From Pegea sp. RAD2-039 (lineage: Eukaryota > Chordata > Thaliacea > Salpida > Salpidae), in NCBI GenBank assembly GCA_034620365.1, contig JAQGEQ010000161.1, positions 496,001 through 560,000 on the forward strand: a DNA stretch of 64,000 bases, given 5' to 3'. The notes under the pieces were generated by a model. The model was not told where the DNA came from. It saw nothing but the letters and a program-made list of their open reading frames with translations, and searched no databases. Shown here one piece after another: positions 1 to 64,000 of the stretch. Within the stretch, counting starts at the first letter, position 1, and each line of letters begins with the position of its first letter. The position numbers and the translations under genes were made by a program.

Positions 1-799
1 TAAGGTTTTATAAGTGCTTAAGTTAGAAAAGTTTTGCAGAATTGACTTTTTTTCAAGAAGTAAACCTTCTTGTAAACAGCTTTCAAAAAATAGAACGCCT
101 GGAAGCTTAATAACAAAAATTTTCAGGTGATCTAATAAAAAGTTTAAAGTGTTATTCAAGTTTTCTAAATCTACAAGTTTCCAAATAAAGCAGATAAATA
201 AGTCAGATAGCTTTGTGACAACATCTAAAGCAAATTTTCCTTTTAGAAATGAAAATATCAATAATTTCATCTCTTCTTTAACACATTTTTCTTTTGATAA
301 ATCCGTTTTTGGTGAGTTTGTAATGGCATTTTTAAGCCAATGCTTAAACTGATTTGATTCTAACACATTTTGTAGGAACCAATTTAACGCTAAAGTGATT
401 TCTACTGAAGTATAATTTTCACAAGCTTTTAGTCCTGAATAAGCCATTATTAAAAAGGATTTACAATTATCACCAAATGATGTGTGATGAGACATAGCAG
501 CACCAGCTATTAACCTAAAAGTAGAAACATAATTTCAATAAAGCATAAATCACTTAAAATATAAATTCTTTCAACATTACTTACTTGGCTACTGGATGGT
601 TCAACTTTGTATATTTTAATATAGTCTTACCATCATTTGTCAAACAAACATGTCCATTATTATCAAGTAACATCACTTTACTAGATTCAGGCCCAATGAT
701 ATCACTTAACAATTTAAATAATGGGTCCATTACTTCAAATATTTCACTCCATTTCAACTTATAATTCTTATGCAAGCCTTCTTTCAAAAAATTAGACAT
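1..799 (-). CDS. BBS10: BBS10-like chaperonin-family protein, 5' two exons (partial)
   Basis: BBS10 is a divergent group II chaperonin relative that helps BBS6 and BBS12 assemble the BBSome, the ciliary trafficking coat. Two exons are seen: 799-585 (start ATG 799-797, donor GTAAGT) and 514 down to base 1, open at the window edge; the 70-nt intron is in phase 2. The N-terminal part resembles the chaperonin equatorial domain: an IIGPE motif, then a glycine turn with HVCLTNDG, then LNHPVAKLI, and in exon 2 SHHTSFGDN followed by CKSFLIM, which corresponds to the GDG(x)K/T-T/S-F segment of BBS10. The canonical GDGT nucleotide motif is altered to GDNC, as expected for a divergent BBS chaperonin. 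Later residues (LPG, ES, QEGLLLEKK) also fit this family. MKKS/BBS6 is the main alternative, but the HP(V/I)A(K/R) and GD..KSF pattern favours BBS10. An upstream in-frame ATG at 850 precedes an acceptor-like TTTATTTAG, so I preferred 799. Confidence 0.6.
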
Positions 800-1139
800 A
801 TTTAAAGTTTCTGCTAAATAAAACCAAATTAATATAATGTACAGATGCAAACCAATTAAAAATATATAAATTATATGTTGTAAGTATTAAATTTAAAATC
901 CAAACAACTTATTTATACAAATTACATGTGCAAATAAAATTAGTCTTATTAATCTCAAATTGTCAAAATATAAAATGTTTTTAAATATTTTTGTCAAAAA
1001 CAAGAAATATGGCAAAAGTAATTACATGCTTCAAAGTTCACTCTTCAAAAAATTAATCAAACAATTTAAAAATCTCATTCATGCATTCATGGTGTAAGCT
1101 GTTTAAATGGCTTTTATAATAAATTTAGCGACAGTCAGG

Positions 1140-2075
1140 TTAATTAGAACTTGACGAATAAGTACTAGCTTCAGACTCTGACTCCGCATCATGCTTTTCA
1201 ATAACTTTAGATCTTTTTGAAGGTTTTTTTTTAGGTGAAAGTTTACTACTTTGATTATCATCATCTGATTGTTGGCTGAAAAACTTTGTAGTAAAACTTT
1301 CAATTAGTTTCTCAGGACCTTCGATAAAAATACTTATAAAGAAATTGTCAATAGCAACAAATGGTTTAATATCTATATCCATTTTTTTCATCATGACTAC
1401 TGAATAAATGAAACTAACTTGAAAAAGACCAATAAGATTATGAGAGACAGCATCAAAAACATTATTAAAAATAAGTGAATGAAAAAGAGAAGTCAAAATA
1501 CAAGTTTTGGTTATAAATGAAGAACTATAAGACTTAATAGAATCTGTTGTCCATAAAGATGTAAATAAGTTAGAAGAATTTTTAATAAAACCTCCTCCAC
1601 AAGAAGCAACCACTCCTAAAATAATTGGATTTAATAAAGAAGCAGAATAAGCCTTATGACCAATCATAACACCCTTCTGAACTTTCTTAGCCCTTAAAAT
1701 CTCTTTACATAGAAGCACAACACCAAATACAGAGATCTTATTAAGAGTCCTAGTAAAAAGGTTTCTGGGAGTATAAAATATCAGAAACCAGATAACACAG
1801 GCCTGTAAAACTGCATCATTATTCTCAAAAACAGCTAAGGGTTGATTTCCTACTAATAGATTGACTGTCACCCCTCCACCAAAGCAACAAGCCATAGATA
1901 AAAGCCATGTAAGCAGGGGATGTTGTTTTACATTCTTTATGTCCCATGAAGTTCTTACAGCATTTATGACCATCATAAAATGACAAATTTGACAAAAAGT
2001 AGCAAAGTTTCCATTCAGTAATTTGAATAAGTTATCTGCAAGCCTATTTACTATTAAATATAATCCATAAGCCAT
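1140..2075 (-). CDS. TMEM38: Trimeric intracellular cation channel (TRIC, TMEM38 family)
   Basis: A single uninterrupted frame of 311 residues. TRIC channels sit in the ER/SR membrane as homotrimers and carry the K+ counter-current that balances Ca2+ release. The frame has the family layout: an N-terminal hydrophobic helix, then HPLLTWLLSMACCFGGG followed by VNLLVGNQPL (the glycine-rich kinked pore helix and the conserved LLLGEPPL-like loop), an ACVIWFLIFYTP helix, then KEILRAKKVQKGV, which matches the basic lipid/Ca2+-sensing K(E)V..(R/K)K..G segment. Further membrane helices follow, and the C-terminal tail of about 60 residues is rich in Ser, Lys and acidic residues, as in vertebrate TMEM38 proteins. 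Length is normal for the family (about 290-330). The coding region has no intron although its neighbours have several. A TTTTTACAG-like acceptor lies about 25 nt upstream of the ATG, so a 5'-UTR intron is possible. TMEM38A and B cannot be separated. Confidence 0.9.
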   Translation of the reverse strand: MAYGLYLIVNRLADNLFKLLNGNFATFCQICHFMMVINAVRTSWDIKNVKQHPLLTWLLSMACCFGGGVTVNLLVGNQPLAVFENNDAVLQACVIWFLIFYTPRNLFTRTLNKISVFGVVLLCKEILRAKKVQKGVMIGHKAYSASLLNPIILGVVASCGGGFIKNSSNLFTSLWTTDSIKSYSSSFITKTCILTSLFHSLIFNNVFDAVSHNLIGLFQVSFIYSVVMMKKMDIDIKPFVAIDNFFISIFIEGPEKLIESFTTKFFSQQSDDDNQSSKLSPKKKPSKRSKVIEKHDAESESEASTYSSSSN

Positions 2076-2765
2076 TTCAAAAATTCAACTTTTACCTGTA
2101 AAAAGTTTACTTATTCAAAAAGGTTTAGAGCTTAGAAATAAATTTTTATTATTTTAAAATTAAATTATCTAAAAATATAAAAAACACTTTTATATGTGAA
2201 AAATAGCAATTATTAGGTGGCAAACTTTTGTAACATGTTCATTAAAAGTTGTAAGTATGTTATTTATTTACATCATGAAATTATTAGTTTATGACTAAAT
2301 TATTTTAAGTATATTTATAAATTAAAATAGACTGCAATTAAAGATGGTTTAAATGCATTTTCAAAAATATCTTAAGCTTGCTTCAGTACAAACTTTGCCA
2401 AAATATGGTAAAACAAATTAGAACAAAATATTAAACAAAAAATTTCGAAGAATTTGCAAGAATATAAACAGAAATATTAATAATAATAAAAAAGTTAATA
2501 AATAATGATAAGCTGAAAAGTAAGCCAATAAAATTTTTTAATCTTTTTTGTTTTTAAATCCATCCCTAACAAAAAACTACAGACGTAAAAATTCAATTTA
2601 AAGTTCGTTATTAAAATCGTCTGAATATTTTTGTAAGTTTTAAAAACAGTGTTTGCTTTAAACATAATACTAAATAAGTTAGAGTTATTATTTCTACCTT
2701 AAATTAAATTAATCAAAAAATTTGATTAAATTATTTTGATTTTTGTATTATCGTATACATGCTCG
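2076..2765. other. AT-rich spacer, no gene seen
   Basis: Spacer upstream of the TRIC gene. It holds only AT-rich sequence with frequent stops in all frames. The TRIC promoter should lie here, but I see no diagnostic site. Confidence 0.5.
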
Positions 2766-3045
2766 GTAAGGTGGACACATATTGACGACAAAGAAAAGTC
2801 TGTAAAAACCGTGGAGAAGGGCTTTGTTAGTCTGGTTAATGATAACACTTCTACGAGACGAAAAAGTTAGTGACAGTACTTTCAGAAGATGCAAGACAAA
2901 CTTAGAGTCGGAGTTGGAGCGTCAAGGGTAGTTTGTCGCTGTAATCAGTTTCATTCTGTCAGCTCCTGTGACGCCAGCTCGGTGCGGTTGCATCAGTCCG
3001 TCTGTTCCGCTGCATAATCTGGCAAAACCTGGCTCCCTGCATAAT
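2766..3045 (+). mobile_element. SINE body fragment (same family as 23559-23980), head missing
   Basis: A GC-richer block with the same ordered landmarks as the tRNA-headed SINE at 23559: an AGTC(T/C)(G/A)TAAAAACC box, GA(A/G)GGGC(T/C)TTG, a GGAGTTGG box, a TAATCAGT-TTCTG segment, GCTCCTG(T/C)G(A/G)CGC and TCTGTTCCGCTGCAT. The tRNA-like promoter half is absent or unrecognisable. It lies between the TRIC and GCSH genes. An in-frame stretch over its 3' end (2993-3178, minus) is part of the repeat and not a gene. Confidence 0.7.
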
Positions 3046-4093
3046 TGGTAATTTTCAAACTAGCATTAGAGTAATTTATATGTTGAGAGATATAAGAAAC
3101 AAAATATTCTAATTTACCTTTGGCTATCAGTTTCTTGATTTTTATTTTTCTTCTATATCGGTTTATAAGTTTCGACATAAAAGTTTTTGATTTAGGTGGC
3201 TTTAATCTAAAAACTAATTTCTTATTACGCTATTAGAGATACATAGTAAGAATGATTGTATAATAGGTACTTTTGAAACAACTAAATAAAAATTAAGAAA
3301 AAATTAGTACCGTCTCCACCAACTAATGTTATTTAGTATTGTTGGTTTATCGGTAACACATAACTAATTTTTTTTTAAATATGACCTATATATATGCTTT
3401 CGAAAATTTTTTAAGTTTTTAGTTCACCAGAAGTCACGTTTGTTATAATGATTAGCTTATTAGCACTACATAAGCTTTTTACAAGAACATTTTTCAAAAA
3501 TCAACTATTAAATGACTTTTTTCAAGTAGAATTCCGTTTTGTTTCAATAAAAACGAACTCTGCATTTTTATTTTAATATTCTAAATAAAAGTGATTTCTA
3601 TCTGCTTCTAGCATTTGTAAGCCTAGTGTTATAAAAATTACTTCTGCTCTAAAATTCGATCTGCTCTTTAAAAAAGCAACTTATTAATTATATACATATA
3701 AAAAGTTTAATATTTTCTTCAAGACCTTTTTTATACTTTAACAAGATACAAACTAGGAAATGTTTATGAAGTTGACTTTAATCAAATTTGCAGTTTGTTA
3801 AATTACAAAAATTAGAAATTAACTTAATGAGATTGATAAATAATTATTTAAATAAATACAAAAAGATCATCACTTTAACATTTATAAGAATATTTAAGAT
3901 TTCAAAATTAATATTGACAACTTTATTAAATGAGAAAAAACGAAGATAATAAAATTCACAAAACGAAACCGACATAAGCAAAATTTAGCAAGGCATCGAC
4001 TTCTTTATAAGATTTTTATCGGGACTATTCTATTATTATTCTTTTGTTAGACACGATTTTAGAAGATACAACAAAATGAAAAATAAAATTAGA
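3046..4093. other. AT-rich spacer downstream of GCSH
   Basis: Nothing convincing here: no open frame with coding character, no RNA gene. The GCSH 3' UTR, which is on the minus strand, must run into the right end of this stretch. Confidence 0.5.
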
Positions 4094-5976
4094 TTATTCT
4101 AGAAAATTTTTGTACTGGTCAGCGGTCATCAAGTTGTCCACTTCAGAAGGGTCAGACATTTTTACTTTAGCAATCCAACCTGAAAAAATTTAAGATCTTC
4201 TAAACCTTTTATCAATTAAGCTAGAAACTGTTTTGATTTTTTAGGTTATAGAGAAATTGAAATTTCAACATGTTTCAAGGTCGCTTGAAGGTAAGAAACA
4301 AATTGATATCTTATCAACTAAATATTTAGTCTCAAGCTTAAAACAGTTGTCGAAAAAATTGAGAAGAAAAATTTTCATATTTCTTAAAACAAACAACTTT
4401 CAATAAAATCATTAAATTAAAAGAACAAAATTATGAAAGTTATATATGACCGGAAATGGTGGTGATTAAATCAAATTGTTTACTAAACAAAGTTTTAAAA
4501 CTGAAGGTATGGTTAAAAAACTCAAAATGACAAACCTTGGTCTTCAGGACTTGAGTTGATTAAGGCTGGAGTATCATTTAAGACGTCGTTACATTCAACA
4601 ATAGCTCCAGAAATCGGCATAATTAAATCACTAGCCGCTTTAACACTTTCAACGGTGCCAAAGACATCTGTAATTAAATCACTAATTTCATCTCATAATG
4701 ATAAGATTTAGAAAATTTTAATAAACAAATTATAAGATTGAAATCTTTAAATAGATGTTGGTAATCAAAAGAAACTTCCTTAAGAGCCAAAAAAGTAATT
4801 TGAAATATTTGATAGAGTAAAAAACTGACATTACCATCTGAAGAAAATTCTTCACCAACTTCTGGAAGTTCACAAAAGACAACTTCACCTAGCTCTTTCT
4901 ACAATTAATAAAAATAAATAAAAATAGTTAATCTAAAAGCATTGAAAGTTTTCATAAAATGAAAACTGTTTTATATTTAATCAGAGATTTTATAGATGAT
5001 TATAGACGTTTTAGGGCAACTAAAATTACAATTATTCATCAAAATAAGTTTTGAAATGTCAAAACAACTTTTGTAAGCTACTTAAAAATCAAAAGTTTAT
5101 AAAAAAGGAAATTTTCATATTTTGAAATTATCATTTAAAAAAACTTTTGAAAAATTTCAAAGTATCATCAAAATTTTAACCATCATGTTTAGAAATAAAT
5201 TTATTTATGTAAAGTTAGTGAAAAGCACTTACCAAAAAACTTTTATGTGTATACTAATTTAAAATTTTAAGCTTAAAAATGTTAATTGACTTATAATCAA
5301 AAGGTATAAACATCAACTCAATATATCGGAAATACATAGTAAGATTGTATAAACGTTTATGTAAAAACTGAAATTATATATATATATATCAATATAGTGT
5401 TTTTAAAGAAAATAAAAATAGAGGTTTTGTAAAAAATAGAAGCATGCCAATTTTAAAGTTATATAAGTGTTGTAAGTAAATTACCAACATGAGTAATTAC
5501 AATAAATTTATTCAGATTTTAATTGATACTAATAAAAACTATTAAGATTAATATATAAACACTGTATAAAAATCCATTTGTTGAATATAATATATAAAGT
5601 ATATGAGAATATATGAGTACTATAGTCAGTAAAATGGTTGCTTGATTTATGAAACATAAAAACTTACTTGAGCATTATCAGATATGCCAATTGTAGCAAC
5701 TCCATCAACTACTTCAACCCATTCATGATCTTCAGAATAAAATTTCTCTGAAAACATAAATTTCAATTTAAAAAGCATTTCTAGAACTATTTGATTCGAA
5801 GTACCTAAATGTCTTGATGAGGAATTAAGCAATCTGAATACTATTGAAGTATTAGAAGGTAGAAGACAATCTTTAAATGAACTTTTCGTAACCACTGATG
5901 TTTGCTTCAATGATTTTAAAGATAAATATGAAAGCTTATTGAACATCTGGCCAAATCTTAAGCAAGACATTTTCAT
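4094..5976 (-). CDS. GCSH: Glycine cleavage system H protein, mitochondrial
   Basis: Complete gene of five exons (minus): 5976-5805, 5747-5668, 4898-4835, 4667-4536, 4179-4094; 534 nt, 177 aa. H protein carries the lipoyl arm that shuttles the aminomethyl group between the P, T and L proteins of the mitochondrial glycine cleavage complex. Residues 1 to about 57 are a basic, Ser/Leu-rich presequence (presumed mitochondrial transit peptide). The mature domain starts near KFYSEDHEW, followed by [12 protein letters not shown], then [12 protein letters not shown], the lipoylation motif ESVKAASD with the target lysine at about K115, [20 protein letters not shown] and a C-terminal helix ending DQYKNFLE. 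This is the normal family order and length. All junctions are GT-AG with matching phases. The first intron is only 57 nt and its length is divisible by three, so its retention would keep the frame and add 19 residues just before the mature domain. Confidence 0.93.
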
Positions 5977-6930
5977 TTATTATTAGAAAAAATTTCTGAA
6001 GAAAAATAATGGTTATTTTATCTTATAATATTTTTAAAGGTATAATTCAATATCAACTATAACAGGTCCAATTTGTTTTTATAAGCAATAAAACAACTAA
6101 ATTAATATTAAAAAGTAGATTTAAATAGTAAAATAAAATATTAAAAAAGTATAAAATAATTGTGTCTAATGCTATAGTACTAGTGAAAGTTTAACATTAA
6201 AAATTGTTAAAAAAAATAAATAGATTTTAAATAAATTAGTAAAAATAAAAAAATTGGCTACAATCAAAATAATAAAAATTTCAAACAATAAGTTTACTAA
6301 AATAATTATAGCTTTCATGAAATTACATTGAAAAATTAAACAAAAGTTTGCTGACAATTTAATCAAAGTACTTAATGCTTCCATCATATCATGAGTAAAC
6401 AAAAAAAAAATAATTTACCAGAATTGTATTTGCTTATTATTAACTATCGAATTGTTGCTTATCAAATTCTAATATTAAATATAACCTTATATAACCGTCA
6501 TTTAACAAGTTTATTGGAAAATTAATTGTTACATCAGTAATTCACCAATAGCAGAGTTAATATTGAAGAAGATAAAATGTCCTTTTTAAGTTCTTATTGA
6601 TAAATTTAAGACTCAAAAATATTATCTGTGTCTGTAATTAAATTTGAATTATCAAATGACTATCCTAAATTTTAGTTTAGTTTATTGAAATATCTTAAAA
6701 TCATAATAGCTAACTAACTAAAGATATTTAGTTTCCAGTTTTAAAGTATAATTAACGTATTTACAAAAACTATAATGTTAAGCAAAGTTACACAATCCTT
6801 TAATATGTTTCTTAATCTTTAAGGGAAGTAAAAATCCCAAAGGTCTAATCAATTATGCTTTTTGGAGATAATTGTTTCTGACTCATTTAAAAAATAGCAT
6901 CATCAGTGTGAATAAGAGCCTAGATCAACA
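5977..6930. other. Spacer upstream of GCSH
   Basis: AT-rich, stop-filled sequence. The GCSH promoter is expected just above 5976 but shows no recognisable element. The hydrophobic frame at 6172-6402 (minus) is a low-complexity AT artefact. Confidence 0.45.
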
Positions 6931-6939
6931 GCTGCACCA

Positions 6940-7445
6940 GTAAAGCAGCTGGTATGTTTGCACGGTTTATCTTCAATGTTTGGGATAATTCAAAGCTATC
7001 CATTAAAACCACTTTCAGAGTCATTGTCTGTAGTACGATATTGTACGCCAGTGAGATTTAAACTTTGTCGAACGCTAACAAAAATAAACTCAAAAAATGT
7101 TATTTTCTTTGTCTCCGTCGTATATTACGTCTAACGTGACAGAAAAAGATCTCAAACAAGTACCAACGTGTGTACAGTAGGCTAAGCAAGCAAAGACGTC
7201 GCTAGCTCGAACACGTCCATCGGATAGAAGACAGATGGATACCAAAATATATGTTGCATGGAAAACTATCTAAAGGTAAACGCAACATCGGCCATCTTTG
7301 TATTCGCTTTACAGATACTTGCAAACGCGATATGAAACCGCTTAACATCAATAACAGCAATTGTTAGGATATTACAGCAGATCGGTTCAAATAGCGCTCT
7401 CTACTCCGCAAACAACTTAAGGAATTGTTATTACGCGACACCATT
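6940..7445 (+). pseudogene. Decayed C-terminal part of an RTE-like LINE ORF
   Basis: One plus-strand frame (in phase with codon start 7206) carries, with scattered stops, the post-RT C-terminal pattern of RTE-type and related non-LTR elements. In order: N(V)WDNSKLSIKT, a V-STILYASEI*TL stretch (LLYGSETW in intact elements), a K-KLKK-CLRRILRLT block, then after the stop at 7203 LEHVHRIED (the usual GHV-RM), PKYMLHGKLSKGKRNIG, LCIRFTDTCKRDMK, LNINNSN and finally DITADRFK-RSLL. At least four stop codons interrupt it, so it is a dead relic. It is a different element from the CR1/jockey-type copies elsewhere in the window. Confidence 0.75.
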
Positions 7446-7655
7446 CTTCAGTGTGTAACATTACGTAGTAGTAAACATTTTACGTTTTACATTTAATTTT
7501 TTTACGTTTATTTCACAAATTAAATTTGTACAACTATCTATTACACTTATTAGATTCAAAACTTTATTTTGACGATAACAATAAGTCTGAAAATAAACTA
7601 CATGACTTATTTCTTCAATGTGTAACTTCAAACTATATTAAGATTTTTAACAGAT

Positions 7656-8531
7656 CATTAAGCAAAATGATTGATCGAAAAAGTAAAACACATTATAGAA
7701 ATGATTATCCAAAAAACTGAAAAAAAAAACTGATTATAAGTTTTTAATTGAAAAGCTAATGCAGGTAATGGTTATTCTAAATTATTTATTTTCAATTTGA
7801 CTGATATAAAGTTCATTAATAAATTTGCTTGTAAAAACTTTTCAAGTTAAACTTCATTAAAACTATTGAGTTTTAATTACCTTCAAGGAAAAACTAGTAG
7901 TCTTACTAGAGTTGCCAAATATCGTTTAAAACTAAAATATTGCTAAACATCAGATTACTAAACAAAGATTTTAACGTCAAAGTCTTCATAGTAATCTACA
8001 TCTATTTGAAATAATCCCTACTTGCAATTTTATGGGTTCAAAATGTTGAGCTCTCTGTACCATTCTAAATTGTTGAAGTATTTTATTATTAAATGTAAAA
8101 CTTTTCACTAATTACCTTCTTATAAGTTTTCTTTGACTACTGGTAGATAAAATAACCCAAAGAACCAAACACAAAACATCAATGTAAAATTATCATTAGA
8201 AGTTTATTTATAAACGAAATGCTTATATAGAAAACTTTTAGAATCTTAATAAAATCTTGTATAACTTTACTCAATACACTTGATTCTATTTAACCAACTA
8301 CATAAAAACTTTCTCTTAGGAGGCTGGATGACTTTAGTGAACTAAAAACTTATTTAGACAGATTTGGTGGCTTAATTTGAATCAATTTCTACAAGTAATA
8401 CTAAAAAGCTTTACACTCGGGGATTGATAGTGGTAAAAATTGAATATCCTGTTTAATGTGTTCCCAAACTTATATTTTTATACGAGTATGATGTTTTAAA
8501 GAGGTATACTTTTATACAAGCAGCTGGCTGA
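7656..8531 (+). repeat. Left arm of an interrupted inverted repeat flanking CARNMT1
   Basis: Two segments of this arm recur in reverse complement on the other side of CARNMT1: 7656-7816 matches 13332-13183, and 8286-8531 matches about 12086-11848. Identity is high, with small indels such as an extra A-tract near 7723. The intervening 7817-8285 has no partner on the right, where a LINE sits instead. The element carries no protein signature I recognise and is probably a non-autonomous repeat present twice in opposite orientation. Confidence 0.75.
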
Positions 8532-8713
8532 ATAATTGCAGCATTCTTCTTAGTAACTTTGACTACCATGATTATCTTTAAGACAACTTTCTTCATGTAA
8601 GTTTTCTTGCTGAAATATCTAGTTTGATTTTACTAATTTGTTTTTCGGTAGAAACGATCACTCTGTGTCAAGCTAAGAAAAAGTATATAGACAAAACACA
8701 AATTAGTTTGGAC

Positions 8714-11153
8714 TTATGAAGAATCAGTTTGTAGTTTTTGACAAACAAATAAGCCACAGTCATATTCATACTTCAACATCGATAACTTGTTTTCTGTATA
8801 AGTTGAATTTGTCCAAGTAGTTTTCTGCAGAAAATGTAGAAATAGGATTTAGGTTTAACAAAATCATTTTTATCTTTATTTTATGATTTAGAAATTGTAA
8901 AAACTAAAAGTCTACAGTAAAAATAAAATGATTATTTTGCTGAATGAAGGGTCACGCAACTAACCAAAATTTTGAAGCCAATTTTCGGTAAAGTATCGAG
9001 CAAGTCCTCATAAGATAATTCGATTGATGGTTCATTATTTATACTAGAAAAATGGTAAAGTAAAGGACCAAGGTTTACTAAAATACCTCCAGGCTTTAAA
9101 ATAAAGAATATTTTTTCCAAGTAGGTGATAATATTGTGTGCGGTATCAAGGAAGAAACAACAAGCCACACAATCATACTCATCTATAAAAAAATCTGTAA
9201 GAAGAGACTTATGTCTCTGAAACAATCTTACTTGCATTATCAGAGATTTCTAGAAAGTCGCCAGCAAACATTTGAAAACGATCTTTCTGTGGTAGGTCAT
9301 CTGGAAAGACATCCGGAAATTTGACTAGTCTTGATACATCTTGCCACTTTTTTACATTACATCGTTGATCTATCCAAGGGTGGATCGTAAATTGATGGAA
9401 GTCTGTTGCTGAGCTTCCGACTGAGCTGCAACCAACTTTAAAATAACCGCTTTCCAACTCACTTATAAAATATTATGTATAAATATAATTTAATGATAAA
9501 CTAACTTGTTTAAAATATGATTTGATACAAATAACATATAGAGGCTAAACTCATTTCCAATGCTAAAATAACCAAGTCGAGCCAGTTCCCAAGCCAAGCG
9601 ACCTAATCCACATCCAGGGACATAGACTTTGATTATTTGATGCTGTTTATATAATCAGCTTCAATTAGACAATCGGCATTTACCAAAAAAATAATTATTA
9701 TCCTCAAAATATGTCAATTCAGATTTGACTGTAATCACTACAAACCTCTGGGTCATCTAAAGGTTTGTATTTTTGTATCTCTTTTATAATTGGATTATAA
9801 CAAGCTTGTCTCTCACTAGCACCTTCAGCTGACCAATCACGAGCGATTTGTTTCAAAGTTGATTTAACTTTTGAGATATCGAAAGAAGTGTGAGTTGGAA
9901 AAGTCTAAAAAGCAACGACAATATTAAGTTTTGAGTAATCAAATGAATAAATGCCTATTTTTAAATTATAAAAAAATATCTAAAACAGAAAACTTGTTGC
10001 AAGTTAATTATTCTCATCAGAGTTGAAGTAAAAGATAGAAAAGTTTAGAGTTTTTTAAACAATTGTCTCTAGCTCTAATCAAGCTTTAATAAAGTCTCTT
10101 ATAAGTGATGTACCAATACACAAAACTTTGTGTAGTAATTTTAAAACTGATTTTTGATTTTTTAAACTGACTATTATAATCAGCTCAACGATTTTCTGAA
10201 AATAATTATCACCAGAGGATTGTTTTAGGAGATTAAAATATTGATGTTTAAAACTAAACAAAACTGTGAGATACAAAACATGTTGAATAGATGAAGATAA
10301 TGATATGAAGTAAAAACCAAAAACGTTAATAATTTGTTAAAACAAATTATAATAATCATGCATAAAAGAAATGAGCAGAAAATTATACTTTTATAAATTT
10401 GGAAGTATGTCTAGAGATTATTTAAATTTTCTCAAAGTTTAAGCAGATTGGTTTTAACGGATTTAAAAAAATCCATTTAAAAAAAGATTTCTAAAATTTG
10501 AGCAAACTTAATTAAATATATAAAGTATAATTAATAAAGAATAAAATATAAACCTTGGAGGTGTGAGTAAAGGCAGACGAATAATTGAGAGCTTCAATAA
10601 CTAAATCTAAATAAATCTGGTTCCTTTCCACACAAGTTTTGATTTCTTCTAAATGATTTAGATGATTAGGAAGCAACTCTTTATGCTTTTGTGAAAGATT
10701 TGAATAGTTAATTTCAACATCTTTTAAACTTCGCAAAAAATCTTTTCTAAAAAAAATAAATATTTTGGATATTTAGCTGGTCATTGATATTTTTGATAAT
10801 ACAATTTTTTACAACAATAATAATAATTTTTGATAAATATTTAACATTAAATAATAACAATGTGATAATAAAGTTGAATTAGATAAGTCATATTTTAAAA
10901 CTTCAAAATAATTATAAATCAATTAAAAAAACTTTATTTAATTAAGGTTAAGCAAAGAAAACAGTTGGCTAAAATAGTTTTAGTCAAATTTTAAAGGTTA
11001 TATCTAATACTATATACAATTTTTCAAATAATTTTACTTATAAGATTCCATAGCACTTATACATTTCTTAAAATGGCGACCTTCTTCATCTTCTTCACTT
11101 AAAGTGTTTATTTGTTCAGGTGAAGTTAAGGCAGCATCAAAGTTTGATTCCAT
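8714..11153 (-). CDS. CARNMT1: Carnosine N-methyltransferase (N2227-like SAM methyltransferase)
   Basis: Complete gene of seven exons (minus): 11153-11038, 10746-10554, 9904-9746, 9642-9506, 9425-9232, 9194-8965, 8824-8714; 1140 nt, 379 aa. The enzyme uses S-adenosylmethionine to methylate carnosine to anserine; related family members methylate histidine in peptides. Visible family blocks in order: an acidic N-terminus with EEDEEGRHF, an LLPNHLNHL helix, [11 protein letters not shown] with CYNPIIKEI, the SAM motif [14 protein letters not shown] (about 164-177), [41 protein letters not shown] (about 280-287), [26 protein letters not shown], and a last exon [20 protein letters not shown]. Intron phases match throughout and an in-frame TAG upstream supports the ATG. 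The intron between exons 5 and 6 (9195-9231) is only 37 nt. The gene lies between inverted-repeat arms (7656-8531 and 11848-13332). Confidence 0.95.
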
Positions 11154-11847
11154 TCTTAGACAACAAATATTTTGATTGGATTTTTCTATATTTATCTACA
11201 AAAACATAATGTAAAACATTAAGTATAAACTAATTTAAACTTAAATTATTTTTTTACAAAAGCATGGTTTCTAAGATTTACAAAAAAAATAATAAAAGAA
11301 GCAGCCAAAAAATGTTCATAATTTACACATAACCTTAACAAATTTAAAAACATACTACAATACCAAGAGAACTTTATAACTTCAATAAAATCCCCTAAAC
11401 TAAGCCTAAGTTATATAACGAAGCATATATAATAAATAAAAAAGAAAGAAAGAAATTATATAATTCTGTTTAAGTATATAAATCTTTTACTATAATGAAA
11501 AATCTATAAAATAACTTGATATCCATGATTTAAAGGCAAAATAAGTGATACAATAAGTAACTTCATTTGTTTAACACCTGTTAATTTTGTTGCTTTGAAG
11601 AAAGACTTAAGTGCCTAAAGTTTTAAGTTGTATTTAGCTTTATTTTTGATTATTTAAAATTCAGTAAAAAGTATAAAAAGTCATTTAAGGCAACTATACT
11701 CGTGTTCAATAGCTTGATTGGTAAAAAATACAAATAAAGATGAAACCCTACATAAATAGAGAAAAAATAAAAAATGATTATTATCAAATTGTAAAAGTTT
11801 CAGCAAACAAACAATTTTCCAGAAAATTTCAGTGAAGATACTAAGAA
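11154..11847. other. Upstream spacer of CARNMT1 with a 61-bp segment shared with EndoU intron 3
   Basis: Mostly AT-rich spacer. Bases 11489-11549 are nearly identical to 15589-15649 (and to the duplicate about 4.2 kb further), which lie at the 3' end of intron 3 of the EndoU genes. No open frame of note; the CARNMT1 promoter should be near 11160-11250. Confidence 0.6.
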
Positions 11848-13332
11848 AAGCAGCTGGTTGTATAAAGGTCTTTAAAACATCATACTAGTATAAAAATATA
11901 AGTTTGGGAACACATTAAACAGGATATTCAATTTTTACCACTATCAATCCCCGAGTGTAAAGCTTTTTAGTATTACTTGTAGAAATTGATTTAAATTAAG
12001 CCGCCAAATCTGTCTAGATAAGTTCTAGCTGCCTAAAGTCATCCAGCCTCCTAAGAGAAAGTTTCTATGTAGTTGGTTAAATAGAGTTAAAGTTTAAAAG
12101 TTATCCTAAAAGTAATAAAGTTATCCTGAAAAGAGCACCTCTCGCTAACACGCATTCTCACAAATAACATCTATAAAATTAGAAATACAGAAAGCAAGAG
12201 ATGTAACACATCGTATTTCAGTAGCCCTCAAAACATATTTATTTATTTATTACAATAAATGTGAAGGAGGGTGCCTAAAGAGAGCACCTCTCGCTAACAC
12301 ACAGTGAACAATTACATAGAATTATAGTAATATTTAAAAAAACGAAAAATTTACAGTTTAGAAATGTCAGTGTTGACAATATTATAACGGTTCAACTTCT
12401 TCTTGAACGACGCGAGTGATTCTGAATTGACGATGTCTGATGGCAGCTGGTTCCATGTACTAATTTTGTGGTATGAGAAAAAAATTCAATCTGATAAATG
12501 TACAAGGTGATATGGGCTTATTAAGATGTAATGTGTGTTGTCTGAGTTGGTACAACTTGAGGGAAGGACTGATGGAAAAGAAGTCACCAAACTGAAGGTC
12601 AATTAAATCGTGGATAATTTTAAAAATAAGAATTAAGTCGTATTTAGTTCTTCGAATTTCTAAAGTATCTAAATTGAAGAAGCTGAGACAATGCTTATAA
12701 CTATCGTATTCAATATTAAGTTTCATGCATACCAATCTCGTAAATGTGGTCTGAACAGACTCGAATTTTTTGACATTACTAACTTGATATGGCATCCGTG
12801 CACTGACATTGTATTCAAGAATTGGACTTACGTACAATTTGAAAAGATTGATAACAAAGCATGGGTCCTTAGAATTAAAGGTCTTTATAATAAGGAAGAC
12901 AAGGTTGATTGATTTTCTAAAGATTTTGAAAACATAGTTGTGCCATTTAAAGTCAGATGATAGAGTAATGCCGAGGTCTAGGACTGAATATACTCGTTGA
13001 ATGATAAATTCATTGATGGAACTTTGGTTCAAGGATTTTGTAGTTGGTTTACGAGAAAGAGTTATAAGTTCAGACTTTGTGGGCTGGATTCTGAGCTGCC
13101 AATTCGTAGACCAGTTTTCTACAATGTTTAGTGCAGTTTGAAGTTTTAAAGGATTATAAGATAATAGTTTGATGTCATCTGTATGAACTTTATATCAGTC
13201 AAATTGAAAATAAATAATTTAGAATACAACCATTAACCTACATTAGCTTTTCAATTAAAAACTTATTATCAGTTTTTGGATAATTATTTCTATAATGTGT
13301 TTTACTTTTTCGGTCAATCATTTTGCTTAATG
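11848..13332 (-). repeat. Right arm of the inverted repeat flanking CARNMT1, split by a LINE
   Basis: Reverse-complement counterpart of 7656-8531. The matching parts are 11848-12086 and 13183-13332. Between them lies a 5'-truncated LINE on the minus strand whose 5' junction falls immediately after the GTTCAT that ends the shared segment at 13183, so the repeat was present before the LINE inserted. Confidence 0.75.
12105..13182 (-). mobile_element. 5'-truncated CR1/jockey-type LINE
   Basis: The minus-strand frame 13032-12460 reads the region downstream of the reverse transcriptase catalytic motif of a non-LTR retrotransposon: VLDLGITLSSDFKWHNYV, then IIKTFNSKDPC, LYVSPILEYN, ESVQTTFTRLVC-KLNI, YDSYKH-LSFFNLDTLEIRR and LKLYQLRQHTL. 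Upstream in the same element, after the junction at 13182, comes the DDIKLLS part of the catalytic box. The same ordered blocks occur in the copy at 59529-60990. The 3' part is rearranged: the terminal GCGAGAGGTGCTCT block appears twice (around 12290 and around 12140), each flanked by sequence that is contiguous in other copies. It is truncated and frameshifted, so non-autonomous. Confidence 0.85.
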
Positions 13333-13710
13333 AATGCTTTATTTTTATAAAAGAACAGTTAAAGACCATTTTAGAAAAAATATTCTTGATTTTTTTGTGT
13401 TGGTGAAATCTGATATTCAGCGGCATGTGAAAAGCTCATATAATTGCTTGCAAGAATTATAAAGATTTCATTAGAAAAATACTTGCGAAAAATGAAAAGG
13501 TTTCAGAGTTTGAAACTTTGCATTTTTACTTAGGCATTAATGTTTTCTGTTTTAACCTTTTGTAATTTTTTTGTCAAATTTTTACCTATTGAGCGAGATG
13601 TTAAGAGTTGTTAGGTGGAACAACTGGTGAAGTTTAATAATAATAAAAGTAAATACGATTTACAATTCAAAAAGCTCTTTTCAAAAGTAACCGTTCAAAA
13701 GTAACAATAT
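13333..13710. other. Spacer, nothing recognised
   Basis: AT-rich sequence between the inverted-repeat arm and the EndoU array. The frame extending over 13238-13426 (minus) begins here but is formed largely by the repeat arm. Confidence 0.4.
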
Positions 13711-14046
13711 AAACTTTTCGATTTTTTTTCTAAAATACTCAAAGTCAAGTTTACCTATTACTTCCGAGTATTTACTTATATTATTACGTAGTATTTACTT
13801 TAAGCTTTGAGGGATATAAGCTTAATGAAAGAAAATTAGTAGTCGGTAAGCAAAATAAAACATAACTCAAAGATTTTCTGAAGAAAACTATTATTATCGA
13901 CTAGTTATCATGATTAGCTATTTCAAATTCATTGTTTTTATCAATAATTATTTCGAGTAAGTAATTTTAGATTCAAATGTAGAATACTAAAAACATTTTT
14001 GATAAGCTTTGAAACCATTATTTTTTGTAATTTGCTGATTTATATA
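13711..14046 (+). pseudogene. Remnant of a third EndoU duplication unit, gene body lost
   Basis: Bases 13711-13987 match the 5' flank of EndoU copy A (14051-14327) at a constant offset of 340. From about 13986 the sequence instead matches 16342-16400, which lies downstream of the EndoU stop codon. The whole coding region and all its introns (the equivalent of about 14328-16341, 2.0 kb) are missing, with a few bases (AC/ACTA) shared at the junction. It is therefore an older unit reduced by an internal deletion. It differs from copies A and B by scattered substitutions, so it is older than the A/B split. Confidence 0.75.
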
Positions 14047-14360
14047 AACTTGACTTTTCGATTTTTTTTCTAAAATACTCAAAGTCAAGTTTACCAATTA
14101 CTTCCGAGTATTTAATTACATTATTAGGCAGCATTTACTTTAAGCTTTGAGGGATATAAGCTTAATGAAAGAAAATTAGTAGTCGGTAAGCAAAATAAAA
14201 CATAACTCAAAGATTTTCTGAAGAAAACTATTATTATCGACTAGTTATCATGATTAGCTATTTCAAATTCATTGTTTTTATAAATAATTATTTCGAGTTA
14301 GTAATTTTAGATTCAAATGTAGAATACTTTTATATTAAAAGTCTTTTTTTTTTCAATTAG

Positions 14361-16217
14361 ATGGTTATGTACGTAAAAAAATTTCTGTTAATTATTGTTT
14401 TGTTCTTTAATTATCAGGATAATTTAGTGAAATCAGGTAATTCAGGTAAAGTCACATTTATTAAAATGTTTCTTTTGTGATTTTGATTTGTCAAAAAATG
14501 TTATTTAAAAAAAGATGCAAAAAAATTCAAGAAAATTAGTTTTTTAGAAACTACAAGGCTCACAGCACCAATTTATTATCTAAATATAGTGGTATTTGTT
14601 GTGATCTGCTTTTAAAATTCAGTAAATTAATTTGAAAATTGATCTGACGTTAAGAATACGAATCAGTTTTTAATTTTTTTCCATTTAAACTTTGCCTATA
14701 ATAGAATTCAAGTTACATTTCATTCAGTTAATTAAGTTTACTTCAACTTTTCTACAGATGCAGGCGACTTTTGGAACCACTGGCCAATTCAAGATCTAAA
14801 CTGGGATAATTGTCAAGATTTTATAAAAAAACCAATGTAATGATAATGATTATTTCATTATTAGTCAAAAAAATACAGTTGAAAAAAGTTAAAAATTTTT
14901 TTGATGTAAACAAATTTGACAAGTTTTTTAGTTACGAAATAATTAGATGAAATAATTACAAAATTGTTTCTATTTTTACCAATAAACTGTCTAAAATACT
15001 TTGCTATCCTGTACTACATTAATGCCATAGACTATTTTAATCAGCAGAATTACAAAAATCAATTTCAAAAATTACAACGAAAATAAATTCTTCAAACTAT
15101 TTATTGAAATCATTGAAGATTTTGACAGCTTAGAACCAACCAAAGAAAGAACTAAAGAATTCCTACAAGAGTTTGTTGAAACAAAATCGGGAAAGTTATT
15201 AAGAGAAATATTGGGAATTGAAGGTTAGATACAAATCTTTTTTTATAAAATATGATACATGTATGATATAGATACGCAGGACATCTGTAAATATTTAGTC
15301 TTGTTCCGCAGCTTTTTTGAAAACTCTAGAGTAGATGAGAAAAAGTAGTCTGGTATAAAGTATACGCTGCTAGTCACTTTTATAAAAGTTATAAATTTTG
15401 AAAGCTTGCCACAAAAATTTGCTTTGAAATTTTTGCAATTTTTTTTACCAACTGGATCACACTTACTTGAAAAAGCTTGCAGAATGCAAGATTAGAACTT
15501 TCTAAAGAAGTGTTTAAATTTAGTAAAAAGCTCCTATATTACTGGATTAGCCTGCAATTTAAAAATAAATAACTATTTGATCAACTATTTTACTATAATG
15601 AAAAATCTATAAAATAACTTGATATCCATGATTTAAAGGCAAAATAAGTAATACTTCAGACCTCATTCGTAAACTGGATGAGATATGGTTTGGAAAATCA
15701 TCTAATAAAAGCATGTAAGTTGTAAAAACTATTTTTGTACGAGTGAAATCAGATAATATTTTTTTTCAAGTTATTTCAACTTAATATTTTTTATTCTTTG
15801 AAGATTTCGTCATGTTTTTGTTGGCGATGAAAATGAGAAAAAACTCACAGGGTACCATAACTGGATAACATTTAATAGATTAAACTCAAACAAAATGTTG
15901 AGTGATATCTCAGTACTTAAATCAAATACAAATGTGAGTTAAACAACTTCTTGATCGATAAAAATATTTAATACAGATACTTAAGTTAAAAAAAAGTCTA
16001 CTGCTAGTATGTAGAAGATCATAGATATAGTTTAAACAAATTATTCATTATGAAAGACAAACGTTAATGACTTCTTTTAATTCTACAGCCATTAATTTGT
16101 GAAGTTACTTTTAAAAGGAATAACAAAACAAAGAATAGATCAACTATATTAGTAGGAAAAGATCCTGCTTATGAACTAGCGGTTTTCACTTGGTGCTATT
16201 TTCAGGAAAAGTATTAA
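14361..16217 (+). CDS. Small secreted EndoU (XendoU)-family endoribonuclease, copy A
   Basis: Six exons: 14361-14445, 14758-14836, 15045-15223, 15660-15714, 15804-15933, 16089-16217; 657 nt, 218 aa, all GT-AG with matching phases (1,2,1,2,0). EndoU enzymes cut RNA at uridylates, leaving 2',3'-cyclic phosphates. Residues 1 to about 17 form a signal peptide (two Lys, then FLLIIVLFF), so the product is probably secreted. The N-terminal lobe is short (DFWNHWPIQDLNWDN; FFKLFIEIIEDF; LIRKLDEIWFG). The catalytic lobe shows RHVFVGDE (H136), LTGYHNWITF (H151) and TKNRSTILVGKDPAYELAVF (K191), the expected His-His-Lys set with near-normal spacing. At 218 aa it is shorter than XendoU (about 290), the loss being mainly N-terminal. 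Exon 1 has two in-frame donors (after 14436 or 14445) and exon 3 a CAGCAG acceptor (15045 or 15048). A near-identical copy lies 4,214 bp downstream. Family assignment is firm; activity is inferred. Confidence 0.88.
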
Positions 16218-16879
16218 TTTTACATAATAATTAAGAATTAAATATTTTGAGAGTTTTATATGTTTCAGACAAAAAAAATCATTTTCAAAGTTAACTGTTA
16301 AACATACAAACGATAACTTTATTTTAGCCTAGTTTTATAAAACTAAAAACATTTTGATAAGCTTTGAAACCATTATTTTTTGTAATTTGCTGATTTATAT
16401 TTCATATAAATTAATTTATTATGAATTTTTTGACACTAAAATCATATGCAAAAATTTGCTTATCTTTTAGTTTAATAATCTATTGGTGGCTTTGCTAGAA
16501 AATAATAATGTATTCAATTACTTTTTGCCTATATAGTTTAGCAGAAATAACCAGAAAGTTTAAATTCTCGCTAAGAATACGGCCTGATGCTTTTAGTTCT
16601 AAACAAAAGTTATCTTCGACTTTACTTCATTTATTTTAAACTAATTATTTTGGCAGTAATAAATGCGGTATTCAGTATGGAGATGGGATGAAAGGTGAAA
16701 TAATTGTGTGTAAAAGGAACAATAGCCTGACAACTGCTTATTTCTCTATCAAGGAGATTAAAGGTCACAGTGAGTTTTAAATCGCACAATTCAAGCAATT
16801 TCTTATATATCAATTATTCACATAACAAAATATTATTATCATTCCTCTACAAAATCTGAGATCTTAGGAACTATAATCT

Positions 16880-17200
16880 TTAATACCTGTATCTGATCGT
16901 ACCTTTAGACCAAGTGGTTAGTCCAATGACCTGGGACAGTGACATTGAGGACAAGGGATTGTTGGTCTTATTTCAGACTTTCCTTGTCCTAAATGAGATC
17001 ACATCTATCTACACTTTATTGTCACACATTTTTCTTCCTGGGTTTACTCCTACATCAACTACAAGGTAGTGGAACTATTTACCCATTGTTGAGAAGACAC
17101 TTTCCGCACTCTATAAGTGACGTAACAAAGCGCGACAAATCCATTCATGCAAAGCTCTTAGCAACCACTCGTCCAATCTTTAATTTCTTTTAATATTCTT
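16880..17200 (+). repeat. GC-richer repeat-like block inside the duplicated unit
   Basis: Stands out from its AT-rich surroundings and contains TGACCTGGGACAG at about 16927, which also occurs at 58507 next to the dispersed repeat at 58311-58487. An open frame of 66 codons (16993-17193, plus) has no family features and appears in both tandem units only because the DNA is duplicated. Probably an old interspersed repeat. The unit B equivalent is 21094-21414. Confidence 0.45.
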
Positions 17201-17689
17201 TAAGTCAATAATTTAGATTTTTATAATAAAAAGATTAAAGTATTTATCATTTTATATTATTTCTGAGTTACCAATAAGTCCCTTTCTTTTAATATTGTTA
17301 TGTTACCATTAATTTTTTTCTTATGATATTAAAAATCTAAATATGAATAGAATTAAATATCTTAATTGCCTTAAGAAAGAACATCCAAAGAACTTTAGTG
17401 TAATTTTATCATTTTAATTTTTTCTTACATTTTATTTTATGTAATTAAATGGTTTAAAAGCCAAACTTTGAGTTTAATCATTACTAACCATCATTAAAAT
17501 AAAAACTTTGATGAAAAACAAATAAGCTGTTTGATAAATAAGCTGAACTTCAAAGAAACATTTAAGAATACTTTACAAGTGGTTTCTAACAACTAATTAA
17601 ACCTTAAAAAAGTCAATCAAGTTTGAACTTCTAACATTTTGACCGGAGTAACTATTTGAAATATTACTCAATTGATTTATTCAGTTTAA

Positions 17690-18250
17690 TTTGCTTAATC
17701 AAACTTTTACAAGTTGATGAGCTTGTTTGGGGCAAACTTAGCTGATAACTGTCCAGCTTGATGTAGTCTGAAAAGAGAAAGTCTAATTCAATTTAAAACC
17801 CGAAAAGTTCATTGATCTTCAGCATCAAGGAGCCATTGAAGGATTGCATTGAATCTGATTCATCTTTAAGGTTGGTCCCTAAATTGACCTTTGGGACATT
17901 CTTCTTCTTTTAGAGATCTTTGTATCAGACTAGAGATGGAGTAAGACTTTTGAGGTTTTCTTCTGAGGGCTTTACAAAACAAGAATCCCAACTATGGAAG
18001 AGTCGAAACCAGTTGCTCCTTTTCAATCTCCAGAAATACTTTCTTTAACTTCTTTGATAGATAAGAAGCAAACTCCTGAAGATTTTTTGAAATCTTCCTT
18101 GAACATCTCTATCATCGTCAGAAACGAATTCTTTCTTAGGTCCCGGATCTGTTCTTGAGGCTCGAAAACAAATCAATTTGGAATCTTTTCTATCCAGTAG
18201 CTTTTTCTTCAGTTTATTTAAACCCACTTTCAGCCAAATACTACAAAAAA
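17690..18250. other. GC-richer block of unknown nature at the end of unit A
   Basis: Higher in G+C than its flanks, with short open frames on both strands: 53 codons on plus from 17996, and a Lys/Arg-rich frame on minus from 18311 to 18045. The plus frame begins MEESKPVAPFQSPEILSLTS. I do not recognise either. It may be an eroded gene fragment, a retrocopy or an interspersed repeat. It recurs at 21904-22464 in unit B. Confidence 0.35.
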
Positions 18251-18284
18251 AAACGATAAAACAATTTGGACTATAGAGAAAAAT

Positions 18285-21200
18285 TAAAATACTCAAAGTC
18301 AAGTTTACCAATTACTTCCGAGTATTTAATTACATTATTAGGCAGCATTTACTTTAAGCTTTGAGGGATATAAGCTTAATGAAAGAAAATTAGTAGTCGG
18401 TAAGCAAAATAAAACATAACTCAAAGATTTTCTGAAGAAAACTATTATTATCGACTAGTTATCATGATTAGCTATTTCAAATTCATTGTTTTTATCAATA
18501 ATTATTTCGAGTTAGTAATTTTAGATTCAAATGTAGAATACTTTTATATTAAAAGTCTTTTTTTTTTCAATTAGATGGTTATGTACGTAAAAAAATTTCT
18601 GTTAATTATTGTTTTGTTCTTTAATTATCAGGATAATTTAGTGAAATCAGGTAATTCAGGTAAAGTCACATTTATTAAAATGTTTCTTTTGTGATTTTGA
18701 TTTGTCAAAAAATGTTATTTAAAAAAAGATGCAAAAAAATTCAAGAAAATTAGTTTTTTAGAAACTACAAGGCTCACAGCACCAATTTATTATCTAAATA
18801 TAGTGGTATTTGTTGTGATCTGCTTTTAAAATTCAGTAAATTAATTTGAAAATTGATCTGACGTTAAGAATACGAATCAGTTTTTAATTTTTTTCCATTT
18901 AAACTTTGCCTATAATAGAATTCAAGTTACATTTCATTCAGTTAATTAAGTTTACTTCAACTTTTCTACAGATGCAGGCGACTTTTGGAACCACTGGCCA
19001 ATTCAAGATCTAAACTGGGATAATTGTCAAGATTTTATAAAAAAACCAATGTAATGATAATGATTATTTCATTATTAGTCAAAAAAATACAGTTGAAAAA
19101 AGTTAAAAATTTTTTTGATGTAAACAAATTTGACAAGTTTTTTAGTTACGAAATAATTAGATGAAATAATTACAAAATTGTTTCTATTTTTACCAATAAA
19201 CTGTCTAAAATACTTTGCTATCCTGTACTACATTAATGCCATAGACTATTTTAATCAGCAGAATTACAAAAATCAATTTCAAAAATTACAACGAAAATAA
19301 ATTCTTCAAACTATTTATTGAAATCATTGAAGATTTTGACAGCTTAGAACCAACCAAAGAAAGAACTAAAGAATTCCTACAAGAGTTTGTTGAAACAAAA
19401 TCGGGAAAGTTATTAAGAGAAATATTGGGAATTGAAGGTTAGATACAAATCTTTTTTTATAAAATATGATACATGTATGATATAGATACGCAGGACATCT
19501 GTAAATATTTAGTCTTGTTCCGCAGCTTTTTTGAAAACTCTAGAGTAGATGAGAAAAAGTAGTCTGGTATAAAGTATACGCTGCTAGTCACTTTTATAAA
19601 AGTTATAAATTTTGAAAGCTTGCCACAAAAATTTGCTTTGAAATTTTTGCAATTTTTTTTACCAACTGGATCACACTTACTTGAAAAAGCTTGCAGAATG
19701 CAAGATTAGAACTTTCTAAAGAAGTGTTTAAATTTAGTAAAAAGCTCCTATATTACTGGATTAGCCTGCAATTTAAAAATAAATAACTATTTGATCAACT
19801 ATTTTACTATAATGAAAAATCTATAAAATAACTTGATATCCATGATTTAAAGGCAAAATAAGTAATACTTCAGACCTCATTCGTAAACTGGATGAGATAT
19901 GGTTTGGAAAATCATCTAATAAAAGCATGTAAGTTGTAAAAACTATTTTTGTACGAGTGAAATCAGATAATATTTTTTTTCAAGTTATTTCAACTTAATA
20001 TTTTTTATTCTTTGAAGATTTCGTCATGTTTTTGTTGGCGATGAAAATGAGAAAAAACTCACAGGGTACCATAACTGGATAACATTTAATAGATTAAACT
20101 CAAACAAAATGTTGAGTGATATCTCAGTACTTAAATCAAATACAAATGTGAGTTAAACAACTTCTTGATCGATAAAAATATTTAATACAGATACTTAAGT
20201 TAAAAAAAAGTCTACTGCTAGTATGTAGAAGATCATAGATATAGTTTAAACAAATTATTCATTATGAAAGACAAACGTTAATGACTTCTTTTAATTCTAC
20301 AGCCATTAATTTGTGAAGTTACTTTTAAAAGGAATAACAAAACAAAGAATAGATCAACTATATTAGTAGGAAAAGATCCTGCTTATGAACTAGCGGTTTT
20401 CACTTGGTGCTATTTTCAGGAAAAGTATTAATTTTACATAATAATTAAGAATTAAATATTTTGAGAGTTTTATATGTTTCAGACAAAAAAAATCATTTTC
20501 AAAGTTAACTGTTAAACATACAAACGATAACTTTATTTTAGCCTAGTTTTATAAAACTAAAAACATTTTGATAAGCTTTGAAACCATTATTTTTTGTAAT
20601 TTGCTGATTTATATTTCATATAAATTAATTTATTATGAATTTTTTGACACTAAAATCATATGCAAAAATTTGCTTATCTTTTAGTTTAATAATCTATTGG
20701 TGGCTTTGCTAGAAAATAATAATGTATTCAATTACTTTTTGCCTATATAGTTTAGCAGAAATAACCAGAAAGTTTAAATTCTCGCTAAGAATACGGCCTG
20801 ATGCTTTTAGTTCTAAACAAAAGTTATCTTCGACTTTACTTCATTTATTTTAAACTAATTATTTTGGCAGTAATAAATGCGGTATTCAGTATGGAGATGG
20901 GATGAAAGGTGAAATAATTGTGTGTAAAAGGAACAATAGCCTGACAACTGCTTATTTCTCTATCAAGGAGATTAAAGGTCACAGTGAGTTTTAAATCGCA
21001 CAATTCAAGCAATTTCTTATATATCAATTATTCACATAACAAAATATTATTATCATTCCTCTACAAAATCTGAGATCTTAGGAACTATAATCTTTAATAC
21101 CTGTATCTGATCGTACCTTTAGACCAAGTGGTTAGTCCAATGACCTGGGACAGTGACATTGAGGACAAGGGATTGTTGGTCTTATTTCAGACTTTCCTTG

Positions 21201-22498
21201 TCCTAAATGAGATCACATCTATCTACACTTTATTGTCACACATTTTTCTTCCTGGGTTTACTCCTACATCAACTACAAGGTAGTGGAACTATTTACCCAT
21301 TGTTGAGAAGACACTTTCCGCACTCTATAAGTGACGTAACAAAGCGCGACAAATCCATTCATGCAAAGCTCTTAGCAACCACTCGTCCAATCTTTAATTT
21401 CTTTTAATATTCTTTAAGTCAATAATTTAGATTTTTATAATAAAAAGATTAAAGTATTTATCATTTTATATTATTTCTGAGTTACCAATAAGTCCCTTTC
21501 TTTTAATATTGTTATGTTACCATTAATTTTTTTCTTATGATATTAAAAATCTAAATATGAATAGAATTAAATATCTTAATTGCCTTAAGAAAGAACATCC
21601 AAAGAACTTTAGTGTAATTTTATCATTTTAATTTTTTCTTACATTTTATTTTATGTAATTAAATGGTTTAAAAGCCAAACTTTGAGTTTAATCATTACTA
21701 ACCATCATTAAAATAAAAACTTTGATGAAAAACAAATAAGCTGTTTGATAAATAAGCTGAACTTCAAAGAAACATTTAAGAATACTTTACAAGTGGTTTC
21801 TAACAACTAATTAAACCTTAAAAAAGTCAATCAAGTTTGAACTTCTAACATTTTGACCGGAGTAACTATTTGAAATATTACTCAATTGATTTATTCAGTT
21901 TAATTTGCTTAATCAAACTTTTACAAGTTGATGAGCTTGTTTGGGGCAAACTTAGCTGATAACTGTCCAGCTTGATGTAGTCTGAAAAGAGAAAGTCTAA
22001 TTCAATTTAAAACCCGAAAAGTTCATTGATCTTCAGCATCAAGGAGCCATTGAAGGATTGCATTGAATCTGATTCATCTTTAAGGTTGGTCCCTAAATTG
22101 ACCTTTGGGACATTCTTCTTCTTTTAGAGATCTTTGTATCAGACTAGAGATGGAGTAAGACTTTTGAGGTTTTCTTCTGAGGGCTTTACAAAACAAGAAT
22201 CCCAACTATGGAAGAGTCGAAACCAGTTGCTCCTTTTCAATCTCCAGAAATACTTTCTTTAACTTCTTTGATAGATAAGAAGCAAACTCCTGAAGATTTT
22301 TTGAAATCTTCCTTGAACATCTCTATCATCGTCAGAAACGAATTCTTTCTTAGGTCCCGGATCTGTTCTTGAGGCTCGAAAACAAATCAATTTGGAATCT
22401 TTTCTATCCAGTAGCTTTTTCTTCAGTTTATTTAAACCCACTTTCAGCCAAATACTACAAAAAAAAACGATAAAACAATTTGGACTATAGAGAAAAAT
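18285..22498 (+). repeat. Tandem duplication, unit B (4,214 bp)
   Basis: Second copy of 14071-18284. At 18496 it has C, the base also found in the older remnant (TCAATAATTA at 13941-13950), whereas unit A has A at 14282. The derived change therefore appears to be in unit A. Unit B ends at about 22498 where unit A runs into unit B; beyond it, unrelated sequence begins. Confidence 0.95.
18575..20431 (+). CDS. Small secreted EndoU (XendoU)-family endoribonuclease, copy B
   Basis: Six exons at the copy A positions plus 4,214: 18575-18659, 18972-19050, 19259-19437, 19874-19928, 20018-20147, 20303-20431. I see no coding difference from copy A; the predicted 218-aa product, with its signal peptide and the His136, His151 and Lys191 catalytic set, is the same. 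The 5' flank (about 290 bp above the ATG) is also duplicated, so both genes should have the same proximal promoter. One base differs about 79 bp upstream of the ATG (C at 18496). The same alternative donor and CAGCAG acceptor are present. Confidence 0.88.
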
Positions 22499-22571
22499 TA
22501 CAGACAGTTTTTTAATTACATATATAAGTTTTTTAAAGCGGAAATAGCACCTAAAATCGTATATTATCTAA

Positions 22572-22751
22572 TATCGGACCTACAGAAGGGATAGTTCAGC
22601 ACACGCTTCTCTCCACTATCATCAAATCTCATGTACAGAAAGGAAGAAAGTATTTTAGCCAACAGACAGCTTCCTTGTCAACTTCCTTCCATCTACTGCT
22701 TCGGCCTATAAAGTTCAGTAAAAATATTGGAAATTAGTATTATGTTGTCAG
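22572..22751 (+). repeat. Dispersed repeat, inverted partner of 58311-58487
   Basis: About 180 bp, near-identical in reverse complement to 58311-58487, about 36 kb away. It starts at ATCGGACCTAC and ends near ATGTTGTCAG. It begins about 75 bp after the end of tandem unit B. It has no coding signature on either strand and is probably part of a longer interspersed element, because the 58-kb copy continues into further repeat-like sequence at 58488-58530. Confidence 0.75.
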
Positions 22752-23558
22752 GTTGAAATCGAATTTAAGTCACAGAAAAAAACAAACCCATAAATTGCTA
22801 TCTGTAAACATTTATCAACTTCAAATGTCACACAAATAAACATTTTAAAAAAAGTTATCAAATTATTTTTATTAGAGATTATTCTATAAAAAAAAATCGT
22901 TCTTACTCTAAAACCGCTGATGCTGACGACTTCTAAACATCTTTAATAGTTTTTAGTTCTTCATAAGTAGTGGACTCACTACTAGAAAAATCTTAAAAAC
23001 AAATCGATTGTAATAAGTTATTTTTAATAAATGGAAAAGACTATTGGTTGAAGTTTGCAAGAAATGATATTTTCATTAGCAAATGATTATATAGATAAAA
23101 TCATAAACACTTTCCTTAAATTCTTCTATTTTTAGTTGTAACTTGTTATACCTCTTGTCCTTCCTTTTCATGTCAAACTTTTAAGTCCTTAAAGGCTGGT
23201 TATTTAAAATTAATCCAAGTAAAAGCTTTAATAACACTAAATCAGCTGATAATCTTTTCAATGAAGTAATAATAGATCAGAATATTGCATATTCTATTAC
23301 CTCTTTTAAAAATAAGTTTAATATTTTGTGGATAAATGATAAAATCTGACATTTCTTTTGCTGTTTTCTTATTTTTCTACATAATTTTGGTTGTTTTTCA
23401 GATAATTTTGTTATTTCTCTGCAGCCACACTGTTCTGTGTTCACTTTGAGAGTTATATCATTAATTAGTTGCAGTCATGCCTTATTACATTTACAAATAC
23501 CAGATTATGAAGCATATTAAATTTTGATTTATAAACTAAGATGTCTGATTTACTTTTT
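22752..23558. other. AT-rich spacer
   Basis: No gene, RNA or repeat recognised between the dispersed repeat and the SINE. Confidence 0.4.
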
Positions 23559-23980
23559 TTCATAGTGTAGTGGTTATCACGCCCGCCTAACATTCAAAAG
23601 GTCCTAGGTTCAAGCCCAGTTAGACATATATTTGAAAAATGGGAAGTCCATAAAAACCCTGATAGAAGGGCCTTGTAGGTATAGTTACTGACAGCATTTC
23701 TTGGAGACACAAAACTCTAAATTTAAAGCAGGAGTTGGTCTCGTAGGTAAGTCATCACTATAATCAGTGTTGTTCTGGAAGCTCCTGCGGCGCTAGCTTA
23801 GCTGTATAAGTCCTTCTGTTCCGCTGCATATCTTGTTGGTGAAGAAAGTTGAATCTTGCTACATAGGCAGCAACTGATCTCGATAATTTCTGTCCTCATA
23901 TATATATGCAATTCTCAGCCGAAGCAGACCATATCATTGTTATTATCAATCCTGATTTGAAACCACTAAAACAAAATATT
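23559..23980 (+). mobile_element. tRNA-Val(AAC)-derived SINE
   Basis: The head matches a metazoan tRNA-Val(AAC) from the D arm on: TAGTGTAGTGGTTATCAC (A box), the anticodon context CGCCTAACATT with anticodon AAC, AAAGGTCCTAGGTTC and CAAGCCC (B box). The 5' acceptor strand is lost. It is followed by a tRNA-unrelated body of about 350 bp (AGTCCATAAAAACCC, GGAGTTGGTCTCG, GCTCCTGCGGCGC, TCTGTTCCGCTGCAT, TTCTCAGCCGAAGCAGA). Other pieces of the same body lie at 2766-3045, 26198-26315 and 59440-59528, so this is a family. It is not a functional tRNA, because the acceptor stem cannot pair. Confidence 0.85.
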
Positions 23981-25690
23981 GTTGCATAACAAGTCAGTTG
24001 CTTTAAATTAAGATTATGGCAAAAACAAGTTTTCTAATGTTAGTGTTCATGAATTTTGTTAAAAGATTAAAAGACTATCATAAAAAGGTTATGTTTCAAA
24101 CTCTTTTAAAACATAGATAAGAAACTTTGCCAGAAAAAAAGTATCAATTTATGTAAAATAATTATCAAATATCTCACCTGCTAAAAGTTTTGCTTCATCT
24201 TGTAGAAAGATAATTTGAAATCTTGAAGAAACTTTAGAGAAGAACAAAAACTTCAGAAATATTTAGCTTTAAAAATATATATTTTTAATTATTCATAAAT
24301 AAATATAAAAACATAATTATAAATAATTAATCCTTTCTAAATAAACATAAACTTACAAAGATGAAAAAAGGTTGTTATTAAAAAAATTGACTGAATAATA
24401 AATCTAAAATGATAATATTAAGAGTTTAGATAATAAAACAACTTCAGTTAGTTTTATCATAACTATTTTCAAGGTTTCATATATTATCAAAAGATTCAAT
24501 CTTTTGTAGAAATTTCGAACACTACTTTAGGAAAATATTATTAAAAAAAAAAAGAAAAATGAGTCAAAGTAGAATAACAACAGCATAATCTAATATTTTG
24601 TAGAACTTTAAATATAAAAACAAAACATTACGCCAAAAATGGCGTTTTCAATTCTGTATGATAAAATATATAAGTATTTATCTATACATACATAATAATT
24701 AAAAATTATAGAACTTTGCTGAAGAAATGTTAAAACAACTTTTGTAAGAAATTATAATTAAAAAAAGGCTAGGCTATGAAATGCTGTAAGTTTTTTGTTA
24801 CATTAATATTGTTATTAGTACAGTTTTAAAACGTTGAAAACTTTTAATTCTTGATTTATGTGACTTTATTATTCAACTTTCGATTATTCTGAAAATTTAT
24901 TCAACATTTCAAAGTATAAAATAATGTAAAGAATAAAAACTCTAAAAATATTTTACATATTCAAATTTTAATGTGATGTATAAATGATACTTTCAAAAAT
25001 TGAAACCTAAAATATAATTACTGCTTTTATTTTGTTATTATAAAATAGTTTGAGAAATTGGTATATTTTGTTAAACATGCTTTTTCGAACATAAGCGGCA
25101 AATAGCTGGATTAATGTTTATTTTATTTCAAATTGTATCATATCTAGTACATTACCATACAATTTTTGGATTTAATAAGATATAGAACTTGTTTAACTGA
25201 ATAAAGTTAATAGCAACTAAGTAATAAGCAATTTTTAAGTAGATTTTTAAAGTTGTTAAAATTTCAGAAGTTTAGTAATTAAGCCACAACTTTTTAACTT
25301 TTTAACGATTAAAAAGTTCTCTAAGAAAAGTAGAAATTTTGCGAAATGTTTTCTTCATATTGAAAAAAATTGGTGTTGAGCCTTGTTTTAACCATCAACT
25401 GTGTTTTTACACCCTCTATATTGCTCCGTATGAGCGAATCAAGGCTAATCATGAAAAAAATGAAAAAATGACCCTGGAAGAGATATTTGCAAGTTCACGG
25501 ACATTCTGATAAACCTTTGCAACAAATGGTAGAGCTACTGATTGGATTTATATTAACAAAGACACAAATTTTGCAAATATCAGCACAAGCACCCATTCAT
25601 GAGCGATAGCTTATAGAGAAAGATTTTAAAAGAGATGAAGGCCTGGATTTAATAAAAGATAACCTCTGATAACCGTGAGCCTGTCACATA
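23981..25690. other. AT-rich spacer with an unclassified block near 25380-25690
   Basis: Mostly AT-rich and stop-filled. Bases 25380-25690 are somewhat richer in G+C and may be the degraded upstream part of the adjacent LINE, but no protein block is readable there. Confidence 0.4.
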
Positions 25691-26140
25691 ATACGACCAT
25701 ATTCTGATTTTTAAAATTATTCACAACCTAATTGATCTTCAGTTTGATGACTTTTTCTCCATTAGTCCCTCCCTCAAGTTATATCAACTTAGAAGACATA
25801 AATTACATCTTAATAAGCCCACTCCACCAGCTACGTTAACCAGATTAAGTTTTTTCTCATACCGCACAATCAGTACATAGAACAATCTGCCATCAGAAAT
25901 TGTCATGTCAAAATCACTTATGCTGTTCAAGAAAAAGCTGAATTGTTATAATATCGCCAACATTGCCATTTCTAAACTGTGAATTTTTCTCTTTTACAAT
26001 ACTATGATTCTGTGCAATTCTTCACTGTCATATGCTTTTTAGTTTACACGTCAAATAGATCTAATTTGTGAGAATGTGTGTTAGCGAGAGGTGCTCTCTT
26101 TAGGCACCCTCCTTCACATTTATTGTAATAAATAAATAAT
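25691..26140 (+). mobile_element. CR1/jockey-type LINE, 3' end fragment
   Basis: Begins near TACGACCATATTCTG, which corresponds to the KYDLI-IFK coding block of the copy at 60476, and continues through ISPSLKLYQLRRH-like coding sequence and the 3' UTR. It ends with TGTTAGCGAGAGGTGCTCT, GGCACCCTCCTTC and a TAATAAATAAATAA terminal repeat. Frames are broken. The end is the short-repeat type usual for CR1-like elements rather than poly(A). Confidence 0.85.
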
Positions 26141-26197
26141 GTTGTAAATTAGGAGTGTCTAGAAAGTAAAAAAAAGACCGAGAAAAACCTTTGTTAT

Positions 26198-26315
26198 GTT
26201 ATGCAATATGGTCGGCTGCCAAATTATCCCCAGCTACTTTATAATCGTGATTATAATGGTGTCATCCGCATAGCCGTTCTCGGCTGAAGCAGATCCCCAT
26301 TATAGATGAAATCAG
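26198..26315 (+). mobile_element. SINE 3' tail fragment
   Basis: Contains TTCTCGGCTGAAGCAGA, the counterpart of TTCTCAGCCGAAGCAGA at the 3' end of the SINE at 23559-23980, with weaker similarity on either side. It lies just after the LINE 3' end at 26140. Confidence 0.5.
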
Positions 26316-26389
26316 TCTGTACTTTTTGAAGAAAAGGATATGAATACTAATTGTCTGATACAAGCTCTTACAACATCTTCTAAATACGG

Positions 26390-26620
26390 CCACAATTGGT
26401 GCTTCTAACTAGCTACAGCGAACTTCAAGAGTAAAGATGTCATGATATATTACGAAACAGATCTCAATCAGATGACTCTTGGTTATTCATCATTGTTGGA
26501 GCTATTGGAGTTGTGTAACATTCTCAAAAATTTAAGATTTCACAAAAAGGTAGTTGTCAGCAGTCTAGAGACTTATCACTTCAGTCAGGTTTACTGCAAT
26601 TAGAGCTATTAATATAGATC
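26390..26620 (+). pseudogene. Unidentified short coding-like stretch
   Basis: A plus frame runs open for about 60 codons from about 26427 to the TAG at 26604 with fairly normal codon variety (MIYYETDLNQMTLGYSSLLE, then LLELCNILKNLRFHKK). I do not recognise it. No splice context or start is convincing, and the surroundings are repeat remnants, so a decayed element or gene fragment is the likeliest explanation. Confidence 0.25.
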
Positions 26621-29600
26621 CCTAGAATTTGATGAAATCAGTGCCACTAGCGCCCTTAAATTAAAGCAAAGGACTATCATCTGGAGCTTTGATATAAATA
26701 AATAATCTCCTCAGTGAAAGGTTGTTTTAAAAGTTGCTAATGATTAGGAAGATGATGCCAAGGGTAAAAATATTGCGATGTTAGCAGTGAAAATGCCTCG
26801 TCAAGATTGAGTAATTTCAAATCGAATCCTTGTCAAAATTTTCTGTATATTTTCTCGCTGATGACCTGAAATACCATCAGTTGAAATTAAAGGTATTTTG
26901 GCGGGATATTTCTCAGTATATTCAAAATATTATCTCAAATACTCCTGTAACAGCTTCAAATTCCTTTAATTAATAATCATTAAGTTGTGAAATAAAATAT
27001 TTTTGTCTTTTCCGTAGATTAAACAACAAAATAGTAATAATAAATTAAAATACTTTAAAATGTTTTTAAACTAAAAGTACTTTTTTCTATGTTTGCATTT
27101 TTTATCTTCAAATAATAGCATCATTAGATAACAAACTATTATTGATTAATAACTTTATTCGATTTCCTAATTCATTTTATTCTTCATTATTTAGTTTAAA
27201 GTATCATCTAACAATAAACAATTTTTTGTTTGAATAAAAAACTAAATGTTATAGATTTGGTTTTTACTGACATATTGTCAAAATTCAGCAAGGGAATAAA
27301 AATAGTTAATCATAACAGAAGAAAGACTTTAATAAAAACTACTTCATAATAGTTTTATTTTTTTATTTCAATAATTGCGAAGGAGGAAATATTGTTTAGT
27401 TTAAGTCGTTTTGTCTACAAATTTTTTGACTTCATTTTGTATTGAGATTAAAAATTATATTTTAGCTCCTGCGTAGTGAGCCAGCATCAATTTTCAACAA
27501 AAAACTTATAGATAAATAAAATTAGAATTATATCAATCTGTTTGTTTAATTTCGCTGATTAAACATACATTTTAAATAATAGAATCCTTAAATTTAAATA
27601 GATAAGCTCTTTAACGAGCTTTATGACCTGTTATTAATTCATACAATTTTTAAACAAAGAACTTTTTATTTTATTTCTATCGAAAATAAATAATTTTAAT
27701 ATCAAGATTATAGAAAATGTGTTTAAAATAAAAATCGTATGGCTTGAACCATGATTAATCAATTTATCTTTCTACAAAAGTTATAAAGAATTACTTATCT
27801 TGTAGTAGAGATCAGTATTTAAACAATTTTTATCTATCAATTAATCATCATCTACATACAAATACCAATGAACTAAAAATTATGAAAAGGTAGACTTAAA
27901 AAATGATTTTATTTCCTGATAAGAAAATATCTGTTTGAAATACGCAGTACTGATAATATGTAAAAAATATAAATCATTATCGAAATCACACTTTGTTTAT
28001 AGATGTTTATAATCAGATAAATAAATAAATATAAGTTTCATATTTGTAATAGACAATAAAATGATTTTATTAGTTTCCACTAATAGGCTTTATGTTCAAA
28101 TAAGGATAACTAAAAGAAGATAAAACTAAAGTTTATCAACACAATTTTGTTATTCTAAAATTATAGTAGAAGATTACATTAACAGAATTTTGTAAAATAC
28201 AAATTACTAGAAAAGATAAATCTTTTAATAGCATCAAACTTAATAATTACAAAATCTCTGAATTATGAATAGTTTTAGTAATTATAAGCATTAACTTAAG
28301 GTTAATTCTTAGATAAATTGAATAAAAAAAACATTTTGACGATAAATAGTTATTATCAGTTTAACTTTCGCATTAGTTTTATAAACAATACTTATAAACT
28401 TAAACCACAATTAAAAAACAACATTTATTTTTGACTCAAAATGTTCGTATGGTTGTTTTAAATAAGTTTTATTGTAGCTAAATACTGAAATGAAAGTTTA
28501 TTTTAATACTGTTCATACTCTAATGAGAAATCAACTTTTTGGTTTATCACTTTCAATTTGAGCTCAGAAAACATTAAAAGCATTTTCAGAACTAAAAAAA
28601 TCGATGTTTTTCTATTACCTTTATCTTACCTATTGTAAAGTACATTAAAACTACAGAAAGTTAAATCTTTTCTTTATAATCTTGTAAATTATATTTAAAT
28701 TGATTACGTCTTATTTTTTATAATTATGTGATCAAATACTTGAAGCTATTCTTTGTTTAAAAATGTTTAATTATTACTATTTAATATAAAATCAAAATTC
28801 GTGATATTATAGTTTCATAATATCTTTTAAACTGACTATTTAACATTTTCAATTCAACGAAAACTGCCGAATACATCTAGAAAAAGATTAAAGGAATATT
28901 CTATTTAGTATTAAATATTTGTACAACAATTTTAAGCTTCAACGATGTTTACCTGAGTTCTTACAGATTTATTTATCAAAAATGTTTAATAAATAAATTT
29001 AGATAAAAAATCTTTTTTTTTATCACCTGTAAACTAAGTAAGTTTAAGTTTAGATATACACAATATTGTATAAATAACTTTTAATCTTATTGACATGTTT
29101 AATAGCTCTTATAACTTTGTTATTGTTTTGTTTTTAGTGAAATAAAAGATTTTTTTGGGTAAAACTATTTAGTATAGAATAATTAATTCAAATAAAGCAA
29201 CCAATAAAACTTTTAAAATAATCTTTAATTTCAAAGAACAAAAAAGCAAAAATATTTTCTAAATAAGGTTTAAATATACAACCAACACAAAAATATTTCA
29301 AGTCCTTTAAATTTGAATATATGTTTAATCAAATGCGATAATAATTCATTGTTGATATTGAACAAATGTGTTTTTAATAAAGATCGAATATACTGAATCT
29401 AAAAGATCGATTAACTTGGTAACTAACTCTCTCTATATACTTCCTGTTTGACTGCTGTAATGAAAAAATACTTGATTAAAATTTAATCAAAGTTAAATAA
29501 ACAAATAAAATTGAAAAGTTGCGAATATTACAAACTGTAGCTAGAAAATTGGTAACCTTTTCAAACATCCTAATAAAGATACTAATACTATGTAGCTATA

Positions 29601-31250
29601 GCACATAAATCAATAAGTAAAATTATCTAATATAACGAATGATTTAATATTGTTTTTATTATTGACTAGCAAAGTTGTTTGACTTTTGAAACTCCATAAA
29701 ACAATGTTTATAGTTTTGAATTAAATTTTATTACAATTTAATTGATCAAAATAAATCATTATCTAGATTAATCTAAAAGTTCAAGAAAAATTGACATAAT
29801 TGATTGATGAATTGTATGACTTAAAAAATACTTGGTACACATTGAATTAATTGAAAGTGTCTTAAAGTATTGTCTTAAAATGATTGTTTCTTAATTGAAT
29901 GCTATTTAGCAATAAGGCTACTTTACGATTGCTACTAAAACTGCTCGAGTGATTTATGTTAATTTAAGAAAAGTGACTTGAACTAAAGACTAAAATTAAA
30001 AAAGGTGTTTAAGCTAAATATACATTATTCAAAATGATTGTTCAGCAAAATAATAAACTTAAGTTTTGACATTTTACTAGAAAGCTAAAACAGAGCTAGC
30101 TCTCAAATTAAAAAAAATAACTTTAGTTAGGTGTTAGGAACAGATGTTCTTTGAACAAATGAGTTTATGTTGCACCATTCAGTAGAGGTGTTTATGCAAT
30201 GTATTTGACAACGCAATGATTTACGCACCAAGGTATCTTCCTTTTATTTTAATTTTTCACTTAAGAAATAATTTTACATTCAGAGTTGTTGAAAAATAAA
30301 AGAAAAAGTGAAAATAATCTGTCTTTGTTAGATGGTTTTGCTTAAAAATGTATTATAGAAGCTCAGGTGAAACAACAACACTGATTCTTTTGACCGTGAT
30401 ATATTTGTATTGCGATTACATACATGAAGCACGATGCTAAAGCAATCTGTATGATGAAAAACAACAGAAAATAAATGAAACAACAACATTTAAATAGCAG
30501 CGACCAAATAAAACAACAACAAAACAGCAGCGAAAAGCAAGCTCTGAAAAAAGAAGGAAAAAAACAGTTTGCTACGACAGTAGGGATGCAGTTAAACACT
30601 ATAAACAAAATATAGTATCAAAAACAAACTTTTGTTATTTTGTTCTTAATCAAAGCTATTTATAATAGCTGTAAATACCCCTTTGAAAACGTATTCAGAA
30701 ATAAATACCCTAAAAGTGAAGAGAAATTAATAAAGATGCTTAGTTTTGCAGACTTAACTAAATTTCTGAAATAAAAAGCTTATAAAATACCTAATAGTCT
30801 AACAAAATGGAGATAAACTAGCTGATGTTTATTCAGTTTTTTGTTTTGTTTTTGTTTCCATAAACAGATTAAATAAAAGAGAAATGATTTGTGGAAGAAA
30901 ATAGAAGAGGTTGAACTCGTTGAAATTATGAAAAGCTTTTTTCTGGCTAGCAGATCATATTTTAAGGAACATTGGTGCAAAAACATTTTGATTTATTGTC
31001 ATTTTAAAGTCTCCAGCAAATTGTTTTCTAATCATTATTTTTTGCTTAACTAGTCAAAGAGTGATAACAGCTGCTTCGGTAAAATTGAAAACAGTTTTGT
31101 AAAATATAAACAGCAAATGCATAAAAATATACCGAAAAAGATAACATCAGATTACACACCTAAAAATTTAATCTTGATTTGATGTGTTGAGAAGAATTAA
31201 TAATTAAACGTCAAAAAATTAAATGAAATAAACAAGCAAAAATGCGGCGA
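26621..31250. other. AT-rich intergenic region
   Basis: About 4.6 kb with no convincing frame, RNA gene or named repeat. A CAACAA/CAGCAG-rich patch at about 30370-30560 produces a Cys/Phe-rich minus frame that I consider an artefact. The 3' end of the IRF gene (minus) enters from the right. Confidence 0.5.
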
Positions 31251-31253
31251 TAA

Positions 31254-31259
31254 TTTATT
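31254..31259 (-). promoter_or_regulatory. Candidate poly(A) signal of the IRF gene
   Basis: AATAAA on the minus strand about 45 nt past the IRF stop codon at 31303. Position and sequence fit a poly(A) signal, but such hexamers are common in AT-rich DNA. Confidence 0.4.
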
Positions 31260-31302
31260 CATTATTGTTTTCACTTCTCTAAATGGATAAAAGTATTGCC
31301 CT

Positions 31303-34269
31303 TTATGTTACTTGAATGCTTGGTTGTTGAGTAGTCAGAAAAACATTCAGCATCCCAGCGGCTTCCTGCTTCCTTGAAGGTGAAAGAGATCTGCTTCTAT
31401 CTCTCTCTAAGTCTGTCTTTAAACCAGTTTCATTCACTGTGCCTGCGCTTGAAACAATTCTGAAAAGCTCTCTTCGATGAAATGAGTAATCAGGAGTTTC
31501 AGGTGAGCTATGGGGCCGAGTACATCTCCTTGTGAGTCCAGTTGAATGTTGCTGAGTTTGATAACCAGAACTCTCATCTGAAAATCGTCGAAACTTCACA
31601 AGAGAGCTAACTGCGGTAGAGTTGATTCCGTATTAACTCCTAAATACTAACCGATAATTTATGCAAATAATTTACACAAAATAAAACTTTAATTAATGTA
31701 GAAGAAACTTTCAACACCTGAAAGATCGATTGGGCCTCGTTTTCGAGTAGTATTGGGTTGTTCTTCTCGGCTACTTTGGCTATTAGAGGAACCTCTACCA
31801 TCGATATTGAAGTAAGCATTTGAGGAAGAGCGTTTTAGATATTTGTTTTCAATTTCATCCACTTCAGCTGCATTTGCTTTTCTGCTGTTGGCTGGATTAT
31901 CATCTAGGCTAGATTGTTGGCGTGAGTACTTTACCCTTCGCGTTTCAGCCTTGCGTATAATTTGTCAAAGTTAATCGAGTCATAAAGTCAAACCTTGCGG
32001 TGAAAAACCTAATAGTCTATTTTTATTTTATACCAATTAGATTTACTCTCAGTTTAGCAGTCTCTTTCACAGTCTCTTTCGAGTTTACTTAAGTTTTAAA
32101 TTACAAAGCCACTTGAAGGTTAATTAAATGTAATCTCAATTTTCAACACTTTTATATAGATAGTGGCTATTAATATTTGATAACCGTTTTGCGATATGCT
32201 AATATATTCGTTAATGTTTTTCTATCACAGAAAATTAGTTGAGATACAGAATTATTTAAAAATAAAAATACTTACTCCGTCGGTGACTTCTTCAATTCGC
32301 TTATCGGTTGGTGATATCTGTTCAAGAAACCCAGCATCATTTGGTTGCCACTGTACGGCAAGCAGCCGAAGTCCATCACCCATTCGCTCCAAAACTGTTC
32401 TCATATTTTCACGTTCGATCTCTAGCATCTCTCTTGCTTCACGTTCACGAGCATGAGCGTCTCTATACCGAGTAAGATCTTGTTGAAGAGTTTCTATCCG
32501 TTCTTGTGATTCCTTTAGTTTTAAGCAGAGGTCTTCTTTCTACAAAAATAAAAGTATAGATTAGCAAGCTACGAATACTGGTTTGAATAATTTAATGACA
32601 CTATTTTGCAATCTGTTTACTCAGTAGAATTAACATTCAAGTTTAAAAAGAGACAAGTTAATTGGTTGAAATGAGCGAAGGATGAATAATTTATCGCCGA
32701 GTCGAATTTTTTCAAATTTAATTACTACCGCATTCGATAAAATGTTTAGATAAGATGGATTTAAAATTGCTAGCCTAATGACGTTTTAGTGAGCGGCAGC
32801 AAGCTTCAAAAGTAATTATTTGTATAAAATCACTAATAATAAAGATCTACTTTGTCAGCATTCCTTTCCAGCTCAAACTCTTTATCTCCAAGTAGAGATC
32901 GAACACCAAAAGGTTGTGAAGATCGAGCAGCCGGTCTACACGGTGGCAGCTGATAATTGATATTTTGACCGAATGATAATCGGGAAGAGTTTATCATTGA
33001 GCCAATATGATGTCCAAGAGGAGGAACAATTGGATAATGAGTTAGGGTAGGATGTAAAGGGTTGGACAAAAATGGTGCATCGCGTCCACTTGCGCCAAAG
33101 TCGACGGGCATATAAGCTGGGTGAAGACTGGGTCCAGTAACAGGTGGAGAGAACCAGGAAGTAGTATTGGACAGTCCACTTGTTCCTGCGTATGATGTCT
33201 GAGCTCCAGCTCCGTAACGATGGTTTAACTGAAGAAAAGAAAATTGTTTAATTTAAAGAGTTTGTCAGAAACAACAAAATGGCCGGAACAAGTTACATTG
33301 ACTGCATGATTGCTTCGTACAGGGAAAGAGGCTCGTATAGGCTCAAGTAGTTCACGCTGTGAAGGGTTGCTTCTGAAAGGAGGTGGTCGAGCTATGTTGC
33401 TGGAGATATTTTGAGTAGAAGCAACAGTAGGGATATTTGGTTCTACACGGAAACTGTTAACATCTTGACTGATACTTCGAACATGCAATCGTCGACGTAT
33501 TTGAGAAGCTGTAAAGTATGAGCTGTCATCAGACTGTTGTGACCTAAATACTTGACTTTCATATCTAATTAATTACCTTTATGAACTGGCGGCAGCAGCT
33601 GATATACGCGATAAGGTTCGCTCACATCTAAACGGCTTCGCTCAGGTAACTCACGAATATCAGGCATTTTATTAAGTGCACATCGAAGCCGAGTTTTCCA
33701 GACAATTGGTTCTGGTTTGTCAATACCTTCACGGTATCGTCCACTATGTTTTGCCCATGCCTGTTATTTTTGTTGAAAGTTAATTATATTATTTGCTTGA
33801 TTTGTGTCCAGCTTTCATTTTTAAATTAAAAATTTTTGCCTTTAATTTTTTTTAAGTTTTTGCTTTTTTTGGGTTATAGATTTTACCATAAATATTTTTG
33901 AGTCTTCCTCTAAATTGTAATCTTGTCTTCCTGCGTGCTTCCAGGGCATTCTAAAAATTGTATTGTCTGCGTTTTCCCACATTAATCCTGGAATAGTCCC
34001 ACTAGAAAAGCAAGTACAATCATTGCTATAGAACTTTCGTGAATAGTTGCGACATAAGGTCAACAGTAAGTTACAACTTTACAACTTTACAACACAGCCA
34101 AACTGTGCTTTGCTCCTTAAAGAATTATCATGAAATTGAAATGAAATTATTTAATCAAAATATGTTACCTATTAATCATTTTAACAAGCCAAGTTCTCAG
34201 TCGGTCTCTATACTCCGGAGCGTTTTCATCTTTTTTAGTTTCATTACATTCAGTGGCCATTGGCTCCAT
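31303..34269 (-). CDS. Interferon regulatory factor (IRF) family transcription factor with coiled coil
   Basis: Complete gene of eight exons (minus): 34269-34169, 34001-33887, 33760-33577, 33508-33297, 33228-32851, 32539-32276, 31949-31718, 31610-31303; 1794 nt, 597 aa. Residues about 20-130 form the IRF winged helix-turn-helix that binds GAAA-type sites. All five hallmark tryptophans are present: LRTWLV, GLMWENA, MPWKHAG, AWAKHSGRYR and VWKTRLRCALNKMPDI; it ends RVYQLLPPVHK. After it come Pro/Ser/Asn-rich exons 4-5, then exon 6 (88 codons), a highly charged helix with coiled-coil character (LKLKESQERIETLQQDLTRY, then AREREAREMLEIERENM), then Arg/Ser-rich exons 7-8 with a nuclear-localisation-like TRKRGP. 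I see no IRF-association domain; the layout is nearest IRF1/2. Intron phases match. The exon 7 acceptor (TACGCAAG) is weak and is the least certain junction. The subfamily is not assigned. Confidence 0.9.
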
Positions 34270-37200
34270 ATTTACAATTAAAAATATTTTGATTCCAAAT
34301 TCAATTATAAAGTTGGAGTCGGCTGAATTTGAAAAAAAATAGGGTTATGTGGTTTTTTGTGAATATTTTTACGCTTTAAGAATTTAAGGAATGTATAAAA
34401 GAGACTATAAGCTACAGTTAGCTTCTATAAATGAGTTTAATATTTAACATATCTTGAATATCTCAACTAAATTCACTTCTACGAATCTTTAAGTGCAGCT
34501 TTATTTTCTAAGCAATGAATCAAAATATGAATTACCATTAAATATTATGGTTTGAAAGGTCTCATAATTGCTTAAACTTAAAACCAAAAAAAATTAAAAT
34601 TGATTAAGAGTTTCTCCCATAAAAACTTCGGAATATCTACAAAAATTTTCAGAAAGTTAATTCTCATCCATACAGATTTTAACATACAGCTTAAAAATTT
34701 ACCACCAAAGAGCAGAAAGTATTTCAGAAAAGTTTTAACGAACTCACATCTATCACTTCTTAACAAGCATACACAACATACATATATCAAATAGTTTCGT
34801 ATCGTCTCTATACCGCTAAGATCTGATTATAAATAATCCTTAAATACGAATGATATTTAACTAAATCTTTCCAGCTGCTAAAACGGAAGAAACAATAAAC
34901 AATTGCAGACTACCAGTGAACTAGTATCAAAACTGTTACATCAAAATATATTTAGAAAACTTACGACTGGTATCTGATAGTATAGCTACTGATATTGTCA
35001 CTGCCGAATGCTTTTTAAATACTCATCCATTTAGTAAAATAATTTCCTTTTTTCTTTGCTACAATAACTCTTTTTTTTACTATGCTCGTTTGCGCTTGAT
35101 ATTTTCTCGTTTGTACTTTGTCAGATATAACAGAAAATTGATAATACAATCATGCTGATTCGGTGTTACTGATCAAAGTAGGTTGGTTTAAGACCTGGAT
35201 ATCCAAGAATTAAGTTAAAGGCTAATTACCCAGGTAAATTTTGATTTACACATTTGTGTGGCGTGGAAGTGTTTGCAATGTCACTTATATAGCCTTTACT
35301 TGCCTTTCAAAATAAATTTTGTCCATATTTTTAATTCAAAAGCACGTTCGCCTTATCATAACATTTGTAATCTTTCTTCTTTCATTATTAATCACTGATT
35401 TAAAGGTTTAATAAACACTGATAAGATATTGCTTCAAGATTAAATAACTTTTATATTTCATTTCTATAGCTGTCTTGCGTTTTTTCCAAAACAAAACTTT
35501 CGTGTAAAGCATCACTTACAAAATCATTTTCATGTTTGAGACATAAACAAGAAGATAAGTCTTACATTTAATTTTTTAGTCCCAAATTTTATTCAAGATG
35601 CTTGTAAAGATTTTATGATATTCAAAGCTCATCAAAAAACTACAAGCCCTTTGTTATAAATTATTAAGTGGTTGAAGCTTAACTTTTTGATAATTTCTTT
35701 TAAACATAAATTGTTTACAAAGAAATTTTTGACGACCTGAATTGCTTTCTTTGGAAAGTATTCTTTTTGTGGTACAAACTTAAGCAAAAAATGCTATTTC
35801 AGTATTTTAAAAGTGAGGCAGATATGCATAAGCGAGCAAGATATAACACATATGATTTTAAAATGGTATTTTTTGAGATTACATTTTTCTTTGTATAATT
35901 AGAAATTGATACAGCTAAAAATCTGTTCTTAATTTTCATCTTATGCCTTGTAAACATGGTAAAAAAACTTGAAATAACTCCTCTAACTTTGTGTGTATGC
36001 TAATAATCAAAACAAACAGAAAAGATTGAATAAATGTCGCTTTATTGGAACTTCCCAATTCGTGCTCGATTTGTAATATACTAAAACCTTATCTGCTAAA
36101 TATGGATAACACTTAAAACGATATAAGTCTTTAAAGTTATTAATGTTTATAAAAAATGGTAGTTAGTGCATCAAGTTAGCTGACAGCAAACATGTGCTTT
36201 CCACATAATGTAAAGTGCAGAAAAAACGTTTTGTAATTTAATGTATAAAAATACTCGTTTTCTTTGAAAGCTAATTCTCAATTTATTTAGGATTAATTTG
36301 TAGATTGTTTATAAAATAACATCTATAAAAATAAAACGGTTTATTTTGAAATCAAAAAGTTAGATTATAGTATTTAATATTAAGTCTTAATGAATAAACA
36401 TTTTGTCATTCATCCATACTAGCTAAAGTTAAAATTCTAACTGCTTTCTGTTGTCAAACACAAAGCTTTTATTTGTTTTTAAATCATAATGCAAATTATT
36501 TTCTTCAACTAAAATATTCTTGGTACAATCTTAAGTTGCAGAGTCGGCAATTTATTGTTATTTGGAATTATTTTCCACAATTTTTACTTTTCTCATTCAG
36601 TTTTTCTTTCTTTTGAAAATATCAAGTTATAAGCATTTGCTGGTTATTAGCTCACGGCTTAATGTTTAAGCAATACTAAATAGTGAATTGTTAGAAACAA
36701 AACATCTATTTGTTTAACTTAAAAGAATTTGTTAAATGAAACTAAATATTAAATATATGTCATAATAACTGCTTCCATTGTTTTTTTTTAATAAAAAGTA
36801 GAATGATGAAAACTTACATTTTGTAAAAACTTTTTTTATATCTTGTTACTTTAAAAACACAGAAAAATATTTCTAAAAACATTCATTACCGATTGATGTA
36901 CAGGAAAAAGATTCAAATTCAAAAGTTATTTGTAAACGTTACCATTCAAATTTATAATTCGAATTTAATAAATTTTCATTTAGTCTTTTGCATGAGAAAG
37001 TCATAAATGTTATAATTATCAACAAGTTAAAACTCAAACAAGGTGAAAAAATGAAACTTAGACATCTAACTTTTTTGTTAAGTTCATTTTGCTTCAATTA
37101 ATCGTTAAACTCAAAAGTTAAACTTTATGAATGATTAGTTGATGCGATAAGAAACCTGTCCAAATTTTGCGTTGATTAAAATAACAAAAGTCAGTCTCAT

Positions 37201-40200
37201 TCTTTTTTTAAAAACTATTCTATTAAACCTTGCTATATGCCAACTTCTAATCTCTTTAAGCAGTTTAAACCTGTACAATTTGAAACACAGAACAGTTTTC
37301 TTTTTAACTGTAAAACTAACTAGCTTACTGTCACTATTAAAAAACCGTTTATTGTAATGCGCAAGTATAAAGTACAAGTTACTTTCAGAAAAACCTCTTG
37401 AAAAATTATTTTCCAAAATTAAATTAGAGTTATAGAATAGTTTGAAGCTAAAAAAGCCTTGTTAGCGCATCTTATAAAGTAAAGTATACAACAATTATTT
37501 TTGTTAGTTATTAGTTTAATGCACATTTTCATGAAACTAAATTGGAAATGTTTTAGACAATTAGAAAAAGAGACTTAAGTAAAAAACCATTTTAGTTTAT
37601 TGCAAAATTTTACGGCGATATTTTATTCTTTGGTAACCAGTAAAATTTTTATTGAAATTTAGATACATATAAATGAAATTTTTTAATTATTGTCATTTTA
37701 TTTATTCATTAGTTCATTAAATTAATACAAATATATTCTAAATGCTTGCCTTTAAAAACCAAATAAACTTTTTGATAAAAAAAAAACTAGAAAAAGACTA
37801 ACAGCAATTTACTTTCTTTTGACTTTCACTAAAAAACAGTTTCATTAGTTTAAAAACAAACGTTCTAATTACAAATACTAAAATCAAAAGAAAATTATTA
37901 ACCGCAAATATTTTGCAAGACAGTAAATATACAAAGTAATATTTATTTGTTTTTACTTTAGTTATGAAAAATGTCACAAAAGATTAATAAACGTCTCAAG
38001 GCTTAATGAAGAGGACCGCCTACATGATCAGCGTGGGATGTGATGATATTTCAATTGTTTTAAAGCTTTATAAAGTTTCATCTCTTTTGTAGCTTATAGG
38101 TTATTAGCATAAAAGAATCAGTTACCTAAACGGTTGAATGGAAAAAAATCCACTTAGTCATAAATCTAAATCTCTATTGATCAAGGTTTAGAGTTATTTT
38201 CAAACTTAAAACACATAAATAATTATTTAATCTGCAAGTTTGAATCCTTTTTAAGTAATTACTGATACTTAAGCTGTTTAAAATCTGGATATAATCAACG
38301 TATAATTATAAAACAGATGTCACAGCAAAGAATAAATTGTAGCATGTAAATTAGTTCATAATGTTTTTCAGCATCTTTAATATAATTTAATGATTATATC
38401 ATCTCTAAGATTATTTAATTATATTCAAAAATAGTTTATCGCTTTTGTTTAGATCATTTTCCTTTTAACTAGTTTTGACAACCTCCTGCTTTAAGCAAAC
38501 TTTTAATGATTATATTTGCTTACCTATTTCAACAAATGCTAGCTTTATTCAGCTGTTTTTTATATTTTATTTTACTAATATTTTTTTTATTTTAGAAATC
38601 TTTTAATTTATAGCTGCTATTTTTTAAACAGTTAATTTATCTTATTTTCAAACATCAGAATTTTACTCATTAAGAAATTATCATGTTAGAAAATCTTTTT
38701 CATTCTTTAATAATACCTCAAAGAACTTCAATAAGAAATAGATATTTCTAAACTAACAAATAAAACTATTCTAGGAAACGAATATTTCAAGCTTCACTCC
38801 TTCTTTTGATAAAAATTGTGTAGGTAAACTAAAATACGTCAGTTAGAAATAAATTAGTTTAATATTAACTGCTAGATAAAAAGGAAACTAAACGTTCAGA
38901 CTTTTTTTTTCAATTAATAAGTTTTCAAACACATATTAACAACTTATCATACAGAAACGCAAAGCAAATCTTTTTTTGTACTTTTTTCTTTATATTTTCT
39001 ATTTTAAGTAAGCAACTTAAAAAATATCACCAATTAAATGTGACTTCAAAACCTACAAAAGTTATTTTATCACCCGCAAACCACCTGACTTCAAGTGATA
39101 TGAAACTCACCGACTAAACACACCTAAATACCCGCTTATATACAGAAACCGTTTTATTGGTATAATTCTCTGTGCCGCAGGCCTTATAAATTTCTAAATG
39201 TATTTTTAAATCGAATTTTTTAGATCAACGGGTGCAAGTTTATTACGAAACAAAAGATTTAAATCACGCGGTTTCAGCTTCTATGTCTAGTACTTTTGTC
39301 TTCAGCTAAATATCTTGGTGACGTATTACACTAAAAACTTAACATGTGGTTTATTTTTTTAAGTTTAATTACAAATATAAAACCAAAAGATGCTTTTAGC
39401 CAATATTTTGATAAAAAAACTAAAAATTATGAAACAATTTTGTTTATTGTTTCCAGTGTTTTTAGTCGTCCATAAACTTGTTAATTAATTAATTGTATGT
39501 TTTTTTACTTAACAATGTTATGTTAAAAAAGTTAGTTTGTATTATTCATGTAAAACTATAATTTATACTTTAAAAATGACTAATGATACTTAAATAAATC
39601 TTACATTTAGATTGATCTTTCTTTTCAAGATTTGTATCAAAAACATCTTTTTGTAGTCACGGAAAGTTACTACGTTAACCTGCTGTAGCTTGCTGGTAAT
39701 CTTGTGTAAAACAATACGAAAAAGTCACATAACAAATAATATATAATCTAAGAGGCAAATTTAGCTGGATTTACTTTTGCGTCTACTTTTAAAATAAATA
39801 TATAGATAATAGTTTACTGTAAAAAACTTTTTAACAGTCTTTTGCATAATAAATAATCTTTTAGTGGCTATATTTCAACCTATATGATATTTTTAATACT
39901 TTGTTCTCAAAACAAGTGCGTCAGAAATGTTTTAGAAGTTTTATAAGCTAAATACCGAGCCTGATAATAAATGAGAACATGAATTCAGATAATGCTAGGT
40001 TTTCTAGGAAAGTGACTGAAAAAATATCCTCACTTATGCTTCTCAATAAAAAACAATACTCTTTGTGTGTGTAGATTGATAGTTTTTGTCAGAAATTAAC
40101 TTTTTGCTGTCATCCGTCTTCAAAACTGTCTTTCATATCAAGTTTTCCTACTTTCATGAAGAAAACGTAGAATCTGTTCAAAAACGGTTTTTAACAAATT

Positions 40201-43200
40201 CAAAATTGTAACGTTATCATAAGATACAAAAGAATTATTTTCTTGAATTCTATTAATACAAAATACTTCTCTTACAGTTTCTGTATAACTAGTAACCATT
40301 TTACAAACTATTCAGTTTTTTGAAAGTTCAAAGAGTTCGAAAAAGAGCTTCTTGCATATCAGAATTTCATCAATGTTAAAAAGAACCCACAAAGTAAGAT
40401 TAATCAAGCGTTTGCTGGACTTGTAATCTTATAAGTAAATTCTAATTTCTTAATACACTACTTAGATTTGACGAAAATGAATACTGAACACTTCCTGTGT
40501 GGTAAGTAAGATAGCCTAAGGAAATTATTCAGTTTGCTGAAAAGTTTCTCTTTTAACAACCTTTTCTTATTATCTTTAATCTACATAAGAACTTTGTAGA
40601 GTATAAAATTCAGTCTCAATGCTATATTCTATAGAAAATTAAAGTAATAATGGGTAAAGAAATATGCAAGGTAAGCTTATTGGGGTATTTATGCAGTAAC
40701 TACAGTAGATGCAACTGTTTATATTTAGAACTATTAGGAATAGCTTTTAATGGACTTTTTAGTTAGATGTTTTTTTTTTATTTGTTGAACGCGTATTTCT
40801 GAGTATAGCTGCAAATACAACTTAAATAAGTTTCAATGCGTATTAGATGAAGTTCAAATTTCTTTAACAGTCAACCAAATTAATCCTGAAAAAGAAAATA
40901 TTTTAAAGAATTTGTAAAGGTGTGACAAATTTGTTGAACTTTGTTCAGTTAAAAATACGTTTTGCCAAATTTTATTGACCCTTAAACTGATACATTTGAA
41001 AAATCATTGAGCTCATCTTTAGGATTCAAGGGTACTTTTAGCGTTTTTGCTTTTCAAGTTATCAAGGATAGGTTTGATCAGTGACAGCCTTATATCTTAT
41101 TATCTTCAATGTGACGTTCCAAAGTATGAAAACCCGTGGGTAGATTTTTTATGAAGGAAATATTTTTTATCATATCAGCAAATTCATTATTGTTTAGCTG
41201 GTTCTCCAATTGCACTTAAAAACATTAAGTAAAATAAGAATAAACTAAACAATAGCTCCATGATTTAATTGTTGTATTGTCTTAATGATATCGCTATAAT
41301 GGCAGCATAATTTGTTTGAGTTTGACTAAAACTCTATTGATATGGTTTTTCATTCATCATACAATTTTTGAAATTAAAATATGGGTTATATTTCTAATAA
41401 AAGAAGATAGAATAGTGAAATATATAGTGATTTGCATAAATTAACTCTTTTGTTTGATCAAGCAAACCTATTTAATGTTCAAATTATTTTATTAAAGATA
41501 TTTTGTCCATTTATGATGTAATGATAGAAGTAAATAAAAAAGTTTAGTAAAGTTTATTTAATTATTAAATGTTAATTTTACAATTGAAATTAAACTGATA
41601 GAAATAACTTAAAATAATTTTACCTCCACATTTCAGTAGATAGTGAATCTTTAGAAGCTTTTATATCAAGGTATTTTGATATTAATCTTTGAAAGTTTAT
41701 AGTAAACAATAGTATTATAAGGAAAATCTTGAAAATACATTTGATAGCTAGATAAAAACTTTGAAGAGTTTCTATAGATATTCGAAAATCTATTGAACCA
41801 CAATTTTGAAAATTAAAAATTTTTCACAAAAGTTTACCTTAGTATAAAACTAATCTGATAAAGGTTTTATTGTAGAATAAGCAATTAGAAATCAGTGTAT
41901 CTCTATAGGTTTTAAATATTTTGAGACAAAATAATAAAGTCTTAAATAAAATAAAGATTAAGATAAATTAAAAAAAATTCACTAAATGTTATACACCCTT
42001 AAAAAATGAAAAAATAATTCTTATCAAGTGTTCATTTGACAAATAAAAGCCAACCACCAAAAGATAGATAAGAATTTTATTGTACATTGTGTATGAATAG
42101 TCCAGTTTAATTCAGGAGTTTTATTAAATACTATTTAAATAATCGAAACGTAAGTCTTGATTCTAAATTTACTTTAGTTTTTTTGGTGCTAGCTTTTATT
42201 AGCTGATAGATGGAAGTTTAGACTTACAGCAAAATTTTTGAAAGCTTTTTGAACACTTCTCAAGTTTATTTAGTCCTGTTACAAGGTTACTTGTAATTTA
42301 ATACATAGCTGTAAATTGTCTAGGTTATTTTATTACCAAAATTACTTTTACTCTGGTTTCATTAGAAAATGTCCAGTTTAAACTCTATAACCTAACACAC
42401 TTTTTAAGTAAAAATAATTATATTATGATTAATTAAAGATTATTTAGAGTGGTAAAGACTAGTTTCAGATAGTTAGGTATGCAGTAGCATCTTTTAAAGA
42501 TAACTCAAAACAACATTACTATTGGTAATTGCTATTCAAAGTAAGTTATCTGTCACCATTACGAAATATAAATGCTGTAGGTTATGCAAGAATTACTTGT
42601 AAACCATGATATTAGTAACAATGAAGAAGAATTCATCAGAATGAATTTGTCACAAATATGCTATCAACAGTTTTTTTGATTTGAGTTTATCTTCCCAGTA
42701 ATCTATTATATCTGCAGAGCCTTGAAACTAAAAACATAAAACTTTTGATCTAAAGCTTAAACTGATTTCTTGAAATTCATTCTTATTAAAACGTTTAAAT
42801 AAAATCTAACTACAAATTAGCTCTGAGGTCTGCTATAAATTAATTTAATGAAAATATATTTTTAATAGATCCTTCTATATAATTTATCAAGCAATTAGAA
42901 TAAATAAACTATCTATTGAAACTAATCCTTTTGTAATTTAGGCTCCATAAATTTAATTCTAATTAATAATTTCTTTGCTAAAACTATTTTTCAATACTGG
43001 CTTAAAATTTATTGTTTAGCTTATAAACAGACCTATTCGTCGATGACAAACTCTAAAATAAAAAGCAATAAATAATTCTAAAAGTAAATTGAACCTGCTC
43101 TACAATAAATTCATTTATGGAATATGCGATTCTTGAATTTATGAATTTATGCGTGCTTCAAACCAGTAGAAAAAATCAAAAAAGGGATCTTAAAATAAAA

Positions 43201-44958
43201 TATTACCAAACATCTGTAGGAGACTTGCTTAGATGAAAGAGAAAATAGACCTTTAAATATAAGCTTACACGCAATGTATAAATATTTAATCATATGAAAA
43301 TAATCTTAAATATCTAAAGATTTTTACTTAATAGGAGTTTGGTAGAAAAATTATAAAACGAATGATTTCAGTTTGATCTTAATTATTTAGTTTCATATTT
43401 ATAGTAAATGTAAACTTCTAAATGTCTGAAGCACATTTTTAGTTTAAAAACTTAATTCTGATGATGAAAGTTTTTTAAATCGTGTTGCATAATTTAATCT
43501 GACCGTCTACATTGTAATGTGTTTATTGTTAGAAATGCCATTGAACTCACAGTTCGAGTTATACTTCAAATAAAAAATTAGGTTGTATCGATTTAACACC
43601 TTAACCTACAACACTCTTTTGTTTTTAAAGTTAAGCTTTGGCCTTGCACTTCATAAATAGATGAAATAAATCACAATGGATCAGTTACCTTGATATAAGT
43701 ATTTGAAAAACTTGTTCTCTTCAGACACTTTTAATAACATCTCTTCTATTAATAACTAAGTAAAAATAAAAGTTTAAATAGAATATTTACTGACTTTCCC
43801 AATAATAAAAACTTGGTGCTTGAAACTAAGCTAAACTAAAAGAAAACCTTTTTCTTCAACTACTTTTCCTTTTTATGTACGTCGTACATAGTTTTTCCTT
43901 AATACGAGGATCCGTGTTACAAAAAATGCTCACAGAACTAATTAATGAAAGAGAACTGTTCATCAGGTAAATATTTGCTTGTAATAAAATCAAGGTTTTT
44001 GGTTGGTCATAGAAAAACATAGTAAAAGACAATGATAAAATCATGAAGTTTAAACTGTAAAAGCAATCTTTATTGCATATATTGAAAACCATCTTTTACT
44101 TTAGATTTTTGTTAAAATATTTTGAAAACTTTTAATCATAAAATTACTTTAGGAAAGACATTAACAGTTTTCAAAAATTTGGACAATTTTTCTAATTTAT
44201 TTTTTTAAAGTTTATATTTATTTATTTTATCAGGGTTTTATTATGGTTGTTTGCTATACTTTAAGCAGTTTTTGCATAAGATACTTGAATAAACTTAGTA
44301 AAAACCTTGGTTAACCGTCTTATCTTAAGTTTTCAATATAGAAAATATTAAGAACAAAAATATTATCACAAAACTTCAATTTTAAAGCCATTTGAAACGA
44401 TTTGAAACGATTTAAAGTTATCAAACAATCGTTCATACTTCATAATAATTTAAAATTTAAAGTACTTTTTATAACAGAAGTAAATAAAATCATTTCAAGT
44501 AGATATATGAATTAGTTTATTCAAAATATCTTTAAAACCATTAAATTTATTACCATCATGTTTTGAGAAAGAAGAGCAGAATGAATTATATTAAAGTCAC
44601 GAATACAGATCAATTAATCCCACAGAAGAAACAAGTTCATGATTCTCTTTATTTTCATTTATTTTCTATATATTTATTGTTTACCTGGCACTAAAAATCT
44701 TTAATTAGCTAATGTATTTATTACAGCTTGCAAATAATCAAAACACTTCATCTGATTTTTTTGAAACAGGAATTCAAACTTCCAAACAAATAGCGACGCG
44801 TAGGATGTTTTTCAGTGAAATAAATCGTAATCAGAGACAAGTAGAAGATATTTCTTAGATCAACTCGCTGTACAAATTGAAGTTTTCTAAAACTTGTTTA
44901 CATCAGCAAGTCGAGTATTTGTCCAGTTTTAGAGAAGAAATATTTTCATTTTATGATT
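34270..44958. other. Gene-poor AT-rich region upstream of IRF
   Basis: About 10.7 kb in which I find no supportable exon. Frames of 60-90 codons (for example at 34578-34794, both strands, and 37135-37416) are AT-derived overlaps with no family features. A less AT-biased patch at about 39060-39330 may be regulatory or a repeat relic. The IRF promoter should lie just above 34269. Confidence 0.5.
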
Positions 44959-45140
44959 AATTATTTATTTATTACAGTAAACGCGAAGGAGGGTGCCTGA
45001 AAAGAGCACCTCTCGCTAACACACATTCTCACAAATAATATTATATTTGATTTAGTTAGAAATATAGAAAGAAAAAGATGTAACACATGGCATTTCGGAA
45101 GTCCTCAGATAACAGTGAACAATTACATAGAATGTTAATA
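44959..45140 (-). mobile_element. CR1/jockey-type LINE, 3' UTR fragment
   Basis: On the minus strand this reads the LINE terminal sequence: a GAAATGCCATGTGTTACATC-like block, TGTGAGAATGTGTGTTAGCG, AGAGGTGCTCTTTTCAGGCA, CCCTCCTTCGCG and a TAATAAATAAATAA end. It is a severe 5' truncation, leaving under 200 bp. Confidence 0.8.
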
Positions 45141-48100
45141 ATATAAGAAAGAACCTAGTCATTTTATTATAACTATCAGTAAATTATTATAACTATAGTA
45201 TAGTATTATTAGTATCAATAATCTCTCGAAAAAATATTCTCAGAAAAAATGTTTAAGATCAAGATGATTTTTGATTCATAAATAAAAACGATATTTATTT
45301 TCGTATTTCAAAATATTGAAGAAAAATAAGAATTAATCAACAAAACATTTATTTTAGACTGTTTTAATTAAAGTGCCTTTAATAAATCAATTAATTTAAA
45401 TTAATGTTAAGCATCAAATAAAGCTTGACATTAATCATATATCGTTTCATTAACTCCAGTCAATTTCAAGTAAGTTAAAGCAAAAACGTTTTTGATTTTA
45501 GTAAATTTTGTTTTTAATAGCTTAAGTGGTTTAAGACAAATAATTTTCAGGGAAAGTTTTTATAATGAAACCACGTGACCTGTTATGCATCAATGACTCA
45601 GAAACAAATATTTTATTTAAAAACTAGACTACAGAGATAAATTCGTGTGAATTGAAAATATTTCAATTTTTATTTTTATGTACCTTAAACAGCAACTAAT
45701 GAAAAGATTTCTTTGATAAATATTGCTGATTGATATATACAACATTATATTACTAATATTTAGACTATGCGTGTCTTGCTGTATAGTAAATACTGTGAAC
45801 TAACGTTACAGTGTAGCTAGTATTAGTAAAATATACTTTTAAACGAAAGCTAATTAAATGTTTAAACCAGTACCTACTTATCCATTAGAAAGATAATATT
45901 CAAAGAAAAGTTGTCTTCAACAAATTAATATAAGATTAATCAATTGCTTGACACAATAATCAATAAACTTGCATTAGTTCTTTAGTGCTCATGCTTTAAA
46001 AAATATTTGCAACAAAAGAAAGTTCTGAAAAAGTACTCGTTCTATTTTTTAAAGCTGAATTTAAAAATAAACACTTTTAACTTGAGTGTTACAAATTTTT
46101 CTGTATATTAAGATACTTTTTTGTACAAAATCAACCTTTTCATGCAAAACAAGTTTTTAAAATGAACTTACATATCTCCTGGTCGAAATTAGAATGTCGA
46201 ACAAGCAGAGATAAAAAATTCTTATAGAACGCTACTAATAAAAGCTTTAAGTAAATTTGTTCACTACACTAAAAAGAAAAACTTTAAATGTCTTGTCGAA
46301 ATAGGCTCAATGAAAACCTTTGCTAATCTATTCAGATAAATCCTTTTTTGGAATTTTAAACAAATAATTTTAAGAAACTTCAAAATCGATAAAATTGGCG
46401 AAAAGTAAGCAACAACCGTTTTACATCATTCCAATATTTAGCCTATGCTTTTCCCAATCCGACTTATACCAAGCGTAAAGTTCCATTTGTTAAACCGTGG
46501 GAACTATAAGCCAATAATGTCAAAGTTATGTATAAGGTTCTCTTTGCTTCCGTGCACTTTTAGTAAGACGACCCCGCATCAGCTTAACGGTAACTCAAGT
46601 TTGAAAAACACTGTCGCTTTACCTTAACTGCTATAACTTCCCTTTTTGTGATAGAAGTGATTAAGCGTTATAGAAACTATATCTATACCACCTTCCTGGT
46701 TTACTCATTTGTAGATACAAAGAAGATGCTTAAAGATAAAAATAAATTGCTTTCAGTTTGATAAGATCATGAAAGATTCTTTTTGAGTTTTTATTTAATC
46801 TCTAAAAAGAAGATCTAAATGCTTAAACTTTGTAATTAATAGAAGAACTTTTGCGACTGATCAATCAATAATCAACTCAACTAATATCTTCCTCAAGCAC
46901 AATCATGACATGATTTCCTTAAATAAAGCAAACTATACAATAATCTACAACAAGATATTATTTTGTCAAATTATTAGTTGCTCTGGAACTTTTGTTTTTT
47001 CATTACTACTAGTCAACGTTTTTGTAAATAAGAATATATATTTTTCTGATCAAATTGACTCTGTAGTAATAAAGCGATAAAACTTTGAAATTTTTGGCTA
47101 AAGTTTGATTTTAAATATTTGTTTGTGTAAAATTCAAATATATCAACTTTTACAAGTACACAGTAAGTTACAAAGGTTGATCATATGATATTATAGACAA
47201 ATATTAACAAATCATAAATTTAATTCAACATATTTTCAATCCTACCATAAAATAGCCTTTAAAGCATTTATAAAACAAATTAAACTTAACTAAAAATAAT
47301 TCAAACAATACTTTGTTACTTACTGTAAATCTAGATTCTGTTGTTAGAGTTCTTCTCTAATAACTAGTTACGCTTAGCTATATTCTAACTGATAGTAAGC
47401 TATTCTTACTGTCTACAAGATTGACAATTACAAACCAGGAACAAACTAACTTACTTTGATACATTTACTTATTCATTTTTATAAAACTAATCAAGAATAT
47501 CCAAGCAACCACATTGAATACTCAGCTAATAGTAAGCAACACTCAAAACCACTTTATATTGGTGCAAGAATTAGTTGCTAAATATTTTTTCCTTTTTGAA
47601 CTTGGCTTCACTATTCTAAATATTCCAACTACGCTGAAAGAACACATTTAACTTAGCTTCATCTTCCAATACTTATATGTTTTACTTGATATAAAGAATC
47701 GAAATTATTTATTTTTAGCGGTATATTTTTACTATTGAGCTTTTATCGAATGGAATTATTTTTTTCTACCGTTTTAGCTAGTTTATCTAATTACGTATAT
47801 CGAATTTTTCGATCAAAAACAGTTTGTCGTTTTTAAAATAATCTAAATGTTATTTGTGGATAATTTCCATCCATTTGGAAGATATTTATGTAACTGAACT
47901 GAAAGAGAACATTTCTTCTTCGAGTAAATGTTTTTCTAAACATAGCTCTTTTCACTTTGTAGATCTAAATAAGAACCAACAACTATTTTTTAAAATTAGA
48001 TATTTATTTTAGAACATTTAAGTAGAAATTCTCTATAAAATTATTTCCAATTTGTATATTTAAAAAAATTTAGCTTCAAACTTAATAAATGAGTCTTTCT

Positions 48101-51100
48101 CTTTTTTGCAATAATATCAATTTTATCATAAGAATATATTTGTATAATAAATTTATATTGCCAATATTAAAGGAAGTCATGAAAAAGTCTTGTAACTTAT
48201 TTGTTAGGATAAATAATGAAGACAAATTTATCAGTGAGTTTTACTTGAAATCATTTTTATCATTTTGTGTAAAAAATGTATTTTGTATCATTTTTATTCG
48301 TTGCTTTATTATTAGCTTTTTTCGAACATTTTTGAAATTTTGCATATCGCATTTTTACTGTGAATATTTTAACATTTTATCTCAATAATAAATACTATTG
48401 CGCTTACGAATATTTCAAGTAACTCAAGTTAATTATAAAATCTTTTGCTTGACCAACCTTAGAAAGATTAAATCTAAAAAGTGATTATTAAAAATAAAAA
48501 AAAAAATTGAATAACTTAGAAAATACTTTTGATATAATCGGTGAACAATTGTTATTTTTTTAGCTTTAGCTACAATTAGTAATAATACTAAAAAAATAAA
48601 TTCAAAAATTTATCTAAAAGTATTTTAAAGATTTTTTAACTGTTTATTAAATAGTTAATGACCATAACAAGCAATTTAGAAGTTACAACTAATTGTAAAC
48701 AACCTAATTTAGATATTTACATTTTGTAATCGTCTTAAGGCACTTTAGTATAATAAAAGTAAGCTCGCTTATTCTATAGAAAGCATTTTTAGAATATTTT
48801 AAAGATTTTCCTTCATAGTTTCAGAGAAAAATGTCTCTTTATGAGTAGTGACAATTAGGCAACAGTAAAATAACTTTCTCTGACCTCAGTTTTTACCGCT
48901 CGTGAAATTTCAAAAAAGTTTCTTCGATATTAAAACATTTTTCAAATCTAAATTTTTTCCTATTTCCTGTTTTACGGAAACACAAGCTCAAAAATTCACG
49001 AAAAAGTTGGAAATAAACAAAATTTATTTTCTGCTGAATACTTTTGATATTTAAATTATTAGAAAGTTTATTGAAAATTTAAACTCACCTTCCAAGTAAA
49101 GTCTCAATGTGACAAAGTTTTCATCTTGCTTTCTCTGTTTAAACAAATCCTTGAGATAAAAAAGATCTTTGAACACCTACCTGTACATCTATATCAAATT
49201 GAAAATAGTAACTTATACAAAGTTTTATATGTATGATTAATCAATATTAAACATTATTACACCTTTTTTTTAGATAAGTAATCAATGTTTAGGTTAAAAC
49301 TGATTTCCAAACTAGTTACGCAGTATGTTAAACTGATTGTTATTTCTATCATCTTATATTTCAATATAACCCAATTTTATGCAGTAAACTTAACTTACAA
49401 GTCGAAAATAAAGTTGAATTACAACCAAGAAAATCATTATACTTATTTACTACACTTTGTGAATAGTTGTTTTTTTTAGTTTTTATTACAAACAATGTAA
49501 ACAAAAAATTATAAGCTATATAGGTAATTGCATACATAAGCTTGAAACAAACGAAGTTAAAACCATTGCGGTTAAAAAAATGAAAATAAACATTGAAGTT
49601 AAAGTAGCTAATAAAACATTGACGAGATTAAAAAGATGTTTTAGTGTTTTTAAAGTTATCCTTACTCAGAAAAATACAAAATGTTTTATAATCTTTACCA
49701 ATTATGAAAAATACTATTTTTCTAATGCTATGCCAAAAGTTTAGTTAATCCGGCATACGCAGAAGTAAAAACTTCTAAATTTATTAAGAAAATTGACAAA
49801 CATCCAGACGGTGCCTGAAAGATCATATCAATTTTCCGGTGTTGGTTTAGAGCTTTCACGACCATCAACGATACATTTCTAGCGACGACTAAACAGTTAA
49901 ACTACGATGTTAATTAGAGGGTAGGGTAAATATGACTGGCCGTGACGTGCAAGTTTGTCTACCATTTCAAAAAGCAATTTGAACTAAATCAGCTTTTCTC
50001 TTTCATTTCTTCTGTCCAGTCTACCTTCAAAGCCTGTAGCCTTTAAAAACGCTAAGGAAGTTAAAAAACCTTTTTTATTTACAAAATATTCGACACTACC
50101 CTTTAAAAAGATAAAACAGTCTTTTTGGTCATCTTCATTAAGATCAAATGTTGAAAGATCGTGTCCTAAACAGCTGATATTATTGTATTACAATAGCATC
50201 AAGTATTGGATTATATGAAACAGCTTTCTATAATTAATAAACATAGAATCTCTAGAGACTGTTATCTGGGCTTATTAGATCACGTGACGTTTTATTAAGT
50301 ATTTAATTATCTTCCGTTCTTAAAAAAATTGTCTGGACATCGGGTCTACAAACTGGACTCTGAGTTCATAGACAAAGTGAGATATCTACTCAAGTTTAGC
50401 TTTCATAAAAGTATTTAAAATTAGTTAAGTGAAAGTTGGAAAAGCTTGAAATTATTTTCTGGAGTTTTAAACCTATCAATGATGATTAGGTTTTGGAAGT
50501 GTTCCACAAATGCTTGCAGATGCCAACTTTTTAATTCATTTTGATCCGCATTTACAACTTAAAGTTCAAATTCACTTCGTTTAAGTTAGGACAGAATATG
50601 AGCGAGAAATATATGTTTTAAAACTGTGATTATTATTCAAAAATATTTGATGTAACTTTAATGATAAGATAATTAACATTTAAGATTGGAACCAAAACTA
50701 CTTGATAACTAAAAAAAAGTTGAAATAGTTTAAAAAAATGTTGTTTTTTGTGACCAACTTTACTTGAAGCAGCCGTTTGAATGACCTTTGAACTTTATAC
50801 ATTGTGAAATTAGTGATGAGTTAGATTAGAAACAGAATCATAAGTTTAAGTTTATGATTTCGAAATTGATTTTACCATGTAACAGAACAATAGTATATCT
50901 ACAGTAAACATCGGTTTATTGATTCTTATTTATTTATTTAAAGATATCTTCGACCATTTATTGAGCTTTTAATACATGTTTACAGACTATAAACGATAAG
51001 TTTATCATTCACTTGTTCATGTTTAAAATTAAAGCCATATGGTGAATATTTACAAGTAAAAGTAGATTATTCTTGAGATTAGGTTTATTTAATCTTTTGT

Positions 51101-54100
51101 ACTTTAAAAAACGACCAAGCAAATATAGATTAAAGGTTGGTTATTAAATTGACTGCAAGAATAAATCAAGCTGAAGTTCATGAAAAAGATTTTGATACTT
51201 ATTAAAGTTCTTAGTGAATGGCTTTTGAACTGATTATCTGTTCAAGATAATTGGTTTGTCGTGAGGTTATTCTATGACATTAACTTTCAAGAAATGTGAA
51301 ACTCATTAAAAAAGGAAAAATATTGGGAATCGAGCCAACATCAAAATTAAAAGTTTGGTCATATTTTTAAAAAAAGACTTATGATTAATATCTTTAGTAA
51401 AAACGCAGCAAACAAAACAATTAAAAAACTTTTTATTTTCTTGGCTGACTTTTTATGTAAAATCTAAGAAATTGAATATAAATGTAAATTTTAAGTTTCC
51501 TTTTTACAAATATAAAAGAATAGAAAGATTATTTACAAAAAACAACAACAGAAACAACTTGATTATCGAATAGCGGCTATTGTAGACATCTTTACTAAGA
51601 AATAAACTTTGAACTACAGTCGGTTTTAATTAAGTTTAATACAAAATTTTGTCCCTATTGAAAATTAACTTTAGTTTTGCTAAAGTCTTAATATTTATAT
51701 TAACATTGATAAAAAGTTGAACTTATTTGTGACAAATTTATTCTATAGTTAGCAAAGCAATTAAAAGGCAAACTTGAATAAAATCTTGACAACTACTACA
51801 TTTTCAATTACAAAAACCGATTTTTCTAAATTGAATTTAAAAATCAGAGATTTGTATCAAATAAAAAGATTGTAGATACGCACGAAATACCTCTTATGTC
51901 AATAAGCATGAAACAACTGAAAAGAAAACGACCACCACCATAAAGTACAGTTTAATAGACACCAAGTTTAGTAAAAGCTAAGTAACCTGTCCTAACTTCC
52001 ACAAAAAACAGTTTCTTTTGAAACACGCTCACAAATTGATGATCAAATCTAAAAGCTCAAAATTATTCTCTAATATCTTAATCATATTTGGCAACATTGT
52101 AAGCAATTTACATTCTTCAATCATGAACTTATAAAAACGTCACAGACCAAATTTTCCATAATTTTTTTGGATGATATTCTTAACTGACTGTTGTCTGGTA
52201 ATCTACAAAAGTAAAAATTAACAAGAGTAAAGCTTCTCTGCGCTTACCACATAAAAATATTTTGTCGAACGTAAAACAATCTTTGTTTATCTAACAATTC
52301 GCACCTTCGACAATTTTGACACAAACAACAGCTGGCTCTAATTAGGATTTGGTCTTTCGCTTGGTGCTATCAATATTGGTTTTTAATAATGACTTCATTT
52401 CAAGATAGAAACGGAAGTCAAATTAATCCTTTGGGAGCTACAAGGTCAAACTGGCGTAGCATATGAGGAAATTACAAATTATTTACAATAGTAGTATCAA
52501 AATAAAGGCATTCATTGCATTCTGAAGAACTGGTAACTGTTGATAAGTAGTTAAGGCGGTGTGACGGATGCAAACAACTGAAGAAATAGTCAGTTGATGA
52601 AAATTGACTCTATAAAGATATGAAATGATAGTTAACCGTTTCTTAGTTGCAGTAAATTCCTATTAATGAAAAAGCAGAAAATAGACAAAGATCAAAAGTA
52701 ACTTGATAAATTTCATTTCGTCTACAGTTTTCATACTTGAAGATAATTTACAATTTTCAACAAAAATCTGTTAAAAATTATTTAGGAAAAATAATTGAAT
52801 CAAAAATAGAGGCGTTTATTTACCTCCAGAATATGTTTCCAATTCACTTTCACTTTAATTGATGGGAAATTTTGTAAAGCCAGTTGTTACAGTAATTTAA
52901 GCTTTATGGGCAAGTAAAAGTATCAGTTTTTAAGTAAATTTTCTTTTTCTAATCAATGTTATTTTAAACGTTTAACTTTTCAACACGTTTCTAAAACTAC
53001 AACTAAACTGTATTCGAATGCAAAACAAATGTTAAATAAAATTTGTTTGCTTTCAAAGTTAGTTTTTAAACTTCTTATTTTCATATTTGGGCTTTAAACA
53101 AAAACAACCAAACACTAGTACTTCCAAAGTTGATTGCTATTGTACATATTTTGTATATTTATTTTTCAGGATTTTTATCATAATTTAGCATGTTATAATT
53201 TATGTGTTTAAAATGATAAACAAAGTTTTAAACAGCTATTAACACCCGGCTTTTATACTCATTAAACCATTATTTTCTTCTTTAATGGTACATTTAATTA
53301 CAAAAAAAGTTGAATTAAAGTGCATGACAATATACTTTGGTGATATGAAAACTGTAACAACATTAAATGAAAGAAGAAAAAATCTGCTTCTGTATGCAAA
53401 CTAAACGAAGCATGAGTTATAAAAAGACCGATTGTAGATTATTGTGAGGTTGGTTTTAGCTTTCAATAGAAGGCATTTTAAATCAATTTCATTATCTCTT
53501 CACCTTTTAAAGTTCATAAAAAATAATATAATCTTTTGATTTAGGTTCTTAGTATTTAGTTCTGTTTTTGAAAAGTATGTTACATGCAATGATTTTTAAG
53601 TTTCATATTAAGATAATGACAAAGCTAAAGTTTTTAAAACTTGAAGATTAGATTTGAATACATGAGGGTATAAAGCCTCATTATTAAATAAAAATTATCA
53701 TTAATCACTCAATACCGTTTAATAAAATAAGCATTTACTTCTAAGAGAGGAATTAAGCCTCTAAATTATTGCAGGAGTGATACCAACATGATATCATTTA
53801 ATACTACAACAGATATCACACTATTGACTTGCTTATGACTAGCTAGCTGTCAGAAGACTTAGTTATGTGCTGAGCGAAGATCAAAATTAGAGATTTATAA
53901 TTAGAAGCTTATTATAATCTATGTAGATAATCTGTACAAGTTATAGTCGAAAAACAGATATTCCCAGCAGATTGGTCGATCATCGGTTTTTGTATGTGCA
54001 TGAAAGGATAAAAAGTAAGTTTACTGTTTGATTAAACTTTTTTGACCTTATTTAACTATGTAGATTAGAAAATCTTATGTAAAAACTGACAATTTGAAAT

Positions 54101-57100
54101 TCGGAAATAGTTCTTGATCAACTTGCAAAACTTTTATATCGACTGCCAAATGTAATTAGGTTAAATTAGAATTCTGGAAGTGCGCCCTTTCTAATAGATC
54201 TTATCACTTAAGAATTATTTATAAGAGTTTCATATAAGTGATGGATTAACAGTTTGTTATTTCAACTTTTCACCACTTTAAAACACACATCAAATAGTTG
54301 ATGGTTTAACCCGTTTTTTTGATTAACTGAAAGGCAAATATGAATGATAATAGTTTTTTCATTTTCATCTAATTCACCCAAGAGACTTGCTTACATACAG
54401 TTCGACTTTTCTTAATTGATTGAAACTTGTCGGTAGCTACAATTAAAATAACTTTTTTTTAGTTATTTTCAACTAGATAGGCTCTCAAATTTCAAAAAAT
54501 TTCATCAATTTTATAAACCAAAATAATAAAATTAAATTGTTTTAAAATAAAAAAGTTCGATAAAAAATCTTTAGATATGAAAGCTGAATGTCAATTATAA
54601 ATGGTTTTTCTATGATCTAATCAGTTACTTTTACCAAAGCGACGGTGAAAAAACGTAATATTCTAAAACAATAGTGCAATATATTACAAATAATTTATAA
54701 AAATAGTATTAACATAAAACTGTTATTAATTAGCATTAAATTTAAAAATGATATCTTTATCGTGAGCTTATTTTTCGTTTCTTTTTTAGATATAAAAATC
54801 TAAGGTTTTGTGAGTATTTTATTGTAAACTATTTCATAGTAGTTAACCTATCAATAAAAGCTGTTAAATTTGTTGCAAGATATAAAAGCTAGAGGAATCA
54901 ACTATTGTAAAAACGTTTAATAGTTTCAACTCGTTAAAATCTTTTACATTACTTACTTGTTTCATAAGATAGTGTCTACCAATACCAAATTTTATTTAGA
55001 ATTCAGAGTAAAATTAATAAAAACCTTTCAAACTAAATTTGAAGAAGTGTTATTAGTAATTTATGAATATCAAACTACTTAAAAATCTGAAGCATTTCTT
55101 TCAGTTTAATAGCTTCTTATTGTTTAATAAACCACCCTTTCATTTTAACTATATGCAGTATATTTCAAGATTATTTATCAATTGTTATTTTAGGACTTTA
55201 ATACAATGAAAATGGCCTTTTTAAGTGCAAAATTTCATAAACAATTGTGTTTTAGGAAGAATATTTAAAAACATCGGATTTACGGCTCACATAATGTTAA
55301 TAGAAATGATATCGACGCTGAAAGATGTATCTTTTAAGGAACTTGAAAATTGTAAATCTTCGCCAAAAACCTTCCAGTTTTGCTTCTTTAACTTTTGTTC
55401 AATATTCTATTTTTATTTAAAAATGCTTTTAAAATTTCAAAACTTTATTTAATGTAATTGGATACATTGATAAAAGTAATTGACTAATTGACTCCTACTG
55501 TTTTTCATATTCTTATTATGAAACCTACCTTTTCGTTTTAAGATATCAATTCAATTTCTATCATTTCTTAAATGCATTTTTAAGGAATTTAAATTTAATT
55601 TGTTATTCGATTAACTATGTAAGTTTTTACAGTAAGCACCATAAAGCAAAAAATAATTAATATAAAAAATTTTGTTTGTTTTATAAAAGTTAATTATTGG
55701 CATTTTTGATGGGCAGCAGCATGTTTGTGAATGTCATTAACATGTCACTTTTGTTAGCTACAAACGAAAAATATGAAAAAAAGAGTAGAACGAAAATCTA
55801 AACTGTATTTTACGACTGAACTTTTAGGGTTGGGTAGTTTAAAGCATGTGATGAAACTAATATGGTCGTAAAACTTCTATCGTAAATTATAGTTTTTGTT
55901 TTATCATTGTTACAGCTGCAGTAACAAGTTCTTTAAACGCTCTAAGATGCCGTATAGTTGATAAGTAACAAAACATTTTGGGCGAAAGCGATCTGTCGTT
56001 ATAAACTGTTTCTTTGTCTTGTTTAACTTGTCAGCGTTTGTATGAAATCCATTAGTAGCTTGGTTATTCTATTTTTACGACTTTTAGTGAAGGGCTTGGT
56101 TGCTGTAATGACGAAGGAGCAGTTGGGATTTTCTCTGTCTCTCTTTCACTCGGCGTCAAGTTAATTTTACGACACAACCCCCATTAGTATGTTTGTATTG
56201 TTGTTAGAAACATTTTAGCTGTGATCTATTTGGAAAATTAAAAAAGATTTATGTTTTTTTAATTGCGTAAAACTAATAAATCTTTACTAAGATTAAAATA
56301 AGAAATTTTAAAAAGTTGAAATACTTAACATGACATGAGAAAGTTAAAAATCCTTAATTTAATTTCAACTTCTGCTTTTATTAAATGTTCTAATTAAAAA
56401 GTTTTAGTTAAGTTTCATAGGAATGTAATAATTACTTTTCAGTAAAAAATCAATTTAGTGGTAAATAAATGTTTTTAACTTACTTTTTTCTATCACTTTA
56501 ATTTGTGTAAATATTTTACTAAACTATTTAATAAATAAAACTCGGAATATCTTTATGGATTGATTTATCTTGTAAATTAGGTTTTCTATTTTTTGTGAAA
56601 TCTGCCTTTGATAAACGACTTTTTCAATTGATGTCAAATTTCTGGTAATTGTTAAATTACTTTAAGAATATTAATGCTAGTTTAACACAAGTAACTACAT
56701 AAGTATGAAAATAACAAAACAGAATTAAATTCTCGGTAATTTACAACCCATTTAAATGTTTGCTATTTTCTGTAAAATAATATTTGATTACAATTACAGC
56801 TTGACTCTAATTAGTTTTTTAGACACAATTATTCACTTTATGTACTCAAAATTTGTCATTTTATTCAATCGTTATCAAACTTCAACCAGTATTTTGGTAA
56901 AATATGCCAAAATTGGATGATATTCAAAAGTGAGCTTATAAATTAGATTTAAAGATAAATAATGATTATCAAGACACTAAAATGCAACTTAATTTCAAAC
57001 AAACTGAATTTATATTTATTTTAATTTTATTTTACTATATTGGATTATTTTCAGAAGTCATTTTGATTCAATGTTAATTTTATTTTATAATTTAATAACA

Positions 57101-57480
57101 GTCCAAGCTGAACTACACGAATAATCAAAAACAAAACTTAGGAAGATTTTTATCGATAATATATCATTTTAAATAAAGTAAAAACGTTTTTACCTTCATT
57201 TCATTGATGTAAGCGTCTTCTGCCACCTTGTGGTGAAAATCATGAATTTAATAAATCAAGAAATAATAAAAAAGTTTAATTATACACTGAATGTTGACAG
57301 AACATCCTAAATGATAAAGTATTGTAGATATTCTATATATAAATCAAGTCCTCTAACTTCTGAACATAAACTTATACGATTCAAATTTATAATATCAAAG
57401 TGAAAAATAAAACATCAAAACAAATCAGTTAAAACATTTTTCCAAATACGCAATCTAACCTTTATAAACTTTTACTTATT
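45141..57480. other. Large gene-poor region
   Basis: About 12.3 kb without a recognisable exon, RNA gene or element. Compositional islands with more G+C occur near 49800-50060 and 56030-56180 (the latter with a pyrimidine-rich TCTCTGTCTCTCTTTC). These could be non-coding exons, promoters or old repeats, but nothing decides between them. Frames such as 48089-48388, 49285-49479 and 55225-55452 are Phe/Ile/Asn/Lys-rich and look like chance. Confidence 0.5.
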
Positions 57481-57489
57481 TTTTTTTAT

Positions 57490-57880
57490 TTGTTTGCTGA
57501 TTATCTAAATGTTCTGAGAATTTCTTTCTGTTTTCAACGTTGGGTTCGAAAGAAAGCTTGTAATGCCGGAATTAAACATATGTCTGTATTATGTATAAAG
57601 GTTTTTGGTTGCTTAACCTTCCTAGCTTATAGTCAACCGATCAAAGAGAAGGATTTATTAATGAAATTCTTAAAAGATTTTCTTTTATCGCCATCACAAA
57701 GTTTAATAGAACAAAGACTGAAATATTTATTTTATCTTCTAAACTTTCGTTTGGTATTAATAATCGATTTGTAATCTATAAAACGGCTACAAAACTTCAA
57801 AAATATACATTTGAAGCAGCAATACAGGTTACTAAATATCCAAATAAATTTGCTCATGATGAAGAGTTTATTATATGATT
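57490..57880 (+). other. Unassigned coding-like stretch
   Basis: A 94-codon frame (57490-57774) contains a varied segment (RWVRKKACNAGIKHMSVLCI). A second frame after the stop reads KLQKYTFEAAIQVTKYPNKF. The two might be pieces of one decayed gene, but I recognise neither and see no decisive splice pair. Confidence 0.2.
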
Positions 57881-57900
57881 TCTAAAATACTTTTTGGGAC

Positions 57901-58300
57901 TTAAACACAATTTTGCAGTAATCTAATTCCAATTGAAAATACATAAATCAATAACACAGAAGCTTTTTTGTGATACAAATTTATTATGAATGACTTCGTA
58001 TAACCTTGTACTTGATAGTGGTCAACATCAACCTTGTAAACAAAAGTTGTTTGATAAACTCCATGAGGTTTGGCTAAAAACATATTTTTATATACAGATC
58101 CGTTTGTTATGATAATTTTTGCAATAAGGCGCTGCAGTTGACGACTTTTGTACACCGCCATGAACCGACTATAAGCAGAATCGCGACTTCGATTTCCAGA
58201 TGTCATCTTCTGTACTATCACTAAAGAACTGTTTGGCTAACATGCTACCTTCATGCATACGCATTAGCTTTGATTATAGTAAAAAGCAGTGTACACCTAC
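57901..58300 (-). pseudogene. Unassigned frame next to a dispersed repeat
   Basis: The minus frame 58221-57901 (106 codons) and an overlapping frame from about 58262 (MRMHEGSMLAKQFFSDSTED) lie in a less AT-rich block that ends where the repeat at 58311 begins. They suggest one frameshifted coding relic, possibly of a DNA transposon, but no catalytic motif is visible and I cannot name it. Confidence 0.25.
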
Positions 58301-58310
58301 TATTTGAACT

Positions 58311-58487
58311 GACAACATAATACTAATTTCCAATATTTTTACTGAACTTTATAGGCCGAAGTAGTAGATGGAAGGAAGTTGACAAGGAAGCTGTCTGTTG
58401 GCTAAAATACTTTCTTCCTTTCTGTACATGAGATTTGATCATAGTGGAGAGAAGCGTGTGCTGAACTATCCCTTCTGTAGGTCCGAT
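58311..58487 (-). repeat. Dispersed repeat, inverted partner of 22572-22751
   Basis: Near-identical in reverse complement to 22572-22751. Here the repeat continues for about 40 bp to TGACCTGGGACAG at 58507, a string also present at about 16927 and 21141 in the EndoU units, which suggests a longer parent element. The two overlapping minus frames here (58323-58614) are shadows of the repeat. Confidence 0.75.
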
Positions 58488-58530
58488 GTTTGGTGACACG
58501 GCCCAGTGACCTGGGACAGATATGTATAGA

Positions 58531-59439
58531 GTCATATAGAACTTGTCTAAAACTTTTATTTAATTGTAAAAGCCAAAAAATTAGTAAAAAAAACAAAATG
58601 ATTTTTATAAACAAACTGAATAAAAACTTACTTTTTATGAAGACTTAAAATTCTTCCCAGCTAACGTCATCACATATATTTTGTTGTTGGATGGCGAATT
58701 ATTTGGGTGGTTTTTGGTTCAAACGTTTTATAAGTAAAAACTTAATGCAAATTTTGAGTATACTAAATGTAAAATCAAAAGTGTTTGTTGGTTTTAGTAA
58801 GTATTTCTAAATCACTAATGCTTATTAATATTAAGAAGAATATATTTGTATACATAGATATAATTGAAAAGCGTTTTTGTGAGAAAAACAAAATTGCTAC
58901 TGATGAATATTTAATGAGTATGGATTTATTTCCGACAAAAAATAGTTTCGTGGTGAGAAATTGGGTTGCTAAATAAAGATGAAGTTCTGGTAGTCTTAAA
59001 AAGATTATTTTAGTAATAACATAAAATAAAACAAGTATTTTAGGTACTTGAATATGGTCCAAATATAAACTTGAAAATAAGATGAACTTAGCTGAGAAAT
59101 AAAAGCAATTATTTATACTCTATTTAAAACAAAAACTCTAAAAAGGAAAAATCAATTTCATTTCCGCTATTTATTTAAAGTTGTAGTTAGGAAAAATATG
59201 TTTGTAGTAATCTAATTTGAGAGTGATAAGGTGACGAAGTTATTGAAGTAAGCAAAATAGGAAATCATCAAAAAAATGTTTGATGATGTTATTTTTCACA
59301 AATTAATTATTTTATTTATGTGTTAAAAATTGTTATGTTTATTTAAAAGTCGATTAGTATAATATGTAGAATAAGGGAAAGTTAAATATAGCAATCGCGT
59401 CTGTAACCCTATTCTTTCATTCTAAATAAAATGTCTGTG
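58531..59439. other. AT-rich spacer
   Basis: Overlapping frames on both strands at 58775-59062 are low-complexity and unconvincing. No other feature is seen. Confidence 0.4.
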
Positions 59440-59528
59440 TAAATATCATACAAGCCTACCAGGCTTGAGGTCCCAGGTTCGATCCCGGGCGGATGCATAT
59501 TGGCGACAAGGAGAGTCTATAAAAATTG
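59440..59528 (+). mobile_element. SINE head/body fragment with tRNA-like B box, joined to a LINE
   Basis: Carries a tRNA-like 3' half (AGGTCCCAGGTTCGATCCCG, a good B box) followed by GGCGACAAGGAGAGTCTATA, which matches the start of the SINE body at 2775-2805. The SINE then stops abruptly, and from about 59529 the sequence is LINE coding region on the same strand. Confidence 0.6.
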
Positions 59529-60990
59529 GAAGAAAGCTGTTATTACCCCAATTCATAAAAAGGGTCCCAGAAACACCGTACTTAACTACAGACCAGTTTC
59601 GCTGACCTTAGTTATCTGCAGAACTCAAGAACATATCATTCACAATCATATGACCAGTCATTTAATAGAGCACCATCTACTATCTGATGTCCAGCATGGC
59701 TTTGTGAATCGGAGATCTTCCCTGACTCAACATCTCACTTTTCCTAATGAGCTTACAACCCATTACGAAAGTAACACTCCCTGTGACATCATATATCTCG
59801 ATTTTGCTAAAGCGTTTGATTCAGTCCCAACAGCTTTATCTTACAGTGGATTGAAGATTACCTATTAGGTAAAATCCAACAAACTCGTGTAGAAAGATCT
59901 TTATCTACTTCTAGTCAAATCACCAGTGGTATTCCTCAGGGTTCCGTTTTGGGTTCCCTTCTCTTTTTAATTTGCATCGAAGACCTCATCAGAAGATTAG
60001 TAGCAGCAGATGATGTCAGAGTATTTGTGTATTCAGATGACATCAAGCTATTATCTTGCAATCCTTCAAAACTTCAAACTGCACTACATACTGTAGAAAA
60101 CTGGTCTACGAATTGACAGCTCAGAATCCAGCCCACAAAATCTTAAACCTTAAACCAGCTACAAATTCGTTAAGCCAATATTTCAACAATGCATTTATTA
60201 TTCCACAAATATCTTCGGTCTTAGACCTTGGAATTATCCTATCATCTGACTTTAAATGACGCAATTGTGTTTTTTAAATATTTACAAAATTAATCTTTCT
60301 GAAAACGATGAAAATAGTGCATGGATGCCATATCAAGCTAGTGTTATCAAAAAAATTGAATCTCTTCAGGCGACATTTACGAGATTGGTATGCAGGAAAC
60401 TTAATATTAAGTACGATAGTTATAAACATCGTCTTAGCTTCTTCAATTTAGATACTTTGGAAATTCGACGAGTTAAATACGACTTAATTATTATTTTTAA
60501 GTTTATCCACAATTTAGTTGACCTTAAATTCGATGCTTTCTTTTTCCATTAGTCCTTCCCTCAAGTTATATCAACTCAGACGACACACATTACAACTTGA
60601 TATGCCTATATCACCTGGTACATTAATCAGAGCAAATTTTTTCTCATACCGTACAATTAGTACATGGAACCAGCTGCCAACAGACACTGTCATGTCAGAA
60701 TCACTCGTGCTGCTTAAGCAGAAGTTGAACCGTTTTAATATTACCACAATTGTCATTATATACTGTGATTCTATTTCTTTTTTTATATTATCAACATTCT
60801 ATGTAGCTATGCACTGTTATAAGTTATGTGGACTACTGAAATGCCATGTGATACATCTATTCTTTTATATATTTCCCTCTTAACTATATATAATAGTTAT
60901 TATTTTATATAATATTATTAGTGAGAATATGTGCCAGCGTTACTCTTTTCAGACACCTTCTTTCGCGTTTATTGAAATAAGTGAATAAAA
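59529..60990 (+). mobile_element. Decayed CR1/jockey-type LINE with reverse transcriptase domain
   Basis: The longest LINE copy here. Reverse transcriptase blocks, over several frames, are WKKAVITPIHKKG, LNYRPVSLT, LSDVQHGFVNRRS, IIYLDFAKAFDSVP, then GIPQGSVLGSLLF, VFVYSDDIKLLS (catalytic box), VLDLGIILSSDFK, ESLQATFTRLVC and YDSYKHRLSFFNLDTLEIRR. It ends with the family 3' UTR, a CGCGTTTATTGAAATAAGTG run and ATAAAAGAATTG. Frame breaks after DSVPTA (about 59835) and after SDFK (60259), together with a deletion around 60260-60300, make it inactive. The endonuclease half is missing. Confidence 0.88.
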
Positions 60991-61987
60991 GAATTGTTGT
61001 TATTGTGAAAATTATAGATTAAGCTCGTGTTAATCTATTCAGGTATACGAAATTTACACACATAGAAGAAATTCTAGACTAAAATAAAATAAGCTAAAAA
61101 TAATACTATAGAAATGACAAAGACTTTTTTATCTGAAGAAATTAATTGCCACTCATAAAAGGAGAAATGCAGCTGAAAGTAAAAAAAAAATAATTTAAAA
61201 TTTAATTAAATAAATTTTAATTCTTTTTTGTCTTTTTTTAACTTTTTCAACAAATTGCTTCAAAATACTAAAAGAGGTTGCAACAGAACATTTTATATTT
61301 AAAAGATAAAGAAAATAAATAAAAGTTTTATTTAGTATCATCTCGTCAAGTCAATTATACCATTTGGTGCAAAACTTTTATTAGGTTAATTAAAAACTTT
61401 TTTTTTAATTTTTTTAGATGAAAACATCAATGACGAATAATAAAAACGGTTTTAGTTTTCAGAAGGAAAAAAGTGTTATGGATGTGAGATGATAATAACT
61501 CTTTAAGAGAGCTTTATTGTAGATTTACAAATTGCTCATCAAAAAGTATTTCTGAAATACAAAACTATAAACTGCACGAAAATTATATCATTTTTCCTGA
61601 AACAATCGTTAATAGCAAGTTGCTAATAAAAGTTAAGTTGGTTTGTTTTCCTTACTTGTATCAGAAACCGATTAAAAATAAACAGTTTTAAAAATCTAAG
61701 CTTAAAGTTGTAAAATTTGTTTATTTGTTTGCCAAAATGCTACCATCTATTTTTCAAACTTTTGATTATTTTTGAGCAAATGTTAATTTTGTTCTATTAT
61801 AGATTTTTATCTATAGATTTAGCTATACGTAGAGCTAAAATTCAGCTAAACCGTATATTTATTACATTATTCATGGTAAAAGCAAAATCTAAAAGTTTGC
61901 AAAGAAAAAAATATGAATGACGGCTTTTTAAGCTGAACATGTTAAGTAACTACAAAATTTTATTTTCAAAATTTCTAATCATAGTAG
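60991..61987. other. AT-rich spacer upstream of tRNA-Gly
   Basis: No gene recognised. The 67-codon frame at 61717-61920 has no family features. Confidence 0.45.
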
Positions 61988-62058
61988 GCATTGGTGGTTC
62001 AGTGGTAGAATTCTCGCCTGCCACGCGGGAGGCCCGGGTTCGATTCCCGGCCAATGCA
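61988..62058 (+). tRNA. tRNA-Gly-GCC: tRNA-Gly (anticodon GCC)
   Basis: A 71-nt gene with a perfect cloverleaf: acceptor stem GCATTGG paired with CCAATGC, A box TGGTTCAGTGG, anticodon GCC at 62020-62022 within a CTGCCAC loop, B box GGTTCGATTCC, discriminator A. No intron and no encoded CCA. As far as I can recall, the sequence equals the standard animal tRNA-Gly(GCC). T-runs follow directly, as expected for a Pol III gene. It is not part of a SINE: the downstream sequence is ordinary AT-rich DNA. Confidence 0.98.
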
Positions 62059-62063
62059 GTTGA

Positions 62064-62077
62064 TTTTAATATTTTTT
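62064..62077 (+). terminator. RNA polymerase III terminator of tRNA-Gly
   Basis: TTTT at 62064-62067, then T6 at 62072-62077, beginning 6 nt after the tRNA 3' end on the coding strand. This is the normal Pol III stop. Confidence 0.8.
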
Positions 62078-64000
62078 ACCTTTATTTATAGCGCTTGTTA
62101 CATGAGTAATAAAATTGAAGGTTTAAAAACGAGGTCTTCCCTTTTGTGCATTGTAAGCTTTAAAAATATAATTTCAGGAACTTTAGAATTGAAAGTAACC
62201 AATCCAACTTGAAGCCTTCGAGCGCAGAAGCCAGCAGCTTTTTATCTATTTACTCGATAATTTATTTACTGGCTTTTACCATCTGTTTAAAAAAACCAGC
62301 AAACTTATCTATCCTTAAAATTTGTCTATAAACTTACATAAAAGAATAATTTCGTTAACATCAAATCTTCTTTATTTTTTATTTTACGTTGACATTTTAA
62401 TAACAAAAAAGTGAAAAATAGAAATATGATATATTAGAATGAAAAATAAAAGACGTTTAGTAACCACTAGTTGACAACTAGCAACAAAGCTCTGAATGAA
62501 AACATTTTCATTCAATAGAACTTATAGATTGTTCTTATGATGTATCACAAGAAATAAGCCGACTTATTCAGCACCTACTTATTCTATTGTTATTCTTAAA
62601 AGAACTTCAATGAGGATATAGAAAGCAAAAGTGGAAGAATGCTTCATTTCACTTGGAAGTGGATTAGACTTGTCATATAGAATGTTATCTTTGACTATTT
62701 GTAAGTACCAGATGATATTAAAATTTAAACCACTGCTAGATGTCTCAATCAAACTTCTTTTAAAGATCAATTGCTTTCAGAGATTCTTATTATACAAATT
62801 TATAGATTTTCTATATAAAGTTCTTAAATATTTTAGCTTCCTTTTAGTTTGCTTCAACTCTATCATCAATTTTTTTCCTTTTTTACTCATTTTTACTTTT
62901 TTGTTTGATTTAAATCTACTCTTTGATTGAAGTTCATCTACACTCAAGGTTCAGAAGCTTCGAGTTCAATTTAATTATAACAAAACAAGAAAAATCTGAA
63001 CTAAGAAGTCAGGTTTTTATATGATCTTTAAAAGTTGGTCTACAGAAATTTTCATAACAGATTTTTTAAATTAAAAGATTAAGTTTTACTTCTTGTGAGC
63101 AGCATCTTTATCTCATTAATCAATCTTCAAATTTACGTTTCAATCTGTAATTTTTACTCTTAGAGTAAAATAGATCTGTAGAAATAACATTTTCCTCACA
63201 TAATCATCACTCATAAAATATTAATTTTCAGTGAAAACTATCATCAGCCTTCTAACCTTTTACATCTATTTGTGTCTAAGGTTACAGGGCAAAGATTACA
63301 GCAGTTTCCAACTTGTTCTGTTCAGTGTTAGAGTAAAAACTCTATTAAAAACTAACAAACCATTTGTCGATAAACAGATGATAATAAAAGTCATGAACAT
63401 ATGATAAAATTATCAAAAAATACAAGTCAATAGTAAAAACAAAGTTTCTGGTAAAATTTAGAGTTTTTACAAATATGTAAAAAAGATCATAAAGGGCAAA
63501 TAAAAAAGAACAGGTAATGACACAAAACTTGATTTTAGTCGAAATATTTGTGTGGTGTTGGAAAAACTGACAACTAAGTTTTTTGTAATTCTATTATATT
63601 TCAACTGTTTGGTTTATTTTAAAAGTAAATAACGTTTTATAGGAATAAAAATATGATTTCATTATTGATCTCATAAAAAATTGTTTTTCTTAAATAGTAT
63701 TTGAGCTTATCTACTAATTTACTTAATAGTGTTGAGCAAAAATTAAGTTCACAAGAAAGAGAAATCTTAAAGACGCTAAGAGAACAATTGAAAATCAAAC
63801 ACTGAGAGAAATATTTAAATGTAAACAAAAATTATTCCACATTGAATTGTAGATGAGAACAATAGCTAAACATTTGTATAAGTCAGCAACCAGTGAAAGT
63901 GACTTTTATTTGTTAATCAAGCTACAAAAAGCACTTATTGTGTTGAGAGAGCTTTGTTGTTTTTGATAAAATTTCAGTGGATAGCAGCGAGACAGTCGAG
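62078..64000. other. AT-rich region to the window end
   Basis: No recognisable exon or RNA gene. The last 25 bases follow a TTTCAG and are less AT-biased, so a plus-strand exon could begin at about 63978, but too little sequence remains to judge. Confidence 0.4.

What the first reader, a model, noticed from the sequence alone, without database searches (positions are those of the whole stretch)
14071..22498. Very recent head-to-tail duplication of a secreted EndoU ribonuclease gene
Two 4,214-bp units, each with a complete six-exon gene and its proximal 5' flank, differ at only one base that I could find (14282 A, 18496 C). Near-identity including introns means the event is young or has been homogenised. 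Doubling a secreted RNase gene with its promoter suggests selection for dosage or a growing local array. The older remnant at 13711 has C at the variable site, so unit A carries the derived base. If the organism is a parasite, secreted RNases could act at the host interface, but that is speculation.
Basis: seen in the sequence. Interest (0 to 1): 0.72.

Follow-up and report, generated by a model that had tools for sequence, protein, structure and literature searches.

The report
Young tandem copy of secreted RNase
An animal genome carries two almost letter-perfect, head-to-tail copies of a gene for a probably secreted RNA-cutting enzyme; the duplication is ordinary, but its gene family keeps multiplying in this genome and this branch has swapped out an amino acid that the human enzyme needs for its calcium switch.

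Summary
Each unit holds the same intact 254-aa gene with a XendoU domain and a probable signal peptide; I model seven coding exons, not six. The older remnant is real: an earlier, about 3% diverged copy gutted by an internal deletion of about 2 kb. It has C at the variable site, so unit A is derived.

The own assembly (105.7 Mb) shows at least 15 EndoU genes on 8 contigs. Eleven fall in three young families: this pair, a four-unit array (98.0-98.9%) and five dispersed copies.

As an event the duplication is ordinary birth-and-death evolution. Dosage selection is unproven, and an assembly error cannot be excluded without reads.

The less ordinary part is the protein: the four short paralogue types that keep the catalytic His-His-Lys all carry Arg or Lys where human ENDOU has E284, a calcium-site residue essential there. 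I propose, untested, a calcium-independent EndoU clade.

The parts
14071..18286 (+). Unit A of the tandem duplication
   Evidence: 1 mismatch in 4214 to unit B
18285..22500 (+). Unit B of the tandem duplication
18285..18286 (.). 2-bp overlap ('TA') at the A/B junction
14361..16780 (+). EndoU gene, copy A: coding exons 14361-14436, 14758-14836, 15045-15223, 15660-15714, 15804-15933, 16089-16210, 16657-16780; 254 aa
   Evidence: GT-AG introns, open frame; Pfam XendoU 78.1 bits, cut-off 32.3
18575..20994 (+). EndoU gene, copy B, same exons shifted by 4214; identical protein
14282..14282 (.). The only difference between the units: A here, C at 18496 and C in the remnant at 13942; 79 bp before the start codon
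13713..14045 (+). Older remnant: 5' flank (13713-13988) fused to an intron-6 piece (13980-14045); exons lost
   Evidence: 97.1% over 276 and 95.5% over 66 positions; edges
11485..11551 (+). 67-nt copy (98.5%) of the end of intron 3 (15588-15654); origin unexplained
15804..15933 (+). Exon 5 of copy A: holds R132 (human E284 position), H133 (H285), D138 (E290), H148 (H300)

Best explanation
A real, recent tandem duplication of a 4,214-bp segment, joined at two sites that share only 2 bp (end joining or replication template switching), produced two complete, identical genes for a small, probably secreted EndoU-family RNase. It is the newest event at a locus that had already duplicated and lost a copy, in a genome where EndoU genes repeatedly multiply and decay (birth-and-death evolution). 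Shown from sequence: the repeat, its junction, intact genes, the older remnant, the other EndoU expansions, and the Arg/Lys change. Inferred: that both copies are expressed; that the product cleaves extracellular RNA (digestion, or removal of foreign or shed RNA); that the extra copy raises dosage, neutrally or under selection; and that the short EndoU clade, having lost the calcium-site glutamate, works without the calcium switch.
For: 1 mismatch in 4214 and a 2-bp junction. Two identical open 254-aa frames, XendoU above cut-off. An older remnant at the same spot. A four-unit array on C81 at 98.0-98.9%, with a 92-93% piece of a unit end upstream; five copies on C102/C247, segments over 2 kb at 94.9-99.0%. 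Pooled pN/pS of about 0.23 (C81, six pairs) and 0.25 (four complete C102/C247 copies), pooled by me, suggest retained function in those families. No second full copy listed for 22501-26700 or 1100-5300. D179, H285, H300 and K343 positions kept in the four short types while E284 is R, R, R, K; the same columns line up in an independent HMMER alignment.
Against: No reads: the copy number is only what the assembly says, and a false tandem copy in a homozygous region would look the same. No expression data. An overlap of 2 bp or more is expected in 22% of random joins. The pN/pS values rest on 20 synonymous and 18 nonsynonymous (C81), 13 and 13 (C102/C247) pairwise differences that are not independent. 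The remnant carries 5 of its 8 variable sites within 18 bp, so its age is poorly defined. E284A abolishes human ENDOU activity, so Arg could equally mean a weak or dead enzyme. The control sample of this genome is too small to show that EndoU is special.
Confidence: 0.72

Rival explanations
1. Assembly artefact: two unmerged ends or haplotypes of one 4.2-kb unit were joined head to tail.
For: A false join has the same geometry as a true tandem copy; 0.02% difference would fit a homozygous or clonal line; no reads were available.
Against: No N at the join; no second full copy listed for 22501-26700 or 1100-5300, although only the best 40 candidates were scored and 5301-14070 was not queried; long contigs, C1 being 6.1 Mb; an independent older tandem remnant at the same place; a second EndoU array whose units differ by 1-2%.
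Confidence: 0.17
2. An older duplication kept identical by gene conversion (concerted evolution).
For: Tandem genes often convert; the remnant has a tight cluster of differences that could mark a conversion edge.
Against: Identity is uniform over introns and 1.5 kb of downstream DNA; the remnant next door is not homogenised; C81 units keep 1-2% differences.
Confidence: 0.08
3. The duplicated gene makes a weak or inactive EndoU-like protein and the duplication is neutral.
For: The human E284 position is Arg, and E284A abolishes human ENDOU activity (PMC11275989, passages); the paralogue model C26 has lost both His and the Lys, so inactive relatives exist in this genome.
Against: Positions D46, H133, H148 and K188 (human D179, H285, H300, K343) are kept in C44, C27, C248 and C247b although these are only 32-44% identical.
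Confidence: 0.25
4. Selection for higher dosage at a host interface, in a parasite.
For: Probable signal peptide and recurrent expansion of the family.
Against: Nothing here shows a parasite. Digestion fits as well: in Daphnia two secretory EndoU proteins were the only non-proteolytic proteins named among the spots in question (PMC2678069, passages).
Confidence: 0.07

Closest known systems
ENDOU / XendoU family (Pfam PF09412; human 9FTW, Xenopus 2C1W)
   Same: XendoU domain above the curated cut-off; catalytic His, His, Lys and the D179 position kept; probable signal peptide
   Different: 22.9% identity to human over 236 aligned columns; Pfam match starts at profile position 81 of 262; shortened N-terminal part; E284 position is Arg, E226 and D330 not kept
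Canonical EndoU genes of the same genome (C13, and C81 four times)
   Same: Same domain and active site; intron places near FEHVF/FRHVF, before the PN/PL stretch and before the last Cys stretch look alike by inspection
   Different: C13 has a somatomedin B domain, C81 shows similar Cys-rich exons by inspection; both keep E284 and E290; separated from the short group by a branch with 100/100 support
Daphnia pulex secretory EndoU proteins ERNA and ERNB (PMC2678069, passages)
   Same: Secretory EndoU-domain proteins of an invertebrate
   Different: Their sequences were not compared here
Ordinary young tandem gene duplications in birth-and-death families
   Same: Head-to-tail unit, microhomology-scale junction, decayed older neighbour
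   Different: Nothing in kind; three young expansions of one small family in one genome is the notable point

Membership tests
XendoU / EndoU family (PF09412) | Score above the curated cut-off | tested here: met
   78.1 bits against 32.3
XendoU / EndoU family (PF09412) | Catalytic His-His-Lys (human H285, H300, K343) | tested here: met
   All three kept in the aligned C44 protein; same columns
Calcium-activated eukaryotic EndoU (as proposed in PMC11275989) | Site-1 glutamate, human E284, essential there | tested here: not met
   Arg in C44, C27 and C248, Lys in C247b. So I do not file it as a calcium-activated EndoU; it stays in the Pfam family
Calcium-activated eukaryotic EndoU (as proposed in PMC11275989) | Site-3 aspartate, human D179, essential there | tested here: met
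   Asp in 9 of 9 aligned rows
XendoU / EndoU family (PF09412) | Cleavage of RNA at uridylates | not testable with these tools
   Needs the protein
ENDOU-type protein with somatomedin B domains | SMB domain before the EndoU domain | tested here: not met
   Only XendoU found in the 254-aa protein; C13 has SMB
Secreted protein | N-terminal signal peptide | tested here: inconclusive
   Charged then strongly hydrophobic N terminus; no predictor run
Real tandem duplication | Reads spanning both units and both flanks | not testable with these tools
   No reads held

The most novel reading that the evidence does not exclude
The duplicated gene belongs to a lineage of secreted animal EndoU RNases that escaped calcium control: the calcium-coordinating glutamate beside the catalytic histidine became a fixed positive charge (Arg or Lys) that stands in for the ion, so the enzyme is always on, and such enzymes are being multiplied in this genome.
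Probability: 0.3. Interest if true: 0.62.

Novelty: new variant of a known kind. Interest (0 to 1): 0.42.

Why it matters
The duplication alone is ordinary. The family gives a natural series inside one genome: canonical enzymes with the calcium-site glutamate, Arg/Lys enzymes with an intact active site, and one model with the active site gone. That makes it directly testable whether calcium switching is universal in eukaryotic EndoUs, as PMC11275989 proposes, and whether losing the switch goes with gene amplification.

Tried and rejected
Organism: a whole-genome search for COX1 found none; a spliced-leader pattern recalled from memory as rotifer-type found nothing; a literature look-up by contig number found nothing. 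Low GC, genome size and a chaperonin-like ORF made me think of rotifers, but this is a guess that I do not use.

No repeat of 150 bp or more (E up to 1e-20) was found in those two 20-kb blocks, nor in the 10-kb blocks of C13 and C248 and the 9-kb block of C26; C27 has one inverted pair. The C102 and C247 blocks do hold further short repeats, none over 1 kb. This is too little to call EndoU special against the genome at large.

Relatives elsewhere: scans of viral contigs and of prokaryote genomes found none by tblastn. NCBIfam gave no family.

Other nucleases: RNase T2 gave two matches at two places; DNase II gave none, with no control ringing either, so that is no evidence of absence. Both searches see genes exon by exon and can miss some.

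Literature: I saw no paper, in the listings shown, on an EndoU gene expansion or a calcium-independent animal EndoU. Searches listed 12 of 72 and 8 of 15 papers; only open-licence PMC papers are held. PMC6872716 was opened as a lead and is irrelevant (passages).

Full report
OBSERVATION. At an offset of 4214, 14071-18284 and 18285-22498 differ at 1 of 4214 positions (14282 A, 18496 C); the exact ends are 14071-18286 and 18285-22500, with a 2-bp overlap. It is the only direct repeat over 1 kb found in the window. A genome search with the unit listed 12 matches: two full copies and ten short pieces, three of the ten in this locus. One difference gives a divergence of 2.4e-4 (95% Poisson range 6e-6 to 1.3e-3). 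With an assumed rate of about 3e-9 mutations per site per generation (my assumption), that is of the order of 40,000 generations, with a wide range.

GENE. Pfam names only XendoU (78.1 bits, cut-off 32.3). The N terminus is charged, then strongly hydrophobic; a signal peptide is probable, but no predictor was run.

HISTORY OF THE LOCUS. Positions 13713-13988 match 14053-14328 at 97.1% (8 mismatches in 276), and 13980-14045 match intron 6 (16336-16400) at 95.5%. The simplest history, read by me from the edges printed, is an older tandem duplication ending in intron 6 ('ATAT' shared), loss of about 2 kb inside the older copy ('ACT' shared), then the young duplication ('TA' shared). Overlaps of at least 2, 3 and 4 bases arise at 22%, 8.6% and 3.2% of random joins in this window; each alone is weak, but together they fit microhomology joins better than recombination between long repeats. 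Remnant, A and B read C, A, C at the variable site, so A is derived. Against a clean clock, 5 of the remnant's 8 variable sites lie within 18 bp. An isolated 67-nt copy of the end of intron 3 lies at 11485-11551 and is unexplained.

GENOME CONTEXT. The window is C44:496001-560000 of a 105.7-Mb, 387-contig assembly, and the Pfam search listed 33 exon-level matches; a protein search added C26, and a second one with C27 added no new place. Grouped by place these are 15 genes: C44 two, C81 four, C13 one, C27 one, C248 one, C102 three, C247 two, C26 one. Such counts are lower bounds. The model of one C102 copy begins 27 bases from the contig start and is incomplete. C81 is a four-unit tandem array, pairwise 98.0-98.9%, with a 92-93% piece of a unit end upstream. 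C102 and C247 copies share segments over 2 kb at 94.9-99.0%. In C81, over six pairs, 20 synonymous and 18 nonsynonymous differences give pN/pS near 0.23; in four complete C102/C247 copies, 13 and 13 give about 0.25, the incomplete fifth copy being left out (counts, pooling by me). So two EndoU loci show young tandem growth and a third family shows dispersed growth. RNase T2 gave two matches at two places. My control sample is too small to say how unusual this is.

ARTEFACT. The searches with 22501-26700 and 1100-5300 listed no second full copy, only repeats; only the best 40 candidates were scored in each, and 5301-14070 was not used as a query. Retained haplotypes are thus unlikely here, but a false join in a homozygous stretch cannot be excluded. 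The remnant and the diverged array make a real, duplication-prone family the better reading.

PROTEIN. In human ENDOU, E284 belongs to calcium site 1; E284A and D179A abolish activity, E226A and D330A do not, H285A and H300A abolish it, K343A about halves it, and E290D raises the rate about fourfold (PMC11275989, passages). In an alignment of nine rows, C13 and C81 keep E284, E290, H285, H300 and K343. The short genes C44, C27, C248 and C247b keep D179, H285, H300 and K343, but E284 is R, R, R, K and E290 is D, E, D, S. The C26 model has lost both histidines and the lysine, and reaches no Pfam family; its exon edges are unchecked, as are those of the other paralogue models. Short and canonical groups are split by a branch with 100/100 support, although placement inside the short group is weak and long branches meet. 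HMMER aligns the same columns independently. [quoted passage not shown] this clade is an exception at the level of sequence. I infer, without experiment, that a fixed positive charge replaces the ion. The sober alternative is a weakened enzyme. An active site kept in four gene types that are only 32-44% identical favours activity.

FUNCTION. Secreted EndoU proteins are known in animals (PMC11275989 Discussion). In Daphnia two secretory EndoU proteins were the only non-proteolytic proteins named among the spots in question (PMC2678069, passages). A digestive or extracellular RNA-degrading role, with higher dosage, is my preferred guess. No parasite role is supported.

VERDICT. The interest lies in the repeated growth of EndoU genes in one genome and in the calcium-site change of the duplicated protein.

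Noticed in passing
L042, L029-L032 = G000:C81:30001-76000; units from 41927, 48269, 54614, 60958: Four-unit tandem array of a canonical EndoU gene, about 6.3 kb a unit (the last shorter), 98.0-98.9% pairwise, with a 92-93% piece of a unit end upstream at 40593-41206.
   Followed up: yes
L036-L040 = G000:C102 and C247: Five copies of another short EndoU gene in segments of several kb at about 95-99%, in both orientations within each contig, near LINE fragments.
   Followed up: partly
L041 = G000:C26 near 798526: EndoU-like gene model without the catalytic histidines and lysine: a likely pseudo-enzyme, not recognised by Pfam.
   Followed up: partly
window 25690-26139: LINE 3' end with 39 further listed matches at 95-99% (all but one at 98-99%; 40 of 3380 candidates scored), so a recently active element. 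An older relative lies inverted at 12239-13194, so LINE pieces bracket the array.
   Followed up: partly
window 11485-11551: Isolated 67-nt, 98.5% copy of the end of intron 3 with sharp edges; origin unknown.
   Followed up: no
window 13775-13792: Five of the eight variable sites between the old remnant and the units fall within 18 bp, perhaps a conversion patch or a multi-base mutation.
   Followed up: no
window 22570-22759 and 58302-58490: Inverted pair of about 190 bp at 97%, the first arm starting 70 bp after unit B.
   Followed up: no
window 584-886, 1143-2084, 8935-9472 (minus strand): Neighbouring genes: a chaperonin-like ORF, a TRIC channel and a carnosine N-methyltransferase.
   Followed up: no
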